A stretch of DNA of 64,000 nt from Pusillimonas sp. DMV24BSW_D. GTDB taxonomy: Bacteria > Pseudomonadota > Gammaproteobacteria > Burkholderiales > Burkholderiaceae_B. The notes beneath the pieces were generated by a model that had not been told where the DNA came from, made no database searches, and worked only from the letters and a program-made list of their open reading frames with translations. Position numbers and translations under genes: made by a program. Shown piece after piece: positions 1-64,000 of the stretch. Each line of letters opens with the position of its first letter. The first letter of the stretch is position 1. The stretch spans positions 248,001-312,000 of the forward strand of contig NZ_CP049990.1 in assembly GCF_011388195.1 (NCBI RefSeq), written 5' to 3'.

Positions 1-729
1 AGCGGCCTGATGCTGTGGCGCGGCTCGGCGGAATGGCCCACCTTCCTGGACGGCCGTACTTACTTGAACACGGGCGGCATGGATGCCAAGTTTGTGTGCT
101 ACCCGATGGCAGCGGGATCGAAACCCGGCATACAACTGACAAACTGGGCCACGGTCGTACGCCGGGCCGAACCCGGCGGGCCGCCACCTGCACGCGAAGA
201 GTGGGATCGGCAAGCGCGCCTGGCCGACGTTCAAGAGCTTCTGAAAGTGTTTACCATTCCCGAAGTGGATATCGAAGCGCTGGTGGCCGCCACACCCATG
301 TTCTGGGAATTCCCCATGTGCGATCGCGACCCGCTTCCGCGCTGGAGTTTCGGCCGTGTCACACTGATGGGCGATGCAGCGCATTCTATGTATCCATTTG
401 GGGCTAATGGCGCAGCGCAAGCCATTCTTGACAGCAAGGTATTGTCGGAGTGGTTGAGTAAGGAATCGTCTGTGGTCAAGGCGTTCGAGGGTTACGAAAA
501 CGAGCGCTTGCCGATCGTAAATGAAATTGTTGCGACCAACCGCAGCGGTGGGCCCGAGCGTGTCATCAACGCGGTAGAAAAGCTCTCTCCAGAACCTTTT
601 AATGACCTTGAAGCCATTCTGCCGTTTGCCGAGCGAAAAGCCATTGTGCATGGTTATGCCAAGTTGGCTGGGTTCTCGAACGAGCAAGTGGCAGCCGGCT
701 CTTCATCGGGTTCGGGGAAAACAAATTAG
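1..729 (+). CDS. Flavin-dependent aromatic monooxygenase, C-terminal part (5' end outside window)
   Basis: The frame is open to the first base, so the gene begins before the window; 242 residues remain of a family of about 370-400. The visible part carries the second FAD-contact motif of class A flavoprotein hydroxylases, GDAAH followed by a Pro-Phe-Gly-Ala-Asn-Gly segment at roughly residues 124-138. The C-terminal helical part (ERVINAVE, then SPEPF) resembles PhzS-like 'flavin-dependent oxidoreductases'. Known members hydroxylate aromatic rings using NAD(P)H and O2; the substrate here cannot be read. The N-terminal Rossmann GxGxxG motif is out of view. A Ser/Gly-rich tail ends the protein. 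It converges with the host-attachment-type gene that follows. Confidence 0.8.
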   Translation, partial: SGLMLWRGSAEWPTFLDGRTYLNTGGMDAKFVCYPMAAGSKPGIQLTNWATVVRRAEPGGPPPAREEWDRQARLADVQELLKVFTIPEVDIEALVAATPMFWEFPMCDRDPLPRWSFGRVTLMGDAAHSMYPFGANGAAQAILDSKVLSEWLSKESSVVKAFEGYENERLPIVNEIVATNRSGGPERVINAVEKLSPEPFNDLEAILPFAERKAIVHGYAKLAGFSNEQVAAGSSSGSGKTN

Positions 730-760
730 CGCCGCAAGTAAACTCCATGCAGCTTTGACT

Positions 761-1228
761 TCATGATTTAGCCTCGGAAGATTGAATAGCATTGTCCACG
801 CGCGACTGCAAATCAGCCCCAACAAAGCTAGTAAGATCTCCCACAGCACTGGCACGCAGCAATTTCTTTGCAGCTACGTCCAGACAAGATCGAAGTTCAC
901 CCAACATAGGGCTCGTAACAATTAACACTAATGACGCGCAACGTTTCTGCGTAACGCCCTCGTTAATATAGTTTGCAATTTGCCTGGCGAACTCGGCGCG
1001 CTCTTTCGCACGCACCTCTGTATGTGGTTCAAATTGCGTACCCGCATGGGCAGTTCGCCCATGCCCTTTACCTGCGGCGCCTGTTAAATCACCTTCACGG
1101 GCCTTATCAGAAAGGCGTTGATGCCGATGGTTAAAGTCGGCCAGCTGAGTAAGCGAATGGTCAGCACCAGAGCGCTCAAAACAATAAGCACGTTCAGAAT
1201 TGGCAATCAGAACCCATGTCTTTTCCAT
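761..1228 (-). CDS. Host attachment family protein (AtsA-like, Pfam Host_attach type)
   Basis: A 155-residue soluble protein. It opens with a beta-strand segment, TWVLIANSERAYCFE, followed by a Gly/Thr/His-rich middle and a helical 'RAEFARQIANYIN' stretch, the pattern of the 'protein required for attachment to host cells' family. The family name comes from a plant-associated bacterium; its biochemical role is unknown and it is common in free-living proteobacteria, so the name should not be read as proof of host association. No signal peptide or membrane segment is seen. The gene stands alone between a convergent monooxygenase gene and a Fic gene. Confidence 0.75.
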   Translation of the reverse strand: MEKTWVLIANSERAYCFERSGADHSLTQLADFNHRHQRLSDKAREGDLTGAAGKGHGRTAHAGTQFEPHTEVRAKERAEFARQIANYINEGVTQKRCASLVLIVTSPMLGELRSCLDVAAKKLLRASAVGDLTSFVGADLQSRVDNAIQSSEAKS

Positions 1229-1376
1229 TTTGGCTGACCCCGAAGTGAATGGTTATATCGTCATTAGGCCCGCTTCCGTAAGCCCACACTTGGAGTAACC
1301 ACTTTAATCGCGAACCGTGCATCCAAACAGTTGGCCGATTGGCGTAATCCACGCTAGATTGATACGCACATCTGAC

Positions 1377-2507
1377 TTACGTCATGGCATGCCTTAACGG
1401 GTTAATTTCATAATGCGTGCTACGGCCTCCGGATGCGGACTTATGTAGCACCTGATGCTGAAGTAATTCTGTAATGTCGCGCAGTGCTGTATCTTGGGAG
1501 CACTTGGCAAGTAATGCCCACTTGCTGGTCGTCAGCTTGCCTTCAAACCCATCCAGCAATCGGTTCAGCACCTTGATCTGACGCTCATTCATGGGAACAG
1601 CTGCCGCCCATTGCCAAAACCGCGCCTTGATCAGCACCTGGTCCAGCGTTGTGTGCGCTTGTTCGACCGCTTTTAACAATGCGGCCAAGAACCACTGCAA
1701 CCAGGCGGTGACTTCCATATCGCGTTTTTGAGTGCGCTCAAGGATATCGTAATACCCTTTCCGTTCCCGCTGAATTTGTGCTGACAAGCTATAGAAGCGT
1801 TGTGGACTGCCATCTGCTCGCGTCAACAACAAATCGCCTATGGCTCGTGCAATCCGGCCATTACCGTCATCAAAGGGATGCAATGTAACGAACCACAAAT
1901 GACCCAATCCAGCACGAACCAGGGCGGGTTCGTTTGGCGTGGGGTCATTCACCCAAGACAGAAAACGCTTCATTTCGGCGTCAAGGCGTTTAGCCGGGGG
2001 GGCTTCAAAATGCACTTTCTCTCGGCCAATAGCACCTGAAACAACTTGCATCGGGCCATTTGTATCGTCGCGCCACCTAGCCACACGGATCGGGCTTATT
2101 CCGGAATAACCAGTTGGAAATAATGCGGCATGCCATCCGAACAAACGCGCTTTAGTTAACAGGGTGTTCGCGTTACTGGTTGCATCAAGCACCATGTCTA
2201 CAATACCGTCTACGTGACGATCTGCCGGCGCCAAAGCACCAATATCGACGCCCAAACGGCGTGCCACAGATGAGCGAACAGAGGCGACATTCAATATCTC
2301 GCCTTCAATGGCACTGGTTTGGATAACATCTTCGGTAAGTGCGACTAAACTCGCTTCATCGCGCAAGGTCATCCCCACATCTGTCAGCCGGCCTAGCAAA
2401 AGCCCTTGGGCACGACTAACCGCCGCCAACGGCTTTGCCAATGCGGCAAGGTCATATTGCCACTGGGGCCAATGCGGCGATTGCCAGATATATTCACCGT
2501 GTTTCAT
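1377..2507 (-). CDS. Fic family protein (putative AMPylase, DUF4172 N-terminus)
   Basis: The Fic catalytic loop HPFDDGNGRIAR lies about two-thirds along the protein. Its His acts as base and the GNGR segment binds phosphates; the family usually moves AMP from ATP to a target hydroxyl. The N-terminus contains an inhibitory-type motif (TSAIEGE, then S/T-x-x-x-E/D-G-E/N pattern), which suggests intramolecular inhibition. The open frame could extend to 2639, but that would overlap the next divergent gene. The ATG at 2507 begins MKHGEYIWQ, where the DUF4172-type domain normally starts, giving 376 residues. A helix-turn-helix-like region (residues about 320-376) may let it bind DNA. There is no adjacent antitoxin gene. 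Confidence 0.85.
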   Translation of the reverse strand: MKHGEYIWQSPHWPQWQYDLAALAKPLAAVSRAQGLLLGRLTDVGMTLRDEASLVALTEDVIQTSAIEGEILNVASVRSSVARRLGVDIGALAPADRHVDGIVDMVLDATSNANTLLTKARLFGWHAALFPTGYSGISPIRVARWRDDTNGPMQVVSGAIGREKVHFEAPPAKRLDAEMKRFLSWVNDPTPNEPALVRAGLGHLWFVTLHPFDDGNGRIARAIGDLLLTRADGSPQRFYSLSAQIQRERKGYYDILERTQKRDMEVTAWLQWFLAALLKAVEQAHTTLDQVLIKARFWQWAAAVPMNERQIKVLNRLLDGFEGKLTTSKWALLAKCSQDTALRDITELLQHQVLHKSASGGRSTHYEINPLRHAMT

Positions 2508-2599
2508 GCGGTGATTGTGAAATGTTATTGCCGCATTGTCAATGCTACCCGAGCCATACAATTCTCCGTAGAATATGAGGTAGCAAAAAGGAGCCCACC

Positions 2600-2902
2600 A
2601 TGAAAATTCTACAAGTCGACTTCCCCTCTCCTGGCCCATTTGGCGCTGAAATGACTGAAATGATGCAAGGGCTGGCTGAAAGTATTGCCAAAGAGCCCGG
2701 CCTAATCTGGAAACTTTGGACTGAAAATGCGGAAACCGGTGAAGCAGGCGGTATCTACTGTTTCGAGAACCTCGAAACCCTTAACGCCTACAAAGAAATT
2801 CATGCAGCACGGCTGGAAAAAATGGGCGTGCGCAACTTGCGCTTTAAAATCTTCGATGCAAATGTCGCGCTTTCAAAAATCGACCGCTTTCCGGGGTTGT
2901 GA
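2600..2902 (+). CDS. YdhR-like small monooxygenase family protein
   Basis: A 100-residue protein with a single ferredoxin-like alpha-beta barrel of the ABM/YdhR kind. It starts MKILQVDF, has a conserved 'EPGLIWKLWTEN' strand, a GGIYCFEN strand and an 'ARLEKMGV' helix. Relatives in Escherichia coli (YdhR) are dimers suspected to act on aromatic or polyketide-like substrates without a cofactor; function here is not known. An AAGGAG ribosome site precedes the ATG at 2600. It is transcribed away from the Fic gene, sharing the 92-bp gap with it. Confidence 0.75.
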   Translation: MKILQVDFPSPGPFGAEMTEMMQGLAESIAKEPGLIWKLWTENAETGEAGGIYCFENLETLNAYKEIHAARLEKMGVRNLRFKIFDANVALSKIDRFPGL

Positions 2903-3028
2903 GTATAACTTCATGCACAGCATCATCTGGGCGCCAATACGCGTAGTCAGCCCTTCGGCTTTAACCCCTTTTCTTGGATACGCGCTGCAGCACCTGAAGT
3001 CAGCTAATCTTGAGAGGTTTAGGTCTGT

Positions 3029-3379
3029 TCAACGACGCTTCTTTTCTTCAATATCCTTATCGCGCAGGCCTTCCAACTCTGGAACTAGCGCCACATTCTC
3101 TTGTTCCGCCGCATCATTCCGTGAGGAAATAGCAGTAGCGGGTTCAGAGTCGGATAAATTAAATGCAATATGCGGGACACCAGGCGGAATAAAACAGAAG
3201 GTGCCTGGCTCTATCAGGCAGTAATCCTCTAATTGGGCGCCGTGATAGAGCCCGATTCGGCCTGATATGCCATAAATAGCCGTTTCAAAGTCACGGTGAT
3301 AATGCACCTTAGCTTTACCACCGGGGCCAAAGGCTGTCAGGTTCATTATTTTTGTAGGGGTCGCATTTGCAGAAAACAT
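3029..3379 (-). pseudogene. Cupin-domain protein, 5' end lost
   Basis: The frame encodes a single cupin fold: a first motif with GGKAKVHYHRDFETAIYGISG (metal ligands His, His, Glu) and a second with PPGVPHIAFN. Related RmlC-like cupins carry about 25-30 more residues at the N-terminus. The open frame runs on to 3436, but everything upstream of the Met at 3379 is simply the antisense of a malonyl-CoA decarboxylase fragment, and no ribosome site precedes 3379. The native start is therefore probably lost and the gene is likely broken, though the metal site itself is intact and a shortened protein is conceivable. Confidence 0.6.
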
Positions 3380-3851
3380 GGTGGCCGACGTGCAATCTTT
3401 ACTCGATCCGGCACAGCCAATCGACCCTTTGCTCAAGGCGCGCTGGGCAATCTTCTACTCCATTTCCACCACACAACCTGGCCTACGTGGCATCAGCTTT
3501 GGCAATTTTCTGCTGAGGCGGGTCATTGAAGCGCTGAAGCTAGAACTTCCCAAACTCAAATATTTTGCCACCTTATCGCCCATACCAGGTTTTACCAAGT
3601 GGCTGGATCAACAATCCGAATCGGACATTCAGGCGATGTTGGGGCAACGGGCCAAGCAGGTACCAGATACCAGCGCCAACAACCCCTCATGGGCACAACG
3701 CCTGCAGGCCCCCGTCGACTCGCCACCATCCGAAGCGCTAAAACGTTGCGGACTGCGCCTGGCCGCTCGCTACTTAACAACCATGCACGACGGGCAGCCC
3801 CTGGACCCCGTCGCGCGCGCAGTGCAGAAACCCATTTCCAGCGCGCGTTAA
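3378..3851 (+). pseudogene. Malonyl-CoA decarboxylase internal fragment
   Basis: The translation matches the catalytic GNAT-fold half of malonyl-CoA decarboxylase: an IFYSISTTQPGLRGISFGNFL segment, then FATLSPIPGF and a C-terminal PLDPVAR. The full enzyme is about 400-450 residues; here the N-terminal helical domain is absent, and after PLDPVAR the conserved end (which should read on into an FH-x-GNGA-x-LE type segment and a final NYLY-like motif) is replaced by an unrelated tail and stop at 3851, so there is also a 3' frameshift or deletion. Its left edge coincides with the broken start of the cupin gene on the other strand, pointing to one deletion or recombination event at about 3378. Confidence 0.7.
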
Positions 3852-3950
3852 ACCGCTACTTTAACAATCGTCCCCCGCTACGGGGACATACAAGCCGCGC
3901 CAGACTCCCTATAGTTGGAAACACTAGTTAAAAATTCTGAAGGAGGCGCA

Positions 3951-5018
3951 ATGACGGACACAATTGACATTAAATACTCAATGTTCTCGGTACAGGACCA
4001 CTATCCCGTCGAGAAGTACCCTGAGCATACGAGAACCGTTGAGCAGTTGTACTCCGAGGTCATCGATCAGGCTAAGCTCGCGGAAGCGCTTGGATACGAC
4101 ACCTTTTTTGTCGCGGAGCACCACTTTCATGAATATGGAACGGTTCCGAACCCGGCAGTAATGTTGGCATATCTGGCAGGCCAGACGCGTCGCCTGCGCT
4201 TGGGTTCTGCAATCTCTCTCCTGACATTCCACAACCCACTGACAATCGCTGAAAATTACGCAATGGTTGATATTCTGTCGGGTGGCCGGGTCTTTTTGGG
4301 CGTGGGTTCGGGCTATTTGAAACACGAGTTTGATGGCTATGGCATCAATGGTGCTGAAAAACGTGAGCGATTTGATGAGAACCTAGAAATCGTCTCGCGT
4401 TTGCTGCAGGGAGAGCGACTAAGCTACGAAGGTAAGTTCAATCAAATTGATAATGTTCAATTAAACGTACGTCCGTTGCAGCATCCGCATCCGCCTATAG
4501 CTGTCGCTATCCTCAGAAAAGAAGCCGCATATCACGTCGGGCTGAAAGGCCACAACATCTTATGCGTACCCTACGGATCCCTAGATCATTGGGACGACCT
4601 GGGGGAATTGGCCGGTGAGTTTCAACGCGGCAGAAAGGAAGGTGAAAAGCCCGCTAAGCCTGGCGATGCAGCGTTTGTATTTCACACCTTCGTGGGTGAG
4701 ACTGAAGACGAAGTACGCCAATCAGCCGCTGAGTGTTTTGACTTGTATGTCCGCACGCGGCTGTACGCAAAAAGTCAGACTTATGACGATATTATGAATA
4801 GCGGACTTTCACTGTTTGGTACGCCGGATACCGTTGCCGAGAAGGTCGCACATCTATATAAGCTGGGGGTATCCCATGTGATGACGCTACATAATTTTGG
4901 GCACTTGCCTGAAACTCAGGTGCATCGCTCAATGAAGCTCTTCGCGCAAGAAGTGATGCCGAGAGTTCGTGCACTCCTGCGTCGAGATCAGGTCGAGAAA
5001 GCGGGCGAGGCGGTCTGA
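3951..5018 (+). CDS. LLM-class flavin-dependent monooxygenase (bacterial luciferase-like)
   Basis: A 355-residue TIM-barrel enzyme of the luciferase-like monooxygenase superfamily. Diagnostic pieces are FFVAEHHFHEYG (near residues 45-56), the RRLRLGSAI strand, 'HNPLTIAENYAMVDILSGGRVFLGVGSGY' in the middle, and a C-terminal GTPDTVAEKV. Such enzymes use reduced FMN supplied by a separate reductase plus O2; the next gene is such a reductase. The ATG at 3951 is preferred over an upstream in-frame ATG at 3915 because AGGAGG lies 4 bases upstream. It heads a plus-strand catabolic operon with VOC, hydrolase and TRAP genes. The substrate is not readable; nitrogen- or sulfur-heterocycles and organosulfonates are typical for the family. 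Confidence 0.88.
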   Translation: MTDTIDIKYSMFSVQDHYPVEKYPEHTRTVEQLYSEVIDQAKLAEALGYDTFFVAEHHFHEYGTVPNPAVMLAYLAGQTRRLRLGSAISLLTFHNPLTIAENYAMVDILSGGRVFLGVGSGYLKHEFDGYGINGAEKRERFDENLEIVSRLLQGERLSYEGKFNQIDNVQLNVRPLQHPHPPIAVAILRKEAAYHVGLKGHNILCVPYGSLDHWDDLGELAGEFQRGRKEGEKPAKPGDAAFVFHTFVGETEDEVRQSAAECFDLYVRTRLYAKSQTYDDIMNSGLSLFGTPDTVAEKVAHLYKLGVSHVMTLHNFGHLPETQVHRSMKLFAQEVMPRVRALLRRDQVEKAGEAV

Positions 5019-5542
5019 TGGGTGAGCCGTCACGCCTTCCCGAAGGTCCAGGCGGTCAGGCTCAGCTTTGCCAAATGAAGTTGCGTTCCGCCTTGGCCCA
5101 GTTCGCAACCGGTGTGGCCGTCATCACGACGGTCACATCCGATAACGCGAATGTGGGTCTAACAGTGAATTCTTTTTCTTCTGTTTCCCTAAGCCCACCG
5201 CTGGTCCTGTGGAGCTTGGCAAAAAAATCACAGAACTTGAAGTTGTTTGAAGAAAGACACGCATTTGCGGTCAATGTACTCACCACTGCTCAGGTCGAAG
5301 TATCTAACCGTTTTGCGCGTGCTGTTGATGACAGGTTCCGCGATATTGATTGGAAACCCGGCATTGATGCGGTACCGTTGATTTCGGGTTGTGTTGCCAC
5401 TTTTGAATGTCGTACGCGCCACATCATCGACGCAGGAGACCACAAGATATTTATTGGTGAGGTCGTCCGTTTCAACAGCGATAGTGCAGAACCCTTGCTT
5501 TTTCTGAATAGTCGTTATCACCGCGCAATCCCCTTGGTTTGA
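5018..5542 (+). CDS. Flavin reductase family protein (FMN reductase partner)
   Basis: A 174-residue flavin-reductase-like (HpaC/DIM6-type) split-barrel protein. It shows the family start 'ALAQFATGVAVITTV', the 'GLTVNSFSSVSLSPPLVLWSL' flavin-binding segment and a C-terminal 'GDHKIFIGEVVRF' strand. It should reduce free FMN or FAD with NAD(P)H and hand it to the preceding luciferase-like monooxygenase. Its ATG at 5018 overlaps the stop of that gene by one base (TGATG), so translation is coupled and a two-component monooxygenase is very likely. The extra 15-20 N-terminal residues (Pro/Gly-rich) are unusual but small. Confidence 0.9.
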   Translation: MGEPSRLPEGPGGQAQLCQMKLRSALAQFATGVAVITTVTSDNANVGLTVNSFSSVSLSPPLVLWSLAKKSQNLKLFEERHAFAVNVLTTAQVEVSNRFARAVDDRFRDIDWKPGIDAVPLISGCVATFECRTRHIIDAGDHKIFIGEVVRFNSDSAEPLLFLNSRYHRAIPLV

Positions 5543-5581
5543 AGTTGTTTAAAGCACGATAAATACATAAAGGAGACAATG

Positions 5582-6607
5582 ATGAGATTGCTGGAACTAA
5601 AAAAATTCGTGGCAGGCCTGGTTCTGGCGCTACCGGTTATCGGGGCTCAGGCAGAAACCGTCTTACAGTTGAATAACTGGTTACCGCCTGGTCATTTCAT
5701 TTTTACGGAAGTTTTGAAGCCTTGGGGAGACGATGTGGCTGCGGCAACGCAGGGGCGCGTACGTATCAACATTACAACGTCATCACTTGGCCCACCCGCT
5801 CGTCAGTTTGATATGGCTCGCCAGGGTATCGCCGATATCACCTGGAGCACCCAAGGCTACACACCGGGTCGTTTCTTATCGAGTGAAGGTGTGGAGTTAC
5901 CATTTCTTAGTGACAGTGCGGAAGCGCTTTCGGTTGCTTATTGGCGTACGCACAAAGCGCACTTTGAAAAGCTGAACGAGTACGCTGGAGTCAAACTGTT
6001 GTCATTACATGTTCAACCACCGGGAGAACTGTTTACGATAAAAAAACCCGTTCACAGCCTGGATGATTTGAAGGATCTCAAGATCAGGATTGTAGGGCCG
6101 GTTACCGCCAATCTAATGGAACAAGCGGGTGGTGTTGCGGTTGCCGCACCCGTGTCGCAAATTTACGAGCTTGTTTCATCCGGCGTCGTCGACGGCACCT
6201 TTCTAACGACTGACAGCATTCCCCACATGAGAATGACGGATCAGTTACATCATCGCACTACGGTTAATGGCGGGTTTTACAACACAAGCTTTTTTCTGGT
6301 AATGAATCAGAAATCGTGGGATAAGCTGTTACCCGAAGACCAGAAAGCAATTGAGCAGCTATCAGGGGAGGCTTTTGCAAAACGCGTAGGCAAGATTTGG
6401 GATGAGAAACGTGCGTACGGCGAAAAGCAGTTTGAAGAGCACAATGGTCAACACATTCAAATTCAGGGCGCCGCCCTGGAAAACCTGAAAGCGAAAATGG
6501 ATAAAGTTCGCGCACAATGGGTCGCCTCAATAACAGAGCGGGGGGTTGATGGTGATGCGGCCCTGAAAATGGTGCAAGAGGAAGTGAAAAACTATAGCTC
6601 TCAATGA
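5582..6607 (+). CDS. TRAP transporter substrate-binding protein (DctP family)
   Basis: A periplasmic solute receptor of about 341 residues. A signal peptide with a hydrophobic core (FVAGLVLALPVIG) ends near an AQA-ET cleavage site. The mature protein has the DctP pattern: LNNWLPPGHFIF at the start, a central 'DLKDLKIRIVGPVTANLMEQ' segment containing the Arg that binds ligand carboxylates, and 'YNTSFFLVMN'. AGGAG lies 6 bases before the ATG at 5582; an ATG three bases earlier is the alternative. The matching membrane subunits are encoded downstream at 9444-11245, separated by three other genes, so this cluster imports an organic acid, probably the substrate of the monooxygenase pair. Confidence 0.9.
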   Translation: MRLLELKKFVAGLVLALPVIGAQAETVLQLNNWLPPGHFIFTEVLKPWGDDVAAATQGRVRINITTSSLGPPARQFDMARQGIADITWSTQGYTPGRFLSSEGVELPFLSDSAEALSVAYWRTHKAHFEKLNEYAGVKLLSLHVQPPGELFTIKKPVHSLDDLKDLKIRIVGPVTANLMEQAGGVAVAAPVSQIYELVSSGVVDGTFLTTDSIPHMRMTDQLHHRTTVNGGFYNTSFFLVMNQKSWDKLLPEDQKAIEQLSGEAFAKRVGKIWDEKRAYGEKQFEEHNGQHIQIQGAALENLKAKMDKVRAQWVASITERGVDGDAALKMVQEEVKNYSSQ

Positions 6608-6648
6608 TTTATCCTGTCATATCTCTACTTTTATAAGGGGTTGCTATC

Positions 6649-7197
6649 ATGACTATTTCTGTTAAAGGACTTCATCATGTCGCGTGGCGCTGCGCTGATG
6701 CTGAAGAAACCCGACATTTTTACGAAGACATACTGGGTCTGCCACTCGCACACATTATCAAGGCTGATAGGGTGCCATCTACGCGCGAACATATGCCTTA
6801 TGTTCACATATTTTTTGAGTTCCGCGACGGCTCCTACATTGCTTTTTTCGACGTAAATGATGGAAAAGGCAACACATTGCACCCGGAAATGCCGGAATGG
6901 ATTCCCCATTTCGCCATGGAGCTCGATTCACGCGAAGAACTGCTGGCAATGAAAAAACGCCTTGAGAATCATGGCATCGACGTGATTGGCGTCGTCGATC
7001 ACCATTTCGTTCAATCTATTTATTTCTTTGACCCCAACGGCGTGCGTCTGGAGTTCACCGTTCGCACTGAAACGCAGGCGTATTTAGATCAGGCTCGCAC
7101 ACAAGCTCGCCGGTCTCTGGACGCCTGGACGGCGACCAAACGCGCTGGGCTTGACAAAGCTGCCGAGCCGTTATCCAGCCCTGAACTAAACGGGTAA
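6649..7197 (+). CDS. VOC-family (glyoxalase/extradiol dioxygenase fold) protein
   Basis: A 182-residue vicinal-oxygen-chelate protein with two beta-alpha-beta-beta-beta modules. The first starts GLHHVAWRCAD with a metal-ligand His; the second supplies IPHFAMEL (His) and the FFDPNGVRLEFTV end strand (Glu), the usual 2-His-1-Glu metal site. It may be a small extradiol dioxygenase, a lyase or an isomerase. A GGGG ribosome-site region (AAGGGGTTGCTATC) precedes the ATG. In this operon it most plausibly works on the product of the flavin monooxygenase before the hydrolase encoded next. A charged C-terminal helix of about 40 residues is extra. Confidence 0.8.
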   Translation: MTISVKGLHHVAWRCADAEETRHFYEDILGLPLAHIIKADRVPSTREHMPYVHIFFEFRDGSYIAFFDVNDGKGNTLHPEMPEWIPHFAMELDSREELLAMKKRLENHGIDVIGVVDHHFVQSIYFFDPNGVRLEFTVRTETQAYLDQARTQARRSLDAWTATKRAGLDKAAEPLSSPELNG

Positions 7198-7213
7198 AAA
7201 GAGGACAAAATCA

Positions 7214-8398
7214 ATGACTACTAAGCCACCCCGGAAAATCGTTACCGAATGGATCCATATCGCCTTCGATGAAACGTCGTCCTTTGTTGAAACTTATGGT
7301 TTTTCGGGCAGCCAGGGTACTGTTAATCTGGAAGGGCTTTTACTCAAGCCTCAGGGCGATTCCTCCCGGACCCTTTTGGTGTTTATGCATCCCGCCTCTA
7401 CACTGCAATTACTTCCAATGCCCCGGAAACTGGCGCAAATGGGGTTTCATGTCTTATGTGCAGGCAGCCGATTTGCAAAGAACGACACCGCGCTAATCAT
7501 GGAAAAAGTCGTTCTTGATCTTGGTGCCTACATTAAAGAGGCCAAGCACAACAGGGGATATGAAAAAGTCGTTCTTATGGGCTGGAGTGGTGGGGGTGCC
7601 CTTTCTGCGTTTTATCAGGCTCAAGCAGAACACCCAAGTATTACGAATACGCCCGCAGGTGATCCTGTCGATATCGCAGGCGCAGGCCTGATTCCCGCAG
7701 ATGCGGTTGTGTTCCAGGCAGCCCACTTATCGCGTGCGCGTATGCTTTCTGAAATGATTGATCCATCGGTAAAAAACGAAAGTGATCCCGACGACCGGGT
7801 GCTTGAAATGGATATCTATGATCCACGCAACCCAAACCAGCCGCCGTACTCGAAAGCTTTTATCGAAGAGTATCGTACGAATCAATTGAAACGCATCCGA
7901 AAAATTCGTCAATGGGTTTTAGAAACACTTGATGATTTGAAGCGCCGCAATACCTTGGAAATGGAACGTGGCTTTGTCACACATCGCACAATGGCGGAGC
8001 CTCGATTCCTTGATTCGACCCTGGATCCAAATGGCCGTCGCCCGGGCTGGTGCTACATGGGTCATCCCGAAACCGCCAACAATGGTCCGATTGGGCTAGG
8101 TCGTTTTTCCACGCTGCGGTCATGGTTATCGCAGTGGTCGATTAACGACTCTAATGCCGATGGTCTTAGTTGCGCCGCGCATATTTCGAAGCCGGCATTA
8201 GTAGTGGAAAATGAGGCGGATGACGCAGTTCCCCAACCCCATCCTGGAATGATGTTCGATGCCTTGGGATCGCAAGATAAAACCATGCATGTCATTGCGG
8301 GCGCCACCCATTATTACAAAGGACAACCCGAACACTTAAATCAGGCTGCGGCTATCCTTACCAGCTGGATGGCATCGCGCAAACTTATTGACTTTTAA
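7214..8398 (+). CDS. Alpha/beta hydrolase fold protein
   Basis: A 394-residue alpha/beta hydrolase, longer than the usual 270-300. The nucleophile elbow is GWSGGG at about residues 123-128. The acid and base are likely in 'VVENEADDAVPQPH' and 'VIAGATHYY' near the C-terminus, the normal order. The insertion between core strands (residues about 150-300) forms a large lid. No signal peptide. It sits 16 bases after the VOC gene with AAAGAGGA upstream, so they are co-transcribed; ester or ring-cleavage-product hydrolysis is a fair guess. It is most like the uncharacterised large hydrolases that accompany two-component monooxygenases. Confidence 0.8.
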   Translation: MTTKPPRKIVTEWIHIAFDETSSFVETYGFSGSQGTVNLEGLLLKPQGDSSRTLLVFMHPASTLQLLPMPRKLAQMGFHVLCAGSRFAKNDTALIMEKVVLDLGAYIKEAKHNRGYEKVVLMGWSGGGALSAFYQAQAEHPSITNTPAGDPVDIAGAGLIPADAVVFQAAHLSRARMLSEMIDPSVKNESDPDDRVLEMDIYDPRNPNQPPYSKAFIEEYRTNQLKRIRKIRQWVLETLDDLKRRNTLEMERGFVTHRTMAEPRFLDSTLDPNGRRPGWCYMGHPETANNGPIGLGRFSTLRSWLSQWSINDSNADGLSCAAHISKPALVVENEADDAVPQPHPGMMFDALGSQDKTMHVIAGATHYYKGQPEHLNQAAAILTSWMASRKLIDF

Positions 8399-8539
8399 TG
8401 CTTCAATAATTAATGAGCCAAGGGCTTCGTGTGCTTAACCTGGCGAACACAAAATATAAGTAACGCCAAGTTCCCTGGAATTGTCGTGACGCGTATAGTA
8501 TAAAAACAAGACACTACAAGAAACAGACGAGAGACAACT

Positions 8540-9433
8540 ATGGCAGCCCTTAGAAGCATCGATACATCATCGAGTTTTACACATAATGTCAATTGCGTTG
8601 AGCGTCTGGCGCTTCGATCGCCAAGAGGCAGGCGCAGCTCTTTACCCTCTGTTAACCGCACAAGCGACATGAATAATCCCCCATGGGGCAGGCTAATCGA
8701 CAGCATTGGAAGTGACGATTTCTTCAATCAACTGCGCGCCTGGCTTAAGCTCAGTTGCCACGTTGATCACATCGGCCTGTTTCAACTGCACGAGTCGACT
8801 ATCTCTGTAATTGCCTGCATTAGCCCCGAAGGAAGTGGTCTTGCCACCGAACGGATTGGTCGCTATACATCAAGTGGATTGTGGCGGTTTGATCCTTCAA
8901 TACATCACATCCGCCAAGGATTGAAGACCCAAGGCCGGCAACATGTCAGAGTCAATCTTGACGGGCTATCCAAGGTTTTTCGAGAAACGCTGTACAGAGG
9001 TCTGGGTGACAAAGTCGTTCTTAGCGGTGTTCGAAACTCGGGGGCCTACAGCCTAAGTCTTTTCAGGGATGATTCTCAAAACCGGTTTGCGCAAGAAGAT
9101 ATCGAAGGTTTAATGCATTTAAGTGAGTCTCTCATTTCAGCGGTTGCCAAACATTGCGAACTCAGAAACTGTCGGGCCCATCGAGCGTTACGGGCCCCGA
9201 TTGCTGAAATTTATGCCTGTATTCAGACAGAACACAGACTGACATCCCGCGAGCTTGAGGTCTGCGCTCGAATTATTTACGGAATGAGTCACCTGGGCAT
9301 TGCCCTTGATCTGAATGTTGGTGAAGAAACCGTTAAAACATATAAAAATCGAGCCTATCAGAAGCTTGGCATTGGCAGCCAACGCGAGCTTTTGATGTGG
9401 TACCTGTCTTTGTGGAATCCATTCAATCACTAA
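8540..9433 (+). CDS. LuxR-family transcriptional regulator
   Basis: A 297-residue regulator. The C-terminal 60 residues form a LuxR/FixJ helix-turn-helix: LTSRELEVCARIIYGMSHLGIALDLNVGEETVKTY, then KNRAYQKLG. The N-terminal 220 residues resemble a GAF-like sensing region ('HVDHIGLFQLHE', 'FAQEDIEGLMHLSESLISAVAKH') rather than a response-regulator receiver or an AHL-binding domain. It probably senses a pathway metabolite and controls the surrounding catabolic/TRAP operon. It lies between the hydrolase and the permease genes, after a 141-bp gap that likely holds its own promoter. The start could be a later Met (position 45 of the protein, MNNPPWGRL). Confidence 0.85.
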   Translation: MAALRSIDTSSSFTHNVNCVERLALRSPRGRRSSLPSVNRTSDMNNPPWGRLIDSIGSDDFFNQLRAWLKLSCHVDHIGLFQLHESTISVIACISPEGSGLATERIGRYTSSGLWRFDPSIHHIRQGLKTQGRQHVRVNLDGLSKVFRETLYRGLGDKVVLSGVRNSGAYSLSLFRDDSQNRFAQEDIEGLMHLSESLISAVAKHCELRNCRAHRALRAPIAEIYACIQTEHRLTSRELEVCARIIYGMSHLGIALDLNVGEETVKTYKNRAYQKLGIGSQRELLMWYLSLWNPFNH

Positions 9434-9443
9434 CGAAGCTGCC

Positions 9444-9959
9444 ATGAAAAATCACAACGAATTTTCAACCCACCACATTTTCGTGGTTATCCCCCAGTTC
9501 CTTGGCAAATGTGCTGCTTTATTTCTATTGATAATGATGTCGCTCATGTTCGCCGATGTACTTGGGCGTTATTTTTTCAGCAATCCAATTAGTGGTGCGT
9601 ACGAACTGACGGAAATTCTATTAGCTTTGGTCGTTTTTTTTGCTTTACCCCTGGTTACTCATGAGAAAGGGCACATCACCGTTGCCTTGTTCGACGCATG
9701 GCTGAGTGACACCATTAAAAGAATAAAAAGTTTGGCAATTAATTTGACGATGGTCGTTATTCAGGGTGTGATGACATGGCGTCTTTACCTGCATGCCAGC
9801 GACATGATCGCATATGGTGACGTTTCCATGTTTCTGCGAATTCCGTACGGCTGGATTGCCTGCACCATGACAGTAATGGCCGCTGTTTCCACCCTTTTTT
9901 CCCTGGTTCTGGCCCTTGGCGATATTCTTCGGTCTAACAACCAGGGAGACGCGCAATGA
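9444..9959 (+). CDS. TRAP transporter small permease (DctQ family)
   Basis: A 171-residue inner-membrane protein with four predicted hydrophobic spans (about residues 20-40, 55-72, 92-110, 132-155). The DctQ signature 'MFADVLGRYFFSNPISGAYELTEILLALVVFFALP' is present in the first half. It pairs with the large DctM permease and the periplasmic receptor encoded at 5582. Only 10 bases separate it from the LuxR gene, so the regulator and both permeases appear to share one transcript. Confidence 0.9.
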   Translation: MKNHNEFSTHHIFVVIPQFLGKCAALFLLIMMSLMFADVLGRYFFSNPISGAYELTEILLALVVFFALPLVTHEKGHITVALFDAWLSDTIKRIKSLAINLTMVVIQGVMTWRLYLHASDMIAYGDVSMFLRIPYGWIACTMTVMAAVSTLFSLVLALGDILRSNNQGDAQ

Positions 9960-11245
9960 TTGTTGCCGGTTTCCTCGCACTGCTTTTCCTTCTGCTCTTT
10001 TCAGGGCTGCCAATTGCTTTTGGAATGGGTTTGGTGGGTACGCTCGGATTTATGACACTAACCTCGGCTGACGCGGGTTTGGCGATGGTAGGACAAGTTG
10101 TTTACGACACCACCCTGTCATATCAGCTTTCGATTCTTCCATTGTTTATCTTAATGGGTAACTTTATTAGTCATGCCCGAATGTCTGACGACCTCTACCA
10201 GGCTGCGAACGCTTTTTTGGGCCATAAGAACGGGGGCTTGGCAATGGCGACCATTGCGGCCTCCGGCGGATTTAGCGCCGTGTGTGGCTCCAGTCTGGCA
10301 ACGGTTTCTACCATGAGCAAAATAGCGATACCGCAAATGCGGCGCTTTGGCTATTCCGACGGGTTGGCTGCGGGAGCGGTAGCGGCCGGCGGCACAGTCG
10401 GAATACTGATTCCGCCCAGCGTGGTGCTTATTCTATACGGCATTCTTACCGAGAATAACATCGGGGCTCTTTTTGCTGCGGGCTTGATACCGGGCGTTCT
10501 GGGTTTGGCTCTGTATATTGGGGCTGTTCGCATTATCGTTTTCAGAAACCCGAACGCCGGGCCTAAGGGCGACCGATACTCGTGGCGTGAACGACTTCAC
10601 GCTTTATCAAAGGTATGGGTACTTTTGGTGTTGTTTATTATCGTACTTGGCGGGATATACGGCGGAGTTTTTACTTCAACCGAAGCGGCTGGAATTGGCG
10701 CGTTCGGTGCTTTTGTCGTTGCACTTTTGCGACGGGCACTCACCGTTAAGTTATTGCTCGCAACCCTGCTTGACAGTGCACGTACGACAACTATGCTGCT
10801 GATGGTCTTGGTGGGCGCCATACTGTTCGGAAATTTCATCAATATGGCCCAATTCCCCCAACAACTGTCAGGGCTTATTTCTGCGATAGAGCTTAACGCT
10901 TTCGAAGTTATTCTTGTCATTACTCTAATTTATCTGGCGATAGGTTGTGTATTAGAGAGCATGTCGATGCTGCTGCTGACCGTGCCAATCTTCTACCCGG
11001 TAATCATCAACGCGGGCATTGACCCCATTTGGTTTGGTATCTATACCGTCATCGTGATCGAAATCAGTTTAATTACCCCTCCAATAGGCTTGAATGTCTT
11101 CGTTTTGAAAGCCACGGTTCCCGACATGTCGCTTTCTACAATCTTCAAAGGCTTATTGCCTTTTATCGGAGCAGATATTATTCGGCTTGGGTTGTTAATT
11201 GCATTTCCGTCCCTGGCCCTTTTTCTGGTGAATTTGTTCTTTTAA
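9956..11245 (+). CDS. TRAP transporter large permease (DctM family)
   Basis: A 429-residue membrane protein with about a dozen hydrophobic spans of the DctM ion-transporter type. Typical segments are 'FSGLPIAFGMG' in the first span, 'AASGGFSAVCGSSLATVSTMSKIAIPQM' and 'PPSVVLILYGILTE' in the first repeat, and 'LITPPIGLNVFVLK' near the end. It drives Na+-coupled uptake together with DctQ and the receptor. The ATG overlaps the dctQ stop by four bases (ATGA), so the two are translationally coupled. It closes the plus-strand operon. Confidence 0.93.
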   Translation: MIVAGFLALLFLLLFSGLPIAFGMGLVGTLGFMTLTSADAGLAMVGQVVYDTTLSYQLSILPLFILMGNFISHARMSDDLYQAANAFLGHKNGGLAMATIAASGGFSAVCGSSLATVSTMSKIAIPQMRRFGYSDGLAAGAVAAGGTVGILIPPSVVLILYGILTENNIGALFAAGLIPGVLGLALYIGAVRIIVFRNPNAGPKGDRYSWRERLHALSKVWVLLVLFIIVLGGIYGGVFTSTEAAGIGAFGAFVVALLRRALTVKLLLATLLDSARTTTMLLMVLVGAILFGNFINMAQFPQQLSGLISAIELNAFEVILVITLIYLAIGCVLESMSMLLLTVPIFYPVIINAGIDPIWFGIYTVIVIEISLITPPIGLNVFVLKATVPDMSLSTIFKGLLPFIGADIIRLGLLIAFPSLALFLVNLFF

Positions 11246-11553
11246 ATTTGAAATGTCCAAATAGATCATTATGAACACGGCCCATTTTATGTTCAGCCGC
11301 ATGGTTATACGCCTAACCTTTTGCCAGTAAACTGCAAACGACAATACTTTTCTATGCCAAGATGCCCCATATCGTTATTAAATAAACTCCCAATCTAACC
11401 GACCTGCCCTTCAACGCTATGCTGGATGCCATCACGCACCGCTTAGCCGAAAGCCCGGAGTAAAGGACGAAGCTGATTTAAAAGCATGCGTAATACAGCG
11501 GGTTGCTATCACGCAGTTCAATGCGCAAGACCAAGGCTTGGCCGCCTAAGACC
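11246..11553. other. Gene-free stretch with a degraded coding tail, left flank of IS66
   Basis: No intact gene. From about 11410 to 11550 two plus-strand frames read like one protein tail broken by a frameshift: NAMLDAITHRLAESPE in one frame, then KDEADLKACVIQRVAITQ ending in a stop (TAA) at about 11547-11549. I do not recognise the family. The remaining 160 bases hold nothing I can name. The stretch is AT-richer than its neighbours. Confidence 0.35.
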
Positions 11554-11569
11554 GTGAGCTTGCGGGAAG

Positions 11570-13093
11570 TTACGCGGCGCGATCCAGAGCGGTGCAGTGT
11601 GGGGTTAGATTCCATGGCAACAAGTCGTCGATTCGGTTGACGGGGTGCTCGGCGATACGGGCCAGCACCTCACGCAAGTAAGCCATGGGTTCGATCCCGT
11701 TCAGTGCCGCGCTACCGAGTAGGCTATAAATGGACGCAGCGCTGTGGCCACCCGCATCAGATCCGGCAAATAGGTAGTTCTTGCGGCCCAAGGCGACCAC
11801 GCGCAGCGCGCGCTCAGCAGCATTATTATCGATTTCAATGCAGCCATCGTCCACATAGCGCGTTAAAGCGGTCCAGCGCGTGAGCGCATAGCGAACCGCC
11901 CCGGCCAATGCGGATTTACGTGAGACGGATCGTAAGGTGTCGTGCAGCCAGTCGTGTAAAGCGTCAAGATGAGGGCCAGCCCGTGCCTGACGCGCTTGGC
12001 GTCGCACATCGGGCAACTCACCACGGATTTGCGCTTCAATGGCATACAGTTCAGCAATGCGCCCAATGGCCTGCAAGGCTTCCGGGCTGCTTTGCTGTTC
12101 GGCGATGTCGTAGAACTTGCGTCGTACGTGCGCCCAGCATGCTGCCTCAACAATTTTCCCGCTTTCGTAGAGTGCATTAAAACCTGCGTACCCATCGGCC
12201 TGAACAATGCCCTGGAAGTTTTTAAGGTGCTTCTGTGGGTGCTCGCCTTTACGATCTGGTGAGTACCCGAACCAGACCGCCGCCGGTTGATCACTGGCAG
12301 CGGTTCGGTCGTCACGAACATACGTCCACAGACGCCCCGTGCGGGTCTTGCCACGCCCCGGCGCCAGTACTGGAACAGGGGTGTCATCGGCATGGACTTT
12401 GCTGCCACTCATCACATAACGATGCAATGCCTGAACCAGAGGGCGAAGCAACTGACTGCTGCCCGCCACCCAATCGGCCAGTGTCGAGCGTGAGAGTGTC
12501 ACGCCATGACGGGCATAGATCGCGCTCTGGCGATAAAGTGGTTGATGATCGCAGTACTTGGCCACCAGAACCTGAGCCAGCAATCCAGGGCCAGCCAAGC
12601 CACGTGCAATCGGACGCGAAGGTGCGCTCGCCTGCACAATGGTGTCGCAATGGCTACAGGCCATCTTGGGTCGAACCGTGCGGATGACCTTAAAGCTGGC
12701 TGGAATGAATTCAAGCGTTTCGCTAACGTCTTCGCCCAGGAATTTGAGCGCACCACCACAAGCCGGGCAGTCACAACTATCGTTGGCAGCCAGCACATGT
12801 TCTTCGCGCGGCAGGAAGTCTGGCAAGCTCTGGCGCCCGGCAGATGGCGTGCGTTTCTTTGGGGAAGTGGCTTTGGGCACAATGCCTCGCACCGGCGCAC
12901 CTGATATCGCCATGTCATCAAGCATCAGCGGCAGTTGCGCCAACAGGTCGCCAGCCCGTTCACTGCTGCGCCCGAAGCGTTCGCGCCTGGCCTTGGCCAA
13001 CTGCAAACGCAAGTAGTCATTTTCTTGTTGCAACGCCTTGATCACGGCCAGTAAAGCCGTTGTGTCAGATGAGGTGGCGTTAACGTTTTGCAT
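11570..13093 (-). CDS. tnpC: IS66 transposase TnpC
   Basis: A 507-residue IS66 transposase. It begins with a leucine-zipper-like helix ([19 protein letters not shown]), then a Cys zinc-finger part (CDCPACGG and ACSHC), a TnpC core with '[14 protein letters not shown]' (first Asp), '[14 protein letters not shown]' (second Asp), '[10 protein letters not shown]', and '[12 protein letters not shown]' (catalytic Glu), and a C-terminal '[14 protein letters not shown]' segment. All catalytic residues are present, so it looks functional. It is the last gene of the IS66 operon. Confidence 0.95.
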
Positions 13094-13183
13094 GACCGTA
13101 ATTTTACCAAATAGTCATGCCTGAATCGACCGATTATTGCCAGCAAACCCAATAAATATGCAGCTCTCCAAGCAATGCTGGCA

Positions 13184-13528
13184 TTACACTCGCATAGGTC
13201 GCTGTGTGCGCTGGGGTCGTCGCCAATCGATGCCTTCCAGCAGCATCGACAGCTGTGCGGGCGTCAGATTGACCGCACCCGATTCAGCCGAAGGCCAGAC
13301 GAAATGACCATGCTCTAACCGCTTGGCCAGTAAACACATGCCATCGCCGCTCCACCACAACACCTTGATTCGATCGCCTTTGCGACCACGAAATACAAAC
13401 ACGTGACCACTGAACGGATCCTCAGCCAGCTTCGATTGCACCAGCGCGGCCAAGCCATCGAAACCACGACGCATGTCGGTGACCCCAGCCGCCAGCCAAA
13501 CTCGGGTTCCCGCAGGTAAACCAATCAT
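13184..13528 (-). CDS. tnpB: IS66 accessory protein TnpB (Orf2)
   Basis: A 114-residue IS66 Orf2-like protein with '[24 protein letters not shown]' and '[27 protein letters not shown]', both hallmarks of the family. An upstream in-frame Met at 13552 exists, but the ATG at 13528 overlaps the tnpA stop as ATGA, the arrangement normal for coupled IS66 genes. Its function is unknown, though it is needed for full IS66 transposition in studied elements. Confidence 0.93.
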
Positions 13529-13929
13529 GCGCGTAGCGTCTGGATCATGCATTGCAGCGCCCGCAGATCGGGCGTCCCATGCACTACAATTTTGGCATGA
13601 CCAAGGTGCAGTTCAATTTGCCCACGCTGGGGGTCGCAATCATTGGTTGGTGACCGTGTCGTATGATGAGCATGTGGCGTCGTTGGCTGCGCACTGATGT
13701 GAACAGGCAATAGCGCAGCCGTTTCGGTGACACTTCCAAAATCACCGCGTCGATACTGCCAGCGCCAGTTGTGTAATTGATTGGCATTGAGCCCATGGGC
13801 CATGGCAACACGTGCAATTGACGCGCCTGCGGCCATTGATTCCCGCACAACGTTTCGCTTGAACTCAACAGAGTAGCGGCGTCGATTAGTGTCAGATACA
13901 GGTACGAGAGAAATTGAGGATTCGCTCAT
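13525..13929 (-). CDS. tnpA: IS66 transposase accessory protein TnpA
   Basis: A 134-residue protein with an N-terminal helix-turn-helix: [18 protein letters not shown], then [19 protein letters not shown]. The C-terminal part ([23 protein letters not shown]) is the conserved IS66 TnpA tail. The start at 13929 gives the usual length; a start at 13965 would add 12 residues encoded by one arm of an inverted repeat. The initiation codon lies inside that repeat (13925-13978), which could fold in the mRNA and limit translation. Confidence 0.9.
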
Positions 13930-13978
13930 CAAACTACGTGTCCATTTGAATGAATTAATGGACACGTAGTTTGATGAG
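13925..13978. repeat. Perfect 22-bp inverted repeat over the tnpA start
   Basis: Arms at 13925-13946 and 13957-13978 are exact reverse complements, separated by a 10-base loop. The left arm contains the tnpA ATG. As RNA on the minus strand this would be a very stable hairpin hiding the start codon. It lies about 40 bases inside the IS66 right end. It is not part of the GTAAGCG terminal repeat. Confidence 0.85.
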
Positions 13979-14075
13979 ATTTATCTGAGATCGCTAGACG
14001 GTATCGGGCGGACGCTTACAAAAGGAACGGTCTTAAAGGTAGAATTTTCTAACAGCAGTATTCAGGAAATTTTGC

Positions 14076-14342
14076 ATGAAGACCTCACGCTTTACCGACA
14101 GTCAGATAATTGCCATCCTCAAGCAATCCGAAGCGGGTACGCCGGTACCGGAGCTTTGCCGAGAGCACGGTATGAGCAGCGCCACGTTCTATAAATGGCG
14201 CGCCAAGTACGGCGGCATGGATGCTGGCCTGATGTCACGCATGAAGGAGCTGGAGGCGGAGAACGCCCGGCTGAAAAAGATGTATGCAGAGGAACGGCTC
14301 AAGGCTGAAATCCTGAAGGAGGCCATTGAAAAAAAGTGGTGA
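14076..14342 (+). CDS. IS3-family transposase OrfA
   Basis: An 88-residue DNA-binding OrfA. The helix-turn-helix is '[42 protein letters not shown]', followed by a leucine-zipper helix ([18 protein letters not shown]). This sequence type belongs to the IS407-like branch of IS3. Seven A's followed by G at 14329-14336 form a slippery site just before the stop, where a -1 shift would join OrfA to OrfB. Confidence 0.92.
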
Positions 14343-15163
14343 AGCCATCTCACCGACGTGAGATGGCGCAACGAGCGGTCAAGCAGTTCGCCGCCAGTAT
14401 TCGCCTGGCCTGCAACGCGTTTAGCATCAGCGAGAAATGCTATCGGTATCAAGCTAAGTTAAGCAGCGACAATCAGCAAATTGCCGACTGGCTGCTTCGT
14501 TTGACCCATAACCAACGGAACTGGGGGTTCGGCCTTTGCTACCTGTATCTGCGCAACGTCAAAGGCTTCAAGTGGAATCACAAGCGCATATACCGCATTT
14601 ACCGTGAGCTGGAGTTAAACATGCGTATCAAACCGCGCAAACGCTTGGTGCGGGAACAACCAGAGCCCTTGGCGGTACCGTATGCACCTAATGAAATCTG
14701 GTCGATGGACTTTATGCACGACCAGTTGGCCGACGGTCGCAGCATCCGGCTGTTCAATGTTATCGACGACTACAACCGCGAAGGCCTATGCATTGATGTG
14801 GACTTCTCGCTGCCTGCTTTACGAGTGATTCGTTCGCTTGAACAGGTCATGGAGTGGCGCGGCAAACCCAAAATTATTCGCTGTGATAATGGCCCGGAAT
14901 ACGCAAGTTCTGCACTGATGGGCTGGGCTGAAAAGCACCACATCAAATTGCAGTTTATCCAACCGGGTAAGCCGCAGCAGAACGCCTATATCGAACGGTA
15001 TAACCGCACGGTACGCTACGATTGGTTGGCTCATCACCTGTTTGATTCTGTGTCTGATGTCCAGGACTTCGCCACACGCTGGCTCTGGACTTACAATCAC
15101 GAACGGCCAAATATGGCCTTGGGCGGCATTACGCCAATTCAAAAAATGGCATTGGCCGCTTAG
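14336..15163 (+). CDS. IS3-family transposase OrfB (DDE integrase domain)
   Basis: A 275-residue OrfB in the -1 frame relative to OrfA. The retroviral-integrase-type core is complete: '[10 protein letters not shown]' (first Asp), '[13 protein letters not shown]' (second Asp) and '[18 protein letters not shown]' (Glu), then the terminal '[15 protein letters not shown]'. It is probably made as an OrfAB fusion through the A7G slippery site, so the separate start codon may not matter. No disabling change is visible. Confidence 0.93.
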
Positions 15164-15197
15164 CCTCTACGTTTAACGACCGTTAAAAATGGGGGGA

Positions 15198-15492
15198 TTA
15201 CCGCAAGAACAGGCCTACCTCAACCAACCCACTTAAAATCGATGCACGCATATTGGCAACTGTTGTCACCTCGGTACCCAACAGCTGGCCACTTAACTTG
15301 CCATCTGAATACTCAGGCAACAATTTCTGAAACTCAGTATAAAGCGGGTTATGGGCCGGATGCAGGGGCGGCACGCCAGAAGCCATTCGAAGGTCTTTTG
15401 CAGAAACGCCTGTGGCAGTGGTCGTTAACATTGATTGTAGCGGCCAACACCACTTTGGCAACGCCATAGATTGGCGAGCGTGTGATTTTCAT
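15198..15492 (-). pseudogene. TRAP substrate-binding protein, 5' remnant cut by IS3
   Basis: A good ribosome site (AAAGGAGA) precedes an ATG at 15492, which starts a signal-peptide-like sequence, MKITRSPIYGVAKVVLAATI. The frame then breaks; the next frame continues with ATGVSAKDLRMASGVPPLHP and 'YSDGKLSGQLLGTEV', the N-terminal pattern of DctP-type receptors. At about 15196 the sequence runs into the IS3 right end. So the gene carries a frameshift and has lost about 70 percent of its length. It faces away from prpR. The missing part was not found left of the insertion elements. Confidence 0.6.
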
Positions 15493-15667
15493 GCGTGTCT
15501 CCTTTGGATATCATTAATTTTTTGCATCATTCCATTAAACTTGGCTCAGGAATGGCATCTCAACCACTGGCTTGTGGAAAAAATTCTAATGACTGACATG
15601 AAACGCGCACAACGAAAATCCCTTGGCTTGTGCACTCAGTGCACAATACTGCCCTTACCCGAAGGGC

Positions 15668-17593
15668 TTAAGTTCTCTCTTGCTTTAAACGCCGCCACAA
15701 TGTGGTACGGCTAATACCCAATGCCGTGGCGGCCGCATTTTGATCCCCCCCACAAGCATCAAGCGCCTGCTTAATCTGGCTTGTTTCAAGCCGCTGACGA
15801 AAGGTCTTCAGCCCTGCATCTTTAGACAAACCCTTTACACATGCAGCTGGCAAAATGTCGAGCAAGAGCGTACCGGGCGAAAAATCGGGCAGCGCAAACA
15901 CCATCATGACCATCCGCTCAATAACGTTTTCCAGCTCACGCACATTGCCCGGCCAGTCATAATGCAAGGTATTCTTGAGCAGCGCCGGAATCAACGTGTC
16001 AATGCCGTCTGGCTCTGTTCCAATCCTGTGCGCAACACGTTCAAGCAATTCCTCAACCAGCAAGGGCAAATCCTCAACCCGCTCGCGCAACGGCGGAATA
16101 GAGAGTTGCAAAATATTCAAACGATAGTAAAGATCTTGCCTGAATCTCCCTTCGCCAATTTCAGCTTCAAGATTACGATGGGTTGCGGCTATCACCCGCA
16201 CATTTACGGGCGTTGGCATAACTGACCCAATACGCGTAACCATTCGCTCTTGCAAAACGCGCAATAGCCGGGTTTGCAACGATATGGGCATTTCACCCAC
16301 CTCATCCAGGAATAACGTTCCCGTGTGCGCGGCCTCGAATACACCCATTTTTCCGCCACGCGCCGCCCCAGTGAACGCCCCATCGACATAACCAAACAAC
16401 TCGCTTTCCAGCAAGCTTTCCGGAAATGCCGCACAATTAACCGCAATAAACGGTTGTTCACGACGTCCGCTTTCGGCATGAATACCTTGCGCCAGTATCT
16501 CCTTGCCCGTCCCACTTTCGCCAAATATTAAAACTGATGCATCATGCTTTGCACATGCCAAGCCAAGCGCGCGCAGCCTCACTATTGAATCATGCTGGCC
16601 CAGAAGGTTGCTTAAGCGATAGCGCGTATGCTTTGACTGAACGCTTCGATTGCTGCGCAGGCTGTGATCCAAACGTTGAATTAAGGCTGAGTCTTGGCAA
16701 ATCAGCACAGCGCCAACCAGTTCACCATGCTCTAACAAGGGTAACCGGGTCATCACAATGGTTCTATTGCCCACCTGTTGAATTTGCTCGGTCTCGACTT
16801 TTTGCGTCTGCAATGTTTTAGCCAAGCTCAGGTCTTCACTAACATGGCCAAGCTTTCTACCAATGAGCTTATGAGCAGGTTGCTCTAACAGTGCTACCAT
16901 AGCCGGGTTCACCACCTCAATGCGGTCATCCACATCAACCGCCACGACTGCATCCCGGAGCTTTTCGAGAATTGTGTTCACCCGCTCGCGTCGCGCCAAT
17001 TCGATACGACTTAATCGCGCGGCCTCAACCGCATCCTCAATGGCTTCACGCACCAGCCGCTGAGAATAGAGCAAAATGCCGTGCAAACCGTCTGCCTTCG
17101 CTAAATCAACCACCAGCCCGGGGGCAACAACCGCTTCAACCCCTTCCCGCTTTAACTGTAGAACACATTGCCGGGCATCGGCCTCGGTTTCATAACAATG
17201 CAACTGGACAGGTAAGTCCAAAACGCGCACAAAATCACTGAGTTCTGCAGGCACGCTGCCATACATCACAATTGCAACCCGCTCGGACACCCCCTTGGCC
17301 TGAACCAGACCCTGCATAACATCAAGCCCGCTCACCTTTACCAAAATCACTGGCAAACCGAGGTGTTGACGCAGATAGTCTCCGTTTGAGCCCGCTGCCA
17401 CAACGGCATCAACCGTTCCACGAGTGCAGAGCGCATTAATTTCTACCACTGCATCATGATAGGCCCGCTCTAGCAGAGTAATTTGCACATTGCGCCTATA
17501 CTCGGGTGCCAGAGCCTCGAATAAATATCTCAGCCCGTGTAACCCCACGGCGACAATATGTAACGGGGGAGCTGTTAATGCCATCATGACCAT
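15668..17593 (-). CDS. prpR: Sigma-54-dependent propionate catabolism activator PrpR
   Basis: A 641-residue enhancer-binding protein. Residues about 10-190 form the PrpR N-terminal sensing domain (2-methylcitrate in studied species). A PAS-like region follows (about 205-305). The AAA+ core has Walker A GESGTGKE at 358-365, the sigma-54 contact loop GAFTGA at 405-410 and Walker [10 protein letters not shown] at 426-434. A Fis-type helix-turn-helix ends the protein ([21 protein letters not shown]). It is divergent from prpBCD, 213 bp away, with a sigma-54 promoter and paired palindromes between them. Met codons at 17587 and 17584 are alternative starts. Confidence 0.95.
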
Positions 17594-17603
17594 CCACCTG
17601 CAG

Positions 17604-17648
17604 TTTCATTTATGAAAATATAAAACAAAGTTTATTTCATTTTTGAAA
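17604..17648. promoter_or_regulatory. Paired palindromes, probable PrpR binding sites (UAS)
   Basis: Two near-identical 14-bp palindromes: 17604-17617 has TTTCAT and ATGAAA arms around TT, and 17635-17648 has TTTCA and TGAAA arms around TTTT. They are 31 bp apart, three helical turns, so a dimer pair would sit on one face of the DNA. They lie about 110-150 bp upstream of the sigma-54 promoter, the usual place for an enhancer site, and directly before the prpR start, which would also allow autoregulation. Assignment to PrpR is inferred from position. Confidence 0.65.
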
Positions 17649-17756
17649 CAGCGTGTTTTATTACATCCACGGCCATATCGATCAAAGTTATAAGTTACAC
17701 ATATAAAACAGTACCTTATAGATCTCCATCTTGCACATAATCAAGGCCGATAAAAT

Positions 17757-17772
17757 TGGCACGAATATTGCT
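17757..17772 (+). promoter_or_regulatory. Sigma-54 promoter of prpBCD
   Basis: TGGCACG, four bases, then TTGCT matches the -24/-12 consensus at every conserved position. GG (17758-17759) and GC (17770-17771) are exactly ten bases apart, as required. Transcription should start near 17783, about 24 bases before the prpB ATG. It fits with PrpR being a sigma-54 activator. Confidence 0.85.
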
Positions 17773-17806
17773 TTAATAGCATCATATCTAATAATTGGGC
17801 TCAAAA

Positions 17807-18706
17807 ATGCAAACGAAACCCACCACCGCCGGCACCCGCTTTCGCACAGCCCTTTCTCAAGAATGGCCGCTTCAGGTAATTGGCGCCATTAACGCAAACC
17901 ATGCTCTGCTGGCACAACAAGCCGGGTTTCGCGCCATATACTTGTCGGGCGGTGGCGTGGCTGCGGGCTCGCTGGGCATGCCCGATCTGGGTATTAATAC
18001 GCTAGACGACGTTCTGACCGACGTGCGCCGCATCACCGACGTATGCGAACTACCCTTAATGGTCGACATCGATACCGGCTTCGGCCCTTCTGCGTTTAAC
18101 ATTGCCCGAACCATTAAAAGCCTGATCAAGTTCGGCGCGGCGGCCTGCCATCTTGAAGACCAGGTGGGCGCCAAGCGCTGTGGCCACCGGCCCGGTAAAG
18201 AGATTGTCAGTACCCAGGAAATGGTTGACCGCGTTAAAGCGGCGGTTGACGCGCGAACCGACCCTGATTTTTTCATTATTGCGCGCACCGATGCCATTGC
18301 CGTGCATGGCGTGGAAGCGGCGCTTGAACGCGCGCAGGCCTGCGTCCAGGCCGGCGCTGATGCGGTATTTGTCGAGGCCGCATACGATCTTGACACTTAT
18401 CGCCAGTTCACCCAGGCTTTGTCTGTACCCGTGCTGGCCAACATTACCGAGTTCGGGCAAACACCGCTATTTTCCAGCGAGGAGCTGGGGCAGGCGGGGG
18501 TAGGCATTGTGCTGTATCCGCTCTCGGCATTTCGCGCCATGAACAAAGCGGCGCAAACCGTTTACAACGCAATTCGCCACGACGGTCACCAACGTAACGT
18601 GGTCGACATGATGCAAACGCGCGAAGAGCTGTATCAATCTATTGGCTACCACGAATACGAGTCGCGACTCGACCAACTTTTTCAACGGCATAACGAAACA
18701 AAATAG
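17807..18706 (+). CDS. prpB: 2-methylisocitrate lyase
   Basis: A 299-residue PEP mutase/isocitrate-lyase-superfamily enzyme that splits 2-methylisocitrate to pyruvate and succinate. Key parts: [11 protein letters not shown], 'MVDIDTGFG' (Mg2+ ligands), '[20 protein letters not shown]' containing the catalytic KRCGH loop, and '[10 protein letters not shown]'. Length is normal. The ATG at 17807 is chosen; a TTG four codons upstream is possible but lies nearer the predicted transcription start. First gene of the prp operon. Confidence 0.95.
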
Positions 18707-18778
18707 CAACAAGCCTTACGCGAATTTATCGCAACGCCATTTCAACCATCGCGTTTCAGAACGCTCAGGAGACACACC

Positions 18779-20011
18779 ATGGCTACATCCCGCTCACGCA
18801 AAAGCAAGTCTGCAACCGCATCAAAAACAGCGGCCGCCCCGGCAGTGCCAGAACAAAACACCCCTGCGTCCGCCGGGCCCAAGCCCAAGAAATCCGTTGC
18901 ACTATCGGGCGTCGTGGCCGGCAACACCGCGCTATGCACCGTGGGTCGCAGCGGCAACGACTTGCACTACCGCGGCTACGACATTCTGGATATCGCGGAA
19001 ACCTGCGAATTCGAGGAAGTCGCCTATTTGCTGATTCACGGCAGCCTGCCCACCAAAGTCGAGTTGGAAGCCTACAAAGCCAAGCTGCAACGTTTGCGCG
19101 GGCTACCCTTACATGTACAACAGGTTCTGGAAGCCTTGCCGGCAGCCAGCCACCCCATGGATGTCATGCGCACCGCCGTCTCAGCCCTGGGCTGTGTCTT
19201 GCCCGAGAAAGACGACCACAATCTGGCTGACGCGCGCGATATCGCCGACCGTTTGCTGGCCTGCCTGAGCTCGGCCTTACTTTACTGGTATCACTATAGC
19301 CACCGCGGTGAAATGATCGATGTCGTGACCGACGACGACAGCATTGGCGGTCATTTTCTGCACCTGCTGCATGGTGAAAAACCCAGCAAGGAATGGGTGC
19401 GCGCCATGCACACCTCGCTTATTTTGTATGCCGAGCACGAATTCAACGCTTCCACCTTCACGTGCCGCGTGATTGCCGGAACGGGATCCGACATGTATTC
19501 CGCTATTGCCGGTGGCATTGGTGCCTTGCGCGGCCCCAAGCACGGCGGCGCCAACGAGGTGGCCTTCGACATACAAAAGCGTTACGACACCCCTGAACAA
19601 GCCGAAGCCAATATTCGTGAACGGGTTGCCAACAAGGAAGTCATCATTGGGTTCGGACACCCGGTGTATACCGTCTCCGACCCACGTAACGAAGTCATTA
19701 AAAAGGTCGCTAAAAAACTGTCCCAAAGCACCGGCGACACCAAAATGTTCGAGATTGCCGAACGGCTCGAATCCGTGATGTGGGATGCCAAAAAAATGTT
19801 CCCCAACCTGGATTGGTTCTCGGCCGTGTCGTACCACACCATGGGCGTGCCCACCGCCATGTTCACACCGCTATTCGTGTTGGCCCGCACCGCCGGCTGG
19901 GCCGCACACATTATCGAGCAGCGCATCGACAACAAAATCATTCGCCCTACAGCCAACTACGTGGGCCCGGAAAACCGCAAGTTCGTGCCGCTTCCGCGCC
20001 GTAAACGTTAA
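18779..20011 (+). CDS. prpC: 2-methylcitrate synthase
   Basis: A citrate-synthase-family enzyme (410 residues) joining propionyl-CoA and oxaloacetate. The active-site His regions are EHEFNASTF and '[13 protein letters not shown]', and '[18 protein letters not shown]' is the family's C-terminal segment. The first 35 or so residues are an unusual Ala/Pro/Lys/Ser-rich extension without a predicted fold; relatives usually start close to the '[10 protein letters not shown]' segment. An AGGAG site precedes the ATG at 18779, so the extension appears to be translated. Confidence 0.95.
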
Positions 20012-20033
20012 TACTCATCAGGAAGTTTTTTTT

Positions 20034-21494
20034 ATGTCTGCCGACACCACTCATATTTCCAATGTTCGCCCCCAACCCGACCAGGTTTTAAGCGACATTG
20101 CCGATTATGTTCTGAACTACACCATTCAAAGTGAGCTGGCCTACGAAACAGCCCGCAACTGCCTAATTGATACGCTGGGTTGTGGCCTTGAAGCGTTGGA
20201 ATACCCTGCTTGCACCAAACTGCTGGGGCCCATTGTGCCTGGCACGACAGTCCCTCACGGTGCCAAAGTGCCCGGCACGCAGTTTCAGCTTGACCCGGTT
20301 CAAGCCGCCTTTAACATCGGTGCCATGATTCGCTGGCTCGACTTCAACGACACCTGGCTGGCTGCCGAATGGGGCCATCCTTCCGACAACCTCGGTGGCA
20401 TCCTGGCTACAGCCGACTGGCTTTCGCGCACTGCCGTCGCGGCAGGCAAGGCACCGCTGACCATGCACGATGTCCTTACCGCCATGATCAAGGCGCATGA
20501 AATTCAGGGTTGTATTGCGCTGGAAAACTCCTTTAATAAAGTGGGGCTGGATCACGTTGTACTGGTCAAGGTGGCTTCTACGGCGGTAGTGGCGCAAATG
20601 CTGGGGTTGAACCGCGACGAGATCATTAATGCGCTCTCGCTGGCCTGGGTCGATGGGCAAAGCCTGCGCACTTATCGTCATGCACCCAATACCGGCAGCC
20701 GCAAAAGCTGGGCCGCCGGCGATGCCACCAGCCGCGCGGTGCGTTTGGCGCTTATCGCCCAAACTGGCGAAATGGGCTACCCATCGGTGCTGTCAGCCAA
20801 AACCTGGGGCTTTTACGACGTCCTCTTCAAAGGGCAACCCTTCAAATTCCAGCGCCCCTACGGCAGCTACGTTATGGAAAACGTGCTGTTCAAAATCTCG
20901 TTCCCGGCCGAATTCCACTCGCAGACAGCGGTGGAGTGCGCCATGCAGATTCATGAAACGCTTAAGCAAAAAGGCAAGTCGGTTGATGACATCAAGCGCA
21001 TTACCATTCGCACCCACGAAGCCTGCATTCGCATCATCGACAAGAAAGGCCCACTGAACAACCCTGCCGACCGCGATCACTGCATTCAGTACATGGTTGC
21101 CGTGCCGCTTCTGTTCGGACGCCTGACCGCAGCCGACTACGAAGACAGTGTGGCTAACGACCCGCGTATTGATGAACTGCGCGACAAAATCATCTGTGTG
21201 GAAGACGCGGCGTTCACAGCCGATTATCACAACCCGGAAAAACGGGCGATTGCCAACGCCTTGAAGGTTGAGTTCAACGACGGCACCGCCCTAGACGAAG
21301 TGGTGTGCGAATACCCCATTGGCCACAAGCGTCGCCGCGAAGATGGTATTCCGTTACTGGAAGCCAAATTCCGTACCAACCTGGCACGCCGTTTCCCCGA
21401 GAAGCAACAACAACGTATTCTGGACGTATCGTTGAATCAGGCACAACTGGAAACCATGCCTGTGCATGAATATGTTGATCTGTATGTAATCTAA
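20034..21494 (+). CDS. prpD: 2-methylcitrate dehydratase
   Basis: A 486-residue MmgE/PrpD-family enzyme converting 2-methylcitrate to methyl-aconitate (iron-free type). Family segments: '[15 protein letters not shown]', '[26 protein letters not shown]', '[28 protein letters not shown]', and a C-terminal '[16 protein letters not shown]'. The ATG at 20034 follows AGGAAG; the frame is open further upstream but that part is antiparallel noise over prpC. No acnD/prpF pair is present, so the PrpD route is used. Confidence 0.95.
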
Positions 21495-21549
21495 AAAATA
21501 TAGTGATCGCGTAGGGTTTATTCACGATAACTTCTGCGCGATCACTATT
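21494..21549 (-). terminator. Intrinsic terminator between convergent prpD and the aromatic operon
   Basis: A perfect 12-bp stem (21500-21511 with 21537-21548) and a 25-base loop. On the minus strand the stem is followed by a run of T's (complement of CTAAAAAAT), the form of a Rho-independent terminator for the aldolase operon. It would also stop prpD transcripts, though without a T run on that side. Confidence 0.65.
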
Positions 21550-21555
21550 GACGAC

Positions 21556-22578
21556 CTAGTTTGATTTCTCGTCTAACAGGTCAAGCGCTACATCGACGAT
21601 CATATCTTCCTGCCCGCCCACCATTCTGCGACGTCCAAGCTCAACCAGAATATCAACCGTTTTTAAACCATATTTTTCGGCTGCTATTTCTGCATGTCTT
21701 AAAAAGCTCGAATAAACTCCGGCATAGCCTAAAGCAAGCGTTTCTCGATCAACTCGCACAGGACGATCCTGCAACGGCCGAACAATATCGTCGGCAGCAT
21801 CCATTAGTTCGTACAAATTACAGCCATGCTGCCATCCCAATCGACTTGCCGCAGCGACAAAGACCTCAAGTGGCGCATTACCAGCACCTGCCCCCATTCC
21901 TGCCAAGCTGGCATCCACCCGGTCACACCCCTCTTCAATTGCTACGATACTATTGGCAACACCTAAACTCAGATTGTGATGTGCATGAATACCTGTGTAC
22001 GTTCGTGGATCTAAAGTATCCTTCAACGCACGAAAACGATCGCGCACATCCTTCATACTAAGCGCCCCTCCCGAGTCAACAACGTAACAACAGGTTGCCC
22101 CATATGACTCCATTAGCTTTGCCTGTTGCGCCAGCCCGGTGGGGGTTTGCATGTGGCTCATCATTAAAAAACCCACTGCTTCCATACCTAATGCTCGCGC
22201 GTATTCGATATGCTGTCGAGAGACATCCGCTTCGGTGCAGTGAGTCGCAACTCTGACAACGCGGGCGCCAGCGCTATACGCAGCTTGAAGATCCTCCACA
22301 GTACCAATTCCCGGCAACAAAAGTGTGGCAATCTTGGCATTCGATACGACTGCGGCTACCGCCTCAATCCACTCAAGATCACTATGCGCTCCAAAGCCAT
22401 AATTGAAGCTGCTGCCTTGCAGCCCATCTCCATGAGCCACTTCAATTGAATCAACGCCAGCGAGGTCCAAAGCCTTTGCTATCTTTGCCACCTGTGCAAC
22501 TGTATATTGATGACGAATCGCGTGCGAGCCATCCCTTAAGGTGACATCCGAAATGTAGATTTTCTTATCCGAGTTCAA
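21556..22578 (-). CDS. mhpE: 4-hydroxy-2-oxovalerate aldolase
   Basis: A 340-residue DmpG/MhpE-type aldolase (HMGL-like TIM barrel). '[14 protein letters not shown]' at residues 12-25 gives the metal-binding Asp and catalytic His, and '[15 protein letters not shown]' gives the two metal His. The C-terminal communication domain ([19 protein letters not shown]) is present, which in the family channels acetaldehyde to the acylating dehydrogenase encoded two bases upstream. It splits 4-hydroxy-2-oxovalerate to pyruvate and acetaldehyde. Last gene of the 13-gene operon. Confidence 0.94.
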
Positions 22579-22580
22579 AA

Positions 22581-23531
22581 CTATTGCTCCTCAACAGCCA
22601 GTATCCGTGACGCCATCAACTCTGCAGTCGCTTTCGCAGCCGAAGTCATAATGTCTAGGTTTCCCGCGTAAGATGGCAAATAATGGGCAGCACCTTCGAC
22701 CTCAAGGAAAACTGAAGTTTTCAACCCAGAATTAATTTTCCCCAATCCAGGAATCATTAACGGCCTGGCTTCTGACACAAGATCAAACTGCACCTTCTGC
22801 TTTAAACGATACCCAGGAACATACGACTGAACGTCTTTAACCATCTTATCGATAGAGTCCACAATTCGCTCTTGGTCGGCAACATCCGATAAGCAGTAAA
22901 TCGTGTCTCGCATGATTAAAGGTGGTTCTGCTGGATTCAGAATGATGATGGCTTTACCAAGCTTTGCTCCACCAACGATCTCAATCGCTTTCGCGGTTGT
23001 TTTGGTAAATTCATCAATATTTGCGCGGGTACCGGGCCCTGCAGATCGACTCGAGATACTCGCGACAATTTCCGCATAACTGACGTTCGCAACACGCTGT
23101 ATCGCTGCCACGATTGGAATCGTCGCCTGGCCTCCGCAGGTAACCATATTAACGTTGAACCTATTCAGATATTGGCTACCATTCACTACAGGAACACAAT
23201 AAGGGCCAATCGCAGCAGGCGTAAGGTCTACAAAACGAATATTGGGCTTTCGTTGGGACAGGAAATCAAAGTTCTTAGCATGAGCCTTCGCGCTCGTTGC
23301 ATCGAACACCAGCTCAATATCCCGAAACTCAGGCAGGTTAACCAATCCCTCCACACCCTCATGCGTTGTCGTCACGCCTAACCCTGACGCCCGAGCTAAC
23401 CCGTCGGAGCGGGGATCAATACCTACCATGACAGCCACCTGTAAATGCCGGCTATCTCGCAAGATCTTCAGCATTAAATCCGTACCTATATTTCCTGAGC
23501 CAATAATGGCTACTTTCAATTTATCGCTCAA
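22581..23531 (-). CDS. mhpF: Acetaldehyde dehydrogenase (acylating)
   Basis: A 316-residue DmpF/MhpF-type enzyme. The NAD Rossmann motif is [11 protein letters not shown] near the start and the catalytic Cys132 lies in TCGGQATIP. It converts acetaldehyde plus CoA to acetyl-CoA as a complex with the aldolase. The two genes are two bases apart. Length is normal and no defect is visible. Confidence 0.95.
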
Positions 23532-23579
23532 GTCATCCCCTTTTTACTTCAACCAAGACATCCAACGACTTTTATCAAA

Positions 23580-25379
23580 CTACATCACAACGACATCGAA
23601 ATCGCTTTCTTCAGCTGAATATAAGCGCTCGACCATGTCGGCACGCCGCATTAACACAAGGCGTTGATTGATATACCCTTTGTCAGTGATCTCACCACTC
23701 TCAACACAAGGTGGCTCTCTAAGCACGATGGCCCGTTTCGGAGCCAACGACAGCCCACCCACGGTTTCTTGATGCAACCTTCGAAGCGCATTCTTAATAT
23801 GCTCTCGCAAATTCTCCTCACCCAACTCATTTGCCTTTGGCGTTGCAAAAATCAACAAACCCACGCAATCTCTATCATGACCAGTAACCACAACATCTTG
23901 TGCGTAAGGCGCTAAAGCACTAACCGCCTTAACACGTAGTGAACCTACTGATACCCAAGTACCCGTATTCAACTTGAAATCCTCGGCAACACGACCATTA
24001 AATGCGATTCCCTTCTCTGGGCGATCTGAATCTATCAAAAAGGCCGCATCTCCAATCTTGTAGAAACCATCCTCATCAAACGCTTCGTCGGTTTTCTCAG
24101 GATCATTCAAGTAACCGGGAAAGACTTGCGGCCCCTTCATACGGACTTCTAACTTATCACCATTGGGCAAAAACTTGATCTGCATATCTGCAACTGGCAA
24201 ACCAACACAACGAGGATCCGTTGAAAGCCAATGTACATAGGTACCCACTGGAGATGTTTCCGTTGACCCAAGAGACGAAGAAAACATTACCGGATCACCG
24301 ACTACCTTCTCAACAGCAGCATTAAATTGCTCCCATGTTGATTGCGTTAGAGCCGCGCCAGCATAAAACACTGCCCTAAGCCGGGCGAAACAATCTCTCG
24401 CTATTCCTGGATCAGACTCCATCATCGACAAGAACACATCGAACCCCCTGGGTATATTAAGGAATAAATTCGGCTGTATCTCTCGATAATTCCGCACAGA
24501 CTTCTCGATGAGCCCTGGAAGCGGCTTCCCTTCGTCAAAGTAAAAAGAACCGCCGTTGCACAAAACCATATTAAAGTTATAGTTTGTACCGAACGTATGG
24601 CTCCAAGGTAACCATGAGACCAAAATTGGCTTTTCGTGTTTCAAGAAAGGCCAGGCAATTTGTATTTGCTTCTGGTTAGCACACAACATTCGGTGTGTAT
24701 TAATAACAATTTTAGGTTTGCCTGTTGACCCTGATGTCAACATATATTTGGCATGCGTCTCGGGCGTAACAGCATTAAACGCATGCATGACCTCAACCGT
24801 CTCCTCCGTGTGAAGCAGATCAGAAAAGGAAATGCTGCCAGCAATCGCTTCTTCTTTCTCAGAAAGCAGCACAGGGCAATCTTTTACAGTCGCCCCGATC
24901 GCAGGCTGATACAACTCACCATCTGAAGCATAAACCAACCCCGGGCGTAAACCCTCGAAGGCCGCTTTAAGCTTCAGGTAGTCTTTAGAAACCCGAGAGT
25001 ACGCGCTAGAGACGGTAGAAAAAGGACGGCCAATATACAAGCAAGCGAGCATGAGCAACGCTTGATCTATTCCAGGATCTGAAAGTGCAACGACGGGAGC
25101 GTTCCTGGGAAGTCGCATATTCAACAACCCTTGCGCCAAGCGACCCACATGTTGGCGAACTTCAAAATAGGTCAGTTTTACCCATTGCTCATTCGAGTCG
25201 CGCTCGGCCAGGAAAAGGGCATTTGGACTTTTCAACGCCCAATGCTCCAGCCACTCGCCGACGCATCGCGCTATTTCTCCGAGCGGCTCAGGATTAGACA
25301 AGACGAAAGCCCCCTCACCCAGCTCATGACGAACGACGTTAGGCGTAGCCAGCATATGAGGATTATTTAAAAAGCTCAT
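23580..25379 (-). CDS. Feruloyl-CoA-synthetase-like acyl-CoA ligase
   Basis: A 599-residue ANL-superfamily adenylating enzyme. Motifs: 'YMLTSGSTGKPKIVINTHRML' (P-loop A3), 'SSLGSTETSPV' (A5), and 'GFYKIGDAAFLID' (A7). The N-terminus 'FVLSNPEPLGEIARCVGEWLEHWA' resembles feruloyl-CoA synthetases of Burkholderiales. The C-terminal lysine usually in a GKI/RRE-type motif is not obvious; the region reads 'EITDKGYINQRLVL', typical of the feruloyl-CoA synthetase branch. It may activate a phenylpropenoate-like acid. Its place in a ring-cleavage operon is unexpected, because that route needs no CoA ester. Confidence 0.85.
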   Translation of the reverse strand: MSFLNNPHMLATPNVVRHELGEGAFVLSNPEPLGEIARCVGEWLEHWALKSPNALFLAERDSNEQWVKLTYFEVRQHVGRLAQGLLNMRLPRNAPVVALSDPGIDQALLMLACLYIGRPFSTVSSAYSRVSKDYLKLKAAFEGLRPGLVYASDGELYQPAIGATVKDCPVLLSEKEEAIAGSISFSDLLHTEETVEVMHAFNAVTPETHAKYMLTSGSTGKPKIVINTHRMLCANQKQIQIAWPFLKHEKPILVSWLPWSHTFGTNYNFNMVLCNGGSFYFDEGKPLPGLIEKSVRNYREIQPNLFLNIPRGFDVFLSMMESDPGIARDCFARLRAVFYAGAALTQSTWEQFNAAVEKVVGDPVMFSSSLGSTETSPVGTYVHWLSTDPRCVGLPVADMQIKFLPNGDKLEVRMKGPQVFPGYLNDPEKTDEAFDEDGFYKIGDAAFLIDSDRPEKGIAFNGRVAEDFKLNTGTWVSVGSLRVKAVSALAPYAQDVVVTGHDRDCVGLLIFATPKANELGEENLREHIKNALRRLHQETVGGLSLAPKRAIVLREPPCVESGEITDKGYINQRLVLMRRADMVERLYSAEESDFDVVVM

Positions 25380-25391
25380 GACTCATCTGCC

Positions 25392-26528
25392 TTACTTTGT
25401 CAGACGCCATTGGCCGTCTTTAATCGTAATCAGCACGACTGCATCTTCTCTCAGACCCAAATGGTTATCGGCGCTCAAAGAGCTTGTCCCATGAGTTAAT
25501 GCAAGCTGATCCGTTTTCTCAAGCTCTTTCAGTAAAGCAGTGCGAAATTCTGGGGTACCCGCCTCTACCGAGCCATCAACGGAAGCAATTGCTCTGTCTA
25601 GCAGAAGATAAGCATCGTAAGCGTATGCGCCAAAAGGATTACGCGAGCCCGCACCATACTTGTCTTCATACATAGAAAGATACTTAACGCCAACCGACTT
25701 TGATGGATGGTTATCGGGTAATTGCTCAGCAACCAACACCAAACCCGTTGGCGCAATCATGCCCTCCCCCATCTTGTCTGCTACACGCAAGAAGTCATTA
25801 TTTGCAACGCCATGGTTCTGAAAGAACGGACCTTTATAACCTCTCTCTCGCAGGGCTCTCATTGGCAACGCCGCTGCAGACCCACTCGCTGCAAACACCA
25901 CGGCATCCGCTTTCGACTGAATGACCTTTAATGCTTGTGCAGTCACCGACTGATCGGTACGACGATATCGCTCATGGGCCACGACATCGATTTCATACTG
26001 CTCGGCCAATTGCTCAACCTCGCGCCAGCTGGCATCGCCTAACGCATCGCTAAAACCAAAAAAAGCGATTGTTTTAACACCATCTTGCTGCAGCTTTTTG
26101 AAAACGGCATCGTACATCAACGCGTAAGTTTGGGGCAGAGAAAAAGTCCATGTTTGATCTTTTGCCGTGTAGGGAGCAAGACCCAAATGCGGGACTTTTG
26201 CTTCGTTGCTAACCTCGGCTACAGCCAGATTATTTGGGGTTGTGCTAGACCCAATAATCGCATCAACGTTCTCGACCTCAACCAAACGACGAGCATTACG
26301 CGTGGCCTGACTCGGATCCGTGGCATCGTCCAGAACAACGTAGTTTACCGGCCGTCCTCCTAAGGTTTCCGGGAAAAGCTCAACGGTATTGCGTTGCGCG
26401 ATACCAAGGGACGCAGCAGGGCCAGTTGAACTAATCGTCACACCAATCGTAACTGGCTTCTGAGCCTGAACGGTTGAACCTATAAAAACGCAGAGCCCTG
26501 CCGTTACGAGCTTTAAATACTTAAGCAT
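25392..26528 (-). CDS. ABC transporter substrate-binding protein (Liv-type)
   Basis: A 378-residue periplasmic binding protein of the branched-chain amino acid/aromatic acid type. A signal peptide (LKLVTAGLCVFIGSTVQA) precedes 'KPVTIGVTISSTGPAASLGIAQRN'. 'VIGSSTTPNNLAVAEVSNEAKVPHLGLAPY' is the ligand-site region. The ATG at 26528 has AAGGAGAC 4-5 bases upstream, so the frame's earlier Met is not used. No permease or ATPase gene is in this operon; it may share the LivHMGF set at 37134-40489. Probably captures the operon's aromatic acid. Confidence 0.88.
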   Translation of the reverse strand: MLKYLKLVTAGLCVFIGSTVQAQKPVTIGVTISSTGPAASLGIAQRNTVELFPETLGGRPVNYVVLDDATDPSQATRNARRLVEVENVDAIIGSSTTPNNLAVAEVSNEAKVPHLGLAPYTAKDQTWTFSLPQTYALMYDAVFKKLQQDGVKTIAFFGFSDALGDASWREVEQLAEQYEIDVVAHERYRRTDQSVTAQALKVIQSKADAVVFAASGSAAALPMRALRERGYKGPFFQNHGVANNDFLRVADKMGEGMIAPTGLVLVAEQLPDNHPSKSVGVKYLSMYEDKYGAGSRNPFGAYAYDAYLLLDRAIASVDGSVEAGTPEFRTALLKELEKTDQLALTHGTSSLSADNHLGLREDAVVLITIKDGQWRLTK

Positions 26529-26572
26529 TATTGTCTCCTTATGTTTTCTATTAATTAGTAAATCCAAATAAA

Positions 26573-27373
26573 TCAATCACCAACACTACATTTCACACTA
26601 CCGAACCCAGATATACTCACCTCCAGGCAATCTCCTTTCCCTATTGAAACCATCGGACCTAACGCTCCTGAAAGCACCACATCACCTGCTTTCAGAGGGC
26701 TATCTAGTTGATACATTTTTCGTGATAACCAATGCGCGGCTAACAAGGGATGCCCCAAACATTCAGCACCACTGCCTGACGATGCCGTTTTTCCATTACG
26801 TGCAAAATTCATCACACATCGTTCGAGGTCTACATCACCTAGATGACGGGGCTCCAACCCCAAAACATACAAACCCGAAGAGGCGTTATCCGCAATCGTG
26901 TCCGGCAAAGTCAGATCCCAGTTCTCTATCGCGCTATCCACTATTTCAATGGCGGGAAGAACATACTCAATACCCCGTAAGAACTGCGCCCAACTCAAAC
27001 CATCCGTATCGAGATCTCGACCTATAACGAAAGCAATTTCACCCTCTGCTTTTGGCTGAATCAAACGAAACAACGGCAACTCGCAACCCGACAGATACTC
27101 CATATCGGAAAACAGCACGCCATAGTCTGGCTCGTAGACCCCCATCTGTTTCTGAACCGCCAACGAGGTCAAGCCAATTTTCCTACCCGACAGCTTTCGA
27201 CCTGCACTCGATGCTGCTTGCACATTGAAATTAGCAACCGCATAGGCCGAGTCTACGTCTTGAATTCCATAGTCCACAGAGACTTGCGGTATAGGCACTC
27301 TTGCATCCCGTGCATTCTTTATCGCATGTGCAGCAGCCTTAACATGGCTATCCAAAACAACAGCTTTACTCAT
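26573..27373 (-). CDS. mhpD: 2-keto-4-pentenoate hydratase
   Basis: A 266-residue MhpD/DmpE-family hydratase (fumarylacetoacetase-like fold). It shows 'GRKIGLTSLAVQKQMGVYEPDYGVLF', 'PKAEGEIAFVIGRDL' (metal-site Glu pair), 'AIEIVDSAIENW' and the C-terminal 'LKAGDVVLSGALGPMV'. It makes 4-hydroxy-2-oxovalerate for the aldolase. Its ATG overlaps the preceding gene's stop by four bases. Confidence 0.93.
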   Translation of the reverse strand: MSKAVVLDSHVKAAAHAIKNARDARVPIPQVSVDYGIQDVDSAYAVANFNVQAASSAGRKLSGRKIGLTSLAVQKQMGVYEPDYGVLFSDMEYLSGCELPLFRLIQPKAEGEIAFVIGRDLDTDGLSWAQFLRGIEYVLPAIEIVDSAIENWDLTLPDTIADNASSGLYVLGLEPRHLGDVDLERCVMNFARNGKTASSGSGAECLGHPLLAAHWLSRKMYQLDSPLKAGDVVLSGALGPMVSIGKGDCLEVSISGFGSVKCSVGD

Positions 27374-28341
27374 GCGCGTCGCTCTCCCAATAATGATGCC
27401 AACGCGATACTTTCATCACGCAAACACAACTGATACTCGTCATACAACTGATCAACTACCTCAGCCACAGATTGAACTTTCGTGATAGCACCCACACCGT
27501 GTCCGGCTGACCAAACATCTTTCCATGCCTTAGGTGCAACACTGATATCCCCGGCAAAATTTATCTCCGCAGCTTGCGCTTGCGGCTCGTCCAGGAATCC
27601 GCCCTGCGCCTCTAAAGAGCGCTTCAACCAATTTGCCATCACGCCAGAAACGGCTTTACTCGCAACCAGGTCTTCGAGCGAACTGTCGACAAGCATTTCT
27701 CTGTAGGCCACACTGGACAGACTCTCTTTAGTTGCAAGGAAGCGCGTGCCCATAACAACAAAATCAGCACCCAGCATCTGAGCGGCACGAATATCTTTTC
27801 CCCGACTAACCGCCCCCGCCAAGCCCAGCGGGCCAGACCAAAATTTACGTATTTCGTCGACAAGCGCAAACGGATGATAAAAGCCGGTATGCCCACCAGC
27901 ACCATTTGTCACTAAAACAAGGACATCAGCCCCTGCATCGATCGCTTTTCTTGCAAAGGTAGGCGTAGTCACATCCGCCATGACAATACCGCCATAGCCA
28001 TGAACGGCATCAAGCACGCGACGAGGACTGCCGAGCGCCGTCGACACGATTGAAGGCCGATAGCGCTCCACCAACTCAAGCTCCTTGAAAAAGCGCTCGT
28101 AACTTCGATGAACAATCATATTCAGCGCCCAATGCTTGCCCTGAGCTGCTTGCTCAGTCTTCGACATCCAATCATCCAGCACATCGATATTTCTGGCATT
28201 TGGGGCGGGGAATGCGCCTAGAACCCCCGCCTTCCCTGCCGCAACCACCATGTCTGGCCCCGACACTAAGAACATTGGAGCGATCATCACTGGCAAACGA
28301 CCGTTTTCAATCACCGCTCTGAAGTTATGATTTATTTCCAT
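27370..28341 (-). CDS. Nitronate monooxygenase-family flavin oxidoreductase
   Basis: A 323-residue FMN enzyme of the nitronate monooxygenase/FabK-like TIM-barrel family. Visible pieces: 'PVMIAPMFLVSGPDMVVAAGKAGVLGAFPA' at the N-terminus, 'DVLVLVTNGAGGHTG' (FMN phosphate loop and the usual GGHTG) and 'LGADFVVMGTRFLAT'. Its role in a meta-cleavage route is not standard; it may reduce an enoyl intermediate or detoxify a nitro-compound. It overlaps the hydratase gene by four bases. Confidence 0.85.
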   Translation of the reverse strand: MEINHNFRAVIENGRLPVMIAPMFLVSGPDMVVAAGKAGVLGAFPAPNARNIDVLDDWMSKTEQAAQGKHWALNMIVHRSYERFFKELELVERYRPSIVSTALGSPRRVLDAVHGYGGIVMADVTTPTFARKAIDAGADVLVLVTNGAGGHTGFYHPFALVDEIRKFWSGPLGLAGAVSRGKDIRAAQMLGADFVVMGTRFLATKESLSSVAYREMLVDSSLEDLVASKAVSGVMANWLKRSLEAQGGFLDEPQAQAAEINFAGDISVAPKAWKDVWSAGHGVGAITKVQSVAEVVDQLYDEYQLCLRDESIALASLLGERRA

Positions 28342-28362
28342 ATATGAACCCCTCTCCGACGC

Positions 28363-29166
28363 CTATCGCCCTGCGCCCACTGGCCTGATTTCCCAACCGC
28401 AATCACTTTGAATAATGGCTGCGGTTGTCGCACTACTGTTACGTTTTGAGGCTAGCAACACATAATGACCAGCGTGATCTTCAGGAGCAGCAATGAACCT
28501 CAAGGGCATAGAATCGGCAATCTTTTCTTTAATTCCGGGAATTTCATTTAATCTTTGGTCTCCCCTCCCTAAAGACTCCGGCCCTCTCAACGCAGTGACT
28601 GTTCCACCCGGGGCTACGCCATTGACGCGAATTTCTGGGGCGAGTTCATAAGCCAATTGTTTTATCATCCCGACGCATGCATGCTTGGATGCCACATACA
28701 ATACCCCGCCCCCACCGGCATAAAAGGAAGAATTAGAAAGCGTAAAAATGAAACTACCTTGAGTCTGACGCAACGCACTTACCGCAGCTTTCGCCAACAA
28801 GATATAAGCCTTCACGTTAACGTCGAAAATTTCGGAAAATCCATCATTAATTTGTTGCGGTGACATCCTTTCTAATCTGCCAAAAGAGTCCCAGACACCC
28901 GCATTCCCTACAACCGTATCAATCTTTCCAAACTGCTCTAATGTCCGGTTAACTGCATTCTCATTGCTTTCATATGAACGCACATCGCCATACGTAATGC
29001 ACACCCGATTGCCATAATCACGCAATAATCCATCGCCTTGAGAACGGTCGCGTAACAGAACCCCCACACCGGCACAACCTTCTTCAAAATATCGGTCGAG
29101 AATCGCTCGACCAATACCCGTGCCAGCGCCAGTTATTAAAGCAACATCGCCATCCAACCAACCCAT
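28363..29166 (-). CDS. cis-Dihydrodiol dehydrogenase (SDR, HcaB/BphB-like)
   Basis: A 267-residue classical short-chain dehydrogenase. The cofactor motif TGAGTGIG is at residues 12-19, NAG at 88-90, and catalytic Ser146, Tyr157 and Lys161 are in place. 'VNGVAPGGTVTALRGPESLG' is characteristic of the biphenyl/phenylpropionate dihydrodiol dehydrogenase branch. It turns the dihydrodiol made by the Rieske dioxygenase into a catechol. It follows the beta-subunit gene by 8 bases. Confidence 0.9.
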   Translation of the reverse strand: MGWLDGDVALITGAGTGIGRAILDRYFEEGCAGVGVLLRDRSQGDGLLRDYGNRVCITYGDVRSYESNENAVNRTLEQFGKIDTVVGNAGVWDSFGRLERMSPQQINDGFSEIFDVNVKAYILLAKAAVSALRQTQGSFIFTLSNSSFYAGGGGVLYVASKHACVGMIKQLAYELAPEIRVNGVAPGGTVTALRGPESLGRGDQRLNEIPGIKEKIADSMPLRFIAAPEDHAGHYVLLASKRNSSATTAAIIQSDCGWEIRPVGAGR

Positions 29167-29174
29167 AAACGACC

Positions 29175-29711
29175 TCAGAGAAAAGTATTAAAGTTTTTCG
29201 ATAATAGGACCGCTTGCGTCGTTAGAATTTTTCTTTTTGCAATTAAGAAGCTATTAGCGTTTTTTCTTAAAACATCTTGTCGCCGCCCGACAAGAACATC
29301 GTTATCTCGATCTAGCCGGCTGCGATAGTTCACGAAAGTGCTATGCACCAAATACTCCTCCGCCGTATCACCCCCATAGGCCTCAATACCGGATATCAAG
29401 TGAACATGCCGCGTTGGAGGATCTTCGGCCCAGGCAGATGGCTGTTTAAAACGAGCAACCCGTCTTTGAAGATCAAAAAAGTTGTCATCAAACAGTGCGC
29501 CCTGCCCCCTTTCATAGGCACCCATACTATCTGTTCTCCGCCTGTTCTCAGGCATTGGCATCCAGTAATGCACGTCTGGCGCCATAAGCTGAAGCCACTC
29601 ATCCCACTTTTCGGTATCAAGTAAGCGCGCCTCTTTGTATAAGAACTTACTGATCTCAAAATGCATTTCCATCGCAACACCTTTAGCGAAGCACGCCACA
29701 TCCACACTCAT
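29175..29711 (-). CDS. Ring-hydroxylating dioxygenase beta subunit
   Basis: A 178-residue SnoaL-like cone-shaped subunit (HcaF/BphA2 type): 'EISKFLYKEARLLDTEKWDEWLQLMAPDVHYWMP', 'TRHVHLISGIEA', 'VHSTFVNYRSRLDRDNDVLVGRRQDVLRK'. It packs with the alpha subunit in an alpha3beta3 oxygenase. AAGGAG precedes the ATG at 29711, which shares one base with the alpha stop (TGATG). Confidence 0.93.
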   Translation of the reverse strand: MSVDVACFAKGVAMEMHFEISKFLYKEARLLDTEKWDEWLQLMAPDVHYWMPMPENRRRTDSMGAYERGQGALFDDNFFDLQRRVARFKQPSAWAEDPPTRHVHLISGIEAYGGDTAEEYLVHSTFVNYRSRLDRDNDVLVGRRQDVLRKNANSFLIAKRKILTTQAVLLSKNFNTFL

Positions 29712-31090
29712 CAGACCCGCTCCTTAGGCACATCCCGCCTTGGTACATCCGCCCAACTGGCGGACTGCATTAAGTCGAGCCAACGTTGATAGAAAGCGCG
29801 TTGATTTGCCTCGTTAACCTGCCCCTGAAACACATTGCCAGGCATTTCGCTATTCAAGATTTGGGTATTCATGCCAAGTCCAATGTAAAGATCGTGCTGC
29901 CTGGTGATATACCCCTCATTGGTGCGTGTGGAGTACTCCCAGTTCTCCCCGTCATCCATCTCAAAAACACCGGAGGGACTGAACGTCAGCATGCTACCTT
30001 TACGCCACCGTTCTTTAATGTCCTCTGGAGCGCTCTTGTTAACAAATGTCCACACATGCACTTCGATTTCATTTGGGCCGCGAGGATGCCACGTTCGAAA
30101 AGTATTCTGGCCGGCTAAGAATGACGTATTAGGAAAGAGAGTGCAGGAAGAAATAGACCCAATCATGCGTGAACGCAGGTCACCGAGCCTTTCTGCAACC
30201 TTAGGCTGAAGTGCATAGAGATACTTAACCAGCTCCTTGTCACCTAAGCTTGCGCAGTTACCCACGATATCTTGATTAAATTCCCAACCATGACCGTTGA
30301 AGTTCACCTGATAAGAACTTTCAATGTCTTTATGCAACTCACCCACCGAAGCACCCACCATCGCTTTAGCGCCAGAGTCGTGGGTCCAGCCAGCATGCAA
30401 AGCATCGCCCACAAAGTTTTCAGCAGCGTATTTCCAATTACAACGAATAACTGACTTGACACACCCCCCCACAAACTCTGTCCCTTCACCATCCATCGCA
30501 AACACCGCATCCAGGTAATACCGCATGTCACCCAAGTATTCGGCCAAACTCGGCGCTTCTGAATCCATCGTTGCGAAGATCAAGCCACGATACGAGTCAA
30601 CTTTTGGAACTTCATGCAAGCCAAACCCTGACAGGTCAAAATTTGAAGCATCGAACGCTTCCGACGCATGCATCCCTTTTAAGCGCCCGTCAATGCCAAA
30701 AGACCAACCGTGGTAATTACAAATAAACTGTCTGGTATTTCCCACATCGGAAAAACAAACTTTGTTTCCGCGATGCGGGCAGGTATTTAAAAACACCTTG
30801 ATAGAACCATCTCTTTGTCGAACGACCAGAACGTTGTCTTGACCCATATAAGCAGATACATAATCTCCAGGCTTCTTCAGCTGAGATTCATGGGCCACAA
30901 AGAGCCAGCAACGCGCAAAAATGCGCTCAAGCTCTAGCTGATAAATGTCGCTGTCATGGAACACTCGACGCGACATCCGCCCTTGGTCCAGGTTCAAAAG
31001 TTCATCCAAACCTACCTCAGTAGCCCCCTTGCCATTTGTATTGGTAGAGCCCAACGTAAGCGCTTTAGCTACAGGCTGAATTGTCTTCAT
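29711..31090 (-). CDS. Rieske ring-hydroxylating dioxygenase alpha subunit (HcaE/BphA1-like)
   Basis: A 459-residue catalytic subunit. The Rieske cluster ligands are Cys104-x-His106 and Cys124-x2-His127. The mononuclear iron site is in GDALHAGWTHD (Asp229 bridge, His232, His237). 'DIYQLELERIFARCWLFVAHESQ' is the signature of the biphenyl/phenylpropionate group. Its ATG at 31090 overlaps the ferredoxin stop as ATGA, so it is preferred over the Met at 31120. It has a longer N-terminus (about 25 extra residues, Thr/Asn/Gly-rich) than HcaE. Substrate unknown, likely a monocyclic aromatic acid. Confidence 0.93.
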   Translation of the reverse strand: MKTIQPVAKALTLGSTNTNGKGATEVGLDELLNLDQGRMSRRVFHDSDIYQLELERIFARCWLFVAHESQLKKPGDYVSAYMGQDNVLVVRQRDGSIKVFLNTCPHRGNKVCFSDVGNTRQFICNYHGWSFGIDGRLKGMHASEAFDASNFDLSGFGLHEVPKVDSYRGLIFATMDSEAPSLAEYLGDMRYYLDAVFAMDGEGTEFVGGCVKSVIRCNWKYAAENFVGDALHAGWTHDSGAKAMVGASVGELHKDIESSYQVNFNGHGWEFNQDIVGNCASLGDKELVKYLYALQPKVAERLGDLRSRMIGSISSCTLFPNTSFLAGQNTFRTWHPRGPNEIEVHVWTFVNKSAPEDIKERWRKGSMLTFSPSGVFEMDDGENWEYSTRTNEGYITRQHDLYIGLGMNTQILNSEMPGNVFQGQVNEANQRAFYQRWLDLMQSASWADVPRRDVPKERV

Positions 31091-31440
31091 ACGTTTCTTT
31101 CCACTAGACCCGCGCCGCATGCGGCTTCTTGCGCCAAATCCACTACCAAGAATTCTCCGTCGTCAGCAACCCGATACGTACGGATTGGTCGCTCGCAGGG
31201 AAAGTCAACAGCGCGGCCTGTTGGTATATGGAACGTTCCACCATGAACTGGGCACTCAATCAAATCGCCCTCCAGAATTTCCCCTTCAGACAGAGACGCT
31301 TTGGCATGTGTACAACCGTCCTGCGTGGCGTAATACACCCCCCTTAGTTCATAAATCGCAATCCGCTCCTGTCCGTGCTCGAATAGACTTGGGCCATCCG
31401 GATCCAGCGATTTTTTTTCAATTCTTACTAATGTCGACAT
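31087..31440 (-). CDS. Rieske ferredoxin component of the dioxygenase
   Basis: A 117-residue Rieske [2Fe-2S] ferredoxin. Ligands are Cys43-x-His45 (GCTHAKASL) and Cys63-x2-His66 (ECPVHGGTF). It passes electrons to the alpha subunit. No NAD(P)H:ferredoxin reductase gene occurs in the operon, so the first electron-transfer protein must come from elsewhere. The only FNR-type reductase in the window is at 43476. Confidence 0.94.
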   Translation of the reverse strand: MSTLVRIEKKSLDPDGPSLFEHGQERIAIYELRGVYYATQDGCTHAKASLSEGEILEGDLIECPVHGGTFHIPTGRAVDFPCERPIRTYRVADDGEFLVVDLAQEAACGAGLVERNV

Positions 31441-31442
31441 AT

Positions 31443-32285
31443 CTACCCTCGACTAAACAATTCAACAAACCCCAACCCTGTAACCCATTCCGGAACAGGC
31501 GCGTACTCAATTACCTCGCCCCGTGCACCGGCCATTGCCCCCATCGCCACGGCCCATTGACGCACCTCCATCCCGCCATTCCCTCCGTTAGTCAATATAT
31601 AGTCGTCCGTTAATGCCGCCATGGCATTCAGGTTTCCACTACACGCGTACTCCATTATTTGCCTGTCAAATAATTCATTGACCTTTCCCATTTGAGGCAG
31701 CCCAATCCAATGGCTTAAGCCCCCACTTCCCACCACAACCACTCTCTCTGAGCCAGGCGCGCACTCCACGGCCTTGCGAATTTCCTCGCCAAGGGCAATA
31801 CACCGCTTCATACTGATGTAAGGATCTACCCCAGAAGCGATGTAAACCGGTATAGTCCCGAGGTCCGGATTCAGTTTTCGTACCTTGGCAACAATCAAAC
31901 GATCCGGAATCGCGACGGCATGATCGACGGTAAAAGCGCGCGCCACGGCCCAATCAAAGCCATTTTCATGGCCGTGATTAGCAATATGTGTTGCGAGCGC
32001 TTGATGGCCCTGCATCACCTCACGCTTCAGACCCGGAAGCACGTCGAGCGGACCATCGATGTCTCCAGTTGCTATCAAGTATTGAGGCAAACAATCGGTA
32101 CCAAAGTTTAGGTAATGATCTGCGCCTACAATGATTACGGCGGTCGGACGAAGCCTTGACATCCTGTCTGCGCACTCGTCAAATGCACCCCATATACGAG
32201 CACTGATTTCTTTCCCTGCGCCTTCAGGGGCATGAAACATAATTGGGTCATGAGGTACTAAAAACGCCCCGACTACTTCACTCAC
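31443..32285 (-). CDS. Extradiol ring-cleavage dioxygenase, LigB-type catalytic subunit
   Basis: A class III extradiol dioxygenase of 280 residues. The iron ligands are expected in 'AFLVPHDPIMF' (first His), 'VIIVGADHYLNFG' (second His) and a Glu in the C-terminal half; 'VVVGSGGLSHWIGLP' is the usual SGGLSH motif of MhpB/LigB. A GTG at 32285 preceded by AAGGAG is preferred; the open frame has an ATG 24 bases earlier without a good site. It overlaps the LigA-type gene by 8 bases. It opens the catechol made by the dehydrogenase; MhpB-type cleavage of 2,3-dihydroxyphenylpropionate is a possible model. Confidence 0.88.
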   Translation of the reverse strand: MSEVVGAFLVPHDPIMFHAPEGAGKEISARIWGAFDECADRMSRLRPTAVIIVGADHYLNFGTDCLPQYLIATGDIDGPLDVLPGLKREVMQGHQALATHIANHGHENGFDWAVARAFTVDHAVAIPDRLIVAKVRKLNPDLGTIPVYIASGVDPYISMKRCIALGEEIRKAVECAPGSERVVVVGSGGLSHWIGLPQMGKVNELFDRQIMEYACSGNLNAMAALTDDYILTNGGNGGMEVRQWAVAMGAMAGARGEVIEYAPVPEWVTGLGFVELFSRG

Positions 32286-32562
32286 GGCTTTCTCCTTGTG
32301 CAGCAACACCGTTTACCAACGCATCGACATAAGCTTTAGGCGTCGGATCGTTGGCGTTTTCGAACCAAAACCCCAGGGTTAACATCGGATTAACGCCATG
32401 CAACTGCATTGCCTTCACATCCATCTCCCGAAGCATTTCTATTTCTTCTTCGGACAGTTGAAAGCGTTTTATCAAACCCTGAAAATCGTCCTTGAATCGC
32501 TGCTTTTCCCGCCTATCGACGCAAAGCCGATGTAATAACCGTTCCATTGCATTTCTGCTCAT
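32278..32562 (-). CDS. LigA-type small subunit of extradiol dioxygenase
   Basis: A 94-residue all-helical protein of the LigA (protocatechuate 4,5-dioxygenase alpha) family: 'FKDDFQGLIKRFQLSEEEIEMLREMDVKAMQLHGVNPMLTLGF'. In LigAB enzymes this subunit covers the active site of the LigB-type subunit. Being a separate small gene rather than fused, it is like CarBa of the carbazole route. It is encoded directly upstream of the LigB-type gene. Confidence 0.88.
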   Translation of the reverse strand: MSRNAMERLLHRLCVDRREKQRFKDDFQGLIKRFQLSEEEIEMLREMDVKAMQLHGVNPMLTLGFWFENANDPTPKAYVDALVNGVAAQGESRE

Positions 32563-32571
32563 GACGCCCCC

Positions 32572-33396
32572 TTATTCATTACAGAAGTCGCGCACTAACT
32601 GCACAAACCGGCGTTTATGCTCAATTTGAACCCAATGACCACACTGGCCAAACAAATGAAGTTCTGAGCGCGGAATGCAACGGGCTAGCAAGAAGCCACA
32701 CTCAGGCGGTACGACGGAGTCTTCACGCCCATGCAGAACCAACGTGGGCGCAACGATGTTTCTGAGCGAAGCTTCGGGAAACCCTTTGACAATCGTGCCT
32801 CCTTCCTTTGGTTTTGGTATCAATTGCCGCAGAGCCGTTTGAGCGCCAGGGCGAACACTTGCCTCGTAACGCACCCGAACCATTTCGTCAGTAATAAAAG
32901 TCGAATCAAAGGGGAACAATTCCATGATGGCTCTCATCGACTCAAGAGAAGGCTCGTACTCCCAAACCGACCGCAAGCCCGCAGTTTGTTCGAACTCCCC
33001 TGCAGGGGTACCCAACAGAATCAATTTCTCTACTCGCTCGGGGGCAAAAAGCGCAAGCCCAATCGCCAATGCACCACCAAACGAGTTACCAACGAACGAC
33101 GCCTTTTGAATTGACATTTCGTCCATAATGCCAACCAGATGATTGACCCAAAGCTTTATGTCGTACTTACTTCCTTCTTTGAATTCGGTATAACCAAACC
33201 CCGCAATATCAGGCGCTACGATATGAAAGTGCTGATCCAGCTCGGGGATGACCGTTGACCAATTTGTCCAGGCAGACACACCCGGACCTGAACCATGCAA
33301 CAGAAAGACGACTTTTGAAGCGTTCCCGGACTCCAAAACATTGGTTTTGTGACCAGCCGCCACAAGCATCTTGCCTAAACCTACTGACGCAGACAT
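32572..33396 (-). CDS. Meta-cleavage product (C-C bond) hydrolase
   Basis: A 274-residue alpha/beta hydrolase of the BphD/MhpC type. The oxyanion loop is LLHGSGPGVSAWTNW, the nucleophile is in VGNSFGGALA, the acid Asp is in 'LVLHGREDSVVP' and the His is in 'FGQCGHWVQIEH'. All fit 2-hydroxy-6-oxo-dienoate hydrolases, which cut the ring-opened product to 2-oxopent-4-enoate plus a short acid. First gene of the operon, starting 15 bases after a perfect palindrome. Confidence 0.92.
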   Translation of the reverse strand: MSASVGLGKMLVAAGHKTNVLESGNASKVVFLLHGSGPGVSAWTNWSTVIPELDQHFHIVAPDIAGFGYTEFKEGSKYDIKLWVNHLVGIMDEMSIQKASFVGNSFGGALAIGLALFAPERVEKLILLGTPAGEFEQTAGLRSVWEYEPSLESMRAIMELFPFDSTFITDEMVRVRYEASVRPGAQTALRQLIPKPKEGGTIVKGFPEASLRNIVAPTLVLHGREDSVVPPECGFLLARCIPRSELHLFGQCGHWVQIEHKRRFVQLVRDFCNE

Positions 33397-33410
33397 TAAT
33401 TACTCCCAAA

Positions 33411-33434
33411 CAATACACATACGTATGTGTATTG
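33411..33434. promoter_or_regulatory. Perfect 24-bp palindrome, probable TetR operator
   Basis: Half-site CAATACACATAC is followed at once by its exact complement, giving a 24-bp palindrome with no spacer. It ends 15 bases upstream of the hydrolase ATG on the minus strand and lies in the divergent gap facing a TetR gene at 33641. Its place on top of the operon promoter suggests repression, relieved by a pathway ligand. Binding by this TetR is inferred. Confidence 0.75.
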
Positions 33435-33640
33435 ATAGTACACAAAACCAAGAAAAAAAATCAACCGTTTTATCTAAAAACCTTAAGCTCTAGGGAAATC
33501 CCTATATTTAACGTAAGTTTGTTTATTTTTATTGCGTTTAATCAACATCTCAACCTGTAAACGGGTGGGACTTGTCCATAGGGTGTTATAAACTAAATTG
33601 TATTGAAGCTTTGAAATACCAGAAAACAATACACCCATGA

Positions 33641-34273
33641 ATGCACAAGGACTGCCTTACTATCTATATGCCTAAGCAATCGTCACAAAAAAAAAGCGTT
33701 GATACGACCGGCTCAAACCGCTCGCAACTAACCCCTCAAGATTGGATCAACGCTGCCACAGAGGTATTAATCGACAAAAGTATCGACGCCGTAAGGGTCG
33801 ACGTTCTAGCGAAGGGGCTAAACGTCACCCGAGGTAGTTTTTATTGGCACTTCAAAGACAGAGAAGACTTACTTAAACAGTTGCTCACAAAGTGGCGGGA
33901 TGAAGCCACAGAACAGCTAATTGATCGATTTGAGCATAGCGGCGCCAATGCTGACGCGTTACTTGATGATCTTCTCACGCTTCCATTTCGCGGATACGCA
34001 GCACTCCGATCTGCCTCCATCGAATTAGCAATCCGTGCCTGGGCTAGGCGAAATGAAATGGCAAAGCAATTTGTAGCAGAAGTAGATGCGAAACGATTAG
34101 CTTATACCGCTCAGTGTTTCGTGGGGATTGGCTTTTCTTTACAAGAAGCAAACATGCGAGCGTATTTGCTATATAGCTACATAATTGGCGAGTCTCTTAT
34201 GCGTGAACAAGGCACTGACCAACAGAAACAACAACGACGTTCATACGTACACCAGCTATTATTGAAACGTTGA
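33641..34273 (+). CDS. TetR/AcrR-family transcriptional regulator
   Basis: A 210-residue regulator. The N-terminal helix-turn-helix reads 'DWINAATEVLIDKSIDAVRVDVLAKGLNVTRGSFYWHFKDREDLL', typical of TetR. A helical ligand-binding half follows ('ASIELAIRAWARRNEMAKQFV'). A start at 33668 (MPKQSSQKK) is equally possible; neither ATG has a strong ribosome site. Divergent from the 13-gene aromatic operon, with the palindrome between them. Confidence 0.85.
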   Translation: MHKDCLTIYMPKQSSQKKSVDTTGSNRSQLTPQDWINAATEVLIDKSIDAVRVDVLAKGLNVTRGSFYWHFKDREDLLKQLLTKWRDEATEQLIDRFEHSGANADALLDDLLTLPFRGYAALRSASIELAIRAWARRNEMAKQFVAEVDAKRLAYTAQCFVGIGFSLQEANMRAYLLYSYIIGESLMREQGTDQQKQQRRSYVHQLLLKR

Positions 34274-34283
34274 ATCTAGCGAT

Positions 34284-35123
34284 TTAACCTAAGCAGACCC
34301 CGCGACGTTCCTCTGTAGATAAAAAATCATGAACCATGGAAGCAAAAAGGTCTGGGTGGGTTAACGGAGCCATATGTCCGACCCCATTAAGCTCCTGCAC
34401 CGTCCAACTATCACACTCTTGCTTGAACAACGCCATTAAGGCATGAATAGGCCGCTGAGTCGTTGTGGCGTAAAGTGCAAGCGTTTGTGCAGAGATTTTT
34501 CCAAACTGTTGAATCGTGGTGTCTTCAGAAATCAAGCTGTCTACTTCATAGAATGCAGGAACAATATTTTTTGTGAATATAGCCTTTCGGTCTTCTGGCA
34601 TGCGCTCCCATGTCCCCACACCTGACCAATAATCGGCAAAAGTTTCAGCGACTCTTGACCAGTCTCCCAAAGAACCGTAACACTTAACATGATGCAAAAG
34701 TGTAATCGCCTCAAGATAGATGTCTGAAGGCCCGTTTTGCCGTAACAGATGGAATGGAATTGGCTCAAAAAGCACCAATTTTTCAACTTGCCGCCCAAAT
34801 GACAAAGCGGCGCGCATGGCGACTGCTCCCCCAAACGAATGGCCTACAAGCGAGAAAGGCTCCTGCAAATTTTGCACTAATACTTTAATAAGTTCCACTT
34901 GGGCATAAAACGTCTGTGTACCGACGCTGCTCCATACAGTTGTGTCGCCGTACCCAAATAAATTAACTGCTAACAGTCGATAATTGCTTCGCATGCTTTT
35001 AATAAAACCACGCCACTGACGATTCCCACTTGCCGAACTATGTAGCAAGACAATCACTGGACCCTCGCCTTCATCGATATAGTCAAGCTTTAATTTGCCT
35101 TTTTCGAGAACCGGCATCCGCAT
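34284..35123 (-). CDS. Alpha/beta hydrolase
   Basis: A 279-residue alpha/beta hydrolase. 'VIVLLHSSASGNRQWRGF' is the oxyanion region, GHSFGG (about residue 92-97) the nucleophile elbow, and the C-terminal 'LNGVGHMAPLTHP' has the catalytic His. The Asp position (about 'LYATTTQRPIHAL') is not a clear Asp, which raises doubt about full activity. It converges with the TetR gene 11 bases away. It may be a lactone or ester hydrolase for the same substrate range. Confidence 0.8.
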   Translation of the reverse strand: MRMPVLEKGKLKLDYIDEGEGPVIVLLHSSASGNRQWRGFIKSMRSNYRLLAVNLFGYGDTTVWSSVGTQTFYAQVELIKVLVQNLQEPFSLVGHSFGGAVAMRAALSFGRQVEKLVLFEPIPFHLLRQNGPSDIYLEAITLLHHVKCYGSLGDWSRVAETFADYWSGVGTWERMPEDRKAIFTKNIVPAFYEVDSLISEDTTIQQFGKISAQTLALYATTTQRPIHALMALFKQECDSWTVQELNGVGHMAPLTHPDLFASMVHDFLSTEERRGVCLG

Positions 35124-35209
35124 TTCCTTTCGTAAAAAATTCGACGTGAAATAATTAATAACGTGTTAGGTGCGCATTCAACGCGTGACTGATTAAATCC
35201 GCAATTAAA

Positions 35210-35225
35210 CATACAGTTATGTATG
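35210..35225. promoter_or_regulatory. Operator-like inverted repeat upstream of the hydrolase gene
   Basis: CATAC and GTATG arms separated by six bases (AGTTAT), 87 bases upstream of the hydrolase ATG. The arms match the core of the 24-bp palindrome at 33411 (CATACGTATG), but the spacing differs, so it may be a weak second site of the same TetR. Tentative. Confidence 0.3.
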
Positions 35226-35567
35226 CTATGTGAAAAAAGACTCGACTGTCAATTGATACAGCATGCGCTTTCCACGTTATCAGCGCACTGGCGTTAAACT
35301 TTCATCAAAAGCACAATACGGTCGAAACATCGGTCGCAACGCTCAAGGCTAAATCGAACAACCTGCCTGATCAAACAGGTATCTCCCTCATATCTGAAGC
35401 GAACCAAATCAATGGTCTGTTTCGGTAGTTCAGCCGCTGGCTTGAGCGCAATCCGCTCCTGATCCACATGACCTAACACTTTATCTGGCCTCCCCTAAAA
35501 ACGAAGCAGCCTATCGCCCAACCCGCCAATTGGTAATCATCCACAAACGAGCCTAAAAGTCTAGTAG

Positions 35568-35859
35568 TCACACACTCAGACTCAGAGTTCACAATATCGC
35601 AGCGATGACTGGCAAAAGCTCTGTCAAGCCCATCATTTAAAGCCCAGCCTGAGTCGGCGCGGCAATTGTTGGTATAACGCTGTGGTAGGTTCTTTTTAGT
35701 ATTCTGAAAAAAGAAGGAATCCGTAAGCGGGTCTGCAAGACCCGTGACATGGCGTGTGCCGACGTATTCGATTACATTGAAGTCCATTACAATCGCAACC
35801 GCCGTCACAACCACCTCGGTGGTGTCAGTCTCAATACCTTTGAACAGGCCGTGGCGTGA
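35568..35859 (+). pseudogene. IS3-family transposase remnant (OrfB C-terminus)
   Basis: Two plus-strand frames together give the end of an IS3 OrfB. The first has SSQYRSDDWQKLCQAHHLKP, SLSRRGNCWYNAVVGSF, then a stop at 35697-35699. The second goes on with ILKKEGIRKRVCKTRDMA and 'DVFDYIEVHYNRNRRHNHLGGVS' to a stop at 35857-35859. The join is a frameshift in a run of five T's at 35693-35697. The conserved 'CWDNAVVES' reads CWYNAVVGS, so catalytic residues are lost too. No N-terminal half or terminal repeats were found. Confidence 0.75.
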
Positions 35860-35917
35860 GACCGGAAAGAGTTTTAAATCCTTGGTCAGCCCATATTATT
35901 TATCACTTTGTTCATTC

Positions 35918-36568
35918 ATGAATCACGACTCACTCGTTGCTGTAGCAGAAGATCTTGAGTACCTATCACAATGGGGATCTGAGATCACCGCCGCTGAGAT
36001 ACGACGAGGCACTGCCGTATTGCGCCGGCTTCTAGTAGAGGATGCTTATGGGATAGCGTGGCGAACTATCGGTCAAGCGAAACAACCATCGTTGATTGCC
36101 ATTGATCTTGACCAGATGTTGGGTGGCAATTCGCACAAGGTGATCTACGCCTTGGCTGGTGGAGCACACTTTCGCGGAATGCATATGGCGTGCATGCTCC
36201 TTAATAAAGGGGATCCTATAAGCCAGAACCCTCCAACCCCAATTCGACAGGATGGATACCCATTCGAGCGGAGATTCACTGTTTCAGAGTATTTGTCATC
36301 AAACGCGGGGGTAGTCGAAGGCCGCTCTTTCAATCGTCGGGATGTTATAAAGTATCTGGCAAATATTAAGGGCGGCGTTCACCTCAGCGCGCAACAACGC
36401 AAGACTGAAATAAAGCTGATTTCGCGACTAGGAAAGATCGAGAAAAAGATGATGCTTCACGCCACTGATGGCCTACTCGTGGAGGCTGTCGCTATTGCGC
36501 AGGCATTGGGCACTTCTGCTGATGCTAAAACCTACATGTCTCACATCAAGGCGCCTTCTTCATTCTAA
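35918..36568 (+). CDS. Hypothetical protein
   Basis: A 216-residue soluble protein that I do not recognise. It starts MNHDSLVAVAEDLEYLSQWG and is largely helical at both ends, with a central 'KVIYALAGGAHFRGMHMACMLLNKG' stretch and a Pro/Arg-rich loop. No signal peptide, membrane span or Cys cluster. The frame is open further upstream across the IS3 remnant; the ATG at 35918 is the first plausible start outside it. It is placed between the remnant and a large palindrome, so it is probably a cargo gene of acquired DNA. Confidence 0.6.
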   Translation: MNHDSLVAVAEDLEYLSQWGSEITAAEIRRGTAVLRRLLVEDAYGIAWRTIGQAKQPSLIAIDLDQMLGGNSHKVIYALAGGAHFRGMHMACMLLNKGDPISQNPPTPIRQDGYPFERRFTVSEYLSSNAGVVEGRSFNRRDVIKYLANIKGGVHLSAQQRKTEIKLISRLGKIEKKMMLHATDGLLVEAVAIAQALGTSADAKTYMSHIKAPSSF

Positions 36569-36623
36569 AGTAGACCGAACCCAAGTCAAACATATCGGTT
36601 ACTCATCTCCCCCGCCACCCCAA

Positions 36624-36816
36624 GTCGATGTCGCGGTGTTTAATTCCGTGGGCTTTGAGCACGCCGCCGGCCGGGCGTTGCACGGGGAAAAAGGGAGCGG
36701 CTGTTTGAGCGGGCAACGCCCGCGAGTTCCGCGACCGCCCCGTGAAACGCCCGGCCGGCGGGAAGCCCCGAAGGGGTCGTGCGATCGCCCGCGGAATTAA
36801 ACACCGCGACATCGAC
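36624..36816. repeat. 193-bp nested palindrome
   Basis: Outer arms of 25 bp (36624-36648 and 36792-36816) are exact complements. Inside them are second arms of 16 bp (36664-36679 with 36746-36761) joined after one mismatch to 7 more bp (36681-36687 with 36738-36744). At the centre is a small hairpin at 36709-36723 (GCGGGC/GCCCGC). The interior is about 70 percent GC while its surroundings are AT-richer. A translation in any frame gives only Arg/Pro-rich noise, so this is a structural DNA or RNA element. Function not known. Confidence 0.85.
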
Positions 36817-36835
36817 GCCCCTGAAGCGTGGAAAT

Positions 36836-36948
36836 AAAGTCTGTCGATTTTTGCTCTACCAACTGACACTTCGGAAAATTGACGCACAGTCTGTCGCCCT
36901 GTACCAATTTGGTGACACCTTAATGTGAAATTGAACGAAAGTCCGTCG
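36836..36948 (+). repeat. Three short direct repeats with AGTCTGTCG core
   Basis: AGTCTGTCG occurs at 36838-36846 and 36888-36896, and AGTCCGTCG at 36940-36948, so the spacing is 50 and 52 bp. TACCAA (36857, 36902) and TGACAC (36864, 36913) follow the first two copies. Phased short repeats like this are typical of transposase-binding sites at transposon ends or of iterons. The rest of the 36569-37133 gap shows no gene. Confidence 0.5.
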
Positions 36949-37133
36949 ACCGCTCAAGGGGACCTGATCGTGAAGCAGACATTGAACGCCATTGGAGCTC
37001 GATGAGGTCGCAGTAATGGGCCTCTTACATCCCCCGCATCCCCACTGAGCAGGATTTCAGTGGGTCCTTACAGCCATGGGCTGACAGCGAGCAGCTGGAA
37101 GCGGCATACAGCTCGACTTTAGGAGCACAGTGA

Positions 37134-37844
37134 CTACACCCCCAGGTACCGCGTCAGCAACTCGGCCTGGCTAGACAGCGTGGCGCTATCACGCTGCTCG
37201 ACCACCTTGCCTTTTTCCAGCACGATGCAGCGATCGGTGTGCGCCAATACCTTGCGGTAGTTGCGGTCGACGATTAGGGTTGCCACCCCGGTTTCACGAA
37301 TGGATTCGATAATGCGCCAGATCTCGGCAATAATGAGCGGCGCCAGCCCTTCGGTTGCCTCGTCCAGAATGAGCACGTCGGGGTTGGTCATTAAGGCGCG
37401 ACCAATAGCCAGCATCTGTTGTTCGCCGCCCGAAAGCTGCTGCCCCCCGTGGCCCAGTCTTTCGGTGAGCCGGGGGAAGGTTTCCAGCACGCGCTCGTAA
37501 GACCAGTCTTTGCGTCCTTTGTAGCCGGGGCGGGCCGCCACGAGCAGGTTTTCGCGCACATCAAGGTTGGGGAAGATGCCGCGCCCTTCGGGCACATATG
37601 CCACCCCAAGGCGAGCCACCTGGTGGGGCTGGGTGCGGGTGTTGTCCCGGCCCCGAATCACAATTTTGCCCTGTGCGGGTGGAAGGTGGCCCATGACCGT
37701 GCGGATCAGCGTGGTTTTGCCCATGCCGTTGCGGCCCAGCAGCCCGATGGACTCGCCGGCCTCGATGCGCATGTCTATACCATGCAGGATGTGGCTGGCG
37801 CCGTAGTAAGTATGCAGCCCAGAGGCTTCGATCAGCGCGCTCAT
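37134..37844 (-). CDS. livF: Branched-chain-type ABC transporter ATPase (LivF)
   Basis: A 236-residue ATPase: Walker A GRNGMGKTT, signature LSGGEQQ, Walker B VLILDEATEG, and a late switch His/Asn region reading VDRNYRKVL. Compared with typical LivF the LVEQN motif is changed to IVDRN, possibly weakening the switch. It is the last gene of the LivGF/HM set and overlaps livG by four bases. The transported ligand is probably an aromatic acid from the operon context. Confidence 0.93.
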   Translation of the reverse strand: MSALIEASGLHTYYGASHILHGIDMRIEAGESIGLLGRNGMGKTTLIRTVMGHLPPAQGKIVIRGRDNTRTQPHQVARLGVAYVPEGRGIFPNLDVRENLLVAARPGYKGRKDWSYERVLETFPRLTERLGHGGQQLSGGEQQMLAIGRALMTNPDVLILDEATEGLAPLIIAEIWRIIESIRETGVATLIVDRNYRKVLAHTDRCIVLEKGKVVEQRDSATLSSQAELLTRYLGV

Positions 37845-38587
37845 TCGTCGTCTCCGAGATAGGCGGTTTGCACCAGTGGATCGGCCTTGATGCCGGCCGG
37901 ATCGCCATGCGCGATGACGGCGCCGTTAACCATCACGGTGATCTCGTCCGAGATGCGGAACACGGCATCCATGTCGTGCTCTACCAGAAGGATGGCGTGC
38001 TGGGCCTTGAGCGAGTCGAGCAGGTTCAGCATGCGGTCGGTTTCTTCTGAACCCATGCCGGCCAAAGGCTCGTCCAGCAACAGCACCGCGGGGTGCGTGG
38101 ACAGGCTCATGGCAATTTCCAGTTGGCGCTTGCCCCCATGCGAGAGCAGCCCCGCGACCTGGTTGCTGAAGCCCGACAGGCCGGCCAGTTCCAGCGCGCG
38201 ATCGGCGGCCTCGTTGCTTTGCTTGCAACGGCTGGAAGGCAGCCAGCTCCAGAAGTGCTGATGGTTGGCCTGGGCGGTCAGGCGGCAGTTTTCGTGCACG
38301 GTCAGCGAAGGAAAAATCGTGGTGCGCTGATAGCTGCGCCCCATGCCTGCGCGCGCGCGACGGGGCTGCGGCCAGGTGGTGATGTTTTCCTGGTTCATGA
38401 AAATGGTGCCTTCGTTGGGCGCCAATTCGCCCGCCAGCACGCTGACAAGAGTGGATTTGCCGGCGCCGTTGGTGCCGATCACGGCGTGCACGGCGCCGCG
38501 CTTGAGTTCAAGCGAGACGTTGTCGATGGCGGTCAGGCCGCCGAAACGGCGTGTGATGTTCTTGGCCGAGAGTAATGTTTGCGTCAT
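37841..38587 (-). CDS. livG: Branched-chain-type ABC transporter ATPase (LivG)
   Basis: A 248-residue ATPase with Walker A GTNGAGKST, signature LSHGGKRQLEIAMSL, Walker B VLLLDEPLAGM and the C-terminal 'LLVEHDMDAVF' switch. It pairs with LivF on the cytoplasmic side. The gene ends 4 bases into livF and begins 11 bases after livM. Confidence 0.94.
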   Translation of the reverse strand: MTQTLLSAKNITRRFGGLTAIDNVSLELKRGAVHAVIGTNGAGKSTLVSVLAGELAPNEGTIFMNQENITTWPQPRRARAGMGRSYQRTTIFPSLTVHENCRLTAQANHQHFWSWLPSSRCKQSNEAADRALELAGLSGFSNQVAGLLSHGGKRQLEIAMSLSTHPAVLLLDEPLAGMGSEETDRMLNLLDSLKAQHAILLVEHDMDAVFRISDEITVMVNGAVIAHGDPAGIKADPLVQTAYLGDDE

Positions 38588-38597
38588 GGTACTGCCT

Positions 38598-39596
38598 TTA
38601 CTGGGCCGAAGCCGGCACGATGGACTTGGCGCGACGACGGTTGCGCAGCTGTTCTGGAAGCCCTGCCAAGCCTTGGGGCAGCACAGCGACCAGGGCGATA
38701 ATGGCCAGGCCGAAGGTTAGATGCCAGCGGCTGGCAAAATCGCCAAATAGCGCGTGCGATTGAAAGACCTCTTGCAACAGCGTCAGCGCGATGGCGCCGA
38801 GAATGGCGCCCCACAGGCGGCCCATGCCACCCAGAATAACCATTAGCAGCACCAGACCCGATTGCTCCCAGGCCAGCAGCTCGGGGTTGACGTAGCCGTC
38901 TTTGGCCGCGTACAAAAACCCCGCCACGCTGGCCAGGCCGCAGCCGATGACATAGGCCGTAAGCTTGTACTTGAAGGTGGAAAACCCGGCCGCACGCATG
39001 CGCTGTTCGTTCACGCGGATGCCGGTAAGCGCGGCGCCAAAGCGCGAGCGCATCAGCAGCGACAGGAACAGCCAGGTAAGCAGCATGCAGGCCAGCGTGA
39101 ACACATAGAACACGAACTGGTCGTCGATATTCAGCACGACCCAGTCGCCCAGGCGGATTTCAGGACGGAAATACAAATAGATGCCGTCAGTGCCGCCGCC
39201 CAGCGCGGTATCGTGGAATACGTAGTAGGCCATCTGCGCGAACGCCAGCGTGACCATAATGAAATACACCCCCTTGGTGCGCAGTGCCAGCGCGCCGGTC
39301 ACGGCCGCATACACCATGGTGGCGACCACAGCGCCGGGCAGCAGCCACAGCATATTGCCCGCGCCCGACTCGGGCGACAGCAGGGTGACGAAGTACGCGG
39401 CAATGCCGAAGAAGGCGGAATGGCCCAGACTGACCAAGCCTGTGCATCCCACCAGCAACTGCAGGCTTAGCGCGAACAGAGCGTAGATCATGATCTTGAT
39501 GACCAGGCTCAGATAGTAGGTGGAGGCGAATGAGGGCAAGGCCAGCACCACCGCCAGCAGCACCAGCAACAAAATGGCACGAAGAACGAAACGCAT
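38598..39596 (-). CDS. livM: Branched-chain-type ABC permease (LivM)
   Basis: A 332-residue inner-membrane permease with about ten spans, including 'SLQLLVGCTGLVSLGHSAFFGIAAY', the family hallmark, and 'VMVILGGMGRLWGAILGAIALTLLQE', the EAA-like loop. The first span reads LRAILLLVLLAVVLALP. The C-terminus is polar (RRRAKSIVPASAQ). Confidence 0.93.
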   Translation of the reverse strand: MRFVLRAILLLVLLAVVLALPSFASTYYLSLVIKIMIYALFALSLQLLVGCTGLVSLGHSAFFGIAAYFVTLLSPESGAGNMLWLLPGAVVATMVYAAVTGALALRTKGVYFIMVTLAFAQMAYYVFHDTALGGGTDGIYLYFRPEIRLGDWVVLNIDDQFVFYVFTLACMLLTWLFLSLLMRSRFGAALTGIRVNEQRMRAAGFSTFKYKLTAYVIGCGLASVAGFLYAAKDGYVNPELLAWEQSGLVLLMVILGGMGRLWGAILGAIALTLLQEVFQSHALFGDFASRWHLTFGLAIIALVAVLPQGLAGLPEQLRNRRRAKSIVPASAQ

Positions 39597-39610
39597 GCGT
39601 GGAGCCTTGA

Positions 39611-40489
39611 TTAGTGTTTGAAGAGCCCTTCGGGCTTGAACAGTAGGATGGCGGCCATTAACAGGTACACCATGACGCCGGCGGCGGCTGGGAAGAACAC
39701 TTGCCCGAACGTATCGACAAAGCCCACCAACATGGCGGCCAGGAAGGCGCCCTTGATTGAGCCGATGCCCCCGATGACCACCACCACGAAGCAGATAATA
39801 ATTACCGCATTGCCCATGCCGGGATATACCGACGACACGGGGGCGGCGATGGCTCCGGCAAATGCTGCCAACGCTACGCCGATGGCGAACACGATGCGAA
39901 ACAGCCGATTGATGTCAATGCCCAAGGAGTTGATCATTTCGCGGTTGCTGGCGCCGGCGCGAATCATCATGCCCAGGCGGGTTCGGGTAAGGACCCAGAA
40001 CATCAGCAAGCCCACAACAATACACATTGCCGAGATGAACAAGCGGTACACCGGATAGGTCATGACGTCGCCCAACTGGACGGAACCGGCCAGCCAGGAA
40101 GGCACCGGCACGCCATGCACGTCGTTGCCCACAATGATGCTGCGAAGTTCCTCAAAGACCAGGATGAGCCCGTAGGTCATGAGCACTTGCTGCAAGTGCT
40201 CGCGGTTGTACAGGTAGCTGTAAAAGGCCCATTCAAGAAAATAGCCCAATAGGGTGGCCAGCAGCACGCACACCAGTACGGTCACGACGAAGCCGCCGCC
40301 CAAGTACTGTGCTACGACGGGCTGCAAGGCAAAGGCCATGTAGGCCCCGATCATGTAGAAGGCGCCATGAGCAAGGTTGATAATGCCCATGATGCCGAAA
40401 ATGAGGGTCAGGCCGCTGGCGACCAGAAAAAGCAACAAACCGTATTGCACGGCGTTAAGGCACTGGATCAGGAAGATGGCCGGGTCCAC
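39611..40489 (-). CDS. livH: Branched-chain-type ABC permease (LivH)
   Basis: A 292-residue permease with about eight spans. It begins 'ILIQCLNAVQYGLLLFLVASGLTLIFGIMGIINLAHGAFYMIGAY', a LivH signature, and contains 'GNAVIIICFVVVVIGGIGSIKGAFLAAMLVGFV' (the cytoplasmic coupling loop). It pairs with LivM; 14 bases separate them. Confidence 0.94.
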   Translation of the reverse strand: MDPAIFLIQCLNAVQYGLLLFLVASGLTLIFGIMGIINLAHGAFYMIGAYMAFALQPVVAQYLGGGFVVTVLVCVLLATLLGYFLEWAFYSYLYNREHLQQVLMTYGLILVFEELRSIIVGNDVHGVPVPSWLAGSVQLGDVMTYPVYRLFISAMCIVVGLLMFWVLTRTRLGMMIRAGASNREMINSLGIDINRLFRIVFAIGVALAAFAGAIAAPVSSVYPGMGNAVIIICFVVVVIGGIGSIKGAFLAAMLVGFVDTFGQVFFPAAAGVMVYLLMAAILLFKPEGLFKH

Positions 40490-40557
40490 GAGGATTCCTT
40501 TTATTCAACGGAACATCCGGTACGCGCAACAGACGCGCGCACCGGATGGGTACGGAT

Positions 40558-41766
40558 TTACAGCTTGCATCCACGTGCTGGGTCTTCAAGCGCCTTGCTT
40601 GCAATGCCCACGACCACGTTCTGCTTGTCTTGCACCTTACGCAGATAGATATCTTGCACCGGGTTATGCGCCTTGGACATTGTGAATGAGCCACGCGGGC
40701 TATCTATTTTGGCGCTTTCCATCGCCGCTATAACGCCTTTCTGGTCGCTGATGTCACCTTTCACGCCGTTGAGTCCGGCAATTAGAAGCTGCGCCGCATC
40801 GTAACCCTGTACGGTATAGACATCCGGCTCAAGCTTATAAGTCTTTTTGTACGCCTCACGGAAAGCGTTATCGCGCGGCGTATCAAGCCCATCGGCGTAG
40901 TGCAGGGTGGTGTGTATGCCTTCGGCGGCCGCCCCTTGGGCTTCAAGCGTGCCTTCGGTAAGGAAGCCTGTGGCATATAGCGGAACGTTGCGGTTCAAGC
41001 CGGCCGCTGCGTAATCTTGCACGAACTTCACCGCTCCGCCACCAGCAAAGAACACATACACGGCATCGGGCTTGATGCTTGCAATTTCGGTCAGGAAGGG
41101 CTGGAACTCAACGCTCGGAAACGGGATATAAAGCTCTTTGACGATTTCACCGTCCTTGGCTTCGAAAGACTCTTTGAAGCCCGCCACCATTTGCTCGCCG
41201 CCGGCGTATTTCCAGGTTAGCGTCACCACCTTTTTATGACCCTGGTCGGCTACCACGCCCCCCATGGCATACGAGGGCTGCCAGTTCGAAAATGAGGTGC
41301 GGAATATATTCGGCGCACACATCACGCCGGTAACTTCGTCCGCGCCGGCGTTGGGTACTATAAGCAAGGTGTTGCTGTCGCGCGCCACTTTCGACAAGGC
41401 CATCGATACGCCGCTGTGCACCGTGCCGATGATTACGTCTACATCATCACGCTTTACCAGGCGATTGGCATTTTCTACTGCTTTCGATGGGTCAGAAGCA
41501 TCATCGACCGAGTAGTACTCAATGTCGCGGCCGCCCAGCTTGCCTCCTTGCTGGTCAATAGCCATCTTGAACGCGTTGGTAATGCCGTCTCCCAACGCCG
41601 CATAGGTTCCCGAATAGGGCAGCATGAAGCCAACCTTAACCGGGCGATCGGCGTCGCTTGCCGCCATCACGGGGGCTGCGGCAAGCAAAGCAGCCGCATA
41701 GACCAGACCTAGACCGCGTTTCAAACGCCCGGTACGGCGGGCGTCTTCCTTCCTTTCTCTTTTCAT
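40558..41766 (-). CDS. ABC transporter substrate-binding protein for the Liv-type system
   Basis: A 402-residue periplasmic receptor. The signal peptide is long and basic (MKRERKEDARRTGRLKRGL, then VYAAALLAAAPVMAAS). The mature part has 'VKVGFMLPYSGTYAALGDGITNAFKMAIDQQGGKLGG' and 'VDVIIGTVHSGVSMALSKVARD'. Close to the C-terminus it reads VYTVQGYDAAQLLIAGLN and DPARGCKL, which is repeated almost unchanged in a fragment at 50800-51133. RBS AAAGGAGAG precedes the ATG. First gene of the transporter part of the operon. Confidence 0.92.
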   Translation of the reverse strand: MKRERKEDARRTGRLKRGLGLVYAAALLAAAPVMAASDADRPVKVGFMLPYSGTYAALGDGITNAFKMAIDQQGGKLGGRDIEYYSVDDASDPSKAVENANRLVKRDDVDVIIGTVHSGVSMALSKVARDSNTLLIVPNAGADEVTGVMCAPNIFRTSFSNWQPSYAMGGVVADQGHKKVVTLTWKYAGGEQMVAGFKESFEAKDGEIVKELYIPFPSVEFQPFLTEIASIKPDAVYVFFAGGGAVKFVQDYAAAGLNRNVPLYATGFLTEGTLEAQGAAAEGIHTTLHYADGLDTPRDNAFREAYKKTYKLEPDVYTVQGYDAAQLLIAGLNGVKGDISDQKGVIAAMESAKIDSPRGSFTMSKAHNPVQDIYLRKVQDKQNVVVGIASKALEDPARGCKL

Positions 41767-41849
41767 GTTGCTCTCCTTTGGTTGATTCTTGTGTAATGCA
41801 CTTTCGTAAGCGCGCCTGATTGGCCGCTTGCTTGAAACGCCGAACTTAT

Positions 41850-43460
41850 TTATGCACTTTGCCGAGCGTCAGCCGCGGCGCCATGTTTGGTGCTGTGTGC
41901 CAGCTCGCGCAGTTTGAAGCGCTGTATTTTTCCTGTCGCCGTTTTGGGCAAGCTATCGACGAACTCAATCCACCGTGGGCATTTGTAATGAGCCAGTTTT
42001 GAGCGCACAGCCTCTTTAATGGACTGCTCCAGCTCAGATGTGGGAACGACGTTGTCGCGTAGCACCACATACGCTCTTGGCTTGACAAGCCGATGCTCGT
42101 CTTCGACTCCAACTACGGCACACTCGGCAATGTCGGGGTGCTCGAGCATGGTGCTTTCAATTTCAGCCGGCGACACCCAAATTCCACCAGCGCGCAACAT
42201 GTCATCGTTGCGTCCGACGTAAAAATAGTTTCCATCCTGGTCTTGATAGAACTTGTCTCCGGTCAGGACACCACCATCCCGCATCGTTGCGGCGGTTTTC
42301 TCGGCCTTGTTCCAGTATTGTTGAGCCGCCGAAGGGCCGATGGCGTACATATTGCCGATTTCGCCGCAGGGAACGTCTTTCCAGTTCTCATCCACCAGCC
42401 TTACCTGGTATCCATCCACGACCTTGCCCGAACTGCCGGGCACCACCTTCCCCGGGCGGTTAATGACAAACATATGAGTCATTTCAGTGGTGCCGACCCC
42501 GTCTAGAATGTCGGTGCCAGTAAGTTCTTTCCAGGCGCGTACCAGCGACGGAGCCAGAACCTCGCCACCGCTTACGCAAAAGCGTAGCGGTTCAAAAACA
42601 TGCTGTATGGTTTCCTTGTCGACGTGCTTCAAGGTTTCAAAAAGGCCTGAGAAAATCGTAGGTACAGCCACCAACAACGTGGGTCGATGTTGCTCAATGA
42701 TTTCCCAGACCCGCTGTGGGCGTCCCGGCTGGGCATCGGCCACCACGCGCGCGCACGCCCGCAACGGCATATACACTTTGAAGCCAAGCCCATACGCAAA
42801 GAACATCTTGGGCGGACACACAATGACATCGTCCTCCTTTATGCCCAGTGTGTTCTTGCCAAATAGTTCACACGACGCATGAATATGCGCATGCGTGTGC
42901 AACACACCTTTCGGGTCTCCTGTACTGCCCGAACTGTAAAGCCAGAATGCCACGTCGTCTGGCTCGCACTCACAGGTGGGCACATGAATTGGCAGGTCGC
43001 GTAGCGCGTCTTCAAGCGAACGAAAGCCACCGGTTTCTTTGCCAGTGACAAACACGTGCTCTGGAAGCTCCTGGGTATGGCTGACCTGCTGAATCAATGG
43101 GACCAAGCTCTCGTCAATGACAAGCATACGTGCTTGGCTATCGCGCAAGTAGTAGCCATAGTCTTTGGCGGTAAGAAAGGTGTTAATTGGCAAGCTGACC
43201 GCGCCGACCTTCATAACGCCCAGGAACAAAGACATGAAGTCCACGCCATCGAGCACGCTGAACATCACCCGCTCACCAGGCTTTATGCCAAGGCTGCCCA
43301 ACAGGTTTCCGACCTGGCAGCACCGCTCATGCAACTCTTGAAATGACGTGTCGCCTTCAGGCGTGGTCAGGCAGGCGCGCGAAGCCAGATCTGAACCCAG
43401 CGATGGCTCGAACAGGTAGTCGACTATATTTCCGCGCAGCGGCGGTAATTCGGAACTCAT
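41850..43460 (-). CDS. Benzoate-CoA-ligase-family enzyme
   Basis: A 536-residue ANL adenylating enzyme. A3 motif 'FWLYSSGSTGDPKGVLHTHAH', A5 'DGVGTTEMTHMFVIN', A7 'GVLTGDKFYQDQDGNYFYVGRNDDMLRAGGIWVSPAEIE', and the C-terminal 'LPKTATGKIQRFKL' with the catalytic Lys. The 'MFFAYGLGFKVYMP' segment is typical of the benzoate/4-hydroxybenzoate CoA ligase branch. It should make the CoA ester used by the diiron oxygenase and thiolase downstream in the pathway. The gene precedes the transporter set. Confidence 0.9.
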   Translation of the reverse strand: MSSELPPLRGNIVDYLFEPSLGSDLASRACLTTPEGDTSFQELHERCCQVGNLLGSLGIKPGERVMFSVLDGVDFMSLFLGVMKVGAVSLPINTFLTAKDYGYYLRDSQARMLVIDESLVPLIQQVSHTQELPEHVFVTGKETGGFRSLEDALRDLPIHVPTCECEPDDVAFWLYSSGSTGDPKGVLHTHAHIHASCELFGKNTLGIKEDDVIVCPPKMFFAYGLGFKVYMPLRACARVVADAQPGRPQRVWEIIEQHRPTLLVAVPTIFSGLFETLKHVDKETIQHVFEPLRFCVSGGEVLAPSLVRAWKELTGTDILDGVGTTEMTHMFVINRPGKVVPGSSGKVVDGYQVRLVDENWKDVPCGEIGNMYAIGPSAAQQYWNKAEKTAATMRDGGVLTGDKFYQDQDGNYFYVGRNDDMLRAGGIWVSPAEIESTMLEHPDIAECAVVGVEDEHRLVKPRAYVVLRDNVVPTSELEQSIKEAVRSKLAHYKCPRWIEFVDSLPKTATGKIQRFKLRELAHSTKHGAAADARQSA

Positions 43461-43475
43461 AAGGTGTCTCCATGG

Positions 43476-44486
43476 TTAAACCATCGCAAGAAATCGGTCC
43501 GCGTGCAGATCGCTTTCGTCGATGCCTTTACAAATCAGTAAGTCTTCAACAGCGTCTATCATTGCCGGCGGGCCGCACAGATAGGCCTCGTAGCCCATGG
43601 CATCCGTCAATTTGCGCTGCATCAAATCTGTGACAAGTCCAAGCTCGCCTTGCCAGTCGGGGCTGCTATCCGGGTCGGCGATTACCGGAAAATATTGAAA
43701 CTGTGGATGCTTTTGCGCCCATTGCTGCAAGCGATCCAGCCAGTAAAGTTCGCACGATGCACGTGCCCCAAAGAACAGCCGAATCTGCCGCTTGCGTCCG
43801 CTGGCAAACTCTTCTTCCAGAAGTGCGCATAAAGGCGCTAGGCCGGTTCCACCGGCCACCATCACGGCGGGTGCTTCGGCCTGCGAACCCAAGCCAAAGG
43901 TTCCATAAGGGCCGACAAGCTCGAACATGTCGCCTTCCCGAAGCCGACCTTGCTTCAGATACTGGCTGACTTCGCCGTGTTCATACGCCTTTACATGGAA
44001 GATCAGCTCGCAGCTGCCCGGACGGTTGGCGACCGAGTAAGAGCGATTGCTTGATACACCGGGCACTACCCATTCAAAATACTGTCCAGCTTCATAGTCA
44101 ATGGGCTGGTCGGACAGCATCCTTACCTCGTATATGGAGGGCCCATGCGGGATGACTTGCGTAACATGCACGTGATGGTGCCCTATCGCCGCCTGCGGCC
44201 TGGCCGAAAGACGCGTCGACAACACCAGATCGGACTGCGGATAACACATGCAGGCCAAGATCTTTCCTTCGGCGCGATGCCCGTCGTTAAAAATAGCGGG
44301 GTCGGCGCCCGGAAGCTCTTTGACCGTGCCGCTGACCAGCGTGGCGATACATTCGCCACACTCGCCAGAACGGCAGTTGTATTCAAGAGCCACCCCGCCC
44401 TCAAGACAAGCATCCAGCACCGACACCCCTTCCGCTGCAATTGTCGAGATGTCGGTCTCAGAGACTTTGATTTGATAGCGGCTCAT
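43476..44486 (-). CDS. [2Fe-2S]-flavin oxidoreductase (PaaE/FNR-like)
   Basis: A 336-residue electron-transfer protein. N-terminal plant-type ferredoxin domain (residues 1-90) with Cys in CRSGECGECIATL and a fourth in 'ILACMCYP'. Then an FNR-type FAD domain ('FEWVVPGVSSNRSYSVANRP', RxYS motif) and an NAD(P) domain ('VMVAGGTGLAPLCALLEEE', 'AYLCGPPAMIDA'). The order, ferredoxin first, is opposite to PaaE and like BenC/methane monooxygenase reductases. ATG 44486 has TAAGGAGG upstream. It should feed the diiron oxygenase encoded next to it. Confidence 0.92.
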   Translation of the reverse strand: MSRYQIKVSETDISTIAAEGVSVLDACLEGGVALEYNCRSGECGECIATLVSGTVKELPGADPAIFNDGHRAEGKILACMCYPQSDLVLSTRLSARPQAAIGHHHVHVTQVIPHGPSIYEVRMLSDQPIDYEAGQYFEWVVPGVSSNRSYSVANRPGSCELIFHVKAYEHGEVSQYLKQGRLREGDMFELVGPYGTFGLGSQAEAPAVMVAGGTGLAPLCALLEEEFASGRKRQIRLFFGARASCELYWLDRLQQWAQKHPQFQYFPVIADPDSSPDWQGELGLVTDLMQRKLTDAMGYEAYLCGPPAMIDAVEDLLICKGIDESDLHADRFLAMV

Positions 44487-44514
44487 CGCAGCCCTCCTTA
44501 CATCGAAGCGAGAA

Positions 44515-45267
44515 TCAGTATGCGCGCTCGGTATCGTCGCCATCAGAACGCCACACTTCATTCATGTCTTCGGGGATATCTATGCCCCAATCTTGGGTGA
44601 TGATGTTGCGAACTTGCTGGAAGTACGCAAGCCTCATGTTTTCGTTGGTGTCTTGTTTAATGCACCAGCGTCGATAAGCCTCGTTGCGCTTTGAGCCGTC
44701 ACCACCAAAAGATTGCAGCCCCACAGGCAACCATATTTTGACCGCCGCTTCCACCTGGGCGCGTCCTTCTTCTGTTTGTAGAAGGTGTTTTACGCCGTCC
44801 ATGCCAAGGCCAACGTGGCCATACTCTTCCTTGAGCGTTTCCTGACATGCTTTTTGGAACGGCTGATAAGGCGAGTTGACGAAATGTCGGAACTGGTGTG
44901 CCGCTGCGCGGTCGACCAAGGCCAAGAACACGACCTGATCCGCCCAGGTGTCAACCGGTGTATCGAAGGTGGTGAGGTGGCCTTTGCGGCGTGCGTACTC
45001 TTCCCAATCAAGGTCGAGCTCTTCCATCAGCTGGCGAAAGCGCAAGTGATGGCCATACTCTTCCATCACCGTTTTGGCCATACGCATCTTGAACTCGGCC
45101 GTAGGGGCCTTCAGGATGCTGGGTTCGAAGCAGTCGGCGCCGTACATCTCACTGGCCACATGAATACTGATGATATTGAGCATCAGCTCTTGGAACTCGG
45201 GGTCTTGCTGGCGGAAATCCTGCAGTGAAACCGAACCTGCCTCGAGTTTTTCAGCTACGTTTTGCAT
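44515..45267 (-). CDS. PaaA/PaaC-like diiron (ferritin-like) oxygenase subunit
   Basis: A 250-residue four-helix-bundle protein. Two ExxH motifs, 'VMEEYGHHLRF' (Glu70, His73) and 'TLKEEYGHVGLG' (Glu148, His151), plus Glu40 and Glu or Asp partners give the carboxylate-bridged diiron ligands. It is close to the PaaA/PaaC type of phenylacetyl-CoA epoxidase, but no PaaB, PaaC or PaaD gene is present, so this may be a minimal two-component system with the reductase at 43476. The CoA ligase suggests an aryl-CoA substrate. Confidence 0.85.
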   Translation of the reverse strand: MQNVAEKLEAGSVSLQDFRQQDPEFQELMLNIISIHVASEMYGADCFEPSILKAPTAEFKMRMAKTVMEEYGHHLRFRQLMEELDLDWEEYARRKGHLTTFDTPVDTWADQVVFLALVDRAAAHQFRHFVNSPYQPFQKACQETLKEEYGHVGLGMDGVKHLLQTEEGRAQVEAAVKIWLPVGLQSFGGDGSKRNEAYRRWCIKQDTNENMRLAYFQQVRNIITQDWGIDIPEDMNEVWRSDGDDTERAY

Positions 45268-45308
45268 AGTGTCCTCGCTATAAATGCGTTAAGTGATCTG
45301 TGCTTAGA

Positions 45309-46805
45309 TCAGCCGTAGAATCGGCGGTAGGAATCTGCCGAATCAATAATTACGTTCTTCACCTCGGTGAACTCGAATAAGGTTTCGAACGCGTCCTCGC
45401 GCCCGAAACCACTGGCTTTCATGCCTCCGAATGACGCTCCGGAAGGGAAAAGGTTGTAGCAATTCACCCACACGCGTCCGGCCTGAATGCGCTTGGCAGT
45501 GGTGTGGGCCTGGCTAAGGCTTGCGGTCCAGATGCCGGCTGCAAGACCCTGTTCTACGGAACCGACTTCGGCAAGCATCTGCTCGTAGTCGCTCCACTCG
45601 TGTATGGTGGCGACCGGGCCGAAGATTTCTTCGTTCGCAATGCGCATGTCTTGCGTAACCTGGTCGAAGATTGTGGCTTGCAAGAACAGGCCGTTGGGCA
45701 AGCCCGCAATCTTGGCCATATCGCCGCCACACACCAGGCGTGCGCCTTCTTTCTTGCCGATTTCGATGTACTCGCGAACCCTGGCCAAATGCTCTTTAGA
45801 TACGAGGGTGCCCATTCGCGTCTGGTCATTGAACGGATCGCCCATGGCCAATTCAGGGATCAGCGCAATGATCTTTGCCTTGAGCTCGTCGGCGATGTCT
45901 TTGTGGGCAAAGATTCGTGAACCCGCAGTACAAACCTGCCCCTGATTCAGAAACGCGCCCAATAAAATCCCCTGAGCGGCTCGATCGAGGTCTGCGTCAG
46001 GAAACACGACCTGCGCGTTCTTTCCGCCAAGCTCTAGCGTGACCCGCTTCATGGTGTTGGCCACGCCTTTCATGACCTTCCGACCGGTTTCCGATGAGCC
46101 CGTTACCGAAATCATGCGAATGGCCGGATGAGCCAGCATGGCTTCGCCGGTTACGGCGCCGGTGCCGGTTACCACGTTCACCACACCCGGGGGGAGCACT
46201 TCGCTGATGATTGCCGCAATTTCCAACGTGGTAACCGGCGTGGCGTCAGCGGGTTTGTACACCACGCAATTGCCAGCGGCGATAACCGGAGCGATTTTGC
46301 CCAGGAACATATTCAACGGGAAATTCCAGGCACCGATAATGCCGACCACACCCAAAGGAACGCGGTGGTCGTAGCTTGTGATGTTGGCCGTTACGGGCAG
46401 CACCCGGCCTTCGAGAGCTCGAACCGCGCCGGCGTAGTAACGCAGGCGATCAACAGCGGTATGCACGTTGGCGATACTTTCGCGCATGGGCTTACCGGTG
46501 TTGGCCGTTTCCATCCATGCGATGCGATCGGCCTGTTCTACAAGTTTGTCGGCCAGATCAAGCAGCATCTGCTGGCGTTTCTTTGCTGTGGTCTCCGACC
46601 ATTTCGGAAACGCTTGCGCGCTATTTTTAACGGCGGCATCGACGTCAGCCGCATTGGCAACGGGCACCGTCGTAATTTGCTCCCCGCTGACCGGGCTATA
46701 ACACGCCAGGCGCTCTTTAGAGCCCGACTCTTGCCATTTGCCGCCAATGAACAGCTTGTAGCTTTCCGGGATGACTTCGCTTATGGGGTTTCCTACTGCG
46801 TTCAT
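45309..46805 (-). CDS. NAD(P)-dependent aldehyde dehydrogenase
   Basis: A 498-residue ALDH-superfamily enzyme. 'VPLGVVGIIGAWNFPLNMFLGKIAPVIAAGN' with catalytic Asn, 'LELGGKNAQVVF' (Glu), 'GAFLNQGQVCTAGSRIFAH' (nucleophile Cys) and 'NEEIFGPVATIHEW' are all present, so the enzyme looks active. It resembles betaine-aldehyde dehydrogenases. In this operon it likely oxidises the aldehyde formed after ring opening of the aryl-CoA epoxide, replacing the PaaZ dehydrogenase step. Confidence 0.93.
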   Translation of the reverse strand: MNAVGNPISEVIPESYKLFIGGKWQESGSKERLACYSPVSGEQITTVPVANAADVDAAVKNSAQAFPKWSETTAKKRQQMLLDLADKLVEQADRIAWMETANTGKPMRESIANVHTAVDRLRYYAGAVRALEGRVLPVTANITSYDHRVPLGVVGIIGAWNFPLNMFLGKIAPVIAAGNCVVYKPADATPVTTLEIAAIISEVLPPGVVNVVTGTGAVTGEAMLAHPAIRMISVTGSSETGRKVMKGVANTMKRVTLELGGKNAQVVFPDADLDRAAQGILLGAFLNQGQVCTAGSRIFAHKDIADELKAKIIALIPELAMGDPFNDQTRMGTLVSKEHLARVREYIEIGKKEGARLVCGGDMAKIAGLPNGLFLQATIFDQVTQDMRIANEEIFGPVATIHEWSDYEQMLAEVGSVEQGLAAGIWTASLSQAHTTAKRIQAGRVWVNCYNLFPSGASFGGMKASGFGREDAFETLFEFTEVKNVIIDSADSYRRFYG

Positions 46806-46815
46806 GCCTATTCCT

Positions 46816-47982
46816 CTAATTCGTCAAAATATGTATGGTGGCCACTGCCGAGTCGTCGCCCAACAGGCCACCGGCCATCTGCGCAAGACCCACTTTTGCG
46901 CCCGTCACCTGACGCTTACCAGCACGCCCTTCGACCTGCTCGGCGATCTCGACAATCTGGGCAACGCCCGTGGCGCCGACAGGATGGCCTCGTGCCGTCA
47001 AACCGCCCGAGACGTTGACCGGTATACGACCACCCAATGATGTCGCCTGCTGCTCGAGCAACTTGAAAGCTTCGCCCGGCCCGCACAAGCCAATGTCCTC
47101 GATATCGAGCAATTCTTGGGGTGCGGTGGGGTCGTGCACCTCGGCAAGCGACACGTCGTTAGGGCCGAGCCCCGCTTGTTCGAATGCCGTTTGCGCACAC
47201 CGTGCGGTAACGGACGGCCCGTCGCCGCGCTGGGCGTCGCCACCTTCCACGGCTGAGGCCGCTAGCCGGGCGCCCTTAAGACCATGACGTCTTGCAAAGC
47301 TTTCGCTGACCAACAGAAGCGACGCAGCACCGTCTGCGATGCCGCCGCACATGGCGCGCGTTAAGGGAGCCACCACCGTGCGGTCGGCAAGTACCTCATC
47401 AACCGTTAGCGCCTGGTGCACGGCGGCCATTTCATTCATTAACGCGTGAGCACGGTTCTTCACCACACACATGGCAAAGTGCTTTGGCGTGGCACCATAG
47501 CGCTCCATGTAACGCATGGCGCGCTCGGAGTTGAGATCCATAAAGACAGAGCGGCCGGCGCTGGTTGGCTGCCGATCGGACGCGGAAGCCAGCGCGCTCA
47601 TCGTCGCCTTGGGGTCATCGTGGGTCATTTTTTCGACGCCTAGAACCAGCACACAGTCGTACTGGCCGTAAGCGATGGAAGACCACGCCAGATGCACCGC
47701 ATCTGAGCCGCTGGAACACGCGTTTTTGACGTTGTGAATTCGAATGGGCCCCAAGCCTGCTCCGCCTAGCAAGACTTGCCCCAAGATCGTTTCCTGATTC
47801 TGCAGCAGGCCTCCAAAACCGTTGCCGACAAAGGCGGCCTCGATATCGGTAGGCTTGATGCCGGTGGCAGCCAACGTTCCTTTTAGAACCGGCGCGGCCA
47901 GGCTGGCCAAAGTGGACTCGGGCTGCCGGCCGAATTTTCCGACCTGCCCGCCGCACACCAGTACGGATTGCAAAGCCTTCAT
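46816..47982 (-). CDS. Thiolase-family protein (SCP2-thiolase type)
   Basis: A 388-residue thiolase. The nucleophile Cys lies in 'NVKNACSSGSDAVHLAWSS'. The C-terminal 'VNVSGGLTARGHPVGATGVAQIVEIAEQ' has the GHPxGATG motif and His. The start 'MKALQSVLVCGGQVGKFGRQPE' matches lipid-transfer/SCP2-type thiolases. It should cleave a 3-oxoacyl-CoA. It overlaps the next gene upstream by four bases. Confidence 0.92.
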   Translation of the reverse strand: MKALQSVLVCGGQVGKFGRQPESTLASLAAPVLKGTLAATGIKPTDIEAAFVGNGFGGLLQNQETILGQVLLGGAGLGPIRIHNVKNACSSGSDAVHLAWSSIAYGQYDCVLVLGVEKMTHDDPKATMSALASASDRQPTSAGRSVFMDLNSERAMRYMERYGATPKHFAMCVVKNRAHALMNEMAAVHQALTVDEVLADRTVVAPLTRAMCGGIADGAASLLLVSESFARRHGLKGARLAASAVEGGDAQRGDGPSVTARCAQTAFEQAGLGPNDVSLAEVHDPTAPQELLDIEDIGLCGPGEAFKLLEQQATSLGGRIPVNVSGGLTARGHPVGATGVAQIVEIAEQVEGRAGKRQVTGAKVGLAQMAGGLLGDDSAVATIHILTN

Positions 47983-48377
47983 TTCGCGTTAGCCTCATGG
48001 CGAATGGCTGCAGTGCCCTTCGCGGTTTGTGTGCCGTCAGCCTTCTCGGCTTTCAGTTCAAGATGGATGACATCGTCGAACGCCGCAATCTCGCACGTTA
48101 GCGTCAAGGGCTCTTCCGGATACACCGGAGCAGTGAACGTGATGTCAAGCGATTTCAGCCGCTCGGCGCCGTACTCGCGCGCAAGCAATTGGGCGAAGTA
48201 CGCCGTTGTCATGGGCCCTTGCTGAATCACTTGGTTAAAGCCGCACTCTTTGGCGAAATCCAGATCCACGTGAATGGGATTGGGGTCTTCGGTAGCCTCG
48301 GAAAACATGGCGATGGATTCGCGTGAAGACCCTGGCATTTGCACCTTGAAAACGGAATTGCCTACGGTAGCGTTCAT
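47979..48377 (-). CDS. MaoC-family enoyl-CoA hydratase
   Basis: A 132-residue hot-dog protein. 'SEATEDPNPIHVDLDFAKECGFNQVIQQGPMTTAYFAQLL' contains the Asp-x4-His hydratase motif (DPNPIH). It hydrates a trans-2-enoyl-CoA. A FAS1-like partner lies two bases upstream; such pairs often form one heterodimeric hydratase. Confidence 0.9.
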   Translation of the reverse strand: MNATVGNSVFKVQMPGSSRESIAMFSEATEDPNPIHVDLDFAKECGFNQVIQQGPMTTAYFAQLLAREYGAERLKSLDITFTAPVYPEEPLTLTCEIAAFDDVIHLELKAEKADGTQTAKGTAAIRHEANAK

Positions 48378-48379
48378 GC

Positions 48380-48781
48380 TCAGCTCCTTTTGATTATTCG
48401 GGTCAGCTCGCGCAACACCAGCTGACCATCGGCGGCGCGCTTGTAGTCGTACTCGACGTCAGCAATCCATAACGGGCCAGACTTAGTGGTTTTTTCTGTG
48501 ATCGTGACAACCCTGGCCGTGACTTCCATGCTGTCGTCCCACTGAATGGGGCTGAACCATTCGTACTTCTGGCCACCATGCAGCGCGCGATTACGCGGGA
48601 TATCGAGGTCGGTGAACAAGTTCACACCGTGTGCTTCCCCGCGCAGAAAGATCAGATAGGTTGGCGGAACATTTTCCGATTCCGACTGCAGGCCCATTGA
48701 GCGCAAGAACTTCTCCGCCAGGCCTTTATCGATTTTCAATGGATAGGGAGGGTAGACATGCCCCTGCATTTCCATTCTCAT
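48380..48781 (-). CDS. MaoC-like N-terminal (FAS1-type) dehydratase
   Basis: A 133-residue hot-dog-fold protein of the FAS1-like dehydratase type: 'PPYPLKIDKGLAEKFLRSMGLQ', then 'PRNRALHGGQKYEWFSPIQWDDSM'. It lacks the D-x4-H motif and likely supports the catalytic MaoC protein encoded next. The frame opens with a TTG at 48793; the ATG at 48781 has TGGAG 7 bases upstream and is preferred. First gene of the operon, 16 bases downstream of the two-tier operator. Confidence 0.85.
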   Translation of the reverse strand: MRMEMQGHVYPPYPLKIDKGLAEKFLRSMGLQSESENVPPTYLIFLRGEAHGVNLFTDLDIPRNRALHGGQKYEWFSPIQWDDSMEVTARVVTITEKTTKSGPLWIADVEYDYKRAADGQLVLRELTRIIKRS

Positions 48782-48796
48782 CACACGCTCCAAAAG

Positions 48797-48832
48797 TTTT
48801 TACGTTGATGTAAATTTACACGAGGGTAAAAA
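48797..48832. promoter_or_regulatory. Two-tier palindromic operator, copy 1
   Basis: A 36-bp site: outer arms TTTTTAC (48797-48803) and GTAAAAA (48826-48832), inner palindrome GTAAATTTAC (48810-48819), all symmetric about one centre with 6-base gaps. The same layout recurs at 53317-53352. It ends (minus-strand sense) 16 bases before the MaoC start codon, so it overlaps the promoter. The TetR gene at 51233 is the likely owner. Confidence 0.75.
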
Positions 48833-48974
48833 ATAAATCAACCAGTTTTTTATGAATGTGTAAAAAGAAATGAACCGTGGGAAAACGACGGCGGATCGGG
48901 GAGCCAGTCCTGCAAGGAAATGCAGGACGGACAGGCGATAGAGTTGTGCCGCAAGCGCCTCGTGTGGGCGTGCG

Positions 48975-49592
48975 TCACACGCCTCGTGAATCAGGACGGC
49001 GTCGCGTCGCTGTGCAACAACGGCTGATCGCCAAACCCAACAAAAAGGTACCTACGAACAGGCCGAACGAGCCGAGCACGCTGCGAAGTGCGATGCCCAG
49101 CGTGAGGGCGATAAGGCTGTAGAAGATTAGGGGCTCGGGCGGAAGTAGCCGCAGCAAGCGCGGTGCAAACGGCGCAAAGACGCCAAAGCACAGTACCGGT
49201 AGAGTAAAGAGCACACCTAACTCGGTGCCCGATAAGCCCAGACCCACCCTGATGGAATCAATCACCGGGCCAACACCAACCAGCGGGGCTCGCAAGTTCA
49301 CCGATACGTACAAAATGGTGAACAGCAGCAACAATTGCGCCGCGCGCCATTGACCCTTGTTGGTGCGGTTGCTGGTGCTGGTGCTCGTGCCGGCATCGTT
49401 CGGAGCACCGGCGCCCCGGCCATCCAGGCGATTTTTACCTCGACCCTCTGTAACGTCATCACCGACCGCATCCGCTGCGCGCTTCGCAAACTCGGTTTCA
49501 CGCCCAGATGCCATAGCAGATCCGGAAACAGGCTCCGACGACCGGCCAGTCGACCCAGGTATGCTTTTCGTGGTGTCTCTTTCAATACTCAT
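48975..49592 (-). pseudogene. MFS transporter (CynX/NimT-like), N-terminal fragment
   Basis: Starts well (ATG 49592 after GGGAGAAG) with an unusual 85-residue polar Ser/Thr/Arg-rich leader, followed by 'LLLLFTILYVSVNLRAPLVGVGPVI' and four to five membrane spans of the CynX-type MFS family. After about 'FLLGLAIS' the protein departs from the family and ends in an Arg-rich tail (RCCTATRRRPDSRGV) at 48975. Normal members have about 400 residues and twelve spans, so the gene is cut at roughly 49020. The part after the cut is the 5' flank of the catabolic operon. Confidence 0.65.
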
Positions 49593-49719
49593 CAACTTCT
49601 CCCAACCGCAGTTTGCCACAACATGGCGCAACCGCGATCTGCGGCACCTCCTCGGCCGACCGTCTCTGCTCCTTCTCAATAGAGGTTTTAAGTCTGCGTG
49701 CGCACCCTTCTAGATGGTG

Positions 49720-49953
49720 TCAGTTATTCCGACGCGGATACCCTTCATTGAGAATCCGCTTCCACACGGCCCTTTTTTCTTCTTCGGTGAAAAACACCCA
49801 GTTCGCCACTTCCATAACGGTGCGGCCGCAGCCGCGGCAGATGTCGTCGTAAAGCGTTGAGCACACCGCCACGCATGGCGAATCGCGCTCGTCGGGGTTA
49901 TAAGAGGGATCGCGTCCCGTTTCGTCGGGCGTCCACTTGCCGTTGTCGGCCAT
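49720..49953 (-). CDS. DUF1289 domain protein
   Basis: A 77-residue protein with 'SPCVAVCSTLYDDICRGCGRTVMEVANWVFFTEEEKRAVW', the DUF1289 pattern with four conserved Cys that may bind Zn or an Fe-S cluster. Function unknown; it is a common small proteobacterial protein. ATG 49953 has AGGAG 5 bases upstream; a Met nine codons earlier is less likely. Confidence 0.85.
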   Translation of the reverse strand: MADNGKWTPDETGRDPSYNPDERDSPCVAVCSTLYDDICRGCGRTVMEVANWVFFTEEEKRAVWKRILNEGYPRRNN

Positions 49954-50081
49954 AAAAACTCCTAATCCATGCAAGTGCAAAGGGGCGCCTGAGCCGTACC
50001 TGCCGCGCGCCTACCGTCGGAAGCTTCGGCACTCATGCGCAATCACGGTCAACCCTGCGAGCGCACACACTTTGGCGCTTC

Positions 50082-50116
50082 TAACAATAACAAGGCCGCC
50101 CCAACCAGGGACGGCC
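50082..50116 (-). terminator. Intrinsic terminator behind the metK fragment
   Basis: A 9-bp GC-rich stem (50094-50102 with 50108-50116, one G-T wobble) with a 5-base loop. In minus-strand sense it is followed by TTGTTATTGTT. Position, 78 bases after the native metK stop, fits a metK terminator left behind by the rearrangement. Confidence 0.55.
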
Positions 50117-50196
50117 CACCGAAGATCTGCACGAGAAAGCCGCCGGCGCTTTACCGCTTTTGCGATCAGACGCCTTCGCAAGCAGCGCCTTCGCGA

Positions 50197-50803
50197 TTAG
50201 GCCGCCTTCTTCAGCATGCACCTTATCGGTGGCTTCCCATGAGAACTCGGGTTCGGCACGACCGAAGTGGCCGTAGGCTGCCGTCTTGGCGTAAATGGGG
50301 CGCAGAAGGTCGAGCATATTGATAATGCCTTTCGGCCGCAGATCGAAGTGCTCGCGCACCAGCATAGAAATTTGCTCGTCACTGATGACGCCGGACCCAT
50401 AGGTATTGACCGTGATGTTGATCGGCTCGGCGACACCAATAGCATAGCTGATCTGCACCTGGCACTGGCTGGCCAGGCCGGCAGCCACAATGTTCTTGGC
50501 CACGTAACGTGCGGCATAGGCAGCCGAACGGTCGACCTTGGACGGATCTTTACCCGAGAAGGCACCGCCACCGTGCGGGCAAGCGCCGCCGTAGGTATCG
50601 ACGATGATCTTACGGCCCGTAAGCCCGCAATCACCCTGAGGGCCGCCAATTACAAAGATGCCCGTTGGGTTGATCATGTACTTGGTCTTGGCGGTAAGCA
50701 GACCAGGAGCAAAGCTGGGCTTGATGATCTCTTCGATAACCGCTTCGCGAATATCTGCTTGCGAAATATCGGGCGAATGCTGAGTGGAAAGCACCACCGT
50801 GTC
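50197..50803 (-). pseudogene. S-adenosylmethionine synthetase (MetK), 5'-truncated and frameshifted
   Basis: The last half of MetK: '[16 protein letters not shown]', '[25 protein letters not shown]', '[28 protein letters not shown]', '[26 protein letters not shown]'. The full enzyme has about 385-395 residues; roughly the first 180 are missing and the sequence stops being MetK at about 50803, exactly where an ABC binding-protein fragment begins on the other strand. At the 3' end a one-base shift after TDKVHA moves the frame past the native end, MLKKAA-stop at 50197. A functional metK must be elsewhere in the genome. Confidence 0.8.
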
Positions 50804-51133
50804 AATACGCCGCGAGATAACGCGTTCCGTGCTAACTATAAAGAGAACTTCCCTAACTGGTCACTTGACGTCTACGCCGTGCAGGGCTACGATGCCGCTC
50901 AGATGCTCGACGCCGGCCTGAAAGCCGTCAACGGCGACGTCAGCAAGAAAGACGCTATGCGCGACGCAATCCGCACTGCCAAGATCGACAGCCCACGCGG
51001 CGAGTTCACCTTGTCCAAGGCGGGCAACCCTGTGCAAGACATCTACTTGCGTAAAGTCGAAGGCGACGAAAACAAAGTTGTGAAAGTTGCCGTCGAAAAA
51101 CTGGCCGACCCAGCTCGCGGCTGCAAGCTGTAA
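50800..51133 (+). pseudogene. ABC substrate-binding protein, C-terminal fragment
   Basis: The last 111 residues of a Liv-type receptor: [19 protein letters not shown], 'LDVYAVQGYDAAQMLDAGLK', 'AKIDSPRGEFTLSKAGNPVQDIYLRKVEG', 'LADPARGCKL'. The same part of the intact protein at 40558-41766 reads [29 protein letters not shown] and DPARGCKL, so this is a paralogue. The open frame continues to the left through antisense metK, which is not real coding. The N-terminal 280 residues and start are missing. Confidence 0.75.
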
Positions 51134-51220
51134 TTCACAGGTCGTGCACGAAATAAGTGCACTAAGGGACGGCGAGCCGCACTAAAAAGCGTTCGCCGCT
51201 TTAAGTAAGTGGCGGCACCC

Positions 51221-51251
51221 AACGGCAAAGCGTCAACGGCGCTTTGCCGTT
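51221..51251. terminator. Bidirectional hairpin at the TetR gene end
   Basis: A perfect 12-bp stem (51221-51232 with 51240-51251) and 7-base loop that includes the TetR stop codon. Plus-strand side is followed by TTGCG with four T's in the right arm end, minus-strand side by GGGTGCC, so the U run is weak. Likely ends transcripts from both the fragment and the TetR gene. Confidence 0.5.
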
Positions 51252-51940
51252 TTGCGTGGGGCTTTGGCCTTGGCGGCGGGTGATTCGGAGGGAGGCAGCG
51301 CCTGCGCTGATGCTGCAACGGCCAAAGCATCGCCGGTATTTTGGCTTAACCCCTGGCTGACCAGGTTGAAGTAGGTATCGATAAGTTGTTCGATAGACAC
51401 TTCTTTGTCGGGCTTATACCAACGGGCCAGCCAGTTGCACATTCCCAGAATGCCGAAGGCGATCATCTTCGGGTCGCCAATATTCTGGAACTGGCCGGAA
51501 TCTTGACCTTCTTTGATGAGCGCAGTCCAGAGTTTTTCGTAGGTTTTCCACACGCGAGTCATGGATGACTGGACCGGATCGCTGCTGCCCATGATTCCAT
51601 CACGCAAGGTGATTGTCATTTCAAGGCAGTGACGGTCGAAACGATCGAGGTGGTTTTCCATCGCACGATGCAGCTTTTGTTCCGATGGCAGATCGCTGCT
51701 GACGATTTCTTCAAGCCCCGCAATAAGGCCGATGGCTTGCGGCTCGATAATGGCCAGAAGGAGCTCTGCGCGGTTCTTGAAATAATAATATAAGGCTTCG
51801 CGCTTGAGTCCAATGGCTTGTGCGACATCGTCCAAAGACGTATTGAAGAAGCCTTGTCTATCAAAAAGCTCGGTCGCAGTCTGAATGATTTCTTCACGTC
51901 TGCGCATGGACTTCGACAGAGGAGCGGTTGGGAGATTCAC
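51233..51940 (-). CDS. TetR/AcrR-family transcriptional regulator
   Basis: A 235-residue regulator. HTH: 'REEIIQTATELFDRQGFFNTSLDDVAQAIGLKREALYYYFKNRAELL'. The ligand domain has the type seen in fatty-acyl/aryl-CoA sensors ('LEMTITLRDGIMGSSDPVQSSMTRVWKTYEKLW'). The C-terminus has an Ala/Pro/Lys-rich tail (SPAAKAKAPRKTAKRR) beyond the usual 200. It lies between two operons that each carry the same 36-bp operator (48797 and 53317), so it likely represses both. Confidence 0.88.
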   Translation of the reverse strand: MNLPTAPLSKSMRRREEIIQTATELFDRQGFFNTSLDDVAQAIGLKREALYYYFKNRAELLLAIIEPQAIGLIAGLEEIVSSDLPSEQKLHRAMENHLDRFDRHCLEMTITLRDGIMGSSDPVQSSMTRVWKTYEKLWTALIKEGQDSGQFQNIGDPKMIAFGILGMCNWLARWYKPDKEVSIEQLIDTYFNLVSQGLSQNTGDALAVAASAQALPPSESPAAKAKAPRKTAKRR

Positions 51941-51990
51941 GACTTGTTTCAGTAGATTTTTAATACTTTTATCTTACCTTAAAGACCTGT

Positions 51991-53195
51991 TCAGGTGCCG
52001 TCATCAACTTTAATGATGACTGCCATAGCTGAGTCGCCCGCAGCGCATCCCACAAACAAGCCATAACCACCTCCGGTAATTACCAGCTGCTCGATCAATT
52101 CTATGATTGCGCGCAAACCCATGGGCGCCTGCGGATGCCCCCACACTAGTGAACAACCGAAGCGATTCATAGTTAAAGGATCAAGCCCCAGCTCTTTAGC
52201 CAGCACCAGATCATTCACGATGAATGGATTGTGCGTCTTTACAGCTGACAAGTCGCTGGCCTTCAAACCCGCAGCCTGCAGCGCCTTACGCGCAGCAGGA
52301 GCGGGAGCGGCCGGCATAAATGCCGGCTTGACTCGAGATTGGCCGAAAGACACGAGCCGGATATCAATCTTCGGGTCTTGAGATAGCTCGGCGGCCCGCT
52401 CTGCTGTGGTTACCACTATGGCGGCATTGCCGTCGGCGGGGTGTGTTTGTCCGCCGAACGTGACCGTGCCGCCGTCAAGCAGAGGCTTCAACTTCGCCAA
52501 GCCCGCTTCTGTGGTGGGGAAGATGCCCTCATCGCCTTGCAATACCGACTGCTCTCGCTTGAAGCGTGCATCGGGAACACTAAAGGGAAGCGTCATGAAG
52601 CGCCGCAGAAAGGCGCTATCGTTCTTGAGCGCTTCTTCATATTGCTGATAACGCACCAGCGTGAGCTCGTTCTGTTGCGCGGTAGTCAGGCCGTATTCGG
52701 CCGCAACATTCTCGGCCGTTTTCAACATGTTGACGCCTGTGTACGGGTCGCAGTCGAAGTTGTCCATTACCCAGTTTTCATGCTCGCGGGTACCGCCAGG
52801 CCCATGGGGCGCCGGATAGTAAATATGGGGCCCGTTCGAGACGCGGTCTGCCGCAATTGCCAGCGCAACCGTGACGTCGCCCTCGCGTAGCGAGGATGCC
52901 ACCGACTGAAGAAGCCGCGCACTGGTGGCACATGCCTGACTGATGGTGGGACCGCCAACCTGCTCGGAACCCATCAAGCCCATCAACCAGGGCAAACCAT
53001 AGAATGAGCCTTTTTGCGGCACCGATACGCCAACGCCGCATGGTCGAATGACCCGACGTCTATACTGCGACGCTGAAGCTCATTCCTGGCGACATGAGCG
53101 GCAAAACGCAGACTGTGCAAATGCGAAAAGCTGCCCTGCCAACGTGTAAACGGCGTGGACCAATAGGCTCCGTAAGGAATTGCGATGTTTGTCAC
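51991..53195 (-). pseudogene. Thiolase with a single-base frameshift
   Basis: The gene reads from a GTG at 53195: VTNIAIPYGAYWSTPF, 'SLRFAAHVARNELQRRSIDVGSFDHAAL' in one frame. Near 53030 the frame is lost (one G too few in a GG run), and the sequence goes on in the next frame as VSVPQKGSFYGLPWLMGLMG, with 'GGPTISQACATSARLLQSVASSL' (nucleophile Cys) and 'FGCSLVWGHPQAPMGLRAIIE' (GHPQAP). Together about 402 residues. Either a real null mutation or a sequencing error; the gene is otherwise intact. Confidence 0.8.
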
Positions 53196-53299
53196 GAGGC
53201 TTGGGCTCCGGTGCTAAGCTCAGTCTGGTGGCGCACCGTTTCTGCGCCCAGCCCAGAGGCTCCACCACTGACTACAACAGATTGTCCCTGCAACTCCAT
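53192..53299 (-). pseudogene. SDR gene remnant (N-terminus)
   Basis: ATG 53299 with AGGAG upstream starts MELQGQSVVVSGGASGLGAE, the cofactor-binding start of a HSD10-like short-chain dehydrogenase. After 23 residues the coding is lost and a stop comes at 53192, overlapping the thiolase GTG (GTGA). At least 220 residues appear deleted, with the start region and the translational coupling end joined. Confidence 0.6.
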
Positions 53300-53316
53300 G
53301 CTTACTCCTGATTTAG

Positions 53317-53352
53317 TTTTTACATTGGTGTAAATTTACAGTAAAGTAAAAA
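53317..53352. promoter_or_regulatory. Two-tier palindromic operator, copy 2
   Basis: Same architecture as at 48797: TTTTTAC (53317-53323), GTAAATTTAC (53330-53339), GTAAAAA (53346-53352), symmetric with 6-base gaps. It starts 18 bases upstream of the SDR-remnant ATG, matching the 16 bases at copy 1. Outside the conserved arms the gap sequences differ, so the arms look selected. Confidence 0.75.
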
Positions 53353-53410
53353 ACGGCGCAATACATTTCGCCTTTTTAAAAAGCGGGCGGGAGTTTCAGC
53401 AGTTCTCGGT

Positions 53411-53522
53411 GAACCGGTCGCGTCACGAATCGCTTGTTCTGAAAATCGCTTGCCGTACGAATCGATTGCTCTGGAAACTGGTTACCTTGAAAGCCGGTTG
53501 CCTTGAGAACCGATTGTCTTTA
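53411..53522. repeat. Seven 16-bp degenerate tandem repeats
   Basis: Blocks at 53411, 53427, 53443, 53459, 53475, 53491 and 53507 all have 16 bases with no spacer. Consensus RAAYCGNTTGCCTTGA; A2, G6 and T8 are identical in all seven, and position 14 is T in six. Sixteen is not a multiple of three, so it is not a protein repeat. It fills the leader between the operator at 53317 and the SDR gene at 53556. Confidence 0.8.
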
Positions 53523-53555
53523 TCGAATCAGTCTACGTAAAAGAAGGAAGCACGC

Positions 53556-54383
53556 ATGAAGACCTTGTCTGGACAGGTTGCCCTCGTATCAGGGGCGGGA
53601 CGCGGAATAGGTAGAGCCATAGCGTTGAAACTGGCAAGCGCTGGCGCACGGCTCGTAGTAAACGACCTCGATCAGGAAGAGGCCGAAGCGGTAAGAAAAG
53701 AGATTGAAGGGCTAGGAGGCCAAGCAGTAGTTTGTGACGGGGACGTTACCGCTGCCGACTTTGGAGAGCGCTTCGTACGGGTTGCAATCGATAACTACGC
53801 AGGGCTGGACATTATTATTAATAACGCCGGCTATACCTGGGACAGTGTCATCCAGAATATGAGTGACGAACAGTGGTATGCCATTATTGACTGTCACTTG
53901 ACTGCACCGTTTCGTATTCTTCGTGCGGCTCAGCCGGTGATCAAGGGGCTGGTGCGAGCGGACCAAGACGAAGGCAAAGGCCACCACCGTAAGGTGGTCA
54001 ATATTTCGTCCATTACTGCACTGTCTGGCCAGGCCGGACAAGTCAATTATGGCGCTGCCAAGGCCGGCATCATCGGGCTGACCAAGTCGCTGGCGAAGGA
54101 GTGGGGGCGCTTGAAGACCAACGTCAACTGTGTGGTATTCGGTCTGATCGAAACCCGCCTTACGGCTACAAGCAGCGAGGCAGACGCAAGCATACAAGTG
54201 GGGCAGCAACGCATTTCGGTAGGCATTCACCCCGACTACCTCGACAAACTGCAAAGCGGGATCCCGCTTGGATACGCCGGCTCTCCGGAAGACGCGGCTA
54301 ACGCGGTGTACCTGTTGTGCCTTCCGGAATCAAACTATATTTCGGGCGAGACTGTCTTGTGCTCCGGCGGCTATACGGGCTAG
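53556..54383 (+). CDS. Short-chain dehydrogenase/reductase
   Basis: A 275-residue classical SDR. 'VALVSGAGRGIGRAIALKLASAGARLVVNDLDQEEA' binds NAD(H); NNAGYTW, then catalytic Ser in 'NISSITALSGQAGQVNYGAAKAGIIGLTK' with Tyr and Lys; C-terminal 'SNYISGETVLCSGGYTG'. It resembles 3-oxoacyl-ACP/CoA reductases. AAGGAAG precedes the ATG. Likely the 3-hydroxyacyl-CoA dehydrogenase of the nearby aryl-CoA pathway. A block of seven 16-bp repeats lies directly upstream. Confidence 0.9.
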   Translation: MKTLSGQVALVSGAGRGIGRAIALKLASAGARLVVNDLDQEEAEAVRKEIEGLGGQAVVCDGDVTAADFGERFVRVAIDNYAGLDIIINNAGYTWDSVIQNMSDEQWYAIIDCHLTAPFRILRAAQPVIKGLVRADQDEGKGHHRKVVNISSITALSGQAGQVNYGAAKAGIIGLTKSLAKEWGRLKTNVNCVVFGLIETRLTATSSEADASIQVGQQRISVGIHPDYLDKLQSGIPLGYAGSPEDAANAVYLLCLPESNYISGETVLCSGGYTG

Positions 54384-54408
54384 GTTCGAGAAGCGGCAGC
54401 CGCTCAGT

Positions 54409-54708
54409 TCACAAGGCATCCAACGCAAGTCGCAAGGCGGCATGATAAGTAGGCAGTAAGCGCTGTTGCTGCTCTGTAAAGTTTTGCCAGGCAAGCTGCT
54501 GCTCGGCGCTGCGCTGCTGAGGCTCGGCCCAGACCGCATCCGGAAAATGAGTATCTAGCGACCAGCGAGGAATGACATGCCAATGCAAGTGCGGCACCTG
54601 GTTGCCGAATTGCGCCAGGTTCACCTTGAGCGGCACCAGCTCTTTGCGCATTACTGTTTCCACCAACCACACCGCATTCATTAAATGCTCACGCGCCGGC
54701 CCCCGCTG
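54409..54708 (-). pseudogene. HIT-family protein, N-terminus lost
   Basis: The last 95 residues of a histidine-triad protein: 'NLAQFGNQVPHLHWHVIPRWSLDTHFPDAVW' with the HxHxH active site. The family usually has about 140 residues, and in-frame homology (AREHLMNAVW) stops at a TGA at about 54711, where the IS3 sequence begins. A Met at 54681 could start a 90-residue product, but without the first half of the fold it is unlikely to work. Confidence 0.7.
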
Positions 54709-54777
54709 TCAGAATAGTTGGAACCTCTACTGATGTTAGAGTTTGAATGTCCAACCCGGGGCGGTGAGAAGGTTCCC

Positions 54778-55938
54778 ATGAAGTATTCCCCTGAGCGCCG
54801 TGAGGCCATCTTGGCCAAGCTGGAGGCGCCTTACAACCGTACGGTCAGCGAGCTGGCGACTGAAGAAGGGATTTCGGCCGCCACGCTGTATAACTGGCGC
54901 AAACAAGCCCGTCGTACGGGACGTTTACTGCCGAACGCATCAACGAGCACAGAAGGCTGGAGCTCCCGGCACAAGTTCAATGCCGTGCTGGAGACGGCCG
55001 CATTGACCGAGGAAGAGTTAGCGGAATACTGTCGGCGTCGTGGTTTGTATCCCGAACAGATTCGTCGTTGGCGCGCCAGTTGCGAGCAGGCCAATGAGCG
55101 GGCGGACCTGGCGGCAGAACGACAATCAGAATCAACCAAGGCGGAACGTAAACGGATTCGAGAGCTGGAACGGGAGCTGCGCCGCAAGGAGGCTGCGTTG
55201 GCTGAAACGGCGTACTACAAGCCTACGAAGGCCGCGCCGAAAGTTAAGCCTGAACTGGCAGAACCCATCAAAGCGATGATCGAAGAATCGCCGTCGTTTG
55301 GGTATCGGACGGTCGCCTATCTGCTAGGCATGAACAAGAACACGGTGCAGCGCATCTTCCAGCTCAAGGGTTGGCAGGTGAAGAAGCGTGCCATTGGATT
55401 CCGGCCACGTATTCAAGCCTTGCCTTCAGTGGCGAGTGCGCCGAATGAGCGCTGGTCGACTGATTTGTGCCGGATCTGGGCTGGCCGGGATGGTTGGGCG
55501 ACCCTGGCGCTAGTCATCAACTGCCACACGCGTGAACTGCTCGGCTGGCACCTGTCGCGCAGCGGCAAAGCCACGACCGCTGGCAGCGCGCTGGAACACG
55601 CCTTGATCGCCCGCTTCGGCACCCTGGGCCGTGTTGCTGAGCCATTCCTGCTACGGTCGGACAATGGCCTCGTTTTTACGAGTCGCAGCTACACGGCGCT
55701 GGTACGCAGTTACGGCCTGCGCCAGGAGTTCATCACACCGCACTGCCCGCAGCAGAACGGTATAGTGGAACGGGTGATCAGGACGCTTAAAGAGCAATGT
55801 GCCCACCGGCACCGGTTTGAAACCTTGCAGCATGCCAGCCGCGTGATCGGCGACTGGATACGCTTTTACAACCACCGGCGTCCACATAAGGCGCTGAACA
55901 TGAAAACCCCGGCTGAGGCATTCGCATTAGCCGCATGA
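54778..55938 (+). CDS. IS3-family transposase, single long frame
   Basis: A 386-residue protein that holds both OrfA and OrfB parts in one frame. HTH: 'REAILAKLEAPYNRTVSELATEEGISAATLYNWRKQ'. A coiled coil (residues about 105-145) leads to the integrase core with Asp229 (STDLCRIW), Asp295 (RSDNGLVF) and Glu331 (IVERVIRTL), the DD35E spacing. The TTG at 54718 gives a longer frame but is unlikely. I could not find matching terminal repeats, so the element's limits are open; its left edge is near 54709 where it cuts the HIT gene. Confidence 0.88.
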   Translation: MKYSPERREAILAKLEAPYNRTVSELATEEGISAATLYNWRKQARRTGRLLPNASTSTEGWSSRHKFNAVLETAALTEEELAEYCRRRGLYPEQIRRWRASCEQANERADLAAERQSESTKAERKRIRELERELRRKEAALAETAYYKPTKAAPKVKPELAEPIKAMIEESPSFGYRTVAYLLGMNKNTVQRIFQLKGWQVKKRAIGFRPRIQALPSVASAPNERWSTDLCRIWAGRDGWATLALVINCHTRELLGWHLSRSGKATTAGSALEHALIARFGTLGRVAEPFLLRSDNGLVFTSRSYTALVRSYGLRQEFITPHCPQQNGIVERVIRTLKEQCAHRHRFETLQHASRVIGDWIRFYNHRRPHKALNMKTPAEAFALAA

Positions 55939-56335
55939 GTGGAGCAGAAACTGCTGGGTCATTACATCCGAGTAGCCACTGCTCCTTGATCTTTCCTTAT
56001 CTGCACTCGTAGCGCATCAGTGTGAGCGGGCATTTGGTGCAACGAGCTTTCATCAGGTTCCATGATGCTCCCATCATTCAGCCCGGGTTACTGCCAGGTA
56101 CCTGTTTCCGCCAACACTTTGATAACCGACTTATATGACACTCGGCTTCGCCCTGTACTCCGTCATTATGTCGGTGAGATGCTCTGCCTCAACGAATTTC
56201 TCAAGCGCTAGAACATATCGGACTTGCGCGCATGCTGCGGGACCGTCCCATCGTCCGCAGGTGTCGGCAGGGCGGTTTGCGCGATTCGCCGCGGTCGAGC
56301 ATAAGGCAGTACTGCCGGCTTACCGTTGCCCTGTG
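55939..56335. other. Gene-free stretch after the IS3 transposase
   Basis: No gene with coding-like features. The first 60 bases probably belong to the right end of the IS3 element, but I see no inverted repeat to fix it. The remaining sequence shows nothing I can name; the short plus-strand frame at 56135 lacks a ribosome site. Confidence 0.4.
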
Positions 56336-56560
56336 CTAGCGTGCGGTCGCTTCGGTCTGATCCGAGAAGTGGCGGACCATTCGCTGATGCGCTTCACCAG
56401 CAAGATCACTCGCAAGCCATAGCACGTCATGCCTGAGCTTGCGATTAAGCCCTTCATATGAATCGAATCCGTCCGCAGTAATGCTGAGCAAGAGCGCATC
56501 TAGCTGAGCCAATTTGGCAACCGCTATATCGTAGTCATCGGATGGCATAGTGTGGTTCAT
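56336..56560 (-). CDS. Small hypothetical protein
   Basis: A 74-residue acidic, all-helical protein: 'DIAVAKLAQLDALLLSITADGF', then 'LRHDVLWLASDLAGEAHQRMV'. The ATG at 56560 has AAGGA 7 bases upstream. No known family is certain. Coding-like composition and position beside a phosphatase gene suggest a real accessory-island gene. Confidence 0.6.
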   Translation of the reverse strand: MNHTMPSDDYDIAVAKLAQLDALLLSITADGFDSYEGLNRKLRHDVLWLASDLAGEAHQRMVRHFSDQTEATAR

Positions 56561-56687
56561 AGACCGTTCCTTTTTCAAGATTAAGAGATGTGCTGTGATC
56601 CAGCTACTGGCTCGTCACTTCTACGAAGCCAGGATTGGCAAAGCGCACATCGAAAATTCGATACGAGCGCAAATGAGCTTGCGCCTC

Positions 56688-57527
56688 TCACGATAGCCAT
56701 GAACGAACCTCCGCGTGGCTCAGCAACGATAAACATGAAAGCGCATCACGTTTATAGGCGCCGCGGTCAATAAACATATGCGACTCATGCAGCATCATGG
56801 ATCGCAACGGGGTATGGCCCACATATGTCAATGAAAGGCTCGGATGCATTGGATTTTGGCTGATCAATAGCATACCGGCTGGCGTAGACACTTCCCTAGA
56901 AGCGTTCAGATCCAACTTTTTCCACAACCGCCTGCCCCAGAGGAGAGGTTCCAAGGTTCCTGCCAGAGTTTCCTCTGTGAGCTCGTCGTCTGTCAGGATC
57001 CGTCGTGGCGACAAATCCAGAGGCAGGCCTGCCAGCTCGTCCAGCCAATTGTGCTGATCGGTACTGCCCGTCATGATCTCAGCATGTGCGACATGAAACC
57101 GGGCAGGGCCCTCGCCGACCGTGATCACATACGGCAACTCCTTAACGAGGGGAAATAATTCTTCGCGCAGCTCTTCACGGGTGCCACTATCCAGTGCGAA
57201 GACCCAACGTCCTCCATTGCTGACTAGGAGCTTAGCTGATTGACGGCATGCGTATGGCTGCGAAACCTCATAGAGATAGTCCAGAAGCATGCCCTCGTGA
57301 TTACCGCGCACAGCGAAGAACCACGGCTTATGAAGTAGCCGCAGGCATGCCATGGAATCAGGACCGCGATCGATTAGATCACCTACCGAAAATAGCCTGT
57401 CTACGGCTGTATCGAATCCGACACGGGCGAGCTCAATTTCTAGTAGATCTAAGCATCCGTGTAAGTCGCCGACGACGAAGTCGCGACCCGAAGTATTTGC
57501 GGACACCTTCAGATGTAGGCGTGTCAT
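56688..57527 (-). CDS. Metallophosphoesterase (PP1/lambda-phosphatase-like)
   Basis: A 279-residue calcineurin-like phosphoesterase. Metal-binding motifs: GDLHGC (residues 22-27), VGDLIDRG (near 48) and 'AVRGNHEGMLLDYL' (near 74). 'VAHAEIMTGS' and a later His near 'YVGHTPLRS' give the remaining ligands. It matches the lambda-type serine/threonine phosphatases; protein or nucleotide phosphates are possible substrates. ATG at 57527 follows AAGGAAGAG. Confidence 0.9.
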   Translation of the reverse strand: MTRLHLKVSANTSGRDFVVGDLHGCLDLLEIELARVGFDTAVDRLFSVGDLIDRGPDSMACLRLLHKPWFFAVRGNHEGMLLDYLYEVSQPYACRQSAKLLVSNGGRWVFALDSGTREELREELFPLVKELPYVITVGEGPARFHVAHAEIMTGSTDQHNWLDELAGLPLDLSPRRILTDDELTEETLAGTLEPLLWGRRLWKKLDLNASREVSTPAGMLLISQNPMHPSLSLTYVGHTPLRSMMLHESHMFIDRGAYKRDALSCLSLLSHAEVRSWLS

Positions 57528-57588
57528 AAACTCTCTTCCTTCTGTATATGCACCTGCTACAGAGGAGCCAATCGATCATTACTTCTTC

Positions 57589-57786
57589 ATGACATACGAA
57601 ATCGCACAGCGCCGTATGTGGTTGCTGGGGGGGATAGATCGCGAGCGTTTTCTACAGGAGTCCCGCTACCACGGGGCTGGTGAATGGGTTCATCCTAACT
57701 GCCAGATTCGACAGGGACACGAGATTTACAACATCGAAATAGCCAAGCTGACCTCGCCAAAGTGCTGGATCGCTCAAATTACGTAG
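57589..57786 (+). CDS. Small hypothetical protein before the Abi gene
   Basis: A 65-residue frame: MTYEIAQRRMWLLGGIDRER, later 'RQGHEIYNIEIAKLTSPKCW'. No recognised family. It ends 10 bases before the Abi gene start. The start is not certain (in-frame coding-like sequence reaches back to about 57540). Weakly supported. Confidence 0.4.
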   Translation: MTYEIAQRRMWLLGGIDRERFLQESRYHGAGEWVHPNCQIRQGHEIYNIEIAKLTSPKCWIAQIT

Positions 57787-57796
57787 AGAGGGTGCA

Positions 57797-58612
57797 ATGT
57801 CAGACTTAACGGGGAGCGAGCGGCGTAAGCTGGAAAAGCTACTTGGAATGGGTGGCGGCTACGTGTTGAACTTTTCCGACCGTACTTTTGGCGACTTCTT
57901 TGACGAATACCGGGTTGAGATCGACGCGGAGCGCTACCGCGTCAGGGGCACGTCGAAAGCCAATCGCATGCGTACGCATTGGGAGCTGGACGCGAACCAT
58001 GTTGTCGGTCGAGTAATCGGTGGCCTAATCGAATACGCCAATGACGAGAGTTGCTTCGGCGATAGCAATCCGGTGTTGATCGAGGACTGCCGAAAGATTG
58101 CACAGCGCTTACTCAGCGACCAGCCCGTGGCCGAGTTAGACGCGCTGGCAGCGACCGCCGACGAGCATGACTTTGAGGTGGTGGCGGAGCACGTCCGCGA
58201 AGCCATCGAGAAGAATCAGCCTGAGGGTGCGTTGGATCGGCTGCATACGTTCGTGATCAAGTTCGTGCGCATCGCCTGTGAGCCTCACGGTATCGAGGTC
58301 AACCGCGACAAGCCGCTGCACAGCGTGTTCGGAGAGTACGTGCGCGCCCTACGCGACGGTGGTCACCTCGAATCGGCTATGACCGAGCGCATCTTGAAGT
58401 CCTCAATTTCGGTGCTGGAAGCGTTCAACGATGTGCGCAACAACAAAAGTCTGGCGCATGACAATCCGATCCTCAACTACGAAGAAAGCTTGTTGATCTT
58501 TAACCACGTCGCAGCCTCGGTCCGGTTTATCAAATCGCTTGAGGCCAAGATCAAGGCCAAGGCGATGACAATAAGAGCGGTCAGTGCGTGGGATGACAGC
58601 ATTCCGTTCTGA
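57797..58612 (+). CDS. Abortive infection family protein (HEPN-type, Abi C-terminal)
   Basis: A 271-residue protein. The C-terminal half (about 135-260) fits the Abi_C/HEPN family: 'RLHTFVIKFVRIACEPHGI', then 'AFNDVRNNKSLAHDNPILNYEESLLI'. The pair Arg214 and His221 forms an R-x6-H motif as in HEPN RNases. The N-terminal 130 residues are of no recognised type ('GDFFDEYRVEIDAERYRVRGTSKANRM'). Such proteins stop phage growth by killing the host cell. RBS GAGAGGG precedes the ATG. It is divergent from the phosphatase gene. Confidence 0.8.
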   Translation: MSDLTGSERRKLEKLLGMGGGYVLNFSDRTFGDFFDEYRVEIDAERYRVRGTSKANRMRTHWELDANHVVGRVIGGLIEYANDESCFGDSNPVLIEDCRKIAQRLLSDQPVAELDALAATADEHDFEVVAEHVREAIEKNQPEGALDRLHTFVIKFVRIACEPHGIEVNRDKPLHSVFGEYVRALRDGGHLESAMTERILKSSISVLEAFNDVRNNKSLAHDNPILNYEESLLIFNHVAASVRFIKSLEAKIKAKAMTIRAVSAWDDSIPF

Positions 58613-58638
58613 TCCAGGAAGGCTGCTAGGGAAAAAGC

Positions 58639-58860
58639 ATGAAACAGCATGACGAAAACGAACCGTTTTTCCTCACCGAGGAAGTTGAGAGCTAGATGAT
58701 CGCCGGCGGCTACGAGTTCGAGCCGCCTCCCATTGCCTGCACGACCCGTCCGCGCGACGTACTGGAGGGTATGAGCGACGCTGCGCTATTATTGCAGCCA
58801 GGCGAGATCGCCGATCAGAAGCGCAAGCACGGGCAGAACAAGCAATTTTCAGCCGACTAA
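58639..58860 (+). pseudogene. Small hypothetical gene split by an amber stop
   Basis: MKQHDENEPFFLTEEVES, then TAG (58693-58695), then at once ATG MIAGGYEFEPPPIACTTRPR with the frame open to TAA at 58858. One base change would give a 73-residue protein. The second part alone is 54 residues, acidic and Pro-rich. A reinitiation design is also possible. Follows the Abi gene by 26 bases and may belong to it. Confidence 0.35.
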
Positions 58861-59709
58861 ATTGGGCATGGTATTATTTGTGGCATTGCTACAATTTAAT
58901 TTTTTAAGTGACTGTAAATAAAGGATTTAATTCTACTATTTACAATAGAGTGGGAATGATTGGTCTTCGGAACGGCTTCACCACCTTCCTTGTGACCCAT
59001 TCCACCTACAAGTGCACCGGCGATCATCTTAGTTCAGATGGCCGGATACAGCTCGCCCGGCAATAGCACTTCGCAGCCTTCTACAGTAGGATTCTTACGC
59101 GGGTGGCAGCCGCGATCTCGACCCCATGCATGCCTTTGTATGTTGCTCGGCAGCTAAAGTAGCGAGCAATCAATCTCTTGAGATGTGCGCCGCCAGGCAC
59201 CTTAATGATCATTCAGCTTCTCCTATTCGCTAGAATGCTGTGATTCGCTATCTCGGAGTACTCGCTAACAAGTATGCCGACTTCAGTCATTGTCCGAGAA
59301 CCGTCCGTAAATTCACAGCCAATGGTTTCGCGTAGACCGCTCGGGATCTTTTTGAAAATAGCAGTACATAGGTAAATTCACTCAGTGTCGCAGTTCGACC
59401 CTGAGCTGCCGTTCAACATTACCAAAAGCGGTCATTACTGAGACGATCAATTGAAATTACAAGGCTGATCCGCCCCATCGGCGCACGGCCCGGGCAGGTG
59501 AATCCGCGGAGTTGGGTCACTCGGTTCAATCGTATTGTCAGGCTCAAGCCGCAGCTTCGCGCGCATCCATCGGCCCTTTAGAGTTTAGAAAGTCTGTCGA
59601 CAACGTAGAATAATCCTTCGAATCAACGATTGCGCCGACAAAACGGACCCCTGCGCATGCCGCGCCACTCCGTTTTTCAAATAGAAGCCGGCCACCAAGG
59701 GAGAGAGAA
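58861..59709. other. 849-bp gene-free stretch
   Basis: No frame with coding-like features on either strand. Short AT-rich runs occur at 58880-58960. At 59589-59600 the 12-mer AAAGTCTGTCGA reappears, identical to that at 36836-36847. The last 100 bases should contain the promoter of the next operon. Probably degraded acquired DNA. Confidence 0.4.
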
Positions 59710-61356
59710 TTGAAAGTCGACACCGCGTGGGTTGAACCTCCGTACTCTATCGGCGGATTAGATCACCTCGGCGCACAGGCGCCGTGCGTCCTAATTTACG
59801 GCCAGCTTTTGCCGGGTATCACGAACGTCACCGACCGGGCACGCTATTACTCCTTCTATCCGTGGCTCATTTGGTCGCTCGCTCAACGCTTTCCGGATGA
59901 CGAGGACGAGATATCGTTCGTCGAACGTTTTCGGCGGGCCGATTGCCTGTTCACGTTGATCGCCGAACACCACGCGCAATGCACCGACAAGATCAGCGAG
60001 CGCCACGGCGCAGCGATGGTCGGTCGGCAGAAACTGGTGAGCGCGGTTCAACGAGTACGGAGCGGCGAGACACTGAAGCTCGTCAAGTTCACCGCCAACG
60101 ATTCCGCAGACCGGTACTTCATGAATCGTATGGGTGGACTTTCGCAGTATTACGCGGGCACGCTCGCCGACCTGCGCGTGCTGGAGGGCGGCAGAAAGCC
60201 ATGGTTTCGATTCACCAAGGAAGTCGGCAAGCCAATTGCCGAAGCTTTTGATGCGTCGGTGCCAAGCGAACCTTTCTGGGACATCCTTGAGCGTGGTGAG
60301 GTTACTGACGCGGGCCTTAGGCAGTTGCATGCGTTTTGCCCATGTCATCTTCGAAACGCGGTATCGAGTGAGCGCGAGCAGCTCATCGACATCTATTTCG
60401 ACCGGCAACGTGAGTACGGCGAAGAAGGCATTCAGCGTAAGCGTTCGCTGGCGCTGATCCAGCGCCTCATCGGCAGCCTGTCGCCAGGTTTCGAGTTTGG
60501 CGAATACGTATTTCGCGCCACCGTGTATGGCAACGCGCTGCCTGACGCCACGAGCTGGAGCATCCCGGCCGATCTGACATCCACGCGTGAGAATTGGGCC
60601 ATCTACGTCCGCAACGATCTGCTATCGGTTGCAGTTCAGACGATCTTCGCGCTTGCCTTGAACAAGTTGTCCCCGCAGACCACGGGCGAGCGTTACGTGT
60701 ACGCCACGGTCGAGGCTTTCGCGAAAGCATTCGAGGAATCGGACCACGTGGCGGGCTTCGTTGCCGACACGGGATGCGCGACGTTTGGCGCGTGGCTATT
60801 GAACATCGAATCGGCATTGCCAGCGCTCGGCGAGTGGTCCGCAGACGGTCACGAGATGCCGCTGGCTCAGGACATAGTTTCGTCCTGGGGGCGCGCGAGC
60901 GACTCTGCGTTGCTTGCGTCGGCCATGCGAGTGCTCGCGATCCTCGCTATTCGCGACGATCCGAATCGCGCGCCCTATAAGGGGCTCGCGATCACGCCAC
61001 AAGCACTACAGGATTACCCTATTAATCTCGATACGTTCCGACGCAAGGCTGCGGCGTGGAGTGAAATGCCATTAGGCGACGTGGTCTACGAAGTTGTTGC
61101 GTGGTGTATGAATACGCATTTGCGAGTTTCATTGCGTAAACTTCATCGTACGAGTTCAGCGACGTTCCGCTTCCGTCCTTCCGAGCTCGGTTTGCAACTG
61201 ACGGATGGAAACATACCGGCGCCCTCCAATACCAGGCCGCGCTTCCGTCAAGCGGTACAGATTTTGATGGATATAGGCGCGGTAGTGCGTGATGACAACA
61301 AACAGATGTCATTGAGCGCAGAAGGAAAGCAATTGATGGAGGCCGTCAGTGCCTGA
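59710..61356 (+). CDS. Large protein of unknown function, coupled to a PLD-type protein
   Basis: A 548-residue soluble protein I do not recognise. It begins MKVDTAWVEPPYSIGGLDHL with 'GQLLPGITNVTDRARYYSFYPWLIWSLA', and has three helical regions and no Cys cluster, Walker motif or obvious nuclease signature. The last 60 residues look like a winged-helix ('FRQAVQILMDIGAVVRDDNKQMSLSAEGKQLM'), so it may bind DNA or sense something. TTG start with GGGAGAG upstream. The next gene's GTG overlaps its end by 8 bases, so the two are made together. Confidence 0.75.
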   Translation: MKVDTAWVEPPYSIGGLDHLGAQAPCVLIYGQLLPGITNVTDRARYYSFYPWLIWSLAQRFPDDEDEISFVERFRRADCLFTLIAEHHAQCTDKISERHGAAMVGRQKLVSAVQRVRSGETLKLVKFTANDSADRYFMNRMGGLSQYYAGTLADLRVLEGGRKPWFRFTKEVGKPIAEAFDASVPSEPFWDILERGEVTDAGLRQLHAFCPCHLRNAVSSEREQLIDIYFDRQREYGEEGIQRKRSLALIQRLIGSLSPGFEFGEYVFRATVYGNALPDATSWSIPADLTSTRENWAIYVRNDLLSVAVQTIFALALNKLSPQTTGERYVYATVEAFAKAFEESDHVAGFVADTGCATFGAWLLNIESALPALGEWSADGHEMPLAQDIVSSWGRASDSALLASAMRVLAILAIRDDPNRAPYKGLAITPQALQDYPINLDTFRRKAAAWSEMPLGDVVYEVVAWCMNTHLRVSLRKLHRTSSATFRFRPSELGLQLTDGNIPAPSNTRPRFRQAVQILMDIGAVVRDDNKQMSLSAEGKQLMEAVSA

Positions 61357-63904
61357 TTCGATTTCTCTTTTGAATGTCATCAAGCAAGGCGGCTTCGACG
61401 CATCGTTGATCACCTCGTTCAACGCGAGTCTGCCCTTCTACGAGGAGGTAGTGCTGCGTCGTCTGGTGGCGGCAGACTGTCAGCAAAACATCGTCTTGAT
61501 GGATTACGCGCAATGCAGTTTGAGCTGGCAGTCCGAGGCGACCCGTCCGAGGCTAGCAGGCACAGCGTATTCGCTCGTGCCGGTCAGCGTGCCCGGGGCG
61601 TTCCATCCGAAGATCTGCATTTTGGCCGGCAAGAAGAAGGCGGCGGTTCTCGTCGGCAGCCACAATCTGACGCTGTCGGGCTTTGGCTACAACCGGGAGA
61701 TCACGAACTGGGTACACGTGACCGACGATAAGGATCGGGAGGGCACCGCGTTGCTGGACTCGGTGTGGCAGATGGGGCGCGAATGGATCGAACTCGCACG
61801 CGAGCATGTGCCTCCCTCCCTAATTGAAGCGGTGCTTTCCTTCTCCAAAAGCGTGGCACCATTGTCGTCGCCGGGGGGGGCAGCCACTACGACCGTCGCG
61901 TTGCATCAAAGCCCGGGAAGAGCGCCGCTCATCGAGCAGATCGGCGCGCGTGTGAAAGGCGAAGTTCGCAGGATCGGGGTGACTGGCGCGTTCTTCGATA
62001 GCGACTTGGCTTTCGTCGCGCATCTGCACGAACGGTGGCCGCAGGCAGATGTGGTCGTCGCAATCGATCCGGAAACCGTGCACTTGCCAAGAATGCGTGA
62101 GGTGCAGGCGCGTTTCGTGGACGCGAGGCTTCTCTGGACGACCGCCGGAAATCGCGGCGATAAGTACCTGCACGCGAAGGCGCTTTACATCGAGCAGACG
62201 CATGGCGATGGGAACGCATTCATTTCCGGAAGCGCCAACCCCAGCCGCCCCGCTTGGATGGGCAATCGAAGCAGCGCGAATGTCGAGGCGGTGCTGATGC
62301 GCATGGGCCCGGACGCGCAGGCCACGGCAGAGGCGCTAGGTTTGTACGGCATGTTCGCGCTCCCAGCGCTTTCGGCCAGCGAGCTCGAGGCCACGGCTGC
62401 ACGAAGTGTCGCTGAAATACGCACGACCAATGAATCTGCCGAGCGCTTCTGGATAGGTGTGGCGGCAAGCCCCAACGAACTGCGAATAGCGACTTCGGGC
62501 CCGGCCATTGAGCTTGGCAGTGCCAATCTGTTGGGCGACAGTTTGGACGTGATTCAATCAAATATCGCCGTCACTCGGACGGGAGACGTCCTGAGTGTTC
62601 CCGTCTCCGTCGATATGAAGCTGGTCCGCGCGTGCGACTTTTTCATGAGTAGCGAGCGCGTGGCAAGGGCGATGATTGCGCACCCAAATTTGCTGACGAC
62701 GGCGACGCAATCGGCGCATCGTCAGGTTCGCGATGCGCTGGGGGCATTGGACCCGTCCGGTGAAACCATTTCGGAGATGCTCAAGGCCGTCGAAGATGCA
62801 ATTTTTGAGCCAGCCGCAGAAGAAGAAGTGCAGAACGAAGTGCGATCGCGGCGTGGATCGGCGCAGGCCGGCACAGCGAGTGGCGGCCGGCCCGACACAT
62901 TGGAAATCAGCGTCAGCGAGCTTCGTCAGGCTAGGAAACGCCGTCGTCTGGTCGAATCCGCCGATATCGTCACTCTGATCGACCTGCTGTCCCGAAAAAT
63001 CGGCCAGGAGCTACAGACGCCGTCGATCGTGCCTGTGGACCGGTCAGGCCGAACCGAGGAAGAGCAGGTCAATCAGGACGACGACCCGGAGCAATTGGAC
63101 GACACGCCGTACGTTGCATCCCAGGCTCAGGCTATCCAAGATGCCGAGGTCGCACGGCGGGTTGCCAGAAAAGTGACGAACCTCATCAAACGGATGCTTT
63201 TGAAGCTGGCGGAGGCCGACCAACCCGACACCAAGGCGCGGGCGCTCGTTCAACTCATCGCCGTAATTTCGCTCGTGAAAGAGCTGGTGCGTATCGAGCG
63301 CTTGCCCCGTTGGCGAATGGCGCGCGAGTTCCTCGTTTACGAGGCCGACCGCCGCCGCTTGCTAGATGAATCCATGCGGTGTTTATTCAGTTCCAGAACG
63401 CGGCTCATAAGCACACTGACGGACGACACCGACTCTGAATCCGAGGAAGCGATTCAGCTCCGTGTGCTGCTGTTGTGGCTGGCATGGAGTATTGGCGACA
63501 AGGTTCCGGAGTCGTCAGTCGAGGCGTTCGATCCGAGCGGTCGGAATGAACAGTTGCGCGCCAAGGCGATGTTCCTCTCCCTCGCGCCCCCTGTTGCCGG
63601 CGACGACGCTGCGAGTGACGAACTCAGGCGCTACACCGCGGCGACGCTTCGGCCCAATCCTTTGGACGCTGCGCGCGCTGACAGATGGATTCGGCTCACC
63701 AACGAGTTTGGCCGGTACTGGAACAGGGAGTTGTCCGATGCGCCGCGAATCGAAATAGGCGGCTGTTGCATCGTGGGAGACGGCAGCTATCCTCGCGTCG
63801 TCGCAGAGGTCCACAATGAACTGGTCGGATTCTGGGATTTCGGGTGCATCCGGTCCTTCAGACAAGACTTTGTGATTGCGGTTCAGCCGGAAGCGGGGTT
63901 CTGA
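61349..63904 (+). CDS. Phospholipase D-like nuclease-type protein (851 aa)
   Basis: Two HxK motifs in one chain: His86-Pro-Lys88 with downstream GSHN (103-106), and His275-Ala-Lys277 with downstream GSAN (294-297); this is the pseudo-dimer layout of PLD enzymes. The first motif lacks the usual acidic residue four after Lys. The following 550 residues have no recognised domain; residues about 590-640 are acidic and helical (DDDPEQLDDTPYVASQAQ). PLD nucleases of this kind act in restriction and DISARM-like systems. GTG start (RBS GGAGG) coupled to the previous gene. The system may continue past the window end. Confidence 0.8.
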   Translation: MPDSISLLNVIKQGGFDASLITSFNASLPFYEEVVLRRLVAADCQQNIVLMDYAQCSLSWQSEATRPRLAGTAYSLVPVSVPGAFHPKICILAGKKKAAVLVGSHNLTLSGFGYNREITNWVHVTDDKDREGTALLDSVWQMGREWIELAREHVPPSLIEAVLSFSKSVAPLSSPGGAATTTVALHQSPGRAPLIEQIGARVKGEVRRIGVTGAFFDSDLAFVAHLHERWPQADVVVAIDPETVHLPRMREVQARFVDARLLWTTAGNRGDKYLHAKALYIEQTHGDGNAFISGSANPSRPAWMGNRSSANVEAVLMRMGPDAQATAEALGLYGMFALPALSASELEATAARSVAEIRTTNESAERFWIGVAASPNELRIATSGPAIELGSANLLGDSLDVIQSNIAVTRTGDVLSVPVSVDMKLVRACDFFMSSERVARAMIAHPNLLTTATQSAHRQVRDALGALDPSGETISEMLKAVEDAIFEPAAEEEVQNEVRSRRGSAQAGTASGGRPDTLEISVSELRQARKRRRLVESADIVTLIDLLSRKIGQELQTPSIVPVDRSGRTEEEQVNQDDDPEQLDDTPYVASQAQAIQDAEVARRVARKVTNLIKRMLLKLAEADQPDTKARALVQLIAVISLVKELVRIERLPRWRMAREFLVYEADRRRLLDESMRCLFSSRTRLISTLTDDTDSESEEAIQLRVLLLWLAWSIGDKVPESSVEAFDPSGRNEQLRAKAMFLSLAPPVAGDDAASDELRRYTAATLRPNPLDAARADRWIRLTNEFGRYWNRELSDAPRIEIGGCCIVGDGSYPRVVAEVHNELVGFWDFGCIRSFRQDFVIAVQPEAGF

Positions 63905-64000
63905 CAGAGGGCCGTAGTATCGGTCATCGTCCTCAACTGCCGCTATCTTCCGATAGAGTAACAGCGGTCTGAACCGCTCCGGGAATCGTGGAGGCCGATT

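Follow-up and report, generated by a model that had tools for sequence, protein, structure and literature searches.

Azaca consists of ZacA-ZacB-ZacC and is credited in PMC10952713 to Millman et al. 2022. ZacC is described as an SF1/SF2 helicase (PMC12278908), and Azaca is counted among defence systems in PMC10952713 and PMC12926258. For CglI and NgoAVII, which are PLD restriction enzymes, an ATPase partner is described as a requirement. Among the papers listed by literature searches on Azaca and on PLD-type defence and restriction, none described the gene pair analysed here, A and B. The pair lies in the window, the whole stretch of 64,000 nucleotides of Pusillimonas sp. DMV24BSW_D that was analysed, and a preliminary description had presented it as a candidate undescribed two-gene defence module. 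The coordinates of the pair and of two nearby genes are listed in Table 1.

Table 1. Features of the A-B pair and of two neighbouring genes, in window coordinates
Feature	Coordinates	Strand	Details and basis
Metallophosphoesterase	56688-57527		Pfam 1.7e-10
Abi_C protein	57797-58612		Pfam 2.6e-13
Shine-Dalgarno-like AAGGGAG	59697..59703	+	Read off sequence; 6 bases before the TTG of A
Gene A, ZacA-related, mostly alpha-helical	59710..61356	+	548 aa, TTG start; 80 related loci, ZacA match, model pLDDT 91.3
Winged-helix-like C-terminus of A, residues 512-547	61243..61350	+	Model secondary structure
Overlap of A stop and B start, 8 bases	61349..61356	+	ORFs
Gene B, ZacB-related PLD protein	61349..63904	+	851 aa, GTG start
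PLD pseudo-dimer of B, residues ~1-330	61349..62338	+	Pfam, Foldseek, conservation
Beta-sandwich-like domain of B, residues 366-444	62444..62680	+	Model secondary structure
Helical domain of B, residues 586-792, after low-confidence linker	63104..63724	+	Model
C-terminal beta-barrel-like domain of B, residues 795-847	63731..63889	+	Model

We found that A and B form a two-gene unit. Both reading frames and their overlap are as the preliminary description gave them. A scan with an A profile built on a five-sequence alignment kept 80 genome loci out of 127 relatives, and in 73 of these B comes immediately after A. B also adjoins A in nine of ten plasmid records holding A. B-only loci are under-counted because the genome loci were fetched by A; one B relative, L106, lacks a recognised A. 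These loci showed neither lone genes in housekeeping regions nor membership of a metabolic enzyme family, the outcomes named beforehand as evidence against a defence module, with that same under-count of B-only cases. Among 80 pairs (7 plasmid and 73 genome loci), a start for B is available at an overlap of 8 bases in 24, of 4 in 32, of 11 or 14 in 20, of 23 in one and of 1 in one; two have none within the tested range. The TTG start of A coincides with the aligned residue at which many relatives' ORFs begin. Promoter-like and terminator-like sites around the pair were no more frequent than in shuffles.

The N-terminal part of B is a PLD pseudo-dimer with two HxK motifs, as had been proposed from the sequence. 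Pfam PLDc_2 matches it in two stretches (4.7e-9), and PLD is the only family above cut-off in the libraries searched. The two residue sets are H86-K88-N106-E117 and H275-K277-N297-E313. Seven of these residues (H86, N106, E117, H275, K277, N297 and E313) are the same in all 67 aligned proteins, and K88 is kept in 66, with one K88R. This alignment took ORFs of at least 700 aa, without the truncated or split copies L036, L053, L085 and L101 and also without L044, L090 and L100. Having both a PLD fold and a pair of HxK(x)nN motifs, B shows the features of a PLD superfamily nuclease. The C-terminal beta-barrel-like domain is absent from several of eight aligned proteins.

The top Foldseek match of the B model is Tdp1 (E 7.9e-10, TM ~0.5 by target length). 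Tdp1 is a monomeric PLD pseudo-dimer; like B it has HxK...N in both halves and lacks the aspartate of motif one, the D of HKD, which is missing from B in 67 of 67 proteins. Unlike B, Tdp1 is a eukaryotic repair enzyme of ~430 residues in solved chains, without the extra helical and barrel domains, and the two share 10-14% identity. Two PLD restriction enzymes also match the model at E<=0.001 (SauUSI, 1.3e-4; BfiI, 1.7e-4), as do polyphosphate kinases, a vaccinia PLD protein and a phosphatidylserine synthase; NgoAVII R lies outside this threshold at 1.6e-3. By sequence, SauUSI (7clg) matches B at E 0.001 with the 67-row profile and not with an 8-row profile. Because Tdp1, polyphosphate kinases and other PLD folds all match, the fold leaves the substrate unfixed; its fold and relatives together suggest that B may act as a nuclease on DNA.

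A gave no match above cut-off in Pfam or NCBIfam, none in PHROGs and nothing significant in a sequence search of solved structures. Foldseek searches of the PDB and of viral models with its structure model returned no fold at E<=0.001. ACT_3, TetR_C_20, DpdK (NCBIfam 0.071) and phrog_788 were considered for A and dropped as below cut-off or weak. The winged-helix-like end noticed earlier is compatible with the model (pLDDT 91.3), in which residues 512-547 form helix-strand-strand-helix. Within or adjoining this unit, T508, P510, R511 and D521 are invariant in a 73-row alignment (ORFs of at least 480 aa; L100 omitted as a near copy of L099). A conserved N-terminal motif reads GLDxLGxQ...LLPGITNVTxRxRYYxFYPW. 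Neither protein has a conserved Walker A; the pattern occurs in 2 of 73 A rows and 7 of 67 B rows, at scattered places.

The earlier statement that neither protein fits a named system proved too strong. The PADLOC models of Azaca match both: B matches ZacB at 2.1e-11 and A matches ZacA at 0.003, and we therefore regard the pair as a helicase-less relative of Azaca and not as wholly undescribed. At E<=0.01, ZacB matches all 8 B members compared, among them that of the window, and ZacA matches 63 of 73 A members. Aligned with hhalign, B and ZacB share the PLD part only (probability 98.2, E 2.9e-14, 270 columns), and A and ZacA share one motif (49 columns, probability 67.5, E 5e-5). Run over the window's own genome, the ZacA model had no match at E<=0.001, and its control matched nowhere either. 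The pair and Azaca have in common the gene order A-B, a homologous PLD pseudo-dimer and the first-protein motif LxPGxTxxxxRxRYxxFxPW. The order ZacA-ZacB-ZacC is found in the Azaca loci L115, L117 and L118, and full-length ZacB and ZacC matches were confirmed in the Azaca loci compared. The two differ in length (~550 aa for A against ~390-440 in Azaca; ~850 aa for B against ~620-710, where the start of the longest is uncertain), and just the first part of B aligns. They also differ in that Azaca has ZacC, whereas no ZacC helicase lies beside the window's pair. Because ZacC is absent, we ruled out membership and set the pair outside Azaca proper.

Other described systems share less with the pair. 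The PADLOC candidate system PDC-M27 has a component, PDC-M27B, that matches B at 2.5e-10 (8 of 8 members), but PDC-M27C models match helicases, of which there is none at the pair, and PDC-M27 models match 0 of 73 A members at E<=0.01. DISARM DrmC and Dpd DpdK also have a PLD domain, and DrmC matches B at 3.1e-5, more weakly than ZacB does; however, no DrmA, DrmB or Dpd partner was recognised beside the pair, DrmA and DrmB being absent among the PADLOC-scanned neighbours (five window proteins including the pair, and seven downstream). SauUSI, BfiI and R.NgoAVII/CglI have the PLD nuclease fold of B. In SauUSI, CglI and NgoAVII, unlike the pair, the PLD domain is coupled to a helicase or ATPase; none was recognised in or beside A-B, and neither the DEAD-family ATPase nor the methyltransferase of a CglI/NgoAVII-type set lies directly beside it.

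We found that the pair is mobile as a unit. When 32 kb around the pair was compared with a 21.6-kb locus of Paraburkholderia metrosideri (E<=1e-5), the sole alignable block was window 59568-63961, at 88.7% identity, and pair-only blocks were found between further loci as well. At the protein level the P. metrosideri A is 89% identical. Occurrence is sporadic: 3 of 268 genomes of the window's family match, the window's own being the only whole-protein match, and 0 of 4 other genomes of the genus do. The A-B form is present in Pseudomonadota, Acidobacteriota, Myxococcota, Nitrospirota and other phyla, as placed by a quick FastTree tree with long branches, and the pair also occurs on plasmids, one of them from Undibacterium, and on one proviral contig.

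The Abi/HEPN gene and the phosphatase reported next to the pair are indeed an Abi_C protein and a metallophosphoesterase (Table 1). The suggestion that a helicase or methylase might follow beyond position 64000 did not hold for the unit: in the extended sequence, the first gene is an opposite-strand AAA ATPase without a PADLOC match, and a cluster for Tn7-like transposition comes next. Behind this Tn7-like element, ~14.6 kb after B, begin a ResIII helicase-like gene and a type III methyltransferase. We rejected this element as carrier of the pair; its inverted ends lie at ~66.5-76.9 kb of the extended window, outside the pair. A second repeat, CGACAGACTTTAT, lies close to glmS; at 59587 there is a copy that differs by one mismatch.

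The proposed defence-rich setting stands in part. In the genomes of 41 of the 80 loci, mostly on long contigs and picked after the neighbour map was seen, 8 of 57 HSDR_N matches (two of the 57 under the family cut-off) fall inside the pair's loci against 0.25 expected, that is, ~31 times more commonly. Pair loci make up 0.87 Mb of the 228 Mb considered, contigs were assigned to loci by position and by shared hsdR-like ORFs, not by name, and seven loci with hsdR-like genes (L024, L050, L052, L054, L057, L077 and L085) were left out of the sample. Across these 41 genomes the pair is thus found near restriction genes more frequently than expected. In contrast, the genome that holds the window gave no HSDR_N match, and of the genes immediately around the pair in the window, the Abi_C protein and the metallophosphoesterase included, PADLOC recognises none.

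This neighbourhood bears on a reading of A-B as an accessory of a nearby helicase-driven system, type I restriction or DISARM/ARMADA-like, that supplies ATP-driven translocation. In L024, L025 and L059 the pair sits on one strand between S/M-type genes and hsdR, and in L050 and L052 it adjoins hsdR-like genes. Of the 80 genome loci, 16 hold hsdR-like clusters (c2 and c4) and 11 a DrmMI-like methylase cluster, which in four cases is joined by a DrmD/DpdE-like helicase cluster; each cluster was named from one scanned representative. In L121, A stands at the contig end, preceded by a DrmD-like helicase, a IIG-type methylase and DruE-like and GajB-like proteins. Two of the seven plasmid loci viewed carry an SNF2 gene upstream in the same orientation, and a helicase could therefore act with the pair in some hosts. 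However, the partner changes from locus to locus, 33 of the 41 sampled loci hold no HSDR_N match, and P. metrosideri shares the pair alone. The window's genome is without HSDR_N, and downstream of the pair the closest restriction genes are the distant ones behind the Tn7-like element. We consider an accessory role unlikely.

Overlapping starts and the presence on plasmids and a proviral contig would also suit a toxin-antitoxin or addiction pair that holds a mobile element or plasmid, with A restraining a toxic nuclease B. So would a Lysobacteraceae locus (L038) with A intact and just the C-terminal part of B, and six loci with A fragments in which no B was found. In our judgement both proteins are large for such a pair, and the homology is to Azaca, a listed defence system, which makes addiction quite unlikely. 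The shared gene order could instead mean that A-B is Azaca decayed by loss of ZacC. This we regard as very improbable: of the 87 pair loci searched, four hold genes found by the ZacC profile, which lie upstream of A at 4.9-9.9 kb and never adjoin B, and the spread over many phyla, with the catalytic residues kept in all 67 full-length B proteins save for one K88R, indicates a lineage and not a broken copy.

With moderate confidence, we favour the reading of A-B as a sister of Azaca without its helicase: a self-contained, horizontally moving module directed against phages or mobile DNA, with B as effector and A as sensor or regulator. The lack of a conserved Walker A in either protein counts against it, given the ATPase partner that CglI and NgoAVII require. 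The two proteins would probably be made together through coupled translation. The two HxK halves of B are predicted to form a single PLD active site resembling those of Tdp1, BfiI and SauUSI; from what is known of the superfamily's chemistry, this site would break DNA without metal via a phosphohistidine intermediate. A may bind B and nucleic acid through its helical body and winged-helix end, and would license B on foreign or replicating DNA only. Pairing, homology, catalytic residues, mobility and neighbourhood are observed here, whereas cleavage of DNA, contact of A with B, sensing and protection against phage are inferred. A more specific version, which we think unlikely, is an ATP-free and helicase-free restriction-like pair. 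A alone would sense a phage DNA structure or protein-DNA joint and switch on the Tdp1-like site of B, whose targets in replicating phages or plasmids would be 3'-ends or protein-linked DNA; two genes would thus replace the helicase machinery of Azaca, DISARM and CglI.

SauUSI, CglI and Azaca all combine their PLD nuclease with a helicase or ATPase, and A-B, as a widespread lineage of two genes lacking one, would show the minimal set of sensor plus nuclease. It would provide a simple setting for testing the still unexplained ZacA/ZacB part of Azaca, and would add a system that is barely visible to the present ZacA model (0.003 for the window's A).

We found that genes A (548-aa protein) and B (851-aa PLD protein) lie where the preliminary description had placed them in the window (bases 248001-312000 of one 3.19-Mb contig) and overlap by 8 bases. 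The A/B overlap is a stable trait among 80 pairs, from 7 plasmid and 73 genome loci. A B start was present at an overlap of 8 in 24/80 pairs, of 4 in 32/80 and of 11 or 14 in 20/80, and at overlaps of 23 and 1 in one pair each; no B start was present within the tested overlap range in 2/80. This stability over the 80 pairs suggests coupled translation of A and B.

B contains a PLD domain (Pfam 4.7e-9). Its predicted structure (pLDDT 82.3, pTM 0.61) bore out the proposed PLD pseudo-dimer, which would be followed by a beta sandwich, a low-confidence linker, a helical domain and a C-terminal barrel. The model had 44 PDB matches at E<=0.001, with Tdp1 the best (7.9e-10) and SauUSI (1.3e-4) and BfiI (1.7e-4) among them. 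Further matches to polyphosphate kinase, to a vaccinia PLD protein and to a phosphatidylserine synthase mean that the substrate cannot be read from the fold alone. H86, N106, E117, H275, K277, N297 and E313 were identical in 67/67 full-length B proteins, and K88 in 66/67; the classical HKD aspartate was absent at position 93 in all 67 and found at 282 in 5/67.

Family-library searches gave no named family above cut-off for A. Its model (pLDDT 91.3, pTM 0.90) is helical, ends in the predicted winged-helix-like part described earlier, and gave nothing at E<=0.001 in fold searches of the PDB and viral models. Neither A nor B showed a conserved Walker A motif.

We found the pair to be a relative of the ZacAB portion of the phage-defence system Azaca (ZacA-ZacB-ZacC). 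Among PADLOC defence-system models, B ranked ZacB (2.1e-11), PDC-M27B of a candidate system (2.5e-10), DrmC (3.1e-5) and PbeA (0.0007), and 8/8 B members matched both ZacB and PDC-M27B. Profile comparison of B with ZacB gave prob 98.2 and E 2.9e-14 over 270 columns. The window's A matched ZacA weakly (0.003); 63/73 A members matched it at E<=0.01 (best 2.5e-6), and the A-ZacA profile comparison gave prob 67.5 and E 5e-5 over 49 columns around LxPGxTxxxxRxRYxxFxPW. The earlier view that neither protein fits a named system is thus overstated. The helicase ZacC is part of Azaca (PMC12278908), whereas the pair lacks it; we rejected Azaca membership because ZacC is a defining feature. The ZacA model had matches in 6/398 genomes of the phylum; four spanned the whole model, and the remaining two belong to the A family itself. 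ZacA, ZacB and ZacC were consecutive in 3/4 Azaca loci, and PADLOC confirmed ZacC in all four and ZacB in three of them. Paper searches on Azaca and PLD-type defence or nuclease proteins yielded no description of a helicase-less A-B pair.

The proposed side-by-side arrangement recurred widely. One profile search of genome contigs found 127 relatives of A, and 80 were kept; B followed immediately in 73/80. Plasmid records held A in 10 and B in 23, with both adjacent in nine of A's ten. Profile searches also found adjacent pairs in Streptomyces, Cupriavidus and the archaeon Halorussus (where B is followed by a 1403-aa gene that PADLOC did not match at E<=1e-5), and the reversed order on a Rhizobium plasmid. 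Of the seven remaining genome loci among the 80, one from Lysobacteraceae (L038) has an intact A and a B that lacks the PLD part, its C-terminal part remaining. The other six, L051, L066, L073, L075 (cut by a contig end), L080 and L084, had A fragments and no B was found. One viral contig matched A, and no phage record matched B. Matches occurred in 8/398 genomes of the phylum draw (six strongly) and in 3/268 of the window's family (two in part only). A quick tree, with long branches, intermixed Beta- and Gammaproteobacteria and one Acidobacteriota member around the window protein. Outside the block shared with Paraburkholderia metrosideri (88.7% identity), no other block matched at E<=1e-5 (32 kb vs 21.6 kb compared). 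Just A and B were common to L009/L077, L077/L083, L031/L033 and L094/L102; longer blocks were common to L024/L025, L064/L065 and L089/L099. The sharing of the pair alone between loci points to a two-gene unit.

Locus L119 had the order B then A. Its A relative had hhalign E 3e-20, and an overlapping upstream 573-aa ORF resembled, by eye, a shortened B (GSVNAT...NVEI; hhalign E 0.042, prob 1.3). A Roseomonas plasmid (L106) carried a B relative and no recognised A, beside genes whose annotation (7-cyano-7-deazaguanine synthase, TatD hydrolase) resembles that of a Qat system.

Features of the pair, its surroundings and compared loci (L003 and L132, stretches beyond the window end; extended, window numbering carried past 64000)
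Feature	Position	Remark
Gene A	window 59710-61356 (+)	
Gene B	window 61349-63904 (+)	
Block shared with P. metrosideri	window 59568-63961	
Tn7-like element	L003:3567-13855 (extended window about 66.5-76.9 kb)	inverted ends, TnsD/TniQ proteins
ResIII helicase-like gene, type III methyltransferase, OLD/AriA-like ATPase, UvrD/GajB-like helicase	L003:15545-18649 and L132:651-7576	near glmS
Repeat, exact copies	extended 90985, 91005	near glmS
Repeat, exact inverted copy	window 36834	
Repeat, one-mismatch inverted copy	window 59587	123 bases upstream of gene A
Block shared with G160	window 41239-55667	41239 is only the start of the compared stretch
Transposase gene	window 54718-55938	IS3/IS481-type
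A and shortened B	L038:10001-12878	
B-then-A locus	L119:7393-10789	

The window pair is flanked by an Abi_C gene and, past 64000, an AAA ATPase gene. The Abi-type neighbour was as described, and PADLOC recognised neither flanking gene. A helicase or methylase had been thought possible past 64000. Neither adjoins the pair: the AAA ATPase and a Tn7-like element, whose start lies some 2.6 kb to the right of the pair, come before a ResIII helicase-like gene and a type III methyltransferase. Further on are an OLD/AriA-like ATPase with a UvrD/GajB-like helicase, then a short methylase of type I, and after it glmS (identified by eye), the site that Tn7 usually uses.

Copies of the repeat CGACAGACTTTAT lie near glmS and in the window (table). 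Over bases 41239-55667, the window also matched a genome of the same genus (G160) at 99.97% identity. The two diverge at 55667, inside a transposase gene; this divergence places the pair in DNA absent beside that stretch in G160.

Around related pairs, hsdR-like clusters occurred in 16/80 genome loci, a DrmMI-like methylase cluster in 11/80 and SoFic in 5/80, each named by scanning one representative. As an internal control we used the genomes of 41 loci that we picked. The type I restriction family HSDR_N matched 57 times over 228 Mb; 8 matches fell within the loci (0.87 Mb) vs 0.25 expected (Poisson P 3e-10, which is too sharp because related loci are not independent and the 41 were chosen by us). 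Since 33/41 loci had no HSDR_N match inside, the link of the pair to restriction genes is a tendency. HSDR_N matched 58/100 genomes in a general draw of the phylum and had no match in the window's own genome.

In L121, A stands at a contig end, and directly upstream of it lie genes for a DrmD-like helicase, a IIG-type methylase and DruE-like and GajB-like proteins, an order resembling that of ARMADA type II as described in PMC12458937. A SoFic-type Fic gene lies just upstream of the pair in L131 (a proviral contig; Fic gene read by eye), L055, L087 (from which the cluster was named) and L095.

B probably acts as a PLD nuclease, with A probably its sensor or regulator and the two probably made together. 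The putative working of the pair is like that of the ZacAB part of Azaca. According to PMC4267653 and PMC5737866, the PLD subunit of CglI and NgoAVII requires an ATPase partner, whereas the pair has no such partner. Those enzymes need an ATPase and Azaca has ZacC; the pair, having neither, would work without one or borrow one. Working without a helicase or ATPase is more likely than borrowing, because the pair was transferred alone.
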